Shown here: piece by piece, positions 1 through 64,000 of the stretch
How positions within the stretch are numbered: position 1 is the first letter of the stretch
How the letters are laid out: each line of letters opens with the position of its first letter
From: Cladochytrium replicatum
Lineage: Eukaryota; Chytridiomycota; Chytridiomycetes; Cladochytriales; Cladochytriaceae
Reading direction: 5' to 3'
Length of the DNA stretch: 64,000 nucleotides
Assembly (NCBI GenBank): GCA_025526935.1
Contig: JAHLKD010000099.1
Span: 143,089-207,088, forward strand
The notes under the pieces: generated by a model
What the model was told of the DNA's origin: nothing
The model's database searches: none
What the model saw: only the letters and a program-made list of their open reading frames with translations
Translations under genes and position numbers: made by a program

Positions 1-316
1 GTTCAGGATTGCTATTTTGCTTGTAACATTGTGGGACCTCAGATATTGTTGTAATTGCGTTCTAAAATATCAAATGTGGTTTGACAAGAAGGAGTCAAGA
101 TCATTTAGAAGCTTCTCCAAGTCAGCAAGGTCCGAGTCAAAATGCACATTGAAAGAAACACGTTTGCTCTGAAAGTTGGAAAGGTTTGTAGTTTTAGTAA
201 GCTCTACTTAGACTGATGAGTTACCAAAAGCAGATCTTAAAGCTCTGCAGCCCAACAATCATGACATGGGGCAGCCTAGGACCACCAAATATCGCTGCAA
301 AACTTGAGTCTAGATT
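1..316. other. Intergenic sequence, nothing recognised
   Basis: AT-rich sequence without a convincing coding frame, RNA gene or repeat boundary. The short open frames on the minus strand are low-complexity and run into the degenerate repeat that starts near 317. Confidence 0.4.
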
Positions 317-581
317 GGCGCGGAAACAAGCAGCTAAGCCGATAAAGCAGGAATAAACAAAGACACACTGTTGGGAGATGTTGGGGAGGGGGAAGCAACA
401 AAGCATGACGAAGTTTGAAATCTCAGACAGGGGCAAAAACAGCAATGTGTCCATTATGCGCAACAGCTAAAGACTGAAAATGCAAAATCAATGGATAAAC
501 TGGGAATAATGCTGAAACATAACTTAGGAGAGGAAGCATAACCCACTGGAGATGACTGATTGAATTGTAACACAGCAGTTG
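317..581. repeat. Degenerate direct repeat, copy 1
   Basis: About 265 nt that align by eye with 1462-1757. Shared blocks include GCCGATA..AGCAGGAA, ACTGTTGGGAGATGTTGG, CCATTATGCGCAACAGC and a common end at AACACAGCAGT. Both copies are open on the minus strand for the same peptide-like string, but each has stops and indels, so I treat them as a decayed dispersed repeat rather than a gene. The family is not recognised. Confidence 0.6.
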
Positions 582-1461
582 ACAACAGAGGGTTGGAATC
601 ACAAGACCAGAGAGCAAACATGCATGCCTGAAGGTTCTTCAGCCTGAACTCCAATGTAGGAACTTGTGTGCGAACAGCAACGAGCCAACACGAGAAGTTG
701 TATAGGCAGCAAAAATGGACAGCACAGAACATAAACGCTTATTGTTTTTTTTGAGGACATACAATGCACAATAAACAACGCCCAAAGTGCCTAACAAGAT
801 GCTCACGGACCAGCACATAGGGAAGCGCACACAGCTTAAGGGAAAAGCAACAAAGGAAAACAGAGGAAGTAAACTCATACCTGTGGCTACCCTTCAGATA
901 TTGCTAAGTGCCAAAAAACAGGTGAGTAATAAATAACGAAATAAGAAAACGTTTTTGATTCACAAGATGAGAACTAAACATGGATGTTGGTTTTTTTTTT
1001 TTTTGAACTTCATAATATGTATTTATTGTCCAACCAATACATATCACCCGCTGGTGCAAAATCCAAATACAAGTGTAAAAATACACGTAAATTGGCAGCA
1101 CATGGGGAGCCGTGCGAGCCGTAGGAAAAGTAAAATGTTTCAAAACACTAAGGCATATCCAAATCAACAAAAGCAGACAAGATACAATCAGGAGCTGGAG
1201 ACAAAACTAACTCATAACCAAGACAGTTTGACCAAATGCGGTTAAGTGCACGAAGAACAAGAACCCACTGGGAAAAAGCAGGGGAAGGATAAAAAGGCCG
1301 TGGTGAAAGCATATCAATTGCAATGTCAAGAGGTAGGCGGGGATCGTCAGGCGGGCCTAAATCAAAACTAGCAGACAAACTAGCACGCAAATGTAGACAC
1401 ACAGAGACATGGGCACGCGACACTTCAGGGGCATCATGACAGTTCCTACAATAAGGTCGGG

Positions 1462-1757
1462 GGTTTGGAAACAGGCGGCCAAGCCGATATAGCAGGAACA
1501 AACGAAGACATACTGTTGGGAGATGTTGGTGTGGGGTAGCAACAAAGGGTGGCGAAGTTTCAAATTGCGGACAGGGGCAAACGAAACTGCAATTGGTCCA
1601 TTATGCGCAACAGCTAAAGACTGAAAATGCAACATCAACGGATGAAGTGGGAGCACAACAGGCATAGGAACAATGAGATCATTGTGACAAGCGGAAAAAT
1701 AAGGAGATGAACCATAACCGACTGGAGATGACCCATAGAATTGCAACACAGCAGTAG
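1462..1757. repeat. Degenerate direct repeat, copy 2
   Basis: Second copy of the repeat at 317-581, about 30 nt longer because of an insertion around 1660-1710. It ends 8 nt before the tRNA-Ala gene, so the repeat may have inserted just upstream of a tRNA gene, a common landing site for retroelements. No LTR, poly(A) tail or target duplication could be seen. Confidence 0.55.
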
Positions 1758-1765
1758 GATTCCAC

Positions 1766-1837
1766 GGGGAATTGGCGCAGTGGTAGCGCGTTTGTTTTGC
1801 ATACAAAAGGCCGCGGTTTCGATCACCGCATTCTCCA
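1766..1837 (+). tRNA. tRNA-Ala (anticodon UGC)
   Basis: A full cloverleaf can be drawn. The acceptor stem GGGGAAT pairs with ATTCTCC (one G-T pair) and A is the discriminator. The D stem is GCGC/GCGC with loop AGTGGTA. The anticodon stem TTTGT/ACAAA has loop TTTGCAT, giving anticodon TGC at 1798-1800. The T stem GCGGT/ACCGC has loop TTCGATC. The A box (TGGCGCAGTGG) and B box (GGTTTCGATCA) internal promoter elements are present. There is no intron and CCA is not encoded. Length is 72 nt. Confidence 0.95.
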
Positions 1838-2221
1838 AGGCTTAAGTGGAGTGGGTGGGTATAAAAAATTCTCTTCCTTAGAGTGGGGTTTAGTCTGTGT
1901 GCCACATATATATATGCGCAGGAGATTAGTTTTTGCCACATTTCAACATTCAAACGTATCAACAATTGAAGCAGGTCTGGCAGTCTTCCGAATAGTCGTA
2001 CTCCATCCATGGACAGCTTGCTGCATTAGATGTTCTTTAGCTGCGTTCTCCCAATATCTAAACTTTTGCATTTGAGTTAGCAGCTTTATGCCAACCAGCG
2101 TCTGAAGCCCCATGAACAGCTGCGCCTTGATGTTATCCACTTAATGGCAGGTTTAAAAGTTGGTTGACTAGTTCCTAGTTTCCAATGATCGTTGAAATGC
2201 GACAGAAAACATTTCGTGGGT

Positions 2222-5200
2222 TTAGCTCACCAGTGTGCTGATTGGAATGTAACTGTCCAGCATCTCAGCCCTTTGTCGAGGGCTAGTACGAATAAATTCT
2301 CCAATGCTCCCGAAAACCGAGAGTATAGCTGAGGCATGAAATATGTTGAGACAGGGCAGCGTGCAGAGAAAACGTTCTTGCTGAAGAAGTGTTTGTTTGT
2401 GTTCAGATGTGATGATGGTAGTGTGCAAAAATCTGCCTTTCTTACGGGAGTTTCGAGGGATGGGACGATCGTCCTCAGAGCAGCAACACCAATACCCAAA
2501 GCATCTTCTTTGGCGGCAACGCTGAACTCGATGCTTTATTGTTCAAAGTCGATTATGAGTGGAAAGGGTACATACCTGCACCAGAATTCCGAGTGATCTG
2601 GACATTGGGAATGAACGAACCGAACAACACACCCACCCTCACTCCTTTCACTTTGTTCGGAACCTTCATACATCGCAGAAGCAAAAGCAGAGAGCTTTGA
2701 TAACCCTCGAACTATTGGCGGTGTCATATCCTTTCCTTTCCTATTTCAATCGTTAGTTCCGCCTTAGATGGACCAATTCTCGTTACGTTGTAGGATGTGC
2801 AAAGACAACCCACATATGCTTATATCGTATGCAGATTCGAAGGAGTGTCCCGCAAATGCTGTCGTCCGACATGTCCGCTGATTGCGAGGCATATGCCAAA
2901 GGGAAGAAAAGCAGAGCTGTTCTTCCCGAGAGTATGACGTCTGCATCTCTTAGAGGGTTGCCTGTTTTTGTCGACTGGATGGTGGTAAGCGAAACTACTG
3001 TGACTAACTTGGGATATACCCGCAAATGGTTAAGCTCTCGCTCGACGAATCGCCAGCCGCGTCGTTCAAGTGCAAATATTAGTCGCCCATTCCCAGCTAT
3101 AAAACTTGCACTTGCAACTGCAACGCGATCGGTGATCGCAGGACCGAAGTCGCATGGCAAAGAGACAAGAGCGGAGACTTCGCTTCTAAATTTGGAACCA
3201 ATTGGATGCTCTGGACGCTGGATTGTCTCGATTTCCCTCATATGTCGGGAGTGTGTCTCCTTGATAATAATTGGCTCCTCGTTCGTTTTTGCTGACTTTG
3301 TTGCTGTGTGGTCAAGTTATAAAATGCGGTCTTTGGCAATGCAGCGGAAGGCTTACCGACACCTCTCCATTTTAAGTACTCTTCAACTCGTTGAGCAGGG
3401 TTGAACACTCCGTTATGCCGCGAAGATAACTCTCGATCGCGAAACACTTGCTTTGCATCCTTTACCGATCTCAATCCTATAGTTTCACCACGGTTCGACG
3501 CAGCTGTAATCAACCGAGCCTGTTCTAGTCCTACGAAGATCCCTTCATCTCTGAATCGTTTGATCGGTTCTTCTGGCAAGACATGCGACCATTGCGGGTC
3601 TGTATCGAGTAAATCGCCACCGAGAGCAAACAAACTATCGATAAATATCCGCCCGTCTTCCGGTGACTTGAAAACGTTCCACCGTACACATTGATCGAAT
3701 ATTGAATGATGGGATGGTCGCCGCAGGCCCTTGAGCGGGTCCCACGCCATCTTAGTATCTCGATAGGAGAAGGCCGGCAAGCAGAGAAGAAAACTTTCAT
3801 GGTCCTTCGAAAAGGGTCCAGGTTTCTGCAATTTTGGCGCTAACCTCGAATGTAAATTCATCAAAACAGGATGTACATGTGATGCGGACCTACCACCCAT
3901 TTTATGGGATGAGGCAACGTGCATCTCAGCGCAGCATATTGCCGACCACGTATTCTCCCTTAAGCTTCCATGGGTGTGCTCAAGATTCTGAATGAATTTG
4001 GAATGTTCCTCTTCTGAATGAAGCTCCTCTGAAACGAAAGGCATCGCTCTGTGCAAACTGAAAAGAGGCAATTTGGAGGGAGCGGGTATCCACCTTAATT
4101 GTTGTTAAATCCATTTCCGTGTCGAGTGTCCGCTGTCAATTACTCACCATGTTTGCAACTGCAGGTATTCTTCTACAAGAGTACAATGAGACCTTGAGAT
4201 AGAATCATATAATTGAGGCGGCCTCACCCATGCGACGAATTCTTTTCGCTGGAGGCCCCCAGACTAGGTCACTGCAACTATCATTTTCTGAATCAGCAAG
4301 ACTTCGCTTCGGCCGTAGCATCCCTCAAACAAATCAGATTTCCGAGTGCGATCACGAACGTCAAGCTCACCATTCGAAACCCATGCAGCCGGAAAGTTCC
4401 CCCATCCCTCGTTTGTCGCTTGCTCCAAGATCATACGAAGCACACTGCTCGACTGATCCGGCACCGTTGTAGCAGACACAGGCTTCACAATAGCCATAAA
4501 GTCAGGAGGTGATTGTACTTGTCGTGTGGCTCGCAGCGGAAATAAATTTTCTTCGATTCGGAACTTCAACCACAGAACGTTAGGTTTTGAATTCTCAGAC
4601 ATCACTGCTTTCTCACGTTTGGTAGCGTGGTCAGGAGGTTGGTGATGATGGGTGCGACTCGATTTTTTTCCGGCTTCTTAAAAGTCTCAGCGACAATTTG
4701 GTCTGCGAACTGATCAGTTTCCGGCTTTTCTCTGGAAGGATAAAAATTTAGATGATATGCCAGGTTTCATGACCATACGTTACGTGAATGAGAATCCGTG
4801 GTTTGGAATTGCGTCAGAAGGCGCACCTGAGAACAGTTGTTCAAACAGAGGTAATGGATCCTTTGGCCTGATTTTTGGAAGCACAAAGGTTGGAGCTTCC
4901 AAACGATGTACTCCAATGGCTAAAAATCAGAAAGAGCTGGCATTTGAAACACTTTCAAACCTGACACGCTTGATTCAATGACAGATTTGACGACCATCGG
5001 CAGGGTTGTTGACGGCAGATCCCAAGATTCTTCGTGGGAATCATCCAGGAGTGACCAGGCATGCACGGACCTTTCCAGCTTCCAGATTTTGGCAAGCTTA
5101 AGCAGTATTAATTACAACCAAAATGCGCATCCTGATTTCTCTCTTCTCTACGTCAACGCAGACTCACTTGATCTACAATCGTTTCTTCCTCGAAATCTGG

Positions 5201-5438
5201 AGCTTCTTCAAATCGAGTATTGAGGATGTTTTGCATCGCTTCTCTATCTGATAAGTATTCGCACCGATTAGCTACAGCCCGTATTAAACTTGGACAAGAA
5301 TATAACTCTACCGCGGTGTAATGCCCACAATTCCGCTCCATTGCATGGATAACCCGAGCTCTCCAGTACATTGAAGACGTCGTCGCGTACGTCTGATGGG
5401 TTGATCAGCACATCCTCGATACACCTTCCACTTGCCAT
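2222..5438 (-). CDS. SHOC1/ZIP2-like XPF-family meiotic crossover protein (probable)
   Basis: A multi-exon gene. Exons seen from the 3' end: 2222-2365 (after an intron ending at CTTCTTCAG), about 2450-2525, 2580-2730, 2783-3241, 3238-4071, plus likely N-terminal exons at 4264-4605 and 5153-5438. The C-terminal half looks like a catalytically dead XPF/ERCC4-type nuclease fold (DVILSGRTALLFFPLA, then LLRICIRYKHMWVVF) followed by a helix-hairpin-helix pair (LPCLNIFHASAILSVFGS). The active-site ERK..D motif is absent. That architecture is known in SHOC1/ZIP2, which with SPO16 stabilises meiotic recombination intermediates. The first ATG (5438) and the 5' exon joins are uncertain. FAAP24 or another inactive XPF paralogue is the alternative, but the long N-terminal part favours SHOC1. 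Confidence 0.5.
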
Positions 5439-5520
5439 TTTTGGGAATGTTTGGGAGCCGTGTGGCGTTACTCCATAATTTGAATAATGGAATGAATAAT
5501 AAGCAGGAACGGTCGCTACA

Positions 5521-6397
5521 ACGCGAAATTGCTGGATAAAGAAGGAAATCAAGGACATTGAAAAGGATCTTGAGAAGTGCCTGCAGCTGCTGACGAACCG
5601 GGAGCCCAAGCGGTGAAGTCAGGCGGTGCACTCAGGCTCAAACCCTGGTGAGCAGGACTCCAGTCTGGATTGTGGGCAGCGCAGCATTCTCATCAATGGA
5701 TTGATAGAAGATTTAGAAGCGCCCCAATGGTGTGGTCCAATATAGGCGGACGCCAGGTATTTCGATTGGGATGAAAGGTTGAAACGGGGGGGAAGCGATC
5801 TGGATCCGGCAAAATGGTTCTAACATTTAGGTTCAGGTTGCGATCACTAACCAACAGCTTCTGGATCCAGTTATCAAAGAGCTACCGCTTCCAAAACTCA
5901 AGAAAAATGGCTTCATCTTTATCTGGGTGATAACCAACAAGTACTTAAAGGCGTCTGAGTTGATGGAGAGGTGGGGCTACACGTCTGTACAATATCAACA
6001 CATGTTCGCAATCATGATCAACAAGAATATTGCAGATACGTGGACGATTTTACGTGGGTGAAGCAACCGGTCAACCGTCGGCTGGCGAAAGGACATGGAT
6101 ACTATTTGCAGCATGCAAAGAAACGTGCCTCGGACTAAAAGGAAAAGAACCAGTCCGAAACGATGGAGAGGACACAGCACCTTTGTTAGCATATCATCTG
6201 ACCTGATCTTCTCCGAATGGCGAATGGGAGGAAGAACTTTACGAGATGATCGAGGAATTAGTCCCAAAAGGTGAGCAAGAAGTCTCAATGAGACGATCTC
6301 AGGAAACTGAATGATCACGAAAGGGATATACTTGGATGTATTCGGTCGTAAGAACAACCTGCGGAACTTTACGGTGACCATTGGAAACGAGCTTTGA
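5521..6397 (+). pseudogene. MT-A70 N6-adenine methyltransferase remnant (MTA1-like)
   Basis: Decayed coding sequence of the METTL3/METTL14/MTA1 family. In order: a coiled-coil segment (KEIKDIEKDLEKCLQLL, about 5535-5590), APQW (5716-5730), ADARYFDW (5746-5769), LPLPKLKKNGFIFIWV (about 5881-5930), ELMERWGY, a small intron, then YVDDFTWVKQPVNRR and HGYYLQHAK, SSDLIFSE, EELYEMIEELVPK, another intron, and GRKNNLRNFTVTIGNEL ending in a TGA at 6395. The block order and the ending match MTA1-type DNA 6mA methyltransferases. It needs three frame changes (about 6119, 6181 and 6228), and a stop separates APQW from ADARYFDW. At the place of the catalytic DPPW it reads D-P-A-K-W (5803-5817). It lies head-to-head with the SHOC1-like gene. 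Either a dead gene or a locus with several assembly indels. Confidence 0.7.
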
Positions 6398-6488
6398 GGA
6401 TTCATTGTGGGCATCGATCACCTGCAAATCGAAAGTCGGCAAGAAAAAACAAACAAGTGGACTAAATCCACACACAAGCAATGGGTTC

Positions 6489-7562
6489 TCAACGGAGCCT
6501 GACTGGCTCGAGCATTGATCGAAGTTGGGCGACAACTTTATCCACATCGGAATCCTTGGAGGCAGGGCGGATCGCAATGGCGTTACGAGCCATCAAGTCC
6601 AACCACTCCCCTCTGACGTGACCGTCTGACGATTCATGCCTTGAACTATCAGGGATGGTCCAATTGACCACGCTTCCTCCGGCCTCACGAACGATTAAGG
6701 AGGCTGCAGCGATATCCCAGATGTAGAATCCTGTTTCCCAATAGACATCCACAGATCCTCTTGCAACCATGCACATGTTCAACCCCGCCGTCCCGAGGGA
6801 CCGTATCCCTCGGAGACCTTCCGACCCCGACAGGGTGCGTCTTATTGTGGTTAGTTTTGACTCGAGGGTGGGGTCGGACAGATCGGAACCGTACTCTGTT
6901 GCACCTAGCAGAGTCGATAAGTTGGAACCCAGCGGGCGGGGAGGTTGCTGTAAGGGAAGCCTCTGGTAGCTCGCATCGATCGTTGAAGGGTGGTCGGGAA
7001 GTGACGTATTGTTGTAAAACGCGCCTTTGCCTTTCACCGCTGCAACAGTGCGCTTGTTAATGTGATCTCTTCCATTATTTGCGAATTGCTCACCATAGAA
7101 GCAATCATTCAAGATAGGGTTGTAAACAACACCAACCATGACTTCCTTGTTGAGGATGAGCGCAATGCAAGTACACACCAACGGTAGACCATGCACAAAA
7201 TTGGTTGTTCCATCGATAGGATCAACGCACTGCAACGCAAGCAGTCAATCGAAATGCTTCAGAAAAAGTATATCGAGTCCTCACCCAAGTCCAATCGTCC
7301 GTTAAAGCTTCCTTTGTCACACCAATGGATTCTTCACCAAGAAACTTGTGCGAAGGGTAGTTACGCACAAGTGTCTCGTGGATATGCTCCTGAACCTTTT
7401 TGTCCGTTATCGTCACCAAGTCTGCGTGATTCTCCTGTTTCGTGTCGATGTTTGTAGAGTCGTATGCATTCCGACTGTTAGCGTAGAATGCTTCTCTGAT
7501 GATGGTCCCAGCGCTCCGTGCGACAGCCAGTGCTGTGTCAGGTACGGCGTGAGATCGTCCAT
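6489..7562 (-). CDS. Inositol monophosphatase
   Basis: Cytosolic Mg-dependent phosphatase releasing myo-inositol from inositol phosphates for phosphatidylinositol synthesis. All family metal-site motifs are present in order: GEESIG, DPIDGTTNFVHG and WDIAAASLIVREAGG near the C-terminus. An intron with GTGAGG and a TTGCAG acceptor lies between GEESIG and DPIDGT. The N-terminal exon encodes AVARSAGTIIREAFY and KQENHADLVTITDKK, typical of IMPases. The likely ATG at 7562 (MDDLTPYLT) is one base out of frame with AVARSAG: CTGACACAGCACTGGCT appears to lack one nucleotide. This is either an assembly indel or a recent mutation. Total length about 300 aa, normal for the family. Confidence 0.9.
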
Positions 7563-7612
7563 CGCACGTGGCGATTCGGTCATAAATACACCATCAAAAT
7601 CTCTTGGAGTGT

Positions 7613-8651
7613 ATGAAGACAAATTGGGGGAGAACGGCCGACGTTGTTCATTTCACTGCTCTCGCTCTCGCTCTTGCTAAACGCTCTGGTTTTGTACTAA
7701 GTCGCATCCCATCGTCTGGAACCCTGTATCTCTTGCTGCTTTTCGACACGCTCAAACGTCTGCTCTCACACTCGTCCCGGACACTTCGCAACCTGGCCAC
7801 AGTTCTGGGTCCCAGGAGCATCGCTCTTGCTCTTCTGTTCATACCTGCATCAGCTCTATTCCTAAGTTTCTCGCGTAAGAAGGCGTCCGCAAAGCGTCCG
7901 CTTCCAACTCAGGTAATTTTGCAGGAAGAAGGAAGGAAGGAGGTGAAAGCACTGACACATCTTGTACTTGTAGAACAAAGAAGTCAGTCAACCCGAAGAG
8001 CCTGGTTCGACTGAATCCGTTCAAGAGAAGTGTCTAGACTTGAACTCTCCTCCTCCGTTGACAAGCTCGCCCGCCAGCTCCATCATCAGCATCTCTTCAG
8101 ACACAACATTGCCAACCTCTTCATCTCCAGTCTCTAATCTCTGTTTTTTGACCGAGGAAGCGGATTTACTTGCAAATACCATTATCGACAAGCTTCAGAC
8201 CACAAAACTCACAAAGCACACACTTGCACCAACAACAATGTCCAGTTCAAATAACATCAGCTGGGAGATCAACGAGGACGCTCACCACTCCTCCGCAACC
8301 GCCCAAACTCCGCTCTGGGGTTCTTCTTTTAACCTTCCCGGTTACCACGACCGACCTTTAAGCCGTACCTCGCACTCGACCACTTCATCTCCTCCGCCAT
8401 TCGACCCTGTTCCGAACGGGGTGTACCTCTCCGGTGAAGATTTTTACGAGACGAACAGCTGCAGGTGCTCATCGAAGAGGGCGCACGTGGGGAAAGTGCA
8501 GCTGAGCGAGGAGGACTATGTAGAACGAGAGTTTGTGTTGGATCTCGCCGGCGCCTTCCATGATGAGCCGATTGGAAAGAGGAAGAAGAGCATAGTTCAG
8601 GGAGTGACCCCTGAATTTGTGGAAGTTCGAGGTGCAATCCGTAAGGCGTGA
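7613..8651 (+). CDS. Unknown membrane-anchored, Ser/Pro-rich protein
   Basis: Two exons, 7613-7912 and 7974-8651, joined across a 61-nt GT..AG intron. The joined frame reads through TQ|NKEVSQPEEPG. The N-terminal part has one strongly hydrophobic stretch (SIALALLFIPASALFLSF, about residues 75-92) followed by basic residues, consistent with a single membrane anchor. The rest is a Ser/Thr/Pro-rich linker and an acidic/basic tail. I do not recognise the family. A possible extra 3' intron (GTAAGG at about 8641 to AAATCAG at about 8697) would replace the last three residues. It is divergent from the IMPase gene, with only about 50 bp between the two starts. Confidence 0.6.
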
Positions 8652-10061
8652 AAGAAACATGTTTTCTCAATATTTTCTCCTTTGATGTAAAATCAGATAG
8701 CAGAAGAAAATACTCCTGAAACCCTGATTTCCTAGTAATGGCACTTTCCATGCAGCTCCCTGTTTGCGAGCTAAAATTGATGATGTGCTAACATCTCGCA
8801 AAATTTGCTAACTTCTCAATAAGTTGTGCAGAGCACGTTATGCCCCCATCCGCTGATTCTAGTTCAGCTAGCTCGGTCATTACAATGAGCTTCATTGAAT
8901 TAACCGTATCAGGTGTAGCTGCTCCTAGAGGCGGCCTGACCTCGATGGGTGTTCAGGACGGAAATCCATCTGAACCTCCAGACATGCCTACTGGATGGGA
9001 AGATTGAAGTCGTTCTAGCCGGGTGCAAGACGGTCTGGTTTGTATTGAAGGCTCTTTTAAGGTTGAACACTTAGATGTTCAACAAAACATTGCTAACAAC
9101 CAATGATTGTGTCAAATAATGTGGTAAATCGGCGTAATTTGACAAGGGCATACTCCGCTATTAAGTGGTTGAGTAGGGTCAATCCTGAGACTCATACATG
9201 CGTTTCAACCATTGTGATGACTTTCTCCTCCAGAGCAGCCTTGGTGGGCAATAATGGCTTACTTCTCGACTCCCTTCTTTCTTTAAGCTCCAGTGCCCTG
9301 ATTTGGTTGTTCGCCTTTGCCAGCTATACGTACTTGTCCCTTGCGTGACCATTCTACGGACCTTCTCAGTTCATCTTTGCCTTGGCGAACGGGTGATAGT
9401 AATGAGTGAGAGAACAAAAATGAATTAATAACCAATCCCCTTCAAGCGAGCTTACGGTGACAGTTAAGGGCGTGAAAGAGAGCTGCTTACAGTAGTTTGC
9501 GGTGAAGTATGTATTGAAAAGTGTTACATGCGGTTTGGAAGAGTATTCGACTCGGAATGTTTGGCGAAGGTTATTCATTGCTGTCGATTGGCACGGCCGT
9601 TTTAGGGAGGGACACGCGGCAACTCACCTTGAAAGGTTGACCTCTCAATCACCCCGAACGCCTTTGAGAGGTCAAAAGAAGTGCCAGCGCTACTCTTGAG
9701 CTTGATCCACTCCGCTTCTAAGCACTTGAACTGCTATAAGAGGGGTGAAGAAAGGACCAAAGGAGAAAACGGACGAGAGAAAGGTCAAGGGTATAAATGG
9801 GGTAGAGAATTGCACATTCCTACGCCCTCATTAAAGGGTTCAGGTTCAACGGTATGATCTCAGCCCACAGAAGAAGAGGTATATTACTCTTCCCCGGAGC
9901 ACCCGTTGTGCATAGAGAAAGGGGAAAACACTGAACTAAAAACTTTACCCATACCGTCTCCGGAGATTCCCACAAAACTCTAAAAACAGAAAACTAGTTA
10001 GACTCGCTGGGAAGATACCTCATGCTAATAAATTGAAAAGATACTCACCCCACTACCCCCA
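8652..10061. other. Intergenic, about 1.4 kb, no clear gene
   Basis: No conserved coding frame seen. The only mildly suggestive reading frame is 8840-9007 (+), 55 codons, starting MPPSADSSSASSVITMSF and ending PTGWED, with no recognisable domain. Another + frame at 9103-9348 is hydrophobic and low-complexity. The 3' end of the symporter gene and a CTCACCCC that could be a splice donor of an unseen 3' UTR exon lie at 10040-10061. Confidence 0.4.
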
Positions 10062-11725
10062 CTAGTTCGTCGAGACATGAGCCATGGTCTCCTTCATACG
10101 TATGTGCGCCTTCGGGAGCGGGTACGTCCAACCCATCGACTTGCGCACAACCATCTCTCCACCTGCATACAACGCAATTCCAACAATCGACGCAATAGGT
10201 CCCACAACGAAAGTCGGCCAGTCGTACGAAACAAAGAAAATATAGTTCAATCCGTCCGCAAGGTTGCCCATCGTGATCCAGCCGAGCCCAGAGACACCGA
10301 TAAAGCCCAAGAGAACGCCGAACAGCGCAGCGCCTTCCGACACGTATCCGTCCAAGCGCTCGGAGAGACCGCAGAGTAGAGGGATCGCGGAGATTGTGGA
10401 GAGCACGTTTCCGATCAGGAAGAGCGAGAGGACGCTGACACGCATAAGAGCCACAATAACGATGGGGATGTTGATCAGAATGACGGCGAGGCGAGACACC
10501 CAAAGCGGAAGAGTCCTGAGGAAGAGTGCGGACAAGGTGTTGGTAAGGGCCGTTTGGTATGAGTCAACGGATCCTTCGTTCATGATGACGGTGATGAGGG
10601 CTACCAGAATAACGATCCAGGTGGGAGCCGAGTCACCGCTGGTCTTCAACAAGTCGAAGAAAGCGGTGCTACCGTATGGGTCGGATTGCGGAATACCACC
10701 CCAGATAGAAAGGAACCTTGTGGAAAGTTTTAATAACGCTATCTCGGACGTCAAATATTTTGCACCTACCCTCCGAAACCAAACAAGAAGCATGTCAAAG
10801 TGATCCCAATGGCGGCAATGATTGACCCGTTCTTCAATGAGCGTTCATCAGCTGAAGCCCACACGCGTTGCCTGGGATCAACTTTAGCTTGATTCAAACG
10901 TGCGCTAAAACTTGGCACTCACCAGAAAGCTTCCGAGAAGACAGTTGCAGCTGCCAGAGAGATCGGCATGACAGCAATGGCCGCGTATCCGAGGTAGTTC
11001 GGTCCGAGAGTTGGGTTAAGCGGAGGCAGCTCGGTTGGGCGGAAAGTGACAGCAACGTAGATGTAAATGACAATGAGAAGAGCGACAGTCATAACCGCTT
11101 GAACCACATCAGTCAAGATGCTGACGTAGAGACCGCCGTAAGCCGTGTAGATCGTGGTGACGATAGCAACAACGAGGATCGGAACTTCACGCTGACCACC
11201 TAAGACGAGTTCGAACAAGTTTCCAACGGAAGTGTACTCGGCAGTGAGGCCAACGGACATGATGAAAAGCATGAGGAACGAGACGTAGAAACGCATGACA
11301 TGTCCGAAGCGCCAACGGGCAAAGTCCCCGATCGAAATGATGTAGGGGAACTTTTTCTGCACCAAAGTGCCGACGTATGCGATCATGATGATGGGCAAAC
11401 CCGAAGACAGGGCGTAGAAGACCAAACCAACAATGCCCGCAGATACAACATAAGACGGCATACTAAAGACAACCCTAATTTGCGAGATTCGAAGTCACTC
11501 GGTGCGATTAAGTCTAGGAGATGGAAGAACTCACCATGCTCCTAGGGAAGTGGCATAGAATGAACCGGCAATGTTCCATGTCGGCGACGAGGAGCGAGCT
11601 GTCAAAAAGAAGTCGACCGTGGAGGGTTTCGATTTCGACGAGTAGAAGGACAGCACCATGGCGAAAACGCCGACGGCCACAACCACAATAGTGCATACGA
11701 TGTAGGAGATAGTCGTAATGTCCAT
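10062..11725 (-). CDS. Sodium:solute symporter family permease (SSS)
   Basis: A polytopic membrane transporter of the SSS family (TC 2.A.21), which moves urea, proline, pantothenate or similar solutes with Na+ or H+. Four exons. The starts of exons 2-4 join cleanly as LGAW|VVFSMPSYVV, SEAFW|QRVWASADERS and FGFGG|FLSIWGG. Translation gives repeated hydrophobic helices such as TTISYIVCTIVVVAVGVFAM, ILVVAIVTTIYTAYGGLYVS and WIVILVALITVIMNEG. Conserved SSS features are the unwound helix region SFYATSLGAW and the AYGGLYVSILTDVVQ segment. Length is about 490 aa, within the family range. The substrate cannot be told; the fungal DUR3 urea permease group is longer, so I do not assign it. The start is the ATG at 11725, followed directly by the first helix. 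Confidence 0.85.
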
Positions 11726-12148
11726 TGCTCGCAGATCACCAGAAGAAAAGTGTGAAATTTGTTTTCGTGGCGGTGTTGAAAGCGGCTTTAAAAAGCGGGT
11801 GGCGAACGGCTCACAAGCCCCGTCGTTAGCTCGCCGGGACCACCGGGTATTTAATGTGGTGGTGTGGAGGAAGTCGGCTCGCAGGAGAGAAAACTCGGAC
11901 TGAGTTGCTTTGCTTTGAGTAATCAGAGATTGAATCCGTACTCACTGGGTCGCTTGCTTTAACACTATTTTGAGTGACGGATCAGATCCATTTCGTCTCT
12001 GAATCGTCTTAAAGATTGACAGTGTGACTTCTATCACTAATTGGGAAACGATGAAGGAGCTTTAAGCAATTCCTTCATCTTCGCACAACTTCAATATTCC
12101 ACTTCTAATTTGTGGACTGTTGCCCAACGCCACCTCCACTGCGAATGA
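11726..12148. promoter_or_regulatory. Divergent spacer between symporter and GLE1
   Basis: 423 bp separating two genes that point away from each other, so it must hold both promoters. There is no clear TATA box; an AT-rich patch lies at 11990-12120. No motif could be assigned. Confidence 0.45.
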
Positions 12149-14203
12149 ATGGATCGCTCGTTCCTCCTCAAATCTGTCGCGGTGAGCAACGGAAACTCCT
12201 TCTCTCGCCGTTTGTTGACGTTGTGCTCAGATCAAAGACCCCGTCCAAACTCTCTCAGACCAATTTCACAACCATGTCTGGGTAAGGCCTTTCATCAGAA
12301 CAACTGAATTATTATCAAACTAATCCACTTTATCTCTATCAGCAAACGGTAGCAAGAAAAACCGCGGAGCTAGAAACGTTTAACGCGCTGAAACTTTCAA
12401 ATGATTATAACAACGGGGACGACGAAGACGGGCCTTCGAATGGGCGAGGTGTACCTCCGCCCTTGTCGATGACTTCCTCCGAATTGACTAATCTCAGGAG
12501 TCTTGCGGATGGGAAGGCATTACCCAGGTTTGATTCATGTGTTTGATTTTATTGAAAGTATTTCCTGACAAAATCTACGCTAGCCAGACAAGAGCTTTGC
12601 AAACAATTGCAGCTCTACGGAACAAGAACGAACAGCTTTCACAGGTAGACTTGGAAACGTTGGATGAGTAGAAAAAAAGGTTTCTCAGCTTTTGTGCAGG
12701 ATATTGAGAAGACCATACAAATATCAAAAGAGAAAGAAGCAGATGCGAGGGAGAGGGCTCTAGAAGCGCTTCGAAAACAAGAGGAGGAGCGCAAGCGTGT
12801 AGAGGAACAGGCAAGGCTGAAACGTGAGCAGGATGACGCTGCCGCTCGGGATCGAGCGGAGACAGAACGTCGCGATGCGGAGTTGAGGGAACAAGCTGCG
12901 GATAAAGAGCGTGCGGATAGCGAAATAAGAAAGGCAGCCAAGGTACATTTACCAATTAGACTTCTTCGAATTGGCATTTGATCTGACACAAAATCTAGGC
13001 CGCTGGTTCCGTTTCACCAAAAGCCTGGGAGGCAGCGGTAACGTATGCCGAAAAGCTCAAGGTTCGACTTGAACACATCTGGGACCATTCAATGCTAATT
13101 GTGCTACTTGAATAATAGGAATACGAAGAGGTAGTCAAGCCATCACTCAAGAAGAATGAGGCCGTTATGGATTGGCTCTCGAATCGGAAACGGTTGGTCC
13201 GAAAGCGAGTCGGTCAGTTGACTGCAGAACATGAGAAAATCATGGAGATTGTAAGTAAATTGAAGAAAGAAAAGGTTTTATTGATGTCCTTCCTCTTTCG
13301 TAGTCCAACGCTTTGAGCGAGGCTCTCTCAGAAAGCAGTGGCCAAAGTGACCAACACTACATCTGGTTAATGAAGAAGGTTTCCAAGCAAATGATTGTAC
13401 GTTCTCAGACTTTCTGCAATAATTTCAGGCTCACGTATATATTTCCCAAACCAGCTTCAAGCAGAGAAAGAGGTGTCAGTCAAGATCGATATGGCTGATC
13501 CTCTTGCTACAATATGTATCACCCTCATGAAAGCACATTCTCGCTTCCTTGACTACCTCCTCGCAAGTATGCAGGAACGATGCATTTACGTTGTGCCACG
13601 TTATATCCGCCGAATCCAAGTAAGGCAAACGTGACTTGTGTGTTTTCGTGCTTCGAGCCTGAGGCATCTGATCTCAGGGCCAATCGGATTTTTCCTACTT
13701 CACATCGCTCGGATTCCACCCTCGCTATCCTTCCTGTCTCCAAAGAGGCGGTGCACCGAATGACGACGAAGACTGCGGGCACGAAGGATGTGTCCAATGG
13801 GAGGATGAAGCACGTTATCTGGAACGAATGTGCGGAATCGTCGCCTTGTATTCAGCTATCACTCATAGCTCCGTGGGTAAGTAGATCCACTTCATCCACC
13901 TATGCCACTTTCATGACAGTTTTGGCGTTCACTCTTGTAGCTGGAAACCCGCATGGGCTAAAGCATGGGTGGAGCTGGCTTGCGCGAATCTGCAATATGG
14001 ATCCCAGGAAAGCCACTCCACTTCTGGTTCGAACGTTTCTTGAAGTCTCGGGACAAACGTTGGTGCGCGTATACGGCAATCAAGGTGTCAAACTGGTGCG
14101 GTCGATATACGCTATGAAGATGCCCGCCAATTCATTCAGAGAGACATTCCGCTTGCACGAGTACTTGAAAGAAAAACTCGGAATCTTGAATAAAAACCCT
14201 TAA
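12149..14203 (+). CDS. GLE1: GLE1-like mRNA export factor
   Basis: Nuclear-pore cytoplasmic factor that, with inositol hexakisphosphate, activates the DEAD-box ATPase Dbp5 for mRNA export. About ten small exons, starting MDRSFLLKSVA|IKDPVQTL. A long charged coiled coil (ISKEKEADARERALEAL to ADKERADSEIRKAAK) is followed by the conserved helical GLE1 domain. Recognisable landmarks are MKKVSKQMI, EKEVSVKI, LATICITLMKAHSRFLDYLL, ERCIYVVPRYIRRIQ, YLERMCGIVALYSAI and GNPHGLKHGWSWLARICN. The order and spacing match GLE1. The intron after IRRIQ joins to GQSDFSYFTSLG, which sets the reading frame. The N-terminus is shorter than in animals and lacks obvious FG repeats. Confidence 0.9.
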
Positions 14204-14632
14204 AAATCTCTTGGAGATCGAAGATTAATTTCTTTACGGCACAGTAGCTGTCCAGCAGTCCGGCTGTGCGGCAAAGTCGAACGATTCGATGACAGCAGTG
14301 GGAACTCCTCTGGCAAATAAAATGTACAACTTTAGGTCTGTTCAAATTCTCTAAAAGAAAGGCGAACAAGAATAATCCTGATAGTCATCAACTGCACAGC
14401 TATTCTTCAATTTCCCTGAAAAATATAGTAAATGTTCTGTCTTTCTGACTTCCATGCTTGCCCAACAAAAAATCCCAGCCTTTCTCACCCGAACAACCCC
14501 GAGCAAAGTGAGTTACCAAATCCACCGCCGTAGCCTCACGGCATGGCAAGTGCTTGTGACCATGCTATTCTTTATCTCTCCAGTCTACCTCTGACTCTTT
14601 TCTGCCAATTTTTCCGACTCAGGTCGATCACG

Positions 14633-15099
14633 ATGACCTTCTGGAAAGATGCCGGTTTCAGGTGAGGGACGGTGGGAGGTTTGTGGAGCCGGAGAGCATC
14701 TTTCAAAGGCGTTCGGTATGGGGATATGTATCATTTTGCCGAGAGCACTCTCTGGATGTGACGACGGGCGCTCCTTGCAATTACTCACGTATTCCGCGAA
14801 AACACATCCCCTTTCAACGTAACTTCACTCGGTGTGCGAATGCGATACTCACTACTTATCTTTCAGCTACCTGAAGTACGTTCAGGTCGCCTCGCGTGCT
14901 CTCCGTAGCGTGTTGAAGGAGGAGGCAAAGGTTCAGGCATTGAAGCGAGAAGACACTGTTCTTAAAGTTTCCCGCTGGGCTAACGGGAAGCAGGGTGAAC
15001 TGGTTAGTCTGCCCATATCGAATGAATATGTAGTGGCTCAATTCATTCATTCACTTTCGTTTTTCTAAGAAATTTGTCGACCCAAAGAACCAGCATTGA
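14633..15099 (+). CDS. ATP15: Mitochondrial ATP synthase subunit epsilon
   Basis: Small subunit of the F1 central stalk in the mitochondrial F1Fo ATP synthase. Three exons: 14633-14661, 14867-15002 and 15070-15099, giving exactly 64 aa, the usual size (yeast 62). The protein begins MTFWKDAGFSYLKYVQVASR, the family signature, followed by ALRSVLKEEAK and WANGKQGEL and ending KFVDPKNQH. As in other species there is no cleaved presequence. The tiny exons explain why no long open frame marks it. It converges on DRE2 with 131 bp between stop codons. Confidence 0.92.
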
Positions 15100-15230
15100 T
15101 CACTGTCGATATGTTCCAGAAACCTTGATATTAGAGATACTTTTGGGCGGGAGGAGGGCAATATACGATGCCAACATTCTTTTGCAAATGAAGTGACAGC
15201 ATTGATCAGATGTATTATTATTCAGGACAA

Positions 15231-16473
15231 CTACACAGTCAGATCGTCCTTAAGATTAAGGGTAACCATTTCGCCTGGCTGGAATGCGGGCATACCCAAA
15301 TACGGGCAGCTGGAGCAGCGGAACGCATCGCCGAGATAGCACTGCGATCGCAAAATTTAAGCAGAGCGAAAAGTCTGGGCACCTTAAAAACTTACGTTGC
15401 CACAGGACGATTGGACGGCAGGAACCGCCTTTGTAGCAACCTTTTGCTTCTTGGCTGCCTTTTCTTCTTCCTTGCGAGCTTCATCCTCGGTTTCCATTTC
15501 TGCCAACCCGCAGGAGCAGTTCTTGCAGGCCTTCTTCTTTCCGGCAGTACCATCGGTTGGCCCGCAATCTGTAAGTTCACATGAGAAACCAAGATTCGCA
15601 ACCAGATCACGAACACACCTGCAAGGTCTGGTTTCAAGTAATCGTCCGCATCGATGAGGTCATCCTCATTCACAAGGTCTTCGTCGTCATCATCATTAGC
15701 GGAAACTTTCCATACTGCCACTTTCGCTGGCGCTTTTGCACCAATGAAGTATTCAAATAGAGATTTTATCCAAACGGATCAAAAGATAAGTTGATACATA
15801 CCAACTTTGATCCGACTAGTCTCTTCCTTGGCTGGTGTAGATTTCTTAAACTTGAGCGGGAGTGCAGCGCTGGCACCAGTCTCGTAGCTGGGTTTCTTCG
15901 CCACAACCTCGACCACGGCAACTTTCCCAGCCCATGTCGTTGCATTGACAGCTTCGGCCAAGGGCGAATTTGGCGTAGCTGCCCACACCTTCAATTCAAC
16001 AGTGTCGACAACCCGCAGCGACAGAGCCGCCAAATCAATGAACCCGTTCAAAGTCAAGTCACGGAACAGAGTCGATGTTGTGCGGAGTGGAGAAAGAGCA
16101 GCGTCCTCAACAAGGGCGATAGGTTCAGTCAGGTGCAGACTGCCATTCGGTTGCAATGCAGTAGCGAACTGGCCGAGGGCTGAGACTGTGTGCGTAAAAC
16201 ACGCAGGACCAGTTGCTCCAGAAACGATCTTCTTGTAATGGGATGTAGGGAGTGACACTACAAGAATGGCATTACACCAATGAGATTGTGGAACTGGAGA
16301 CGAGCTAGTTCAGACAAACCCATACACATGGACAGTCGGTCGAGCTGTTCAAACGACACTTTCGCTGCATCACCTGCTTCAGAAGCAAGGCGCTCACGTT
16401 GAGCAACAACATCCGCGGCCTTCGCGGCAGGAGTCCCCACGAGCAGGAAGGATGGCAGTTGGGCAGCAGGCAT
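15231..16473 (-). CDS. DRE2: DRE2/CIAPIN1 (anamorsin) Fe-S assembly protein
   Basis: Electron-transfer scaffold of the cytosolic iron-sulphur assembly machinery, reduced by the diflavin reductase Tah18. Domains: an N-terminal degenerate methyltransferase-like region (from [13 protein letters not shown]), an acidic linker ending [15 protein letters not shown], then two cysteine motifs. Motif A is C-x12-C-x2-C-x-C ([11 protein letters not shown]) and motif B is C-x2-C-x7-C-x2-C ([15 protein letters not shown]), followed by [12 protein letters not shown]. All eight cluster cysteines are intact. The introns before DCGPTDG and before motif B follow GT..AG. It lies just downstream of ERB1 on the same strand, 112 bp away. 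Confidence 0.93.
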
Positions 16474-16585
16474 TAATTATTAAATTGATAATTGGAGGGT
16501 TGCAGGTGTGGCGAATGAGTGTGGGAACTTATGTGACTAATCCATCGAGATGGGAAATGCCAGGAGACACGTTATTGTTTATTTC

Positions 16586-19403
16586 CTATGTGTACAGCTT
16601 GATCGTTGTGTCGGCACCAGAGCTAATTAGCCACGGCTGCGTTGGATGGAACTCGCATTGAAGTGCACCTGCAAAAGGTTGGTCAGAACGATCTCAAAAG
16701 ATAACCACATGCACAAACCTAAGCTGTCGACCACTGAGTGGCCATGAATTCGTTTCACAGGAACAATCAATGGTTGTCGCATCAAGTCATTGTATACCAT
16801 TCCGTGGAACACGTTGACGTCTCCGTCATCACCAACACTTGCGAACAACGGGTACCGCTTGTGGAATCGGACACTTCTAATAGCCTCTTTGTGGTACCGT
16901 AGAGTCTTGAATGGCTTGGTTGAGAGGTCCAAGTCAAACCAGGCAAGTCGCCTATCGTAACTCCCGACAATTACGTTATCACCTGTTGTGCGGGTTGTGA
17001 GCCAACAATAACACTAGTGCTGAAATTATATACCTTCGGGATGTACATCGATGCTCGATATCCACTTCATTCCAGTGATCAACGTTTTTGCCAGTTCTTG
17101 CTTGAGGAGATTGTAAACCAACACATATCGCTGAGTCTACAACCAATCCGAATCAGCAAATAGTGCTCGACAAACAACTTCGCATGACCACCTACCGCAA
17201 CAAACAAGAACGGCTTTGATGGATGGAAAAGAACACACTGTACCATGCCTTTGGACTTTCTGAACGGAGACTGCGATTGCCTCTTTGAAATCTGATGAAT
17301 CTTCACAGCACCTTGTCCAGCTGAAACAGCGACGGTTTAGCCTTTTCTATTGGTGGCGCTGGGTTTGCACATACCTTCTGGCGACACTGTAACCAAGTAA
17401 TCGCCTCGCCGATGCCACGAGATATGGGTTATTGGCTGGATTTCACTGTCACTAACATATTATCCATATGTAGTGTAAACAATTTACCTTTTCGTGTGCA
17501 ATTTTCATGAGTTCCACCGTCTTCTGTTTCCCGGACTGTTCAACAGACACCCATTCGCAAGCAGAAACTCCTATGAATTCCATATTAACATGTAGCGGTC
17601 GATTGAATTTGAAGCTTACTCTCTGAAGCAGAAGGAATGGCACGCACGAATTCTTCTGTTGCCCTTCGAATGCTGGAATTGCCAATCTTTGGAGAACAGA
17701 GGAAGAGTGTTTCCCCACTATATACACATCGATAAGCCTTCGAAACCTTAAGTACGCTGAAGCAGCTCACCTCGCCACTGCAAGCAGAGCGTGGTCTTTG
17801 TTGGGGCTCCACGCAACCTGCATAACAGCCTTCGATCCCAACTCGAGCCTCTCCAGGCAACGGCCAGTAAGCACTTCCCAAATACGGACGGTTGAGTCCT
17901 CGGACCCTGAGTCATTGTTATTTGCATTCTTTAATCCTTGGAGTCAAGCGTACCAGACGCAAGCCATTGTCCGTTAGGATGCACCGAGATGCTTCGAACT
18001 CTGCCTGTGTGGCCAAGGTAGACCACTGCCTCTCGCTGAGGGAAAGGCCGAAGCTCGTTGGGATCCGGAAGTTTCGGAAGAAGCTTCTCAACATCTGTGT
18101 GAATCTGCAATGGCGATCAGTATATAATGGTAATGAACTGAATGGCTCACGTACCTTTTTGGCTTGGACTCGGGGGCAGAGGTACAAATCAAGGCACCGC
18201 TCAAATCGCTCCTGAATGAAGCGATTGTACGCTGGGACTTTGCGAAGGCTCGAATACCTGAAAGATATGGTTGGCAAATTGTATCATGTCCCAAACCTAA
18301 ATTCATACTTTTGAGGAATGAAGTTGCGCTCGCGATCTTCAGGATGAGCTTCATTCCAGCCTTTCTTCTCCTCCTCGGACATAAGATATTCCGCCGGAGG
18401 ATTGTATGACGCATAGTGATCCGGAAGCGGCATCTTTGTCGCGGGCAAATGACGGAAGCGCTTATCTTCTCCAGCAGTGTCTCCTTCCCCAGACCATATA
18501 TCATACAAAGCTGGCGTCTGAGCATCATCTAACCTCGGCCGTAGCCGACCTGCTCGGATCGCTCGTACGATTTTCATGATCTAAAGTTTTGTTCGGATTA
18601 TATCAAGAGGTAATAGGCTTGCCCGGCTACCTTCTTTGCTTCCCATTTCGATGCTACGAATCGTCGTTTAGGCTCGGGAGCAGCGCTGAGTGGAGTTACC
18701 GACGTTTTGCTTGTAAACCATTCAATTGTGGGCTATTCGCCATAAAGCACAGGTTAGTAACCCCATTTTACGCGAAAACAATCACGAATCTTACTGCGTA
18801 AGGATCCATATCCAGCCCGAACTTCTGGTCCTGAATGCGTTTCAGCAACTCCAGTTCGTCCTTGCTAAGCGCAACTGTCGTTCCTGTACGCTTATCGTAA
18901 ACAGATCTCCTTCAAGTCGAATCAATCCATTTCAGATCTGGCACATTCCAAAAGTGTGAATTACTCACAGAAGTGTCGGATCATCGAGCTTGGCCAGTAG
19001 AGAATCCAGTTTATCCCCTTGCGCAGGTTTCATGATCATCTTCCCATGAATGTCGTACCCAATGTGGGGCAAATCATCGTACCACTCGATTGGAACATTT
19101 CCGATCGTATTTTCTGTCTCCTGTTCGGAAGAATCAACGACTGCATTAAGCCTTCATAATTCCTTATATTGTATATCACGTTCTCTGTACCTCATCTGAA
19201 GTGTCGCTGTCGTAGATGGGGTCGATTTCGGGCCTTTGCATGCCCTCATCTGAATCCGCATTCTGTGGTCCCCATGCATCCGGGTCCATAAGCTCTCCAG
19301 CAAAAATTTCATCTATTTTCACGGGGGTTTTTTCTGAAGGGGCAGGCACTTCCTTGCTGGACAGATCCTGCTCCAGGTCCACAGCAGCCTTCCGTTTGCC
19401 CAT
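16586..19403 (-). CDS. ERB1: ERB1/BOP1 ribosome biogenesis WD-repeat protein
   Basis: Member of the PeBoW (Nop7-Erb1-Ytm1) complex needed for 27S rRNA processing and 60S assembly in the nucleolus. The N-terminus [12 protein letters not shown] is followed by an acidic stretch ([13 protein letters not shown]) and the BOP1NT signature ([20 protein letters not shown]). The C-terminal half is a WD40 propeller with blades such as [30 protein letters not shown] and [20 protein letters not shown]. The protein ends [15 protein letters not shown]. Many short exons. The start ATG at 19403 fits the conserved basic N-terminus. Length about 740 aa, as expected. Confidence 0.93.
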
Positions 19404-19967
19404 TGAACAAAAGCTGTCAAAAACTGGTGTGGCGCAATGTAGGGAATTGTTTTTACTCCAGCAAAAGCAAATGGATCACAGAATAACATTCAACAATTGG
19501 CAAGAATCCACTTGGCTCTGTCGCAACCCAATTTAGCTCCGGATAAAGTCTGAAATTGGTATTATCGCCTCCAAACACAATATCGGGTGACATCTTCAAC
19601 GGTTTGGAAGTAAGCGATTGTGTTGAATGGAAACTTTACCTTATACAATGTCGTCGTCGGAATCAAACAAGCTCACAGAGACTTTGGGAGAGCCATGAAT
19701 TTCTCTAATATGGAACCAATGTTTCTGAGGACTTGAACAACAATATTATCAGCATTCATGATCGTGTCCAAATAGACCAACAAGTTTGCAGTTTGGCTGA
19801 GCGAATTGATCAACAAAAGAGTCGACCTAATCACAAATGAACAACTATTTACCTGCAATATTCCAGGACGCTGGACAACAACGCTCATTTTTGCATCAAG
19901 CAAACATAACCAACGTGGGAGTTATATTTATCGTAGCATTGCATACTCCGCTGGAGAAGCCATGGAG

Positions 19968-20460
19968 ACGTCAGGTACGAGTTCGTGGCCCTGCAGCACT
20001 CAACCGACGATCAACCACAGAGAAACTACCGACTCTGCCTGCTGCAGCAACCAAAGAAGTCCAGGATGTATGGGTTGGCCGAGAAAAGGTGGGGCGGTGT
20101 GGTAGACACATACTTATTCTGGAACTCTCCATTTGATCGTCGTCCAGTGGACCCACCACCCATCATCGTAAGCCTCTTCATTCAGCTCATTGGATCACAC
20201 TTTCTGAAGAAATTTTGCTTATTGGAATAGCTACTCGAATTTACTAATGGCCAGTCTTCGTTTGGAGAGCTCTTATTACTTTCTATACGCGTTATTGATC
20301 GTACCACACTCTGAGGACGAGTTGCACTTCCTCCAGGATGGAAAAACTCTCTCAAAGACTGGCGTGATGGTGTCGAGCTTATATCCCCTCCATATGTGAT
20401 CTGAGATCAGGGAATACAAAGAATGCCCTTCCTTTTAATCAATACATTTAAGCCTATACA
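19968..20460 (+). pseudogene. Velvet-domain factor, partial and probably broken
   Basis: Velvet regulators couple fungal development and secondary metabolism through an NF-kB-like DNA-binding fold. Signature pieces here are YRLCLLQQPKKSRMYGLAEK, then DRRPVDPPPII, then an intron-like gap (20168-20230) and SSYYFLYALLIVPHSEDE, LHFLQDGKTLSKTG and MVSSLYPL. A 16-residue insertion separates the two halves of the core AEK..DRRPVDPPP signature. The frame after the gap does not join in phase with any AG acceptor I could find. No C-terminal velvet strand is visible, because the sequence runs into minisatellite units at 20615. I call it a damaged gene; a mis-assembled intact one remains possible. Confidence 0.55.
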
Positions 20461-20614
20461 ACTGAAGGTAGGCATCAACTCGTGTGTTTCAAATCGTTGA
20501 CTGTGAATTTCTCAGTTTTCGTTATACAAAGTTGTCAGCAGCTAGATTTACTTTTGCACCTACATCATCTTCGATGTTTTCTGTACGTGGCGGCACATTC
20601 AGGTCACTCCACCA

Positions 20615-20815
20615 TTTGTCATCAAGTATAACTAACCTCTCTATCAATACTACAAGCAATGGATTCTGTCACACAGACACTTTCTCAACTCCTTGACAGT
20701 GCTTCAGTGATCTCTGTCAAAAACATCTCACCTCTCTACAAATGCTACTAGCAACAGAATTCTGTCCCCGAAGACACTTTCTCAACTCCTGGACAGTACT
20801 TCAACTGATGAACAC
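20615..20815. repeat. Minisatellite units related to the 49-50 kb array
   Basis: Two diverged copies of the roughly 97-bp unit found at 49.3-50.4 kb, recognised by ACACTTTCTCAACTC.TTGACAGT, CAGTGATCTCT and ACCTCTCTA.AAATGCTACTAGCAA. They sit about 100 bp beyond the 3' end of the hAT transposase relic. Confidence 0.75.
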
Positions 20816-20919
20816 TCAAAACAACAATTTATATTTAAAGGACTGGTTTGTTATCAGTTGCTTCCAATGCTAAGACCACATCAAAATCCCCGTCAAAATT
20901 GTGCACCTTCGCAAAATCC

Positions 20920-21309
20920 TCACAATTTTGAATCCTTCAAATCATTTTTGAACGGTTCTTCAGCACTCAATTGATACAGCCAGTCATGACAGCACATCAA
21001 CACATTTATTGTTCTTGGAGCAAGGTGATTGCGAGTTGCAGGTACCAAATCATCCCCGGCTGAAAACTTTCGTTTGACTGGAACACTTGTTGCTGGTATT
21101 CCTAAATAGTCCATTGCTATCTGGCTCAGGGCTGGAAGGTTCACACTTCCAACAGTCTTCGACCAGTCCATAATATGACAGTTTCCCATCGGGATCAATA
21201 CTGCGGAGTACCTGATTGCTAAGACAGTGATCCAGTTCATCTTTTTCCTCGGTAATCTCTTCTTGTCAGTTGAAATGGATCTAATGGCACTCAAACGTTC
21301 AGAGTCCAT
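20920..21309 (-). mobile_element. hAT transposase, C-terminal dimerisation region (relic)
   Basis: Reading frame with the hAT C-terminal block: LPALSQIAMDYLGIPATS, then KRKFSAGDDLV and RNHLAPRTINVLMCCHDWL. These correspond to the conserved YL.IPATS...R.FS..........L.P......++....WL pattern. Just upstream a DELDHCLSNQVL segment lies in a different frame, so at least one frameshift is present. A 33-nt poly-C tract interrupts the upstream sequence. It is the 3' end of a decayed Ac-like element; the inverted ends were not found. Confidence 0.8.
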
Positions 21310-21414
21310 TGTTTTCTGTCTATCACCAGAAGGTCTGCTGGAATCATGTCAACAATCTAGTGTGTTTCTATTACCATCGGCACTAGTGTTCTTGTTTTTC
21401 TGTGTCTTATACAA

Positions 21415-21415
<1 letters not shown>

Positions 21416-21448
<33 letters not shown>
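21416..21448. repeat. Poly-C tract, 33 nt
   Basis: Uninterrupted run of 33 C inside the hAT relic. Length in the real genome is likely variable, and the assembled length is unreliable. Confidence 0.95.
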
Positions 21449-21450
<2 letters not shown>

Positions 21451-21556
21451 ATTTTCCGCATGATGGTGACCTGAGCCCAACCTACATCTTTCTCCCATGC
21501 CTTCAAAAATCAATAATATTGGCCCTTAAAGCAAGGATCAAGTACTGTAGCAACCA

Positions 21557-21900
21557 CTAAACACAGGCTCTTTGCGGCTGGGCAATATGCTTGCAGGTTG
21601 TATATGCATTTTGAAATGCTTTGCCGAAAGTTTCATCCAATTCTGCCTGCTCTAGGTCCTCCAGGTGATCAATTAGATTGTTGTACATTGGACTAACAAG
21701 CGGAAGTGTTGGATATCTAGACCCCTCAATTGCCTTTGCAATTATAAACATTGCTTATTGACGTGTATCAGGATTCTTTGAAAGATTGGTTCAACAAATG
21801 GAAAGCAATGTGACGTCCTCCAGAAGAAATCTAGACCCCTCAATTGCCTTTGATATAACCTCAAAAACACTCAAACCATCCCGGATCTTCTGTAGGACGT
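21557..21900 (-). mobile_element. hAT transposase, internal fragment (relic)
   Basis: Minus-strand frame with AKAIEGSRYPTLPLVSPMY and NNLIDHLEDLEQAELDE, typical of the region of hAT transposases before the C-terminal domain. The piece FE.ISKAIEGSR is encoded twice (at 21717-21738 and 21831-21852) because of a local duplication linked with the palindrome. Clearly inactive. Confidence 0.7.
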
Positions 21901-21966
21901 CACATTGCTTTCCATTTGTTGAACCAATCTTTCAAAGAATCCTGATACACGTCAATAAGCAATGTT
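21747..21966. repeat. 80-bp inverted repeat with 60-nt spacer
   Basis: The left arm 21747-21826 and right arm 21887-21966 are reverse complements over 80 nt with one mismatch seen. A 22-nt direct repeat (21717-21738 and 21831-21852, starting CTAGACCCCTCAATTGCC) overlaps the structure. It lies inside the hAT relic. Confidence 0.9.
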
Positions 21967-22437
21967 CATGATTGCAAAGTTCAGAGAACATTCAAATTAT
22001 AAAACTAGGCATTCTGTTAAACAATGTGCTTAACTAGTGGAGTGAAACAGAAGAGCTTCTGCAACATATTGCGAGTATAGTCAATAATACGACCAATGCT
22101 AAGCTGTAAAAACCAAGCTACATGAAACAAAAGTTAATTTCTTTGCTTTAAGAGCAGCCTGAGTTGTCCACGTGTGCAGCCACCACCCGAAGTGTTTCTG
22201 AGGTGCGAATCGGAATCGTCGTGCTGAGTGACATATCCACTGGCTACGACTGGTGAGAATGGCAAAATAAAACCCTTGACAGCAGGCTAACGTTGATTGT
22301 GGTTGGGAACAGCCTGAGATTCTTTTGTTGTTGTAATCTTACCACTTCTACGGTCATCCCAACTCATTTGTGGAGGTCGGTTTAATTCGTGTAATACCTG
22401 CATTATCAATATTTCTGACGTTGTGGGATGCTAGAAA
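21967..22437. other. Spacer upstream of SCD6/LSM14
   Basis: About 470 bp of AT-rich sequence between the hAT palindrome and the LSM14-like gene. No coding frame. It must hold the promoter of the downstream gene; no motif assigned. Confidence 0.4.
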
Positions 22438-24013
22438 ATGTCGAATCCGCTTCAGACTTATCTAGGGCTCAAACTTTCGCTGATCTCCAAGTCAGGATGT
22501 CGGTACGTCGGAATCTTGCATTCGATCAGCCAGGAAGATGCGACAGTGTCGCTGAGAGAAGGTACTCCGCTTTTTTAATACTTCTCTTGTTTCTGAACAT
22601 GAACACTCGATCGTAGTCACTTCCATGGGAACTGAAAATCGCCCAGCCCCACAGTTCATTCCGGCGGCCCCTCAGGTGTTCGACTTCATTGTCTTCAAGG
22701 GATCCGATGTGCAGGATCTTAGCGTTATGAATGAGCAACCAGCTCCCCCTCCTGTAAGCCAGCTTCCGAACGACCCAGCAATAATGCACGCCGTAAGTAC
22801 GTGTTCTTTCGGAGAGGTCGTGGGCTGATTGTTCCTTTTTTGCAAGGGTGGACAACCTCATTCACAGGGATATGGTGGAATGCCCCCTCCGGGTCCTGGA
22901 GGGATGCCTCCTATGATGCAGCCTCCGCCGTACATGATGGGTTACCCTCAGCAGCAAGCCCCGCCGTGGGCCCATCAACCTTCAGGTCCCGGTCCAGCTG
23001 CACCGATATCTTCTGATCATCCCGAGACTGCTGGCTCGAATTCCACTGCTCCACAGCAGGGGAAGGTTCCTACTAACGCCCAGTCGTCCCCAACAAAGCC
23101 ATCGGCAACCGAAGCACCCGTACTGAACCAAAGGAAACCTGATGAAAAGTCGATTAACTCCAATCAGCAACCGAGGAAACGACTTGATGGAGATGCGGAA
23201 ACTGAACAAAGTCATGGCGGACCTGACAACAGTGGTGGTAAAGCGAAAGGAAAGGCTGAACTCACCTATGCTCAAGTTGGGGCTCGGAAGGGTAGAGTTG
23301 AGCTCCTTGAGACCTTCATGCGTTTATTCTTATTCATTTTAAATTAGCTGAAGGAGAAAACGGCGGCTATCGCGGAGGCTTTCACCATCGGGGCCGAGGC
23401 GGATATCGCGGTGGTCACGGAGGGAACCGTGGTGGACACATGCGCAACTTAGGACCTCGTAATCGAGTAGCAGTCCCGGATTCTGATTTCGACTTTGAAA
23501 CTGCGAACGCGAAGTTTAACAAAATGGACTTGGCAAAGGAGAAAGACGGGGACAAAGATGATCACTCTCGAGAAGAAGAGAGCAATGTATCTCCCGAGAA
23601 GGTACAAGTTAACGGCGACGATGACGACGAATTGGGACTGTTCTATAACAAGACCAAAAGCTTCTTCGACAACATTTCTTGTGAAACTAAAGAACGGTCC
23701 GAATCTTCTGGCGAAAGGTAGAGTGGCTAGCTTTCGTGTTGCTGCTAGTAACTGAATCTTTTTAAGGGTCAACCGCAGAGCCCGACAGTACGAAGAGCGG
23801 CGCTTAAACTTGGAAACATTCGGTCAGATGGGAGTTGATGGCCGCGGATACCGTCGTGGTGGCCCCAGGGGAGCTTACACAGGCGGTCGGGGATTTGGGG
23901 GAGGATACAACAACGCTGGAGGTGGTCGTCATGGGGGATATCGTTCAAACTATTCGGGCTTCAATAACCGGAATAACGGACAATCAACTTCGGCCAAAAA
24001 TGGAGGAGATTGA
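22438..24013 (+). CDS. SCD6: SCD6/LSM14 (RAP55) P-body translational repressor
   Basis: RNA-binding protein of P-bodies that represses translation initiation by binding eIF4G and promotes decapping. Exons start at ATG 22438 (MSNPLQTYLG). The LSm14 domain contains LSLISKSGCRYVGILHSI and, after the first intron, TSMGTENRP and FDFIVFKGSDVQDL. A proline/glutamine-rich linker follows, then an RGG stretch (GGYRGGFHHRGRGGYRGG), the FDF box (DSDFDFETANAKFNK), the FFD box (YNKTKSFFDNIS), the TFG box (RRLNLETFG) and a C-terminal RGG tail. All hallmark motifs are present in the right order. At least four short introns; the one after VGARK uses a TTAG acceptor at about 23347. Confidence 0.95.
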
Positions 24014-25929
24014 GTTTGGGAGGTGCAGTGTCATTCTGGGACATTTACGTGGTTTTTTCTTTGCAAATGCTAGCTTTGTGTTGTGTCTGAACTCGGTTCT
24101 TTGAGTCTGGCTGACCCTTGGTGGAGATGCCTGCTGTGCCACACCATACACTCACGATTTGATGTTTGATTTGAGGGAGGGATTCGTCCACGAGGTGTCG
24201 GCCGTGACTTCAACCCCCCTCGAATATGCGGTATACCGCTTCCCCCATATAAGTTCCTCTCAACGTCCACTTGTGCCTGCTCCTCTTTCGTGGGTAGCTT
24301 CTTGGTCCCAACACGCGCGATCACGTTCGCAGAGGCGACAGGCTAGCACTTCAGTTCTCTTGCCCTGGTAGGCCGCCTCGAGCCCGGATAGACATATATG
24401 GAGAGATATAGCCTGGATATAAGAGATATTCCTAGTTCCATTTCTGTGTCTCACCAACGCAGCTTGAGATTAAACCGCTCCACCTCACCAGAACAAAGTT
24501 GGATTGAAGGTTGCAAATTTGACAATATTACCGTTACTGTTTCTGCTTGTGAAGAGTAAGAGAATGCGTTCGTGTAGGTGGTGCTACGTGAATAGGCGCC
24601 TACCCCTATGATGTTAACAAATGCATTGCAGGCAATTATCAGTCAATGCATGTCTGACTCTGGTGTGCGCTATGGCTGAAAGCACGTGGTGACCATCGAA
24701 CAGCTAATAATCCTCACCCCATTGCAGTCAGTGTGGATTCTGTACTCGCGGCATCATCATCATGTCTGCGTTCTCCTTGAGCTTACACAATGATGGCGCA
24801 AATGGAACCGACGTAAACACTTCACTTGATGGTGAGAAACGACGTGATTGTGTGTCTATTTCACATTTGTGATGAAGGGAACCTCTGTCTTTGCACCGGG
24901 TAAACATTCCAAATCAGTTACCTTTAAGTATTGTGATCCAGGTATCGACCCATTGTAGACTGCTTCACGGAAGTACGTATTACTCAGCTCGGCAGCACCT
25001 TAATATCCAACAGCCTAACATCCAACAACAATTCTGCAGCTGCTTGAATCAGCTCCGTCTAAAAGCTGTGCTAAGGAAGGGAACTGCAAAAATAAGGGGC
25101 TTTGTAAGGACTTCCATGTATGTAGCTTGGGATGATTTTAAGTCTCTATCCGCTGGGTGATATTGAAAAAATGATATAGCCAAATACGCCGCCGTTGATT
25201 GAGAAGTATCGACGGGACCAAGACGCAGGACCCATTGGTTTTTGCACTTTCTTAACGGGTGTAGCCTTCCTTCTCGGCCCTCGAATGTGTTCCATTTCCC
25301 TCCCTCCGGCTCACATATTTCTGTGGTTATGGGTCCGCCTTCACCGAGCAACTGTGATGGCGACCTTCTTAGCCCAGAGGATGGTCCCTGTTCGGTACTG
25401 ACAAGGTCCTTTATGTCGGAATTTGTTTGCCCGTTCGAATTTTATGCTGTTGGAGAGTCATACACACGCAATCTATTGATGCATTCCTCTTCAAGGTGAC
25501 GTTTCTCCTTATCGATATGAGCAGCAATCAAGTATTCACCACCCTCGTCATTCGAACTTGAAGATTATCAGCAGAACGCTCGATGCTTTTTACATAAATC
25601 ATAGTTTTTGGATGCGAAATCCGCATGCGATGCAAGTGCACCGCTGCGTCAATGGTATTAATGATAGCCTAGACGTTTGTTGAACATCACAAACCTGATC
25701 TGAGACGAAATGCTCTGGATTCTCCTTGAAGATCTGCATTCTGTAGCCATACTCAAGAGAAGAACAAGTGTACAGCTTGCGAACAGCGTTCAGTTGAAAC
25801 ATTTCCTGAAAGCACGACCACCAACCTTGCCAACATAGTGAAAAGCATGCTACTACCTCACGTGCAGCGTTTCCTTTGACTTAGATCGTAAAGCTTTATT
25901 AATAGCTGTTTCGTACTTTTTTCTGAGAT
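24014..25929. other. Gene-poor region with weak coding hints
   Basis: No gene I can name. Hints: a + strand start at 24761 (MSAFSLSLHNDGANGTDVN) followed by a GTGAGA donor, so a small-exon gene up to about 25500 is possible. On the minus strand, 25620-25802 encodes LYTCSSLEYGYRMQIFKENP, which looks like real coding sequence but is isolated. Another minus frame lies at 24070-24324. None can be joined into a convincing product. Confidence 0.3.
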
Positions 25930-26660
25930 TTTTTCAAAGTATGAGCCTGATCTAGTTGATGATGAGGATGATTCTGGTCAGAAGATACAATCGGAACATC
26001 ATTACCTGAGAACAATACAGAACTTACTTGCTGAGATGAGAGAAATCATTAAAATGGATGTAACTCACGATTACACTCCTTGAGATTCACATCAAATCAA
26101 ACGCAAAGCCATGCGAGAAAAGCCAAAAAAGCAACCAAAAGCTCATGCTCATGAGGTTTGCGTTTTGCATCCCAACTCTTCTCATTCTTCTGCAGAGTGT
26201 GAACAGCTCAAACATTTGATTGAGAAACATTCTTCCTCACATAAAGAAATTGCCAACAGTAAGACTGCAAATACTCGTGCCGCATCAAATCTAAGGATGC
26301 GACGAACGACAAATTCGTGGCAAATCTAGCCAAACTCAGAATCTCTGCAGGAAGCGCAAACTTGCCAAAAGTTTGAATGATGAGGAATGGAAACAGATAA
26401 AGGCATCTCTCCTACATCCCAGAACATGGGTGTCGATTCTCAGGAATCAGAGCCTTCGCAGCTCGGGAGGTGCTTTTCTCAGAGTCTGCAGTTTTACTTC
26501 GTGGAACGGGTTACTAACATAACTAACCCTATTGTTAACAACCATAATTTAGGTATGCGCTTAACTCAACAACCCAGTGAGCGTCCTTTAACTGATGCAG
26601 TTTGTGACGATCATTTAGCTACATTTCCATTGATCCAAATACAGGAATACTGACATACAA
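25930..26660 (+). mobile_element. Degenerate Ty1/copia gag remnant
   Basis: The frame at 26111-26329 contains VCVLHPNSSHSSAECEQLK, matching the motif ICTLHPNSSHTNAQC just before the CCHC knuckle of the full copia gag at about 59.2 kb. Flanking sequence is acidic/basic and interrupted by stops. No LTR is visible nearby. It represents an older, diverged relative of the copia elements at the right end of the window. Confidence 0.6.
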
Positions 26661-26760
26661 AACATAAGTCCGTGAAACATTAAACGGCAAAAACGCAGGC
26701 AGCCTTCGTATGAAAAGTTCATCAGTTGTCATCAAATCAGCCCATTATCAGTCACCCCCA

Positions 26761-27916
26761 TCAACGTGTCCCTTGGCTTCCCCTAACAAGTGCAATCAGG
26801 GACTGCACTTCAGGGATGGACGCCCACGCTGACGCGTCGAATGGACAATCCATGGATGTGGTTCCGCCGAGGGTGGGTCTGATCCCGAGCCACGAGATGA
26901 GCGGCAGGTCCAAGTTGGCGTCGTACTTGACTCTGAGCTTGGTTCGGCTCGCTTCGCCCAGTGCACCGCAAGACGTCATAAGCTGAATAAGAGCTTCGTC
27001 GAACGGCGGTTGAGCGGTTGTGGTGACGAAAGAAAGGCTCGCCGGAATGACAAAGTTGGTGGTTGTTTTCGACTTTAGCGACGAGTTGAGGAGAATACCA
27101 GTCCCTGTCACTTTTGTGTTGATCGATCCGTCCAAGTTCAAGAGTTTGACCTGAAAAATGAGAGAAAATATCAATCAGAGGTACTAAAAATGGATGGTGA
27201 CGCATCCGGTGACGTACCACAATGGTGAGGTTTCGGATATCATAGTTGATATAGTTGTCGGATGTACCCGAGGTCTGTACATTGAATTTGAGCGTCAAGT
27301 TGAACGGTTGTGCGGTGGTCGGTGCCGAAACACTTCCTGCAACGCTCAATGCGTTGGATTGGCCGAGAGTGAATGTTGGGCTGGTGAAAGTAGGGATGCG
27401 GGGGTAAATAAAGAACGCCGTCACGCCGAGACCCACAAGAATAAGGATCAAAGTGAGGCAGATGGTCATCCAGCATCCACGACGAGTTCGGAAGCAGCAG
27501 CAAAACCTTCGCTCATTTTGACGCCTGTGTGAACCGGGTACTGGGGAGTAGCCACCACGGGCATGGGGATCCTTCCGATCCTCTCCATCCGTGAAGGACT
27601 TTCGCTTCTCGTTGGCGAGCGCGGCGGTGTCGATGTAGACTGGCTCATTGTGCTGTGGGGGGCGCACAGTGGTTGCGCTTGTGGTTGAATACTCGTCTCT
27701 CTCGACGTGAGACGAAGAAGAGTAACCACCCCCTTGGGATGGAACGTCAGCGCCGTAATGTGCAGGTTGCGATTGAGCTGGTTGGTGATGCTGAGCATAA
27801 GAACCTGAGCTTGAGGAGGCGTAATAGAACTGCTGGTTTGCCTGATCGGCCTGCTGGTATGCTGGTTGGGCGTAGTAATCAGCAGAGTACTGCTGGTTCG
27901 AGGTGTGTGCACTCAT
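26761..27916 (-). CDS. Single-pass membrane protein with LEA2-like C-terminal domain
   Basis: Two exons; the intron (donor GTACGTCACC, acceptor TTTTTCAG) joins NLTIV|VKLLNLDGS. The N-terminal ~130 residues are Gln/Tyr/Ser-rich and disordered. Then come a basic, cysteine-rich juxtamembrane patch (RRFCCCFRTRRGCW), one transmembrane helix (ICLTLILILVGLGVTAFFIY), and about 200 residues with N-glycosylation-type sites and a beta-rich pattern resembling LEA2/NDR1-like domains of fungal membrane proteins. Its function is not known; lipid binding or cell-surface roles are suggested for the family. The start ATG at 27916 is chosen because sequence upstream lacks the composition of the rest. Confidence 0.7.
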
Positions 27917-28240
27917 GAAGATATGTTGAACAGATTCAGATTCAGACGGCCAATTCGAAGGTCGAAATGTCTCTGGGAATGACGAAGCCAAAGCGAGGCG
28001 CAGCAACGATCGACGGTCACGTGGGATCGACCTTTGTGCCCAGGTTTGCGGTTCATTGAAGATGGGAGATTGAAAGTCATAATAATGCTCGGACGATTCA
28101 GTAGAAATTGAATTAAATTGAGGGATGATGGAGCAACTTAGAGAGATTCTCACTTGAATTATTCTGGATTTTGCCTTTTCGATCTATCCCTCCAGTTTCA
28201 AACAACCCTCAAAACGACTCGATTGTCCGAGAATAGTTAA

Positions 28241-28916
28241 CTATATCGATTGGGCGATAGTGGCTTCAGTTTTATGTCGTTCGGCCTCGCAACGTACAAC
28301 CCTAGGCCTTTTCGCGGTAAGCAGCTCGCAGGCGGGCCCCAAGGCCGAAGCTCGGACAGAAGGTGCTGTGCTGCTGTTCGCTGGCCAATATTGTCCTAGA
28401 TTTAGAAAAAGTGTGAAGCTCATTTTTCGTCCAACTTACCGGCCCGAATGGCAATGGCTCTGTTTGAACTGCTTTGTTTTGAGTCAAGAATTCTTGATTC
28501 TGTCTTTGGCTAGTTGGATTTCTTTGTCTCCAATCTCGCAGAGCCTCTGTGGTTGCCTCGTCCAGTTGTATTGGTGGGATCTCTTGAACTTTCATTGAAG
28601 CAATGACGGTTCCAGCTAGGTTAATTTTCGCTCCATGGAATTGGGAGATTCCGCCCGGAACCCCGACCCGGTTCTCGGAATCCTTTTCGATCGTGTGAAC
28701 TTCCCGGTCCTGAGATTGCAACAACCTAGCATGTTGTTGTTGTTGATGTGCAGTGGAAGGTCGGATGCCAACTGATATTCTTCCTGGAGTTTCAGGTAGT
28801 TGAGCTGTTGAAGATCGATTGCGAAGAGGAAGAGTAGGTGCACGGAAAGCGTGACTTTGTCGGGGCTGGACTTCAAAGCCATCGGCTGAAGCGCTTTCTC
28901 CGAAATCCTCACTCAT
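28241..28916 (-). CDS. Unknown Gln-rich protein
   Basis: Two exons: 28436-28916 and 28241-28390 approximately, with a GTAAGT donor after PLPFGP and a short intron ending in AATCTAG. The product is about 210 aa, begins MSEDFGESASADGFEV, contains a Q/H-rich stretch, and has a moderately conserved-looking middle (IPPIQLDEATTEALRDWRQR). No family recognised. It sits 147 bp downstream of the CFAP157-like gene on the same strand, so a shared flagellar role is possible but only by position. Confidence 0.55.
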
Positions 28917-29063
28917 CAGTTCAGACGTTTTTATCTACCGTAATGGAAAGGATGAGTTTGAATTTACAAGCAAAGTGTTATCCCCACCGCAGAAAGATTC
29001 TCTTTCATCATTTCCAAGCTGGATGCCACCCGATTAGATCTATTCGCTTTATTCAAACAGACG

Positions 29064-30935
29064 TTACCGTTCGAGGAAGTATGTAAACCGCCCTTTCAAG
29101 TTGTGTGAATCTCTTTCGCTTGAGCTCTCAAAGTCTGGATTGTAGGCCAATGAATGTACTAGAGCCCCGATTTCATCGGTCAACTCCTGGAACTCGGAGA
29201 CCTTGGACAATACATCTGCTCGGACTGCGTCCAGTTCCTGGGTTATCGGAAACGAGCACGTCAATATATGCTCGACAAGTTGCGTCAACAAATTACCCTC
29301 CAAGCACGGTCCCGAGAATGGCTGTCTCTTTCCGCTGAACCAGACCTATTCAGATCGCGCTCCGTTGTGAACGTCGTTTGAAACTCTACGTGGTGCGGCT
29401 GCGGCTGAGAGTGTTGTTGTTGCCGACTGGGATTTGCAGGAGTGGAAAAAACATTAGATCCGCTCATAACCGGCGACATATCTTCATCTTCTTGATTCTG
29501 GTTAACCTCATACGCAAGCTCCAGCATGCGATCGCTCTCTATTCGGAAGATATTCAGTGAATTTTCCCTTCACGTCAATCAACCTGCCTTTGAGCTTCTC
29601 CACCAACATTTTCAGGACACGTTGATTCGCCTGGTTCTTCTTGGCTAATTCCCGCTCTGACTCGTCCAACAGTGCATTTGTGGTCTTCAGCTTTGCACAC
29701 TTTGAAGTCAGCGCCTCATTTTCGGCTATCAATTCGATAGTTTTGGCGGACATCTTTTTAAGCTGGGTTGTAATCGCCATGTTTTCTCGGATGGCCCGCT
29801 TTGTTGTCTGAACAATAACGTATGTGAGATGCAGTGAGCCAGTACAATCCTGCGATGGTTGCATACCTCTGCCATTTGCTGATCTGCCACTCGTCGGAAG
29901 TTTGCAACCGCTTCGTTGATCTTTTGGAGCATCTCCTTCTTCATTTGATTCTTTTGAACAAACAGAGAAATAAGTACCAGCAGTACCAATTACTGAGGAA
30001 AACTACCTTATCTTGAAGAATCTTTCTCTCCATGCCGTGGACGGTGTCCTTGTACTCCTTTTCTTTCTGTTCCAGCAAAGCCTTGAGATTCTTGAGCTGC
30101 TGCTCTAAGTCACCCTTAACGTTTCCGTAAGAGTTAGAATCGCTGAGATCAACCGTAATCTTGTTCACACCTTCCTCCCTTTGAAGTCATTCAATTGGTC
30201 GAGCTCCGTTCGATATTTGGCGCATGTCACCTGAAGAACTTCAACCTCAGCCTTGCCTTCTACCCTCGTTGCCTCAACTTCAAGCCGTTGAAACCAAAAA
30301 GAATGAAGTTAAGAAACAACATCATCAACTCGCAAATCCATATGTCGAGAGCTTTTTGTGATGGATATGACTTCTGGCTTCTAACGCCCTCTTTTCCTCC
30401 TCGAGCTGCCTGATTCGTTGTTCCAATGAGCTGACGTCCTTTTCATACTCCCCAACTTTAATATTCAAGAACTCGAGGATATCTTGCTGCAAACATGACA
30501 CAGCACAGCTTATCGTTAGACAAAATCATGAGAGTTTCGGTTTACTGGGAACCTTGTCATTCGTGAACTTGGCCTGGCTTCGACCCAATGCTTCGTTCTC
30601 CACTAACAACTCATCACACTTCTTTTTGCTTCACGAGTGACAGTAACGTTTAGCAACGTGGGCGAAACAAGCAAGATTGCAACTCAACTATCTCGCCATC
30701 GTCTCGGTGAGATTCTGTATCTTTGCTTCGTACACCTGGAGCATGACTTCGTCTTGGGCATGCTTTTCAGATGCTCGATCGGCTGCTGCTGTGAAATTAC
30801 ACAATAGCAAAGCAATATTTCGGTTAAGGATAGGTTGTGAAGATGGTCAAATAAGTGTGGTATTCATGCAGGATATCGATCACCCCCGGCTTCTTTGGCT
30901 CCCCCGGACTTTTTACGCCCTTTCTTGTCGGCCAT
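29064..30935 (-). CDS. CFAP157-like basal-body coiled-coil protein
   Basis: Cilia- and flagella-associated coiled-coil protein. The start MADKKGRKKSGG is the Lys-rich N-terminus usual for the family. Many small exons follow: HAQDEVMLQVYEAKIQNLTE, KKCDELLVENEALGR, QDILEFLNIKVGEYEKDV, LEQQLKNLKALLEQKEKEYK, then the most diagnostic stretch MERKILQDK, NQMKKEMLQKINEAVANFRR, TTKRAIRENMAITTQLKKM and NQANQRVLKMLVEKLK. The order and wording of this last block match CFAP157, known from basal bodies and sperm flagella. The C-terminal exon ends LKGRFTYFLER. Its presence implies flagellated zoospores. Some internal exon edges (30400-30700) are approximate. Confidence 0.75.
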
Positions 30936-31424
30936 GGATTGTGGATGCTGTTGATCCTTTCGATGGTTGAGGTGCCGTAGTGGTCGAATTCCCAAACTCC
31001 CGGATCAAAACAAATGCCAATCACACTTGATTCAAAGTGATTAAATGCGCTATTGCACAGAACATGTGAAGATCCATGTTGGCGAAAATGGCAAGAATTT
31101 CTTACGCTGAAAACAAACAGAGGCACAAACAGCGCGTACGAACAAATGGGCAACTTGTTTCTTGTCTCTCATCCCCACGGTTGGAGTTGTGCGATTGAGC
31201 TGCGACTGTAAGGCTGGAAGTACACCTACCAGCTTGGTGCGCTTCAGAAACAGTGAAGACGTGTAGTGCAGCCAATTTTGTTGACTGTTCTCACGAACCA
31301 GTGGGCAGTCCTCTTCTGATCTGTTGGAAAGGGCTCAAGATCATTCACTGAGCTTGGTACCAAGTTTTGTCAATATATTGAACATAATTGTACGATGTAT
31401 CGCTTTTCCACGATGTTTGGTTTT
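30936..31424. other. Spacer between CFAP157-like and DENN genes
   Basis: About 490 bp with no supported coding frame; holds the CFAP157-like promoter and the 3' UTR of the DENN gene, which is transcribed in the same direction. Confidence 0.4.
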
Positions 31425-34400
31425 CTACAGTGCCGCAAACGCATCCCTGGACGGTTGGCGCTCGTGGATCTCGCTGATCTCTTCCTGTCCTGGCTTAGTA
31501 ACAGATTTTCTGGGGATTGCAGGGAGAGGTCGTGTTGGCCGTCCCGACAAATGTTTTGGAGGTGGTGATTTTGGTGGTGTTGGTTCGTGCAGTGAACGTG
31601 GACTAGGTTCTCTACGCTGGACTATTGCAGTTGACGCCCTCGGCGAATCTTGTGGAGAAGTTGAAGCTGAATGCTGCTTGAGCTCTTGATTGCCCTGCTG
31701 TGCGTCCGAGAGAAGTCCTGCTGATTCCGACTCTCCATTTTGCATCTTTGTACTCGAATGCGCTTGCTGTCTGAAAAGGTACAGCGGAATGTGATCCGAT
31801 GGACTCTCTACCTCCTCTGGATGAACTTCGTAGAGAGCCGCAAGGCTATACGCCGTTCGTCCGTGAGTCGTGACTCTGATCGTTGACTGTGTTGATCTAG
31901 CGCTCGCCCTGATACTTCCGGATGTATATTTTGATATACTGCTCGAGCGCGACGATCCGGCGTGCCCGTCTTTGAAGAGGTCAAGCATGCTCGTCCGGTT
32001 GGATGCGTTTGCGCTGACTGCATTCATCACCTCTGCGATCGCGCTCGCATCGTATCCAAGCGACATTAGGTGGTCCTGGTATATGGTGATCACTCGAAAT
32101 AGCCGCATATACATTTTCTGCAGGTCTTCTTGCTCCGAACTGAAAGTGTTTCAGAACACTTATTGGGGCGGACCACTTGGATTAATTTACCTCTCAACGA
32201 GCTGTTCTTCGTCGACAGCATGAAGCAGAACAAGATGCTGCTCTTGTAAATGCCGCAAGGCATCCAGCACTTCTTCAGCAGGTTGGCTGGATAGATGGGT
32301 TGCTTCATAACCATCGATCACATCAGACACCTGTTCAAGCCGCTGCTCAAACATTTCCCTGGAAAAAACGAGCGTCGTAATCATTGGCCGCGGCGCACTC
32401 GATGGATGTCAGTACCTTCGCTGCTCATCGGACAAGAATCCAATCCCAACAATTTGCCCGTTCCCAATCTTTTGGAAGTGCTTCCATTTCGATCGCATCC
32501 ACTTACTCACATCGTGCTTCCGTTTCTGTGCGTATCACGAAAAAACTTTATCGATCAATCTTTGATGTTGAACTGCAAGCCTTACCATGCTGTACATTCT
32601 TGCCTTTTGAACGAGCTCAAATGTATGTGACCGCATGATGTGCACATCTGTTTCTGTGATCAATGGCGGGACGACTCTTGGTGGGCACAACAAGCATTCG
32701 TCAAGCTCTAAAGGAACGTTATATGTTCTGCTTGAGCTTTCTCCTCCTAGACGGTGTTGTTTAAGCACACAGATTGTGATTATAAAGCATTTATTAGTAC
32801 CTTTAAGATCTTCTGTGTTTGGTGGGAGCACATAGAAAGTTTGCTGGACTCTGAACGATCCATCTTTTAGGAACGGCGTGGAATCCTTTGTAATCTTCAG
32901 CTTGCTTCGATTCAGCTTCGCCTTGATCGACTCGTCGAAGAATAGAACGTCGTAGTCCGACTCCGGTCTCTCAATTCGGTCGAGTGTGAACTGTGCAAAC
33001 GCCTGAGTCTCAACCAAATGGGTTATAAATGCCTGCAAATCCAGAAATAAATAAGTATCAATCAAAAAAAGTTGATTGCATTCTAGCTCACCACACCCTC
33101 CTTGTCAAGCGATGCAAGGTACTCGTGTCTTTTAAACCAGTCATCTTGCACGAGATCCGACACGTTCGGCCCACCACCAGAGTTTTTGAGCACATCAGGC
33201 CTCAATCCACCTCTGTTCTCCAGCTCACGCAGCTGTTGAATCGCATCCGGAATCACCAGGTATTGTCGATAGTTCTTCAAAAGGGATGTGAACACTTTCA
33301 AGAAAGCGCGGCGAATCTTCGACTCGTCAAATGAACCAGGACAGGGCCGAGCATCGAGGAGTGGAATACAGCTACCGTGAATAACCATGTGACAAGCTCG
33401 ACCAAAAGATAAATACAACCCGACATTCCTGATGTAATAGGTACTTACTTGAACAGCGCCAGTGTCTTTCCTGATCACTGTGATCTTCTTGACACAGGGA
33501 ACATGTGCTCCCGACTCGACACCCCTCGCACTCTCTCGAACCAAGCGGAGCCAATGGTGTCCCAGCCGTTGAGGGCGACAATGCCCACGAAGATCCCTGC
33601 TGCGTCGTCGTCGGTTGTCCCTCACCAGCACTCCCATGTCCTAACCCTGCAACACCGTCAATATCCACTTCTCGTGTCCCAATAATAGTTCCTCCAACGC
33701 ATTCGTGGAGGATATGCCCTTCACGACTATACACGTTGGGAGCGCCGAATTCCATCGAGCCCGTATTCTCGGCATTGGCTGATGTCGTGCCTGCGCCTAT
33801 TTCACCCTCTGTTTCACTGCTTGTTGACCATGAACCTGCCGTCGACTGTTGTTTCCACAACGTGTTTTGTGGTTGAATCGAAACTAGTGGGCCTCGCTGG
33901 AACGATATCTTCATAGAGGCTCTATTACTTTTGCGGTGCTCTTCTGGGATGGTTGGGGAAGTTGGGAGTTGTGAGGAGCGTTGGCGTTGTCTCGTGGACG
34001 GAGTGAAAGTATTTTCCTTTGGACTGCGATTGAGAGCAGCAGGTGATGTCAGATTGGTGAATATAGAAGCGAAGCTAGACGCGGACGGCGAGTTTTGTAG
34101 AGAGGTTGATCCAGTCGCATTTGTGGAAACAGATAGAGTTGTCGATTCGTTCTTGCGTAAACAATAGAATGACAAATGAGATCCTCTTATGAGTTTTCAT
34201 GAAATTGTTTGTCGCCTACCGCGCTGGACCGTGAAAACATCTTCTTGAATTGGACCGAGAACGGTGAGGACCCAACCGATCCAGCTTCAGAGCGATCTCC
34301 CATAATCGTCGATTCCTGAAACCTATTCAATTCGTAGTTCAAATGGTTACATATCCGTGCTCACCTCCAACTCGCTCTCAGCTTTCCCAGGGCTGTTTAT

Positions 34401-36704
34401 AAGATCGTTTTCTCCATCCCATCCATCAGCTCTCGGCCGTCGAGCTCGCAGCTGCTGCTGACCAATCCATTTGCTCACCGAAAATGGTGAGTGGGACGAT
34501 GAAAGCAAGCCCCCACCGATCGCATGTTCCTCTTCCTCGTTCACAACAACGCCCCCTGGTCCAGACGAGGTCGTACTCGACGCCAGAGACTGGATCGATA
34601 CGAAAAGCCCACCTCCTCCTTCCTCAATATTTACCTTCCCAGTTCCGAGTCTTAGGAATCCAGCTGGGCCTGCGTTATCAGATCCCCACCCTTGTTTCAC
34701 CTTGTTCAATGAGTCTCCAAAGCTTTTCGCTTTTCTCGGCGATTTTTCTGCTCCATGGGAATGCACAGTAACAGAAGATGTCGCTGTTGATGGAGCAAGA
34801 ACTCTCTTCCCTCCGGGGAGTGCAAAGATGGTGGATATCGGTGGTCCCCGCATCTTATATCGCACCACGGGACCGCCATTGTGGTTGATAGTCGATCCTG
34901 GTGCGATTATCGCGGAAACAATTTGGGTTAACGAAGCGCACTGGGCATATTTGGCGATACGAGTGACCAGTTTTCGTCGATCTCTCGCTGGAAGCATTGG
35001 GACTGGGCCGACTTCGTCCAAATCGAGTGTATCCGAGTCCAAATCCACAACACATGACTAGAAACTGGAGCTTGAGCGCATTGTAATACAATCCATGCGC
35101 GGGACTTACATCTACCGGCTTCCACTCGTTAGCACGTTCTGCCGTGAAGTAATCCCGACGTACACCAACGATATACGGCATCGGAGCCTGTAGATAAGTC
35201 AAGAGTTTGGCCGGGAGCACAGGGATCAGAATGTGCTGCCACGAGAGTGGGTACATGAGTAGACACAGCGATTCGGCCGCCAAATTCAGCAGTGCCGTAT
35301 GCGACGACAAAAAAATGATCTTTCGCTCCGTCAAGGCAAGTTCAAAGATCGTCACAATATGTGACGGCGAAAGGCACCGAAAGAATGGGTACAGAGAGAA
35401 CTAAAAGCCAAGATCAACTGCCATGCCCAGCCTTGATTTTGTTGGGGACACTCACATTTTGCAAAAGCGAGCTGGTGTTCAATGGTGGTCTCGAACAAAA
35501 TAACCTCGCCGTTCCAACTGTGATACACAGCTCCAGTTTTCCGGGCGGCGGCACCGGCACTTCCTTCACCAAATTAACGACCCATCTCTCCATTGGTATT
35601 CCCCATCCAGCCTCACTTCCCGCACAGCCCTTTTCCCCTCTCAGCGTGCGAATAAGCGCACACAGCCAGTCCCGCAGGAGATCATACCACGGCCACCGAC
35701 TGAGCACACCTATAACCCTCGGAACATACACGTTGTCCACAGATGCGAGGACCGTGTCGCGCATGGGGTGGAGGAGATCGGTGTACAGCGCTACTTTCTC
35801 CTCTGCATCCGCGACAGTGTCCGACGCGGGGCTGGTTGCTGATCTAGTGGTTTGCGGTGGAGATCGAGGGTTATGACGAACGTGAAGAATGGTTTCCTGG
35901 ATCTGGGCGAGCTGGGATTGGAGGTGTTCGATGTACTCAAGATCCGCTTGGACCTTTGAAGGCAATCAATAATCAAATACGAAAAAACGCAAAGCGCAGC
36001 TGAAATCAGAAATATACCAGAGCTTTGGTGCGCCATTCTTGAAACATTTCCTTCATCTCCAAAGCCTGCGCTGGAGATAGCCGGTCGTGCATCACCACGC
36101 ACATGCCATACGCTCGATTCCCGTTTTCTTCCGTTACGATCTACAAATCAAGGATGATCAAACACAATTTTTCACAGTGCTGTAACTTCAGAACGTACGA
36201 ATGAGTGATAAGTCTCTGCGGGAGGCCCAGCAGGCGAATGTGCCAGTTTCAAATCATCCGGAAACAGAAACTGTCCAAAACGAAAGAATTAAGCTCATTT
36301 TGACTTCAACCCGGAAAGTTCAAAATCACCATTGACAAGTACGTCGGAAATGCAGTGTCTGCGTAATCTGTGTTTGGGTACCGACAAAGGATCGAAGCCT
36401 CGTATCTGTCCTCAAGCGGGTGAGGGAGTCCAAAGTGACCTCCTAAACGCATGATCCCGTTATCATCGAACCGGGGGTCGGGTCGAGCATCCACCGGTAA
36501 GCCTTCATGCTCATGCGGCGTCACGCATGCATTGTCCTCCCGTTGGGCCGCCTGCGCCTGCGCTGTGGTGTCCCCGTCCTGTGAGGATGTTGCGATTCGC
36601 CGGGATGCGAATGTGGATAACGGCGGTACGCCGGCTTGGTAAAAGAAATCCACGAATCGATGCTGTGGTGTCAGCGCTGCTTCGGGTTGTGGTGGGGGAT
36701 ACAT
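31425..36704 (-). CDS. Large DENN-domain protein (putative Rab GEF)
   Basis: DENN modules exchange GDP for GTP on Rab GTPases. The 5' end is MYPPPQPEAALTPQHRFVDF (36704). The uDENN part includes SILCRYPNTDYADTAFPTYL and FLFPDDLKLAHSPAG, then VTEENGNRAYGMCVVMHD. The cDENN core includes FELALTERKIIFLSSHTALL and LCLLMYPLSWQHILIPVLP with PMPYIVGVRRDYF. After a 400-residue low-complexity insert comes the dDENN part: SKIRRAFLKVFTSLLKNYRQ, FITHLVETQAFAQFTLDRI. The C-terminal tail is Ser/Pro-rich and ends SRDAFAAL. It spans about 5.3 kb with a dozen or more introns. The joins in the 33.4-34.4 kb insert are unresolved, because three frames are partly open there. The specific DENND subgroup is not assignable. 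Confidence 0.8.
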
Positions 36705-37290
36705 GTGCTGTGTGATCGATCTAGTTCGAGGGGACTGTCTCTTAGCTCACTCTAAGTAAAGTGTGCCGTGATCCGAGGTGAAGAAGCCCACTGTGAACCT
36801 GCGAATACTTTATCAGCCTGCCTGCCTGAACAACCAGTTATCGGCAAAGAAAAGTGCAGCAAAGTTTCGGGTACCCGATGCAAATATGTGTTGCTTGATC
36901 CGCTCAAAACCACTACTGGGCTTACATATGTTACGCCTTCGCGTTACTTTTGCGTTTTACAGCACTTTCAGCTTCACGGCAAACCAAAAGAAAACACACA
37001 TAAAAAAAAATCCTGGCAAAAAAGGGACTATCGAAAGCAAGGCAAGATATGTCCCATGTCTATATGTAAGGAAAAAAGGTGGTAAAAGAACAGTTCAGGC
37101 AACGTTTCCTTGGCGCTGTTTCAACTCCGGGCTCAACACACACACTCTCTCCCTCCCCATCGCTTCATTCCCATTTTCGTCTTCTTCCCCAGTTGTCGTC
37201 ATATGTCCACTCCTATATCCACATACAATATTATAGTTCTCGCGTGCCCTCCCCAAAAAAATAAATAAAAAAAACCATGGAATAACCTCT
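36705..37290. other. Spacer: DENN promoter and 3' UTR of ARID-like gene
   Basis: 586 bp. Contains CT-rich sequence (37140-37200), common near fungal promoters. On the minus strand the reverse complement of ATAAATAAAAAAAA (37260-37274) lies just past the stop of the ARID-like gene. No gene supported. Confidence 0.4.
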
Positions 37291-39181
37291 CTACCACCTC
37301 CCAGCGCCGCTCTGTCTCTCCACTTCGCCAATCAGATCTCTGATTTTTGCGTCTCGCTCCGCAACTATCCGCTCCAGGGCCGCGCACCGTTCTCTCAGAG
37401 CAGCGACAACCGCATCATTCCCGCCTGACTCCTTTGCAATTGTCGGGGTTGTCGGCGACACAACCGTGATGCGCGTTCCTGCAGGTAACGGTGCAGCTTG
37501 AAGGACACCCCGCTGCTGCATTGCTGCACCACCAGGTCCGCCAGAGTTCGGACTCCCATGGTTTCCTGATGCTTCCTTTTCGGATTCACCCGAGAAGCTC
37601 GGATTCGTAAACAGCGGAGACCTTGGGAACGGCGGTCCCTGGCCGTTCCGAACCGACCGGAACCTATCGCGCTCGTTTCCGAATGACGCGGCTCGGGGTC
37701 GAGTCGCGGACGACCCATTGGCACCGGGCACCTGGAGCCTCAGTTGAGGTTGCTGCTGCTGCGGGTCGCCACCTTCCGGTTTCCTCGACGGCGGACTCGT
37801 TGGGATTATGGCGTCGCTGTGGTACCGAGGAACTGAGATGGTTGATGAGCGTAGTCGAGGAAGCAAGGGGGGTCCACTGCTCTCGGTGGTCGTTGCAACA
37901 CCGTTAGGCGACGTGGCTGCTGGCGCGTTGTTGAATGGAGCGTGTTCTGAGGACATGGAGACGGAGCGGAGACGCGGGATGGGGTTGCGAAGAGCCGATT
38001 CTGCGGATTCGTGGTACCTGCTGCTGTTAGCAGATGAATTGGAGGCTGGAAGGGGAAGGTTTGGGGCTGGCCAGCCATGATTAGGCGTGTTTGGCGCCGA
38101 TGAAGGTGGTCCACTCAATGCGCCGGCAAATCGGGGGTCCATGCTTTGGATACCAGAACTGCGTTGAGGGCCGAAGTCGGAGTTTGACCCATCGGCTCCA
38201 TGGTGGCGGGTAGCCGTGCGAGATGATGGCTCAGTGACTTCAAGCGTAAAGTGAGGATCATTGCGCCGAGACAGTGAATCGGTTCTCCCACGTCCTTGCT
38301 GCTGTTGCTCACTACGGCCTAAATCGTGTTGGTCCAAATCACCTCTGTTCCTCTGCCGCACATCGCCATCTTGGACGTAGTCAGAGGGGGTTTCTATTTT
38401 TTGCAGGCGTTTTGGATTGTACATGGTCTCTGTGGGAGAATCGGAAGACTTTCGTTTGTTTTGGTTGCCAAAGCTTTCTTCTTGGCCTGGCTGCTGACCT
38501 TGGTCATCTGGAGATATAGGGTCAGCCGAGTAGTCAGTGCCGTCACTGAGACCCATGTCATAATTAAAGAATGAGTCGATATGGTTGTCTGAAAAACAAA
38601 AAATGAGTTTAATCGGTTAGGACTACAGTGACAAACACACCTTGGAGCCACTTCTTCATTCTGAAAGAGATGCTAGTTGCTTTACTCGGGTCAAAGCCCA
38701 GCTGCCTTGCAACAGTCGACCATGCCCGAATCTGTTGAAGAATGAAGTGAGCCGAAGAAACGGTTTGCGGGTTTTGGGGGAGTGATAGCACACAAACCTG
38801 GTTGACGCCTCCAGCGTTCCTGACAAATTGGTAGAGCACAAAAACATCGAAAGTCTGGTTGTGAACTTTGAATGGATGTGCGAACTTTTCAACGTGCGAA
38901 GACAGTTTAATCTGGCAGTTCGAGTAGTGATGGAATTGGGACAGGTAGTCAGCGTATCGAAGCTGAAGCGCAGAGGTGTTTGCGGCACCAGCATTGTTTG
39001 GCGTGTAGTAAAACGGCTGGGCGGTAGCGGGAGTAGTTGGCAGCGAATGAGAGGTGGGAGACAAGGAGGATGCATTTTGCAAGTTGTTGCTCTGCTGGTG
39101 CGACCTGAGCATTGCGGAGTGGTCCACGATGTTGTGCTGCTGAGGTGCGAGCAAGTCTCTGTCGTGCGGAGCGTCCATCAT
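37291..39181 (-). CDS. ARID-like DNA-binding protein, possibly ARS-binding type
   Basis: Three visible exons. The N-terminal part begins MMDAPHDRDLLAPQQ and is Ser/Gln/Pro-rich. The folded region reads YADYLSQFHHYSNCQIKLS, FDVFVLYQFVRNAGGVNQV, WSTVARQLGFDPSKATSIS, FRMKKWLQ|..NHIDSFFNYDMG. This has the helix spacing of ARID/BRIGHT domains (F..+L..F, LY..V...GG, W..VA..LGF), with an ending (MKKWLQ..HIDSFF) that I associate with fungal ARS-binding protein 2-like factors. The remaining 400 residues are disordered, and the protein ends in a short coiled coil (VVAALRERCAALERIVAERD). The ATG at 39181 is the first in frame, but an upstream exon is possible (CTCAG acceptor at about 39233). Confidence 0.55.
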
Positions 39182-39399
39182 GTTCGCCAAGGGTTCTTTC
39201 TGGACGGCGCCTCCGTTCCCTGACTGAGAACCAGATTATCACACCTGGTGGCTGTACACATAAATAATCAATAATCACTAAATAACAAATAATAATAAAA
39301 TATATCATTTATTTTATGAGTGCACTGCCACACTCCACGGATGAGATGATGCGCACCGCCTGTGCACCAATCGAAACGCGCGACGGAGCGTCAGCTTGA

Positions 39400-40040
39400 G
39401 ATAAAGAATTGCTGGGTGGATGGGTGGCATTTTACATAGACTCGCTGTGCCGCTAGTACTAGTGTCAAGAAGAGTTTTTGGATTGGTGGGGAACAAGTGG
39501 CCTTCCCCTCAAATACATTTTACAACGTGAATGCTATGCATAAACACAAGCTTGGAGCGAGAACGACGTCGATATTCTCGAGCGGTGGAAAACCAGTGGC
39601 CTGGATCTGTCACTCCGTTGCTGTGTCAAGTAGGGAACGTCGAGGTGTTGGAGTGGAAAGCAAGCAGACTCTCATTTTATTACACGGAATATGCTTGGGT
39701 ATTGCGTACATAGCTGGGCAGGAAATGGTCTTGGACTGGTGGAAACAATGTGGCCTCGAACTAAAGTACTCGCACACTGCGATCGCCAACGCAAGTACAT
39801 ATGGGCACACACACTTGTTGGATTTGTGAAAGTCAAGTGGGCTGGAGTCGAGCCGGGGAGGGGTCATCTGCACGTGCTGGAGTTGTGGAGAAACAGCGGC
39901 CTGGGGTTGAAGTACTCCGGATTGGTTATGGATTTGCCAAGCCGACATGGAAATGTTGCGATTTTGGACTGGCTGTTTAGTGTGCTTAAGTGGTCTTGCA
40001 ACGAAATGGATTTGGCTGGTAAACACGTACATTGAAATTT
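39400..40040 (+). pseudogene. W-W type ankyrin-like repeat gene, decayed
   Basis: At least five degenerate copies of a roughly 33-residue repeat of the form VLDWWK.SGLELKYS..AI..AS..GH. Best copies: FLDWWGTSGLPLKYI (39477), MVLDWWKQCGLELKYSHTAI (39725) and ELWRNSGLGLKYSGLV (39880). They lie in different frames and are interrupted by stops, so no protein can be made. Such repeats form large protein families in chytrid genomes. The 3' end is near 40040. Confidence 0.7.
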
Positions 40041-40205
40041 TCTTCGATGCTGGAAACTAGTGATGTGGTATGAACCAAGAAGTTCAGAATTTGTGGAGAA
40101 CAAGTGGACAGTGGACTGGCGTGCCTAACAGTTTGAATGTTTATTTAATTTTTCAAATTAACAACTTGCGAAGGCATCCACTCTCAACAGCGTGTCCAAT
40201 GCTAT

Positions 40206-42674
40206 CTATGCGCTATCGTAGGCATCAAACGTAGTCAGTGCTATCGCAAATGCTTCAAGAGGTGTCAAGGGGAACCGTGCGTCCAGTGTAAAGTAGTCCG
40301 TTCCGCACCGACCGAACTGCATCACAATATACCCATCTAGAAACAACATCAGTTATTTCGGCTCCTCCACAACAACCATAAACCATGATTTTTACCTTCA
40401 CCCTCAGCAATCAGTTGGAAGTTCTTGATGCTGGGCTGGGTAACTCTGCCCCCAAAGTTCAAACAGTGGCTCTGGGTAGCTTCATTCCACCTCGGAGACT
40501 TGTTCCGCAAAAACAAGAGCCTTTGGCCATTGTTCGATTTGACATCCGCCATGATTCCTCCGGTCGGTGTCCCGGCATCGTTCACCGATGATGCAGATGA
40601 TTTGCGGGAGCTGCTTCCGAGTGGAGTCGACGGAGTCTGTGGGGATGTCGTGGAAGCTTCGTCGTCTCCAAAATTGGCGTTCTCGTCCGGCTGGTTCAAC
40701 GATGGGATGGCTACCGACATCTCGCGAGGCAAGACTGTTTTAGACTAGGAATTAAACAAGTCAGTTTAGAGCAGGCAACGACCATGGGATGATCTGCGTA
40801 GTACGTAGGAGATGCAAGCTGCCTCGCGTAATCCTTTATCCAGTCGATTCTTCACATATGACCGGGCGTCATACAAAATGAAGTTGGTGCGTTGATAGTT
40901 TGCCCTTTGTAGAGCAAGGTTTAGTCCACCAATCTCTCACCAGCACTCTCACCTGCCCTCCTTACTTTAGCTTTGCAACATAATTCTTAGAATCCTTGGT
41001 GAGATCATCCTGGCTCGTTGATATGACAAAGTGAACGCTCTTTGACTTTTTCCGTTTGCGAGCTGCGAGAAGGAATTTGTCATCGGTTTCGTTGAACAGC
41101 GTGAAAATTGGGTGGGCTTTGTCGTACAACGTCTTCTTGCGATACAACCGACAGCGGATAATTCCATCCAGGAGAAGCCGTCTTCAAATGCCGAATGTTA
41201 AAACTATTTTTCTCCTGACGAATAAAGTATGAAATCAAACCTAAATAAGGGAGGATTTTCGATTGCCCTGGGTTTGGCTGGAACTAGAATCCCGCCTGGC
41301 GCAGTCACCATTGCAACTTGGGCACCGCTTTCTGCTTTCGCAGCAGCCTGTTGAGCTACCTCAACAACGTCCTTGTTCCTCTCTTCGCTCCCAATGTGTT
41401 TCTCACTATCTTTCTCGACAACACGGACATCCTCCTCACCATCGACATGATTTAACTCCCCCTCGTCCATGTGATGAATCTGTATCTCCCCCGGATCGGA
41501 CTTTTCAGAGACTCGGGGGCTTGTAAACGACTCTGACGATCCCATTTCTTCATGATGTTCCTCATCATCTTCAGTCGGATCATACGGTTTCGCGAGCTCC
41601 GTGTAATCTACAGGCGGAGCAGGCTCGTCATCGATTTCTTCCTCCACCAGATCAGTTGCGGGTGGTTCAGGAGTTGCCTGAACCACGATCTGAGTTACTC
41701 TCGGTGGTTGAGATGCGCTTGAGCTCGCTGGAGCGGTAGATGAAAGTGGATTTGGAGGGTTGGAAGATGGGCTCTTGGTCGGTGTGGAGGCGCGTGCGAT
41801 GCTCTCGATCTGCCGTTTCCGATCCATGATGCTGGTGATGGGATCGCTCGGTGGACTTCTTTGCGGGGCTACAGGCACTACTGTCGATTTAAAAATGTTG
41901 GATAGCGTGGAGAAGTCTTGGAGTGGAGAGTTGGTACTGATGGAGGCTTGCACAGATGCGCCTGGTTGATCAGTTAGGTTTTTCAGCTTTAATGAAATAA
42001 TACGGTTTCGAAATGCACCCACCAAACGCACCAGCGCTGGAAGGGCGTGAGACGGGAGTGAATTGTCCAACAGTAGAAATCGGCCCGCTGGCAACGGTTG
42101 TGCGTTTCAGTCGAAAGTTATCCGGGAGAGTGTAGTAGTTTGGCTTTGGAGGATCATTGGTGGTCGCAGCAGACGAGGAGGAGGCCACGGAGGATCTTTC
42201 TTCGTTCGATTTCAGTCTGTCTTTTGATGCAGTGCGATTTCGCCTGGTCTCCTTGGACTCCTTGGAGTTCGTATAGTTGTCTGTTCTGCTCTCCTTCTGT
42301 TCATCTCGGAGAGTATCGCGCTCAATGTATCTCTCACGGGCATAATCATCTGATTCATGTGTTCCCTCCGTTTGCTTCTTGGATTTCGGGGCAGAAGCAT
42401 CCTTTCCCGCGCCAAGGTCTTCTTTTCCTCCTTGGTTCTTCAATTTGGCATAAAGCTTGTATCTTCGAGCTGGATAAATAGAAAGTAAAGGTATAGACTT
42501 TGAATGGCTGTCCACTCCATTACCAATCTCTCGGTCCTCGGCAATGTCATTCTTATCTGGCTTCCTTCCCTCCCTGTCTACAAACGTGCGCTCCCATTCC
42601 TTCAATTCTTTCTTGATCGCCTTGAGCTGAGCCTGGACGTCCCCATCCGCAAATACTTCAACTCCAGCTGGCAT
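40206..42674 (-). CDS. Tubby-like protein with Sld2/RecQ4-like N-terminal motif
   Basis: The C-terminus is a Tubby domain, a phosphoinositide-binding barrel around a central helix. Pieces: [72 protein letters not shown]-type [12 protein letters not shown] and the classic ending [20 protein letters not shown], then [17 protein letters not shown]. The protein starts [14 protein letters not shown]. Soon after comes [20 protein letters not shown] and [20 protein letters not shown], which resembles the short motif shared by Sld2/RecQ4-type and FAM13-type proteins. A 350-residue acidic, disordered linker joins the two. At least five exons. Tubby proteins often serve cilia, in keeping with the neighbouring ARL6. 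Confidence 0.85.
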
Positions 42675-42739
42675 ATCTGATCCAGTCGTGATTCGCGTCG
42701 AACGTCCAACGCGACACCTTAGTCACGTGTAATCAGATC

Positions 42740-44390
42740 TTCAAAGTTTCAAGCCGTTGGTGGGGCCTAGGCACGCTGCCAAACTTGCCGCTTCGCTTCC
42801 GGCACACGGAAAAGCTCCTGATTCATCTGCTCCTGGTTCAAAAAAGCGCGCATGAGATGATTACCATTGCCCTCCCTACCGCTCCGCCTGAAGGCGTCGG
42901 GACGATTTTAGGGGAGATGAGGCGGAAGATCAGAGACTGTCTTCGAGGACGCGACAAGGGCTTGGGAGTTCTAAGAGATCGATGGGCCATTATGGGCCAG
43001 TGTCGCTGGCTGGCAACATCGGGACGGAGTACAGATGGAGTATGATAGTTTGGAGGAATCGGACGCGCACTACAGCGGGTCGGAGAACGAAGAACGGGAG
43101 ATTAATTCATCCCGGTCCGCGAGTATGCCTAAGGAGATTGATCTAGGGCTTGGGGGGGAGCCGGATGAAATGGTGCACTTGTACTCTGACGGGTCTGATG
43201 GTTCCTTGGACAGCCGTCAGTGACATAGGCAGTGGTGCAGCAACATTGGGAACAGTGGTGGACACTCAAGGCGGAGAATGTCCTCGGAGTCCCTCCAGTC
43301 TCCTGTTTTGCGGAGGCAATTGGTGTGTTGGAAGCTGTACGGCTGCTGCCGGGCATAACACCAACCACAATTTGGCTGGGTAATGCGACAATGGGGATAC
43401 AAACTAACTAACTTAGGTGGGATGGGAACCTGATTTGGGGGGAACTCCAGAATGAACTGGAATGACGTGGCCATCAGGCAGAGTCGTCTTCAGATGGACC
43501 CGTGGACATGACAGGAAGCGGGAAATGAGGCAGCCGATGAATCCGCTGGAGAGGTGCACGTGATCCCTTGCAACCAGGTTGGCGGCCCAGGCGCAAAGTG
43601 GCTCCAAGCTTGTATTGGAAACAAAACCACAGCAGACCCGGAAGAGTTTGCGCGCTGCCAGCAAAATGGACGGCCGCAAGGCGTGGTGGGAGCCCCATGT
43701 GGTACAGAAGGCTATGGGAGAGGAATCCATCCCATATGTGGATGGGGCTGGGACAGCTTTGGTTTGCCAATCCGGGATCTCCTCACTAGAAGCTGCCGAA
43801 AGTTTGGGCAGCACGCGAACCAGGGCAACGCAAATGAAGATACTTCTCGACTGGGGGGGCAACCATGAAACAAGTTACTCTATCTTGGACGTCCAGAGGG
43901 TATGAAAAAGATCAATGTTTCCGATGCGGCCTTTAGGATAAAGTTCAAGCGGTCCAAAAAAAGCAGGAGATCAGCACGGTGCTGGTGGTTACTACTTGAA
44001 AGCATGGGAAGAATGGTATAAGCAGACACCTGGAGAAGACCCTGACTCGTTCTATTACTACGGGCAAGGACAAAGAGGTGATCCCGCTGCCTCCACAGCA
44101 CCGGGTGATGCAGCTGCCCCGACTTCAGATGCACGCACATTCTGCCAAATCAACAACCACGCCGGGTGGGCGAGAATGCGGCGCAAGGTGGGGAAGATTA
44201 TTCGGCTTGGGAGGATACTATCGGAGCTAGAGGTGCGGACGCTGCAGCGAGTACATCACAGCCTAAAGCTGGCGATTTACAGTTGAGAAGACTAAGTTTG
44301 CTCGGTCGATTCATTGCTGATTCTCCTCTATTTAAAAGTGAGCACCTAGATCATCCAGATCTCACATACAAAATTTGGTGACAGGTTTGG
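42740..44390 (+). pseudogene. KH-domain / FUBP-like gene, frameshifted relic
   Basis: Coding-like pieces in changing + frames: MEYDSLEESDAHYSGSENEE (43035), a splice-like CTAACTAACTTAG (43409-43421), SGSKLVLETKPQQ and SKMDGRKAWWEPHVVQKAMG (43600-43720; KH-like), RPEGMKKINVSD (43895) and GYYLKAWEEWYKQTPGEDPD (43990), then EDYSAWEDTIGARG (44190). The AWEEWYKQ and DYSAW repeats resemble the C-terminal tyrosine-rich repeats of FUBP/KSRP-type single-stranded nucleic-acid binding proteins. No frame runs through, so either a pseudogene or a locus rich in assembly indels. Identification is tentative. Confidence 0.4.
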
Positions 44391-44487
44391 GTGCAAATTT
44401 ATGCTCGTGTACCGTCCAGCCTGTGTTGGTCTTTCGTGTTATGGTGGTAGTGGCTGCGAGTGTTGGAGCTGGTCTGTGGGCGGTCAC

Positions 44488-45230
44488 TTATTCTGTGAAG
44501 TGCATCTTAACAATAAATATACCTGCCAGCCAGTCTAACCCTTGCTCAAGTCCTTCTCCGGATAAAGCATTGCAAGCACTGCCGAACATGTTAGGAGGGC
44601 TTATGAGCATGAGCGGTTTCACTATCACCATATCGTCCAATTCCGATCTCGAATTTTTTCCAAAGCCAATGCTACGGCACATTCTGATGGAAGAAGTGCA
44701 CCATCGAGATCCATCTTGTTTGCAAAAAACAAAATCGGAACTTTACGTGATTGCAGAGCTTTCACACGACCAAAAGAGCAATCAGCACATTCGTCAACTC
44801 AGGTTGTAAGAATTAAGAACCTCGATTTCCGAGTATATTTTCGAGCTCATCTCGTGCAACACACGCCCTTACTCTGTCTGCTGAATCGACGACGAAGATA
44901 ACGGCGTCTGTGTCATGAAAATAGTTTTGCCAGAGGTCCCGGTATTTTCCTTGGCCAGACATATCGAATACAGTAAAGCGTACTTTCGACCTGAATGAAA
45001 AAGTCTCAACATTGAAGCCTACTGTCGGAACTATTTCGTTTGGCTGAATCTGTCAGTGTCAGATCCTATGTTAATATCAGCAGCGTCCAGCTTAATTCTT
45101 CAACCTTCTCAGCTTTGAAGTGATTCAATATTGTTGACTTTCCAGAGTTGTCGAGACCGACACAAAGAACATTCGCTCGTTTTCTCAGCAAACCAAGGGA
45201 TGTGAGCACGTTTGTCCAGAACGCGGTCAT
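44488..45230 (-). CDS. ARL6: ARL6/BBS3 small GTPase
   Basis: Arf-like GTPase that recruits the BBSome coat to membranes for ciliary trafficking. Six exons. The start MTAFWTNVLTSLGLLRKR is followed by the P-loop GLDNSGKST, switch 1 IVPTVGFNVETF, the ARL6-type switch 2 DMSGQGKYRDLW (rather than the Arf DVGGQ), VIFVVDSADR and the base-binding NKMD in VPILFFANKMDLDG. The ending ALSGEGLEQGLDWLA matches the family. Position 2 is Thr, so N-myristoylation is not expected. The intron after LGNR uses a weak donor (GTTCTT). It is divergent from VPS1. Confidence 0.9.
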
Positions 45231-45547
45231 CCCTTAAAAAAGTAACGCGTAAACCACACATGGCATTTCCCAAACAGGCTACATTGCTTAAGTAAATTTT
45301 CCCCGTCCCGTCGAACCAGAAACACACTCGAAGTGAACGTGGGGCATTTGGGCCCATAAAATATACCCCGCTTGCTTAAGACGGTGCAGTGCAATCGCCT
45401 GCACCACTTTCCTACTTCAACTCTGCTTCCCGTTCATCCGCATTCTTATCGGCTTTCCTTCCAAAGCACAGTGTTGTTTAACACGTGAGTTTGCTTGCTG
45501 TCTGCGTATCCCAAGGCACTCTTCGCTTTATCCGTACGTCGTAGACC
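45231..45547. promoter_or_regulatory. Divergent promoter between ARL6 and VPS1
   Basis: 317 bp between the two start codons. AT-rich near ARL6, CT-rich near VPS1 (CACTTTCCTACTTCAACTCT). Motif identity not assigned. Confidence 0.5.
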
Positions 45548-48274
45548 ATGGATACAGGGCTGATCAAAACAGTCAACAAACTTCAAGACGCTTTTGCCGC
45601 AGTCGGCGTAGCGAACCCAATCGACCTTCCACAGGTAAATTACCCCTTGCTGGTGATCTTGTGGAGCTCATATCAACAGGAAGCACAATGTCGGGACTTT
45701 ACTAATTGGACACTCTTCATTAGATTGCTGTTATTGGCAGTCAGAGCAGTGGAAAGAGTTCGGTATTGGAGAACGTCGTTGGACGAGACTTCCTTCCTCG
45801 TGGTATGAGAGTAATTACTGCATGAGTTGCGCTTTGGTTGCTCAATTATCCTGCTTCAGGTAGCGGTATCGTTACTAGAAGACCTCTGGTTCTCCAGCTC
45901 ATTAACCGGCCGAATGCGAAAGGAGAGGTTGGTGGGGTTGCAGCGGGGACTCCATTGGACGCATCTGGGAAGCCTACCACAAACGGAGTGACTTCGCCAT
46001 CTTCACCTCGTCCAAGTGCTGCTCCTGGAGAACCCGAGGAGTGGGGAGAGTTCTTGCACATCCCCGGCAAAAAGTTCACAGACTTCAACGAAATTCGGGA
46101 AGAAATCGTTCGTGACACCGAAGCGAAGAGCGGGAAAAGCGGTATCTCGGCACATCCCATCAACCTCAGGATCTACTCGCCCAATGTCCTTACTCTCACA
46201 TTGGTCGACTTGCCTGGACTGACGAAGGTGCCCGTGGGCGATCAGCCAAAGGACATTGAAAAGCAGATCAGGGACATGATCTTGAAATACGTCTCCAAGA
46301 ATAATGCTATCATTCTTGCGGTTACGCCAGCAAACACCGACCTTGCCAACTCGGACGGTTTGAAACTGGCGCGCGAGGTGGACCCCGATGGTGTACGCAC
46401 AATTGGTGTTCTGACGAAAGTGGATTTGATGGACCCTGGAACTGACGTTGTTGAAGCTCTTGCTGGCCGTGTCATCCCACTTCGTTTGGGTAACGACTCT
46501 TCGTGGGAGATCCCAAAGTTCAGGATTAACACTAATTTTCAGGCTACGTACCTGTTGTCAATCGTGGTCAACGCGACATTGATAACCGAAAGCCCATCGA
46601 TGCTGCCCTTGAAGCAGAAAGACAGTTCTTCGAGAACCACCCAGCGTACAAGTCCAAAGCTCAATACTGCGGTACGCCATACCTTGCCCGTAGACTGAAC
46701 ATGGTATGAGGTGGAAACTCCTCAATGATATCAGTTTAACTGATTTAATTCCGTGCTTAGATTTTGATGCACCACATCAAGAACACGCTTCCTGAAATTA
46801 AGGCCAAAATTTCCGCGAGCCTTAGCAAATACCAAACGGAGCTAGCGCAACTTGGTGACCCGCTCGGCGATGACAGCGCTAACCACGTAAGTGATAAAAT
46901 TGAATGTGAATTGAAAATATGGAACTAAAATTATTCCAGTCGAACGTCATTCTCAACGTGATTACAGAATTCACGAACGAATACCGAACAATCATCGACG
47001 GTACTTCAAACGAAATTTCCAGCGACGAGTTGAGCGGTGGTGCTCGAATTAGCTTTGTTTTCCACGAAATCTTCGGACAAGCTGTCAGGAGCATGGATCC
47101 TTTCGACCAGATCAAAGATGTCGACATCCGGACCATTCTTTACAACTCTTCTGGTTCGATGCCCGCTCTGTTTGTTGGAACAGCGGCATTTGAGGTTCTG
47201 GTAAAGCAACAAATCAAGCGTTTGGAAGAGCCTAGCTTGAAGTGCGTGTCACTCGTCTACGATGAGTTGGTCAGGATTCTCAACAAGTTGCTTCAGAAAG
47301 GCGTAAGTTTGACTGTGTGCTCTTACCTATTTAGCTTACGGTTACCCATAGGTTTTCCGACGCTTTCCTCACCTTAGAGAGAAGTTCTATGGAGTTGTGA
47401 TCAACTTCTTCAAGAAGGCCATTCTCCCAACCAACAAGCTTGTCCAGGATTTGATCTCGTGGGGTCCCATAACATATCTCTCACTCTAATGGAGGCTGAT
47501 TGTTCTGGCATTTTAGAGCTGAATCGTGCTACATCAACACTGGTCACCCAGACTTCCTAACAGGTCACAAGGTAAATTTGTTCTTGTTTGTAGTATCTCG
47601 TTGACCCCTCAAATTTTGAAGGCAATGGCTCTCGTAACGGATAAGCTGAACATGTCGAAGCAACCTCAGCCGCCTCTGGGCGCTGACCCGAAAGCCCCAC
47701 GAAGCTCCAACGCCCCTATCCCTGGCGGTGTAGGAAGCGTTGCGCCGAACCCCCTTTTCTCTGAAGGTGACCAAAGTGGTAACTTCTTTGGAAGCTTTTT
47801 CAGCAACAAAAAGAAGAAGCCTGGTGTTCTTGAAAACGTATGTGTTCGTGACTGGTGTCACTTCAGATTAAGCTGATTTCTCTGTTTCAGCCCCCTGCGG
47901 TGTTGAGGGCTTCCGGCAACTTGTCTGAGAGGGAGTACATGGAAACTGAAGTTATCAGTGAGTTCTACTTCGGTTGCACAATTTATCTCCGTACTTATTT
48001 GGTATTGATGCTTGCAGAATTGTTGTTGATGTCCTACTTCAACATTGTGAAGAGGACCGCTGCGGACTTGGTTCCGAAAGCCATTATGCTGAACCTGGTA
48101 CAATTCAGTAAGGAGGAGCTGCAGCGTGAGCTTTTGGCCGAGCTCTACAAGAAGGAGACATTCGATGATGCGCTCAGGGAGTCTGATTTCACTCTTCAGA
48201 GGAGGAAAGAGTGCAAGAAGATGATCCAGGCTTTGCAGACTGCGGATGAGATTATTACCTCAACAGTGAACTAA
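45548..48274 (+). CDS. VPS1: VPS1-type dynamin GTPase
   Basis: Dynamin-related GTPase for vacuolar protein sorting, peroxisome fission and endosomal scission. The N-terminus is [20 protein letters not shown]. GTPase motifs are all present: G1 GSQSSGKSS (after the first intron), G2 [14 protein letters not shown]3 DLPG and G4 TKVD. The middle domain contains [18 protein letters not shown] and [20 protein letters not shown], matching VPS1 rather than DNM1. The GTPase effector domain ends [13 protein letters not shown]. Introns are short; a donor after VIPLRLG joins [11 protein letters not shown]. No PH or proline-rich domain, as expected for VPS1. Length about 690 aa. Confidence 0.93.
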
Positions 48275-48403
48275 AGGAGTGCATTTCATGAGTTTTCTGT
48301 TTTAAGGGTAGTTTAAGTTTTAGTCCATATTTTACGGCTAATGTTCTGTGTTTTTGTGGGGACGGATTGGATTCATTTGGCACTTTTTTGTTTGTTCGAT
48401 CCT

Positions 48404-48409
48404 AATAAA
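48404..48409 (+). terminator. AATAAA polyadenylation signal of VPS1
   Basis: Canonical hexamer about 130 nt after the VPS1 stop codon, followed by a GT-rich stretch. Confidence 0.6.
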
Positions 48410-48462
48410 GTCAGGTGTTCGGCGCTAAGAAAAAATAACTGCTGTTTAGTATGGTGCAATCG

Positions 48463-48740
48463 ATGAGTGACCAAACCGCTGTTTCGATCATACGAGCTGC
48501 CATCGGTTAGTTGTGTTCACATACTGTTGAAACGCACGCATAACAACGCAGGAAAGAACATGCTGCTAGCGACAATCCGATATTCCAGTCCTACTGCTAA
48601 GAGTTTGAAAATGATCTGGATCTGGCAACGCGCTGGCTGGATCAAGTATTTAAGGCCTTCAGGCAGTATGTTGAAGACATGAATCGTTCGCCAAAGCTTC
48701 CATCCGCGTTCTTCAAGAAAACAAAGCTCATGCTCGTATA
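48463..48740 (+). pseudogene. Fragment of an unknown helical protein (BAR-like?)
   Basis: Starts MSDQTAVSIIRAAIG, then a possible 45-nt intron, then EFENDLDLATRWLDQVFKAF and RQYVEDMNRSPKLPSAFFKK. Amphipathic helices of this kind occur in BAR domains, but the match is only by impression. A TAA stop separates the two helical pieces and nothing continues downstream, so it is a fragment. Confidence 0.35.
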
Positions 48741-49069
48741 AGGAATGACGAATCGATAGCCTATCCGACGCAGACCGTTTACGCACTCGAGCAGAAGTTG
48801 GAGAGCGTAATAGGATAAATCATGTATAAAGGCTTACCGGAATCAATTATGGAAGATGATTCGGAAGAGAACATTGTTTCTCCATGGAACAATACTTGCG
48901 CATAGATGTCAGGACTATGAAGGTGTGTTCTCTACCCAAAATCTCTGAAGTCCCTGCTATAAAACGTCCGAATATTTGAGATTATAGACGCGTTTCCTGG
49001 TCTATAGTTATGAGACTGAAATCAGTAACTCATTTCATGAGCAACTACACTTATGACACTGTAAGGATC

Positions 49070-49235
49070 AGCGGGTTTTAGGGTCTTTTGGGTCGGGTCC
49101 GGGTCCATTGACCAAATGTACCCGACCTGAGTGCCGGGTTTTCATGGAAAATTTTCGGGTCGGATCCGGGCCGGGTATCGGGTCCAGTAGGAAAACCCTT
49201 CTCGGGTCAGAAATCAGACCCGAGTAAAACCCGAT
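49070..49235. mobile_element. hAT-like subterminal GGGTCGGG repeats
   Basis: A segment packed with GGGTC/GACCC variants in both orientations (GGGTCGGGTCCGGGTCC, ACCCGACC, CGGGTCGG, GGGCCGGGTATCGGG, AGACCCGAG). Dense short subterminal repeats of this kind are typical of Ac/hAT transposon ends. No paired terminal inverted repeat or 8-bp target duplication was identified. Confidence 0.5.
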
Positions 49236-49261
49236 GTGATAGGGAAGCTAAAACGAAGCTA

Positions 49262-50420
49262 TTGTTCTTTCTGTCCACGCGGACACTTTCCAAGAAGACG
49301 CAATATAAGTTTTGTATGTATCAAACAATTTGCATCACAACAGACATCGAGGCATGTATTTTCTGTCCACCCGGACACTTTCTCAACTCATTGACGGTAC
49401 CTCAGTGATCTCTATCAAGTACAACTAACCTCTCTATCAATGTTACTAGCAATAAGATTCTGTCCACCCAGACACTTTCTTAACTCATTGACGGTACTTG
49501 AGTGTTCTCTATCAAGTACAACTAACATCTCTATCAATGTTACTAGCAATAAGATTCTGTCCACCCGGACACTTTCTCAACTCATTGACGGTACTTCAGT
49601 AATCTCTATCAGGTACAGCTAACCTCTCTACAAATACTACTAGCAATGGGAATCTGTCCACCCGGACATTTCTCAACTCATTGACAGTACTTCAGTGATC
49701 TCTACCCAATACAACTAACCTCTCTATCAATGTTACTAGCAATAAGATTCTGTCCACCCGGACACTTTCTCAACATTGACGTACTTCAGTTATCTCTACC
49801 CAATACAACTAACCTCTCTATCAATGTTACTAGCAATAAGATTCTGTCCACCCGGACACTTTCTTAACTCATTGACGGTACTTGAGTGATCTCTATCAAG
49901 TACAACTAACATCTCTATCAATGTTACTAGCAATAAAATTATGTCCACCCGGACACTTTCTCAACTCATTGACGGTACTTCAGTGATCTCTATCAAGTAC
50001 AGCTAACCTCTCTATCAATGTTACTAGCAATAAGATTCTGTCCACCCGGACACTTTCTTAACTCATTGACGGTACTTGAGTGATCTCTATCAAGTACAAA
50101 CTAACATCTCTATCAATGTTACTAGCAATAAGATTCTGTCCACCCGGACATTTCTCAACTCATTGACAGTACTTCAGTGATCTCTACCCAATACAACTAA
50201 CCTCTCTATCAATGTTACTAGCAATAAGATTCTGTCCACCCGGACACTTTCTCAACATTGACGTACTTCAGTTATCTCTACCCAATACAACTAACCTCTC
50301 TATCAATGTTACTAGCAATACGATTCTGTCCACCTGGACACTTTCCAAGAAGTCACAACGAAAGTTCTGTAACAAACAATTTCTACCACGACAGACCTCG
50401 AGAGCTGTGCTTTCTGTGCA
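49262..50420. repeat. Minisatellite array, about 12 units of about 97 bp
   Basis: Units begin TTCTGTCCACCCGGACACTT and contain CTCAACTCATTGACGGTACT, TGATCTCTATCAAGTACA and CTATCAATGTTACTAGCAAT. Starts are near 49352, 49456, 49553, 49650, 49748, 49843, 49938, 50035, 50133, 50228 and 50324. Both ends carry a variant unit (49262-49350 and 50320-50410, containing ACACTTTCCAAGAAG). Some units lack 1-8 nt. Two diverged units occur at 20.6 kb. Confidence 0.92.
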
Positions 50421-50466
50421 CCTGGACACTTAGAGTCGGTAACGTTCCAGCCACACCACAGCAAAA

Positions 50467-50592
50467 ATGGACGCCGCCTTTGTTAAACCAAAGCGTAAGG
50501 CAGCGTCTGATGCAAGCCAAAGACTGGTGGACAGTCATCCTGTTGATGCATGCACATATATGGAACTAGCTACTCCAGTCTTCATCCACTAG
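50467..50592 (+). CDS. Short ORF after the minisatellite
   Basis: 41 codons, MDAAFVKPKRKAASDASQRL onward, with a basic cluster near the start, ending in a TAG at 50590. It sits between the minisatellite and the copia elements. It could be the first exon of a hAT transposase or chance. No domain. Confidence 0.25.
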   Translation: MDAAFVKPKRKAASDASQRLVDSHPVDACTYMELATPVFIH

Positions 50593-50677
50593 CGACACTG
50601 AGGGGAAATAGCCTTACCAGAGACGTCTGGGACAAGTTCACGCGTAATCATACATTACATGAAAGAACTGGCATTTC

Positions 50678-50838
50678 CAACTATTGGTCATGAAGACATC
50701 CTCCTTTACTCATTGGAATCTAGTAGAGTTCTGCGAGTGATCACGCGTTTGAGAAAGAATGTGATGAAAATCAGTTTGCTGCTCACAGTTATATCATACT
50801 CGAGTACATCTCGTATGATATTAATGCAAGGTACTACA
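50678..50838. repeat. Duplicated segment, left copy (diverged copia LTR piece)
   Basis: About 160 nt nearly identical with 55402-55557 (starting ACTATTGGTCATGAAGACAT and ending AATGCAAGGTACTACA). It ends exactly where the 599-bp LTR starts. It seems to be the first part of a diverged copia-type LTR whose longer copy is at 55402-55877. Confidence 0.85.
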
Positions 50839-51437
50839 TGTTGAACAAAGCTGTGGTCTGGATCCTCAGATTGTGTGTGTTGTTAATTCACGGGTTAATG
50901 TTACTAAGAGATGAATAAAGAAGATTGCGAGTCACAAGTGCTAGCGCAAGAGAATGCTCCTTGTGTGTATCACCACAGGCTCCTTAAATAAGTGTACTGT
51001 CGTTTTGGCTTTTCCTTCCGGAAGATCTGGATCGCAGAGATAAGGTTTGACTCTTCTTCTCACAGGCGTAGCGAAGCATATTCATGCTAAGCTGTGCGTG
51101 AGATCTGGTTCTCCTCAACAGGATTGTTCTCACACGTGATTCCCACGAACACGCTAATCATATGTAAACCTTTGCTGTGATCTGATCCGGGCTTCACTTC
51201 TACAAGTGGATGATAGAAGAGTAATGACAGTTTACTATACCTATGGCTGCAATAAGTATAACCCATGAAGAAATAACCGGAGGTATCCAAACTCGTAATA
51301 GATCATCATCTATATGCTTTAGTTCAATAGTTAGAAATGTTGCTCAGTGAAGAGTGACGTTTCTGTATATCGGGCGTTTGTGTTTTTGTACTATCAATGA
51401 CTGGATTGGCCAAGTCCATCAATCGAAATACTTAACA
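50839..51437 (-). mobile_element. Copia LTR A (3' LTR of element 1)
   Basis: 599 bp, read on the minus strand as TGTTAAGTATTTCG...TTTGTTCAACA. It is preceded on that strand by a purine tract CTGAGGGGGTG (51438-51448), the polypurine tract expected beside a 3' LTR. Same length and sequence family as LTRs B, C and D. Confidence 0.93.
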
Positions 51438-51564
51438 CACCCCCTCAGTCATTAGATAGGTACAACCGAGAGTATCACTCAACCGATCATAACTTTCTGT
51501 AAATGCTGAAGTTGATATTCTATTGAAATAAAGGTGAGTTGTATGGACATCGCCAGCCAGTCGT

Positions 51565-54500
51565 TCAAGATAGTATATTAAGTGAAGACTGACTGACTAG
51601 CCCCAACGAGCCCCTCTGTTTAAGGTATAATTTACTTCCAAGAGGTTTAGTTAAGATGTCCGCGATCATATCAGAAGTATCCATATGGTGTGACTCCTGA
51701 TGTTTCTGTTCAACTTGGAGATTCACAAATCTCTCGCGAACGTCCATGTGTTTGGTCCGTTTGTTGTTGAACAGATTGTTTGCGATAGACTCGGTGGATT
51801 GATTGTCTTGCCATAAACGGAGCGGATTGAACGACGTAATTCCAATACCCGTCATAAGATTTTTCATCCACTTCATCTCACGCGATAGTTCGTTCAGCGC
51901 ATACAGTTCGGCTTCCGACGACGAGGCTGCAATAGTCTGTTGTCGAATCGACTGCCAACTGATTGCCGCATTAGCGAACATTACCACGTAACCGGTTCGT
52001 GAGTATCTATCTGCATCGCCCGCCCAGTCTGCATCGGCATAACCTTGTGGGTTGTTAGCCGAATCAAACATGTAGAGACCGTCGGGTCTTAGCATCGGAG
52101 ACGTGATACCAGTCCGTGTATAGTGTAAACCGTAATCCCAAGTACCGAGTAAATATCGTTGTAATCGATAGAGAGCCTTTGATTCTGACTGTCGAGGATC
52201 AATCTGATGTTGTGCCAAAATATTGACTGCGTATGAAATATCCGGTCGTGTCTTAGTCGCCACGTACGATATCTTCATTAACATGTTGAACAAAGCTGTG
52301 GTCTGGATCCTCAGGTTGTGTGTGTTGCTAATTCACGGGTTAATGTTTCTAAGAGATGAATAAAGAAGATTGCGAGTCACAAGTACTAGCGCAAGAGAAT
52401 GCTCCTTGTGTGTATCGCCACAGGCTCCTTAAATAAGTGTACTGTCGTTTTGGCTTTTCCTTCCGGAAGATCTGGATTGAAGCGATAAGGTTTGACTCTT
52501 CTTCTCACAGGCGTAGCGAAGCATAATCATGCTAAGCTGTGCGTGAGATCTAGCTCTCCTCAACAGGATTGTTCTCACACATGATTCCCACGAACGCGTT
52601 AATCATATGTAAACCTTTGCTGTGATCTGATCCGGGCTTCACTTCTACAAGTGGATGATAGAAAAGTAATGACAGTTTACTATACCTATGGCTGCAATAA
52701 ATATAACCCATGAAGAAATAACCGGAGGTATCCAAACTCGTAATAGATCATCATCTATATGCTTTAGTTCAATAGTTAGAAATGTTGCTCAGTGAAGAGT
52801 GACATTTCTGTATATCGGGCGTTTGTGTTTTTGTACTATCAATGACTGGATTGGCCAAGTCCATCAATCGAAATACTTAACATAACATTGATCAAAATTG
52901 TGTTGCCTCGGCATCGGACAGTGTTGGTGTGGTCTCATCAAAGATATATGATTTTGACATCGTTGTTTTGGTCGGTTTGATGTAGGTACCCCATAAGTTC
53001 GCTTCTTCGAGAATCTTCTTTACGTACAATGAATTGCTAAGGAAATATCCTTCCGTTGTCTGCAATAACTCCATTTTCAGAATCCATTTCGCTTTCGAAG
53101 TACTGCCTACTGTGAACGAAGTTTCCAAATCGGTCTGAAACCGATGATATGCGTTTGGATCTGTGGAAAAATGTAGTATATCATCGACATGAACGGTAGT
53201 GTGTTCGCGGGTATTATTTGTTGGATTGTATCGCCAGAAATGACAGATGTCTGCAATATTCCTCACGAAACCAACACTGAGATATTGTTTCCAAAGAGTT
53301 TTGTACCATTCTCGAGCTGCCTGGTGTAGACCGTACAGACTTTTGATAAGTCTGCAGACGATGGGTCGATTCCGGAAATCTACTCGTCCGAAACCATGAG
53401 GGAGTTCGACGTAGTTCTCTTCTTCCAGTATCGCATTGAGATATGCACCCTTGATATCAAACTGGAATATGATCATGCCGACTAATGCTGCTAATGCAAT
53501 CAGAAAACCGATCGTGGACGTTTTCGTAACTGGAGAATAGGTTTCATCGAAATCCAATCCTTCAATCTGTGAAAATCCTCGTACGACCCAACGTGCTTTG
53601 AATCGAGTAATATTGCCATGTTCGTCAAGCTTATATGTGAAAACCCATTTGCCCGATAATAAATTCCGTCCATCAGGTAAAAACGTTTCGGCCCAAGTAT
53701 TGTTGCCGACTAGTTGTGTGACTTCCTCCTTCATCGCCGCTAACCAGAATGGAGCCTCATCGGATCGTGATAAAGCCTCACGAAGAGTCTTTGGTGCAGT
53801 CCGTATATTTCCATTCGCAATTGGTTGTGTTGGATATGAGGAATCGGCCATCAGGGTCCAATCGATATTAGGAACGGACCGGGTAAACAAGGAATTTTGT
53901 TTCCTTTTGGCGTTCGACAAATTTGCACTTGCTTGACGTTTTCGTTTTCTTGCTGCATACGCTTCGTCGACATCTTCTCCAATGAATTGAAGATCACTTT
54001 CGAGTTGTGCATCATATTCCTCTACAGGAGATACGGAAGACAAATTCGGAGATTCTTCAGTAATGGATTGTGGAGTCGATAAATCAGCATTTGGATCATA
54101 ATCAGCATCGTCTGGGTCATCATCGTCTAGTCCATGTAAATGTTCAACAACATGCATGTCACCGGCTTCTTCTAAGCGGTAATATATGGGGTCGTCGTTC
54201 ATATCCTCATCGATTTCTTCGTCTGCAACGGTAGAAATCGGGAAATTGTCTGAGACAAACTCAACAGTCGTCTCTTGCACCCCCTGATCCCCGGTTGGTA
54301 TTTGATCAACATCGAAATATGTCCCGGCCTTCAGTGGATATTGTACCGTAAGATCGTCGAGTAATTGTCGGGTAGGATTATAACCAACAAAAACTCCCTC
54401 GTGGAACGTAACATGGAAGTATTCGCCTATTGTGTTTGTCCGAAAATTGAGTGCTATGACGATCTTCAGGTCTTCACCCTTGTATCCGAGAAACAGGCCT

Positions 54501-55399
54501 AGTTCAGACTTGTCTCGGGTTTTGCGTGCCAACCTTTGTTCGTGTGAGATCCACAAACTAACGAGTGTTCCAAAGGCGTGGATAGTTGCCAGATCTATCC
54601 GCTTGTCAAGGTAAGCACAGTACGGAATCGCATTCACAGCTGAATGGAAAGTAGCGTTCTTGACGACCGCAGCATATAGGATGGAGAGTTGCACGAATTG
54701 AAGTGTTCGTGGTAGTCCAGCTTGTAGCAGCATCGCGTCCGACATATACTTGATCGATTGCATATTCCGCTCTGATAGACCATCGAGTTCCTTTACTGAC
54801 GGAGGAGCTGGGTGGACGTGGATGCGAGGAATCTTGGTATTGCACCATTGGATCAACCATTTCGTAATCAATTCTCCTGAATCGGAACGTAGTTCAGCAA
54901 CGTGTAATGGGCGATTGCGATTTTCCACATCAGCGATATGTCGAATCATACTATCCACCGCATCACTCTTTCGATTCAGGAAGTAGATTGTGATGAAACG
55001 AGGTTGTTCGTCGACAATGATCTGCCAATATCTCTTCTTCTGTCCGTCGTAGATTAAACGTACGACATTGGAAAACAGACGGAAAAGTTTCCTCGGAGCT
55101 CGACTTATTGTAGAATAAATCGGCTTCTGCTTCAGCTTCGTGCGACTACAGATCAAACAATTCTGCATAATTGATTTGTTGACAAGATTGAATGCATCCG
55201 GTTCAACCTTGGGCATTTTGATGTTGAGCTTCTCTGCCGTTCGAAAGATCGTCCGTAAGTGGATGTGACCAAACTGCTGGTGTAACTTTGCAAGTTCGTG
55301 TACTGTCACTGGCGATAAGTTGGTGCTCACTCCAACTGTATCTTGAGATGCTCGTTGACATTCATCATCGTTCGTTTGACGAATGCTGTTGTCTGACAT
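51565..55399 (-). mobile_element. Ty1/copia element 1: integrase-RT-RNase H, 5' truncated, split by a solo LTR
   Basis: Minus-strand polyprotein in two open parts (52892-55399 and 51565-52293) separated only by solo LTR B. It starts MSDNSIRQTNDDECQ in mid-polyprotein, so gag and protease are missing. Integrase has the HHCC finger (HQQFGHIH..NCLICSR) and DDE residues near IIVDEQPRFITIYF, LRSDSGEL and LSERNM. Reverse transcriptase has WVFTYKLDEHGNITRFKARW and the active-site HVDDIL. RNase H includes YADADWAGDADRYSRTGY and SSSEAELYAL. The order PR-IN-RT-RH, seen by comparison with element 2, defines Ty1/copia. Both parts are free of other stops, so the element is young. Confidence 0.93.
52284..52882 (-). 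mobile_element. Solo copia LTR B with TAACA target duplication
   Basis: 599-bp LTR inserted in the RT/RNase H junction of element 1. It is flanked by TAACA on both sides (52279-52283 and 52883-52887). The uninterrupted sequence in element 3 (about 62892-62905) has TAACA once. No polypurine tract or internal sequence is present, so the internal part was lost by LTR-LTR recombination. Confidence 0.95.
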
Positions 55400-55401
55400 T
55401 A

Positions 55402-55877
55402 CTATTGGTCATGAAGACATCCTCCTTTACTCATTGGAATCTAGTAGAGTTCTGAGAGTGATCACGCGTTTGAGAAAGAATGTGATGCTAATCAGTTTGC
55501 TGCTGACAGTTATATCATACTCGAGTACATCTCGTATGATATTAATGCAAGGTACTACATATTCATTTCTCATAGAGAACATGTCATTGTAGACAAGATT
55601 ATAGCTAATCTTCATGTTCTGCTCACAATGGTTATTGTGAACGATCACTGGGATCTATATCTCTCTATTCGAGAGAATAATGTTTATATCAGATATTTCC
55701 ATATATCTATAGCCACAGGTTAATTATAAAAGCCGAAACGACAGTATATTTGAATTGTTTGCACAATTCAAAGAGCCTGTGGCGATATGAGATTTCGGGT
55801 GGCTGTGGCGCAAGAGTGTGATTGGAGAAACACGAAACTCTGCACATACACAGATCAACCTGAGGACTATCTCTAGC
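55402..55877 (+). mobile_element. Diverged copia-type LTR (second family)
   Basis: Begins with the 156-nt segment duplicated at 50678. Further on it resembles the family-1 LTR in the same order: AAAGCCGAAACGACAGTAT, GAGCCTGTGGCGATAT, GCGCAAGAG and CAACCTGAGGA. It ends at or just inside the left inverted end of the BED cassette. Exact borders and target duplication not determined. Confidence 0.55.
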
Positions 55878-56498
55878 GCAAGTCCCAGATCAGCAGCACT
55901 AAAACTGATCAAATCACATCGCCCTCAAACCAAACTTAGACAATGTCCAACAGTCCAAGCGACCTGGCAATACTTCCATGGTGGTTTTTCAGATGCCGGA
56001 GGAAGTTTTTTGTTGATCCCGTCTTATTGACCTTCTGGCTCCACTTGCATTTCGCAACCAAACATGTTCTCAGACCATTATCAACCTTATAGTAATCCTT
56101 CGCTATGCCGCCTCGACTACCTCCACAGTCCGACATGCTATCAACATCTGCGTCTGATGAAAGCATTGATGGTTGAACTGATCCAGCTGCTGGCTCCTGT
56201 GGCACTGAAGAGTCAGCAAAACTAACGTCGGCAGGAAGCTCTGGTGCACGCTGAGAAGCCAGGCCCAACTCGCTGGAGTCATTGGAAGAAGATGTGGAGC
56301 TTGGCTCTTGAGCGCTGTTGTTGCCACCGTGTCCTGATACACGTCTGCATTTGTCCTGCATGCTGTTCCCCTCGCTGGACGCCTCTGAAATTTGGGGGGC
56401 TGGCAGACTTCGCTTCCGTGTGTCAAGCGGATGTGTTGAAGTTTGGTTTGAGGGCGATGTGATTTGATCAGTTTTAGTGCTGCTGATCAGGGACTTGC
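55878..56498 (-). mobile_element. BED zinc-finger cassette with 60-bp inverted ends
   Basis: The left arm 55878-55937 and right arm 56439-56498 are reverse complements with about one mismatch (from GCAAGTCCC through CAAACCAAACTT). Between them, on the minus strand, an open frame runs about 180 residues. It is Ser-rich and acidic, then GGIAKDYYKVDNGLRTCLVA and KCKWSQKVNKTGSTKNFLRH with LKNHHGS, a C-C-H-H arrangement resembling the BED finger at the N-terminus of hAT transposases. The frame is open into a copia RT fragment upstream and stops in the left arm (LLDIV). No transposase catalytic region is present, so it looks like a non-autonomous or captured hAT piece. Confidence 0.65.
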
Positions 56499-57576
56499 CA
56501 TATAAGCTTTTGACAAGATAACAAACTAATGGATTGCCAGATTCGTCAGTCTCTGTAAATCCATTGGGCATTTCAACATAAACATCTTCCTCAAGTGATG
56601 CATTGAGATATGCTCCTGTAATGTCAAATTGATAAATGTGTAATTTGACAATTGCAGCAAGAGCAACTAGTAATCAAATTGTAGTGGTTTTCGCCACAGG
56701 AGAATAGGTTTTGTCGAAATCCATTCCCTGTATCTGGGAGAACCCTCTAACTACCCATCGTGCCTTGAATCGGATGATGTTGCCATCTTCATCAAGTTTG
56801 TATGAATAGACCCATTTGCCAGTGAGAAGGTTGTTCCCATTTGGCAAGATGCGTTTGTTCCATGTTCCCAAATTGATAAGTTGTTGATTTTCTTCACACA
56901 TGGCTGCAAGCCAGTATGGCCATTCATCAGGTCGCGACATAGCTTCCTGGACTGTTTTGGGAATACTTCTCAAGTGTCCTTGAGGTATAGGAATGTCGGG
57001 TGTACTCGATTTTGCTTTCTCATTTACATTGACATTGGGGATATTACGTCTCAACAAAGGATGTCTTCGCTGGGGATGAAATCTGTTTGTTGGAGTAACC
57101 ATAGGTTGTTTGCCTTTAAGTTTGCGACGTTTGGCTTTGTGTGCAACAAATCCATAATCGTTGTCATCATCTTCACCAATCCATTGTAAATCTTCCAAAT
57201 CACTTTGGGAACCATCTTCATTTTGTTCTTGTACGTGTGGTACAGAAAGTGGTACATAAGTGTCATTGTTCATGTTTAACGAATGGTTATAGTCGTTGGT
57301 GGTATCGTGCTCGTCATCAACATTTGAATCATGTTGGGACATAGGAGTAACATGCATTTGTGAGATATCCATTCGATGATAAAATCGTTGGTTGGGATCC
57401 AACTCCTCATCAGATGAGGTGTTAGCGCTATCATCAGAATCTGAGTCTGTAGTATTGTCATTATCGCTATTCATATCAGGTAAACTTGAAATATCAAAAT
57501 GTTGACCCTGAGGAATAGGATAGTGTTTGGTGAGGTCATATAAAGTTTGTGATGTTGGGTTTAAGCCAACAAATAC
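56499..57576 (-). mobile_element. Older copia family fragment (IN end to RT), element 4
   Basis: Minus-strand coding sequence of a second copia family: VFVGLNPTSQTLYDLTKHYP, an acidic linker, then YWLAAMCEENQQLINLGTWN, LTGKWVYSYKLDEDGNIIRF and KARWVVRGFSQIQGMDFDKT. At 56673 a TGA interrupts the RT (TTTI*LLVALAAIVKL, where the related elements have an amino acid). It ends at LVKSLYG where the BED cassette begins. At its upstream end (57576) it is cut by LTR D of element 2. Confidence 0.85.
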
Positions 57577-58175
57577 TGTTAAGTATTTCGATTGATGGAC
57601 TTGGCCAATCCAGTCATTGATAGTACAAAAACACAAACGCCCGATATACAGAAATGTCACTCTTCACTGAGCAACATTTCTAACTATTGAACTAAAGCAT
57701 ATAGATGATGATCTATTACGAGTTTGGATACCTCCAGTTATTTCTTCATGGGTTATATTTATTGCGGCCATAGGTATAGTAAACTGTCATTACTTTTCTA
57801 TCATCCACTTGTAGAAGTGAAGCCCGGATCAGATCACAGCAAAGGTTTACATATGATTAACGCGTTCGTGGGAATCATGTGTGAGAACAATCCTGTTGAG
57901 GAGAGCTAGATCTCACGCACAGCTTAGCATGATTATGCTTCGCTACGCCTGTGAGAAGAAGAGTCAAACCTTATCGCTTCGATCCAGATCTTCCGGAAGG
58001 AAAAGCCAAAACGACAGTACACTTATTTAAGGAGCCTGTGGCGATACACACAAGGAGCATTCTCTTGCGCTAGCACTTGTGACTCGCAATCTTCTTTATT
58101 CATCTCTTAGTAACATTAACCTGTGAATTAACAACACACACAACCTGAGGATCCAGACCACAGCTTTGTTCAACA
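57577..58175 (+). mobile_element. Copia LTR D (5' LTR of element 2)
   Basis: 599 bp, TGTTAAGTATTTCG...TTTGTTCAACA on the + strand. It is inserted into element 4. The following bases CAATAGTTACGAATCG would be the primer-binding region; it does not begin with TGG, so the usual tRNA 3'-end priming is not evident. Confidence 0.95.
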
Positions 58176-58226
58176 CAATAGTTACGAATCGTTGCTTAAC
58201 ACATTTCTTTGGACAACAACGACAAG

Positions 58227-61200
58227 ATGGGTTCAGGATCGAATGACGCCACATCTTCGCGGCCGAAGCCATTCACCGGTAAAACGCTGCAGGATTTCGA
58301 TCTGTACATGGAACAAGTGCAGACTTACGCAAACTTACGTGGCGGCGCTGGCACTATGCTTCTCCAAGAACCAATGGCTCTTCCTGATAGTCCGAATTAC
58401 GAGGCGGAAGGAAATCGCCCACAGCGTCCGATAGTCATCGCCGGAGCTGCTGGCGGAGCTGCTAACGAAGCACGAGCACAATGGGAAGCAGAACTACGTG
58501 AACATTTGGCGATTGTCACACACAACAGTCACTTACGTACGCAATATCGTGCTGAGATGCAAGATTACCGTGCACAACAAGCGGACAATAACGTCGCAGT
58601 TGGAATTCTATGCGAATGTTTCCCAAAACGCGACATGAATCGAGTCAGAGCTTATGCGTCAGCAAAAGGCAAAGTCGATGGACTTTGCCGAATTTTCAGT
58701 GCTGGCGGTCAAGCTCCGATCGAATCGTCTATGTGGGAGCAACGGCTGGTAGATCTGAAATGTACGAACGGTCAGTCGGCAGAAAGCGTTCAGCAGTTTG
58801 TGACCGACCTCACTGAGTTATTCGAACTCAAACTGAACTCTTTACCGGACGAACTCGTAATCAAGGATCTACTAAACCGGTTAGTCGCAAAAATCACGAT
58901 GCAGACAATTGAACTACGGACCCTCGTACCTTTTCTCGGAAAAATGATCACTTCTGCGTATGCCGAATGGGAACCGGCGTTAATACAAGATCCAATTGAT
59001 GCTGCAAACCTGAATGCTCCGCGACCATTCCACCAAAAGCCAACGCATTACTTCGAAACAGTGTCAAATATCTTGACCGACCTCAACCAATTGGTCCAAC
59101 TCAGCGTCACCATGGATGCCGGTGGGCCGAATGGGACAAAGAAGGCCATGAAGGCAAAGGCGAAGAAAGCGAAGGCGAAAGCGAAAGCCAAGGTTGCGAA
59201 GTCGGAGGATATTTGTACCTTGCATCCGAACTCATCTCACACCAATGCTCAATGCCGTAAGCAGGGTGCCTCGGGTGGCTCAGGCAGTAGCGGTGGGAGT
59301 AGCAGTTCCACTCGGACCAGGCAGTCGCAGGACTCCAGGTCGTCCACATCTTCTTCTGCAAAGAAGACAGATCTCACATGCAATTTCTGTGGCAAACGAG
59401 GGCACAAGCAGTCGGCGTGTAAACGCTATCTCACTGCAAAGAGTCTTTGTTTAGACACGGATTTTCGTGCATTCATTGCCAGCCGTGGCGATGCAGGTGA
59501 TGATTCGTCGGAGGACGAATCTACCGCCAAACCGGTGTTGACCAAGAAGGTAATCTTTGACCTTACCCAACCTACTTCTGTTGATAAAGATGCTGACACA
59601 TACATCGGAAATATGTTTTCGATAGTGAACGCACACTCGGCACAGAAGGTTGTCCGTGTACATGTTCAAGCAAAGGATCGTGTGGGTTTGCTTGATACAG
59701 GCGCAACTGTTTGGATGACACCTAATCGTCATGCCTTTAGTTCGCTGACGTATACAAATGACGAGGACGTGGTGGAACTAGCGGATAGTCATACAATTCC
59801 AGTTTGTGGTTTTGGAGATGTATCTGTAGTTTTACCCAATGGGCGAATTAAGATAATACACAACGCACTTTATGTTCCTGATCTCGAAGACACACTTGCA
59901 TCAGTGTGTAGTATCATTGGAGACTCCGGGGACATTGTGAGTTTCACCAAAGACAAGGTTATCCTCACGCATGGTGATACGGATGAACACGTTATTATTG
60001 GGCGACGGGAAAGAGATTTGCACTATCTCTATGCTGATGTTAGTACCGTCGGAACTCACCAACCGCGGCATGTGATTGCTCAACGAGCTAAAGCAGTAGC
60101 GGTATCCGCAGAAGGTCTCGATCAGTCGATGGACTTTACGTCCGGTGTACGATCTTCTCACGCGATGGGTCTCGATGTAATGTCAGACAACAGCATTCGT
60201 CAAACGAACGATGATGAATGTCAACGAGCATCTCAAGATACAGTTGGAGTGAGCACCAACTTATCGCCAGTGACAGTACACGAACTTGCAAAGTTACACC
60301 AGCAGTTTGGTCACATCCACTTACGGACGATCTTTCGAACGGCAGAGAAGCTCAACATCAAAATGCCCAAGGTTGAACCGGATGCATTCAATCTTGTCAA
60401 CAAATCAATTATGCAGAATTGTTTGATCTGTAGTCGCACGAAGCTGAAGCAGAAGCCGATTTATTCTACAATAAGTCGAGCTCCGAGGAAACTTTTCCGT
60501 CTGTTTTCCAATGTCGTACGTTTAATCTACGACGGACAGAAGAAGAGATATTGGCAGATCATTGTCGACGAACAACCTCGTTTCATCACAATCTACTTCC
60601 TGAATCGAAAGAGTGATGCGGTGGATAGTATGATTCGACATATCGCTGATGTGGAAAATCGCAATCGCCCATTACACGTTGCTGAACTACGTTCCGATTC
60701 AGGAGAATTGATTACGAAATGGTTGATCCAATGGTGCAATACCAAGATTCCTCGCATCCACGTCCACCCAGCTCCTCCGTCAGTAAAGGAACTCGATGGT
60801 CTATCAGAGCGGAATATGCAATCGATCAAGTATATGTCGGACGCGATGCTGCTACAAGCTGGACTACCACGAACACTTCAATTCGTGCAACTCTCCATCC
60901 TATATGCTGCGGTCGTCAAGAACGCTACTTTCCATTCAGCTGTGAATGCGATTCCGTACTGTGCTTACCTTGACAAGCGGATAGATCTGGCAACTATCCA
61001 CGCCTTTGGAACACTCGTTAGTTTGTGGATCTCACACGAACAAAGGTTGGCACGCAAAACCCGAGACAAGTCTGAACTAGGCCTGTTTCTCGGATACAAG
61101 GGTGAAGACCTGAAGATCGTCATAGCACTCAATTTTCGGACAAACACAATAGGCGAATACTTCCATGTTACGTTCCACGAGGGAGTTTTTGTTGGTTATA

Positions 61201-61455
61201 ATCCTACCCGACAATTACTCGACGATCTTACGGTACAATATCCACTGAAGGCCGGGACATATTTCGATGTTGATCAAATACCAACCGGGGATCAGGGGGT
61301 GCAAGAGACGACTGTTGAGTTTGTCTCAGACAATTTCCCGATTTCTACCGTTGCAGACGAAGAAATCGATGAGGATATGAACGACGACCCCATATATTAC
61401 CGCTTAGAAGAAGCCGGTGACATGCATGTTGTTGAACATTTACATGGACTAGACG
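58227..61455 (+). mobile_element. Ty1/copia element 2: gag-protease-integrase, interrupted
   Basis: One long open frame from ATG 58227 (MGSGSNDATSSRPKPFTGKT) to the insertion of LTR C. Gag is followed by the C..H....H....C motif (ICTLHPNSSHTNAQC), a Ser-rich linker and a CCHC knuckle (CNFCGKRGHKQSAC). Protease: LLDTGATVWMTPNRH. Integrase: the HHCC finger and DDE core as in element 1, then the GKGY-type LFLGYKGEDLKI. The frame is lost at EHLHGLD, where element 1 continues with DDDPDDADYD. It is the only copy in the window with intact gag. The rest of pol should lie beyond the right edge of the window. Confidence 0.94.
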
Positions 61456-62054
61456 TGTTGAACAAAGCTGTGGTCTGGATCCTCAGGTTGTGTGTGTTGC
61501 TAATTCACGGGTTAATGTTTCTAAGAGATGAATAAAGAAGATTGCGAGTCACAAGTACTAGCGCAAGAGAATGCTGCTTGTGTGTATCGCCACAGGCTCC
61601 TTAAATAAGTGTACTGTCGTTTTGGCTTTTCCTTCCGGAAGATCTGGATCGAAGCGATAAGGTTTGACTCTTCTTCTCACAGGCATAGCGAAGCATAATC
61701 ATGCTAAGCTGTGCGTGAGATCTAGCTCTCCTCAACAGGATTGTTCTCACACATGATTCCCACGAACGCGTTAATCATATGTAAACCTTTGCCGTGATCT
61801 GATCCGGGCTTCACTTCTACAAGTGGATGATAGAAAAGTAATGACAGTTTACTATACCTATGGCCGCAATAAATATAACCCATGAAGAAATAACTGGAGG
61901 TATCCAAACTCGTAATAGATCATCATCTATATGCTTTAGTTCAATAGTTAGAAATGTTGCTCAGTGAAGAGTGACATTTCTGTATATCGGGCGTTTGTGT
62001 TTTTGTACTATCAATGACTGGATTGGCCAAGTCCATCAATCGAAATACTTAACA
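61456..62054 (-). mobile_element. Copia LTR C (3' LTR of element 3)
   Basis: 599 bp in the minus orientation, inserted into element 2 at 61455/61456. The 5 bp to the left are AGACG (61451-61455), the expected half of a target duplication whose partner is outside the window. The polypurine tract (complement CACCCCCTCAG) follows at 62055-62065. Confidence 0.93.
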
Positions 62055-62181
62055 CACCCCCTCAGTCATTAGATAGGTACAACCGAGAGTATCACTCAAC
62101 TGATCATAACTTTCTGTAAATGCTGAAGTTGATATTCTATTGAAATAAAGGTGAGTTGTATGGACATCGCCAGCCGGTCGT

Positions 62182-64000
62182 TCAAGATAGTATATTAAGT
62201 GAAGACTGACTGACTAGCCCCAACGAGCCCCTGTGTTTAAGGTATAATTTACTTCCAAGAGGTTTAGTTAAGATGTCCGCGATCATATCAGAAGTATCCA
62301 TATGGTGTAACTCCTGATGTTTCTGTTCAACTTGGAGATTCACAAATCTCTCGCGAACGTCCATGTGTTTGGTCCGTTTGTTGTTGAACAGATTGTTTGC
62401 GATAGACTCGGTGGATTGATTGTCTTGCCATAAACGGAGCGGATTGAACGACGTAATTCCAATACCCGTCATAAGATTTTTCATCCACTTCATCTCACGC
62501 GATAGTTCGTTCAGCGCATACAGTTCGGCTTCCGACGACGAGGCTGCAATAGTCTGTTGTCGAATCGACTGCCAACTGATTGCCGCATTAGCGAACATTA
62601 CCACGTAACCGGTTCGTGAGTATCTATCTGCATCGCCCGCCCAGTCTGCATCGGCATAACCTTGTGGGTTGTTAGCCGAATCAAACATGTAGAGACCGTC
62701 GGGTCTTAGCATCGGAGACGTGATACCAGTCCGTGTATAGTGTAAACCGTAATCCCAAGTACCGAGTAAATATCGTTGTAATCGATAGAGAGCCTTTGAT
62801 TCTGACTGTCGAGGATCAATCTGATGTTGTGCCAAAATATTGACTGCGTATGAAATATCCGGTCGTGTCTTAGTCGCCACGTACGATATCTTCATTAACA
62901 TTGATCGAAATTGTGTTGCCTCGGCATCAGACAGTGTTGGTGTGGTCTCATCAAAGATATATGATTTTGACATCGGTGTTTTGGTCGGTTTGATGTTGGT
63001 ACCCCATAAATTCGCTTCTTCGAGAATCTTCTTTACGTACAATGCATTGCTAAGGAAATATCCTTCCGTTGTCTGCAATAACTCCATTTTCAGAATCCAT
63101 TTCGCCTTCGAAGTACTGCCTACTGTGAACGAAGTTTCCAAATCGGTCTGAAACCGATGATATGCGTTTGGATCTGTGGAAAAATGTAGTATATCATCGA
63201 CATGAACGGTAGTGTGTTCGCGGGTATTATTTGTTGGATTGTATCGCCAGAAATGACAGATGTCTGCAATATTCCGCACGAAACCAACACTGAGATATTG
63301 TTTCCAAAGAGTTTTGTACCATTCTCGAGCTGCCTGGTGTAGACCGTACAGACTTTTGATAAGTCTGCAGACGATGGGTCGATTCTGGAAATCTACTCGT
63401 CCGAAACCATGAGGGAGTTCGACGTAGTTCTCTTCTTCCAGTATCGCATTGAGATATGCACCCTTGATATCAAACTGGAATATGATCATGCCGACTAATG
63501 CTGCTAATGCAATCAGAAAACCGATCGTGGACGTTTTCGTAACTGGAGAATAGGTTTCATCGAAATCCAATCCTTCAATCTGTGAAAATCCTCGTACGAC
63601 CCAACGTGCTTTGAATCGAGTAATATTGCCATGTTCGTCAAGCTTATATGTGAAAACCCATTTGCCCGATAATAAATTCCGTCCATCAGGTAAAACGTTT
63701 CGGCCCAAGTATTGTTGCCGACTAGTTGTGTGACTTCCTCCTTCATCGCCGCTAACCAGAATGGAGCCTCATCGGATCGTGATAAAGCCTCACGAAGAGT
63801 CTTTGGTGCAGTCCGTATATTTCCATTCGCAATTGGTTGTGTTGGATATGAGGAATCGGCCTTCAGGGTCCAATCGATATTAGGAACGGACCGGGTAAAC
63901 AAGGAATTTTGTTTCCTTTTGGCGTTCGACAAATTTGCACTTGCTTGACGTTTTCGTTTTTTGCTGCATACGCTTCGTCGACATCTTCTCCAATGAATGA
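62182..64000 (-). mobile_element. Ty1/copia element 3: RT-RNase H, runs off the window
   Basis: Minus-strand RT and RNase H, near-identical to element 1 but uninterrupted at the LTR B site. The open frame 62182-63708 contains the HVDDIL active site and the RNase H DAD..SSSEAE residues. The last 310 nt carry three single-base losses relative to element 1: an A in an A-run at 63692-63695 (4 instead of 5), a C near 63960 and a T near 63998. These shift the frame. The 5' half of the element, with gag and the 5' LTR, would be beyond 64000. Confidence 0.92.

What the first reader, a model, noticed from the sequence alone, without database searches (positions are those of the whole stretch)
5521..6397. 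Broken MTA1-like N6-adenine methyltransferase gene
The block order (APQW, ADARYFDW, FIFIWV, ERWGY, HAK, SSDLIFSE, LVPK, GRKNNLRN, TIGNEL) is that of MTA1-type MT-A70 enzymes, which are linked with DNA 6mA in ciliates and early-diverging fungi. Here the frame changes three times and the DPPW catalytic position reads D-P-A-K-W. If real, this lineage has lost one 6mA writer copy or kept it only as a relic. An alternative is an inactive partner subunit (MTA9/METTL14 type) plus assembly errors.
Basis: partly seen in the sequence, partly recalled or inferred. Interest (0 to 1): 0.75.

Follow-up and report, generated by a model that had tools for sequence, protein, structure and literature searches.

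The report
Dead duplicate of an MTA1 methyltransferase gene
The window holds a real but dead copy of a gene for an enzyme that marks DNA by adding methyl groups to adenine; an intact twin survives on another contig of the same genome, so this looks like ordinary loss of a spare copy after a large duplication rather than loss of the enzyme.

Summary
The relic is real. Window 5478-6397 (+) is a decayed, intron-bearing copy of an MTA1/AMT1-type MT-A70 gene. The same 50.5-Mb genome holds an intact twin on contig C120 (278 aa, DPPW present; best solved relative is MTA1). Both copies sit beside the same inositol-phosphatase gene in a block colinear, with gaps, over about 44 kb. In the 12 longest open exon pairs dS is 0.60-1.03. 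The start and frame are also lost and there is an in-frame TAG. Pairwise dN/dS is still 0.17, so the window copy was probably constrained for most of its history; all 15 polarisable amino-acid differences lie on the window side. METTL3- and METTL4-type genes have eroded second copies beside duplicated sequence on other contigs, which suggests a genome-scale duplication followed by loss; single MCM genes and an unduplicated METTL14 flank count against a simple doubling. An MTA9-like gene is present. The 6mA writer is probably kept, as one copy.

The parts
5478..6397 (+). Whole MTA1 relic (unprocessed, intron-bearing pseudogene)
   Evidence: Alignment to the intact C120 gene, 79972-81020
5478..5647 (+). 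Exon 1 remnant: N-terminal region; the position of the start codon of my C120 model is not ATG here; small frameshifting gaps
5711..5790 (+). Exon 2 remnant (APQW, ADARYFDW) with in-frame TAG at 5743-5745
5783..5784 (+). Junction of a deletion of about 120 bp (C120 80265-80384) that removed the segment with FDVILMDPPWQLASHAPT
5791..5836 (+). Remnant of intron 2; holds the DPAKW reading (5803-5817)
5837..5982 (+). Exon 3 remnant (FIFIWV, ERWGY), uninterrupted
   Evidence: It lies in the stretch that hits PF05063 at 2.3e-7 and 7f4r at 3e-8; alignment
5983..6035 (+). Intron 3, GT...AG, same place as in the intact copy
6036..6270 (+). Exon 4 remnant (HAK, SSDLIFSE, LVPK) with four small gaps, three of them frameshifting
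6271..6323 (+). Intron 4, GT...AG
6324..6397 (+). Exon 5 remnant (GRKNNLRN, TIGNEL, stop)
6489..7593 (-). Neighbour: inositol-monophosphatase family gene, readable as open (with introns) in window and on C120
   Evidence: PF00459 E 6.9e-45 for 6489-7244; alignment and frames
5299..48924 (.). Block colinear, with gaps, with C120:79.8-121.8 kb; window 22.4-25.9 kb matches C120:122-133 kb in inverted order
   Evidence: exon pairs

Best explanation
The feature is an unprocessed pseudogene of MTA1 (AMT1), the catalytic MT-A70 subunit of the symmetric DNA 6mA writer. A genome-scale duplication (whole-genome duplication or hybridisation; inferred) gave this probably flagellate fungus two MTA1 copies. 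Both were probably constrained for most of the time since. The window copy then lost its catalytic segment to a deletion and gathered a stop, frameshifting gaps and changes at conserved sites, while the C120 copy stayed intact and presumably supplies the enzyme, perhaps with the MTA9-like partner from C159. Shown: homology, synteny, lesions, intact twin, one-sided decay. Inferred: the origin of the duplication, the timing, and that C120 is expressed and active.
For: Intact twin: C120:79972-81020, five exons, 278 codons plus stop, GT-AG introns, DPPW; MTA1 chain 7f4r 246 bits against METTL3 116, METTL14 66, MTA9 35. Shared neighbour and about 44 kb of gapped colinearity. Lesions; longest open stretch on the relic's own strand 76 codons. 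Relic v intact: dN 0.148, dS 0.878, ratio 0.169; differences by codon position 37/28/82, uneven at p 4e-8. Of 149 comparable residues from the end of exon 2 to exon 5, 28 differ: 15 where C120 agrees with the outgroup MTA1, 0 where the window does, 13 neither (sign test p 6e-5, or 12:0 p 5e-4 without three beside a deletion). In the block, 12 of 15 listed exon-pair alignments of 150 codons or more hold no stop, with dS 0.60-1.03 and dN/dS 0.035-0.252. Second copies elsewhere: METTL3 flank C33 -> C17, with three METTL3 fragments left and the core gone; METTL4 flank C4 -> C1, with one METTL4 fragment of about 90 bp found; C99 left flank -> C62. MTA9-like gene on C159.
Against: The eight MCM loci found have different exon patterns and look like single-copy genes, and the METTL14 flank has no second copy, so a whole-genome event is not proved and would need much loss. 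Many lesions together with a low pairwise dN/dS is a slight tension, eased if decay began in the last 3-25% of the branch (depends on the assumed constraint). The genome-wide PF05063 search did not list the relic itself. The polarising alignment was made with the C120 protein as query and one distant outgroup, which may lean towards C120. No reads, expression data or relatives' genomes were available.
Confidence: 0.9

Rival explanations
1. The window and C120 are divergent haplotypes (or parental genomes of a recent hybrid) both kept in the assembly, so the relic is a null allele rather than a duplicate gene.
For: Colinearity with partner contigs; on C1 and C4 the METTL4-flank pair and a pair of chitin-synthase family matches lie about 339 and 345 kb apart (the chitin-synthase matches were not compared with each other).
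Against: dS of 0.60-1.03 in the 12 longest open pairs is far beyond ordinary alleles (the comparison with alleles is general knowledge); eight MCM loci look single; the METTL3 and METTL4 second copies are deeply eroded.
Confidence: 0.13
2. Sequencing or assembly errors over a working MTA1 gene.
For: Two of the single-base gaps lie in short A runs (my reading).
Against: A loss of about 120 bp, one of 11 bp, a stop and a lost start are not typical base-calling errors; the adjoining phosphatase and the dynamin gene can be read as open in both copies; changes at polarisable sites fall on the window side 15:0.
Confidence: 0.03
3. An inactive partner subunit of MTA9 or METTL14 type.
For: No catalytic motif in the relic.
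Against: Closest to MTA1; no open frame over 76 codons on its strand; separate METTL14-like (C108) and MTA9-like (C159) genes.
Confidence: 0.02
4. The dead copy still acts as RNA, for example a transcript that regulates the intact MTA1 by sequence match.
For: Introns 3 and 4 and exon 3 are well kept; nothing here excludes transcription.
Against: No positive evidence; the third-position bias shows past coding constraint.
Confidence: 0.04

Closest known systems
MTA1/AMT1 of ciliates; Mta1 of Mucor and Rhizopus microsporus
   Same: The C120 twin has the MT-A70 domain, DPPW and the conserved C-terminal blocks; 246 bits to the MTA1 chain 7f4r (that 7f4r is from Tetrahymena is recalled). The window copy keeps most non-catalytic blocks.
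   Different: The window copy lacks the catalytic segment, a start and an open frame. The fungal proteins themselves were not compared, only read about.
Duplicated (unprocessed) pseudogenes left by gene loss after duplication
   Same: Introns kept, synteny kept, intact twin, one-sided decay.
   Different: Nothing in kind; the gene concerned is a DNA 6mA writer.
MTA9 / AMT6-7 non-catalytic partner
   Same: Same superfamily, no DPPW.
   Different: The relic is closer to MTA1; a separate MTA9-like gene with DPPL lies on C159.

Membership tests
MTA1/AMT1 (functional writer) | MT-A70 domain (PF05063) | tested here: met
   C120 twin E 1.2e-40 over the whole domain; window stretch 5831-6058 alone 2.3e-7; six other relic fragments no match
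MTA1/AMT1 (functional writer) | DPPW catalytic motif | tested here: not met
   Window copy: segment deleted. C120 twin: present
MTA1/AMT1 (functional writer) | Open reading frame after splicing | tested here: not met
   Window copy: in-frame TAG, seven of nine exon gaps not multiples of three, no ATG at the start position. C120: open over 278 codons
MTA1/AMT1 lineage | Closer to MTA1 than to METTL3, METTL14, METTL4, MTA9 | tested here: met
   C120: 246 v 116, 66, 30, 35 bits. Window piece: 36.8 v 21.5 (METTL3), 15.7 (MTA9). No tree was built
MTA1 complex | MTA9-type partner in the genome | tested here: inconclusive
   C159 gene with DPPL hits MTA1 (4.9e-6) somewhat better than MTA9 (1.5e-4); PF05063 19.1 bits, below its cut-off of 23.9
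MTA1 complex | P1 DNA-binding subunit | not tested
MTA1 complex | Symmetric 6mA at ApT | not testable with these tools
   Needs long reads
Unprocessed pseudogene | Introns and synteny kept, intact paralogue, disabling lesions | tested here: met
Unprocessed pseudogene | Relaxed constraint on the dead copy | tested here: met
   15:0 polarised changes, 12:0 without three beside a deletion; one outgroup only
Unprocessed pseudogene | No functional product | not testable with these tools
   Needs RNA and protein data

The most novel reading that the evidence does not exclude
After a genome-scale duplication or hybridisation in a flagellate fungus, the MT-A70 genes that were duplicated (MTA1, METTL3, METTL4) were each driven back to one copy while neighbouring sequence stayed double, with the DNA 6mA writer the last of the three to go. 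That would mean that adenine methyltransferases, like the MCM genes, do not tolerate two copies, and that a double dose of the 6mA writer persisted for a long time before being resolved.
Probability: 0.25. Interest if true: 0.5.

Novelty: new member of a known kind. Interest (0 to 1): 0.33.

Why it matters
The window alone suggests a lineage that lost a 6mA writer; the whole genome says that one intact copy remains. The case warns against calling loss from one locus. It also offers a natural series of decay in one gene family: an MTA1 copy still readable, METTL3 and METTL4 second copies nearly gone, neighbouring sequence kept double. The discussion of PMC12695648 (passage seen) says that MT-A70 families stayed relatively static in eukaryotes; transient duplication followed by loss would be compatible with that.

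Tried and rejected
Rejected: DPAKW as an altered catalytic site (disfavoured, not excluded: a tie at the lowest gap penalty). Rejected: reciprocal loss in the block, i.e. that C120 had lost the phosphatase or the dynamin; I read both as open with introns in both copies (no gene prediction was run). Rejected: MTA9 identity for the relic. Not settled: whole-genome duplication v hybrid v several segments; the eight MCM loci look single (loci could not be fetched, so this rests on their exon patterns) and METTL14's flank has no partner. The organism was not identified: seven matches to the chitin-synthase N-terminal family PF08407, none in 14 control genomes, and IFT57 matches on C97 over the cut-off (three archaeal controls rang below it) suggest a flagellate, chytrid-like fungus; that these families mark fungi and cilia is recalled. 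No tree was built; the collections on offer hold no eukaryotes apart from the window's own genome, and I ran no scan of the viral, prokaryote, phage or plasmid collections. No structure was predicted. Literature: (MT-A70, 6mA, pseudogene, duplication) listed one paper, a Pythium genome, of which only the listing was seen; one search listed two papers, of which passages were read; others (15 of 29 listed; 15 of 21; 10 of 550) on genome duplication in chytrids listed no title about a chytrid genome duplication; one search listed six papers on MTA1, MTA9 and 6mA, of which passages of three were read. So absence in print is only as good as these listings.

Full report
What is there. With the pieces between them they run through frames 0-1-0-2-1-2-1, so there are six frame changes, not three. 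The longest open stretch over the relic on its own strand is 76 codons (5831-6058). It hits PF05063 at E 2.3e-7 and, among solved structures, an MTA1 chain first (7f4r, E 3e-8, 36.8 bits), with METTL3 at 21.5 bits and MTA9 at 15.7. The tool calls 7f4r an 'MT-a70 family protein'; that it is MTA1 of Tetrahymena is recalled, supported by its pairing with chains named MTA9 in entries 7f4s and 7yi8. The nine proteins were this stretch, six other relic fragments (no match in any), the neighbouring gene (PF00459) and the C120 protein.

An intact twin. The window is contig C99:143089-207088 of a 50.5-Mb assembly in 198 contigs. PF05063 finds five matches in four loci (C33, C4, C108 twice, C120); the window relic itself is not among them. 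A 50-residue piece of the relic finds C120 at 82% identity over 49 residues, and the intact C120 protein finds four pieces of the relic. On C120 the gene has five exons with GT-AG introns, 278 codons and a stop, and DPPW; the exon model and the choice of start are mine. Its best solved relatives are MTA1 chains (246 bits), well ahead of METTL3 (116), METTL14 (66), MTA9 (35) and 'Methyltransferase-like protein 2' (30; a METTL4-type protein of Arabidopsis, recalled).

How the window copy is broken. Aligned to C120, 224 codons (the stop included) have a full counterpart, 44 are missing and 11 are partial. A deletion of about 120 bp removed the end of exon 2 with the catalytic motif. Exon 2 also carries an in-frame TAG (5743-5745). 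The start position no longer reads ATG. Of nine gaps in exons, seven are not multiples of three; one of these, at the end of exon 1, is uncertain in the alignment. Introns 3 and 4 keep GT and AG at the same places, which accounts for two of the frame changes. The D-P-A-K-W reading (5803-5817) aligns best with intron 2 of the twin. When forced onto DPPW the alignment scored lower at three of four gap settings and equal at the one with the lowest gap-opening penalty, so I call the intron reading favoured.

History of the two copies. The block around the gene, window 5.3-48.9 kb, is colinear, with gaps, with C120:79.8-121.8 kb, and has one inverted and displaced part. One search aligned window ORFs to C120 (E up to 1e-6; alignments overlapping a better one by over 30% were dropped, and antisense readings were not removed). 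Of the 15 listed alignments of at least 150 codons, 12 hold no stop, with dS 0.60-1.03 and dN/dS 0.035-0.252. Of the three that hold stops, the dynamin pair was read in detail, and its out-of-frame gaps lie at or outside the exon edges as I read them; the other two (window 27161-27919 and 41997-42602) were not resolved. The adjoining inositol phosphatase can be read as open in both copies. The relic shows dN 0.148, dS 0.878, ratio 0.169 (exons 3-5: 0.161; exon 1: 0.24; exon 2 saturated), with differences by codon position of 37, 28 and 82. So it was under coding constraint for most of its history. Of 28 amino-acid differences at 149 comparable positions from the end of exon 2 to exon 5, 15 can be polarised by the outgroup MTA1, and all 15 are changes on the window side. 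Three of these lie beside a deletion and may be alignment effects; without them the split is 12:0. The outgroup alignment was made with the C120 protein as query, which may favour C120. Under an assumed dN/dS of 0.05-0.15 for a working copy, decay fills some 3-25% of one branch; this is a rough estimate.

Scale of the duplication. Five flanks were searched as DNA (with 52, 41, 42); four have a partner. The flank of METTL3 (C33; identity) has a second copy on C17 in which METTL3 is reduced to three short fragments; 848 bases of the intact locus between the second and third are 35 there, and no match to the METTL3 core was found in the 1,500 bases fetched. That the first two fragments are the METTL3 zinc-finger region is recalled; the third is the MT-A70 C-terminus (compare, C33:313471-313533). 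The flank of METTL4 (C4) has a second copy on C1 with one METTL4 fragment of about 90 bp found in the 1,500 bases fetched. The left flank of C99 pairs with C62. On C1 and C4, chitin-synthase family matches lie about 339 and 345 kb from the METTL4-flank pair, so those contigs may be colinear on a large scale; the chitin-synthase matches were not compared with each other. Against a simple genome doubling, the METTL14 flank (C108) has no second copy, and the eight MCM loci show different exon patterns, as expected of single genes. I read this as an old genome-scale duplication or hybridisation with uneven loss; hybrid, whole-genome and multi-segment origins are not separated.

Is the writer lost? 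Probably not. C120 MTA1 is intact and agrees with the outgroup at the 15 polarisable sites where the window copy differs. C159 has an MTA9-like gene with DPPL instead of DPPW. It hits MTA1 (4.9e-6) somewhat better than MTA9 (1.5e-4) among solved structures and falls below the PF05063 cut-off. Its assignment to MTA9 is an inference, helped by METTL14 being accounted for on C108. P1 was not searched.

Comparison with print. [quoted passage not shown] Passages of PMC11258239 say that Mucor has putative homologues of mta1, mta9 and p1, that only the allele with DPPW restored growth, and that chytrids mostly have low 6mA, with exceptions. Passages of PMC13297926 review Mta1, Mta9 and P1 in Rhizopus microsporus. 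The searches named in Tried and rejected listed no paper whose title or abstract start reports an MTA1 pseudogene in a flagellate fungus.

Verdict. The strange elements (changed catalytic site, lost writer) mostly dissolve: the site is deleted, part of the frame trouble is introns, and an intact copy exists. What remains is a clean case of a dying duplicate of a 6mA writer, in a genome where second copies of METTL3 and METTL4 have died too.

Noticed in passing
C159:12108-12329 (-), L044: MTA9-like MT-A70 gene with DPPL in place of DPPW; not listed by the PF05063 genome search at 0.001 but found with the MTA1 protein.
   Followed up: partly
L048 (C17:523401-524900), bases 281-601: Eroded second copy of METTL3: three fragments, methyltransferase core gone, near duplicated sequence.
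   Followed up: yes
L049 (C1:1311401-1312900): Eroded second copy of METTL4: one fragment of about 90 bp beside duplicated sequence.
   Followed up: yes
window 50540-64000: Nested retrotransposon-like sequence up to the contig end, with many copies on C120, most at over 90% identity; that it is Copia-type is my reading of the polyprotein, no family search was run.
   Followed up: no
window 49255-50345: Array of repeats of roughly 95-97 bases, with similar stretches at several places on C120.
   Followed up: no
window 22353-25940: Part of the duplicated block that lies inverted and displaced at C120:121.9-132.7 kb.
   Followed up: no
window 7026-7140: In the phosphatase gene the C120 copy seems to need an intron where the window copy can be read straight through.
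   Followed up: no
C99:113-142 kb (L030, L032): Left of the window the duplicate partner of C99 is C62, not C120, so the partner region is split over two contigs or was rearranged.
   Followed up: partly
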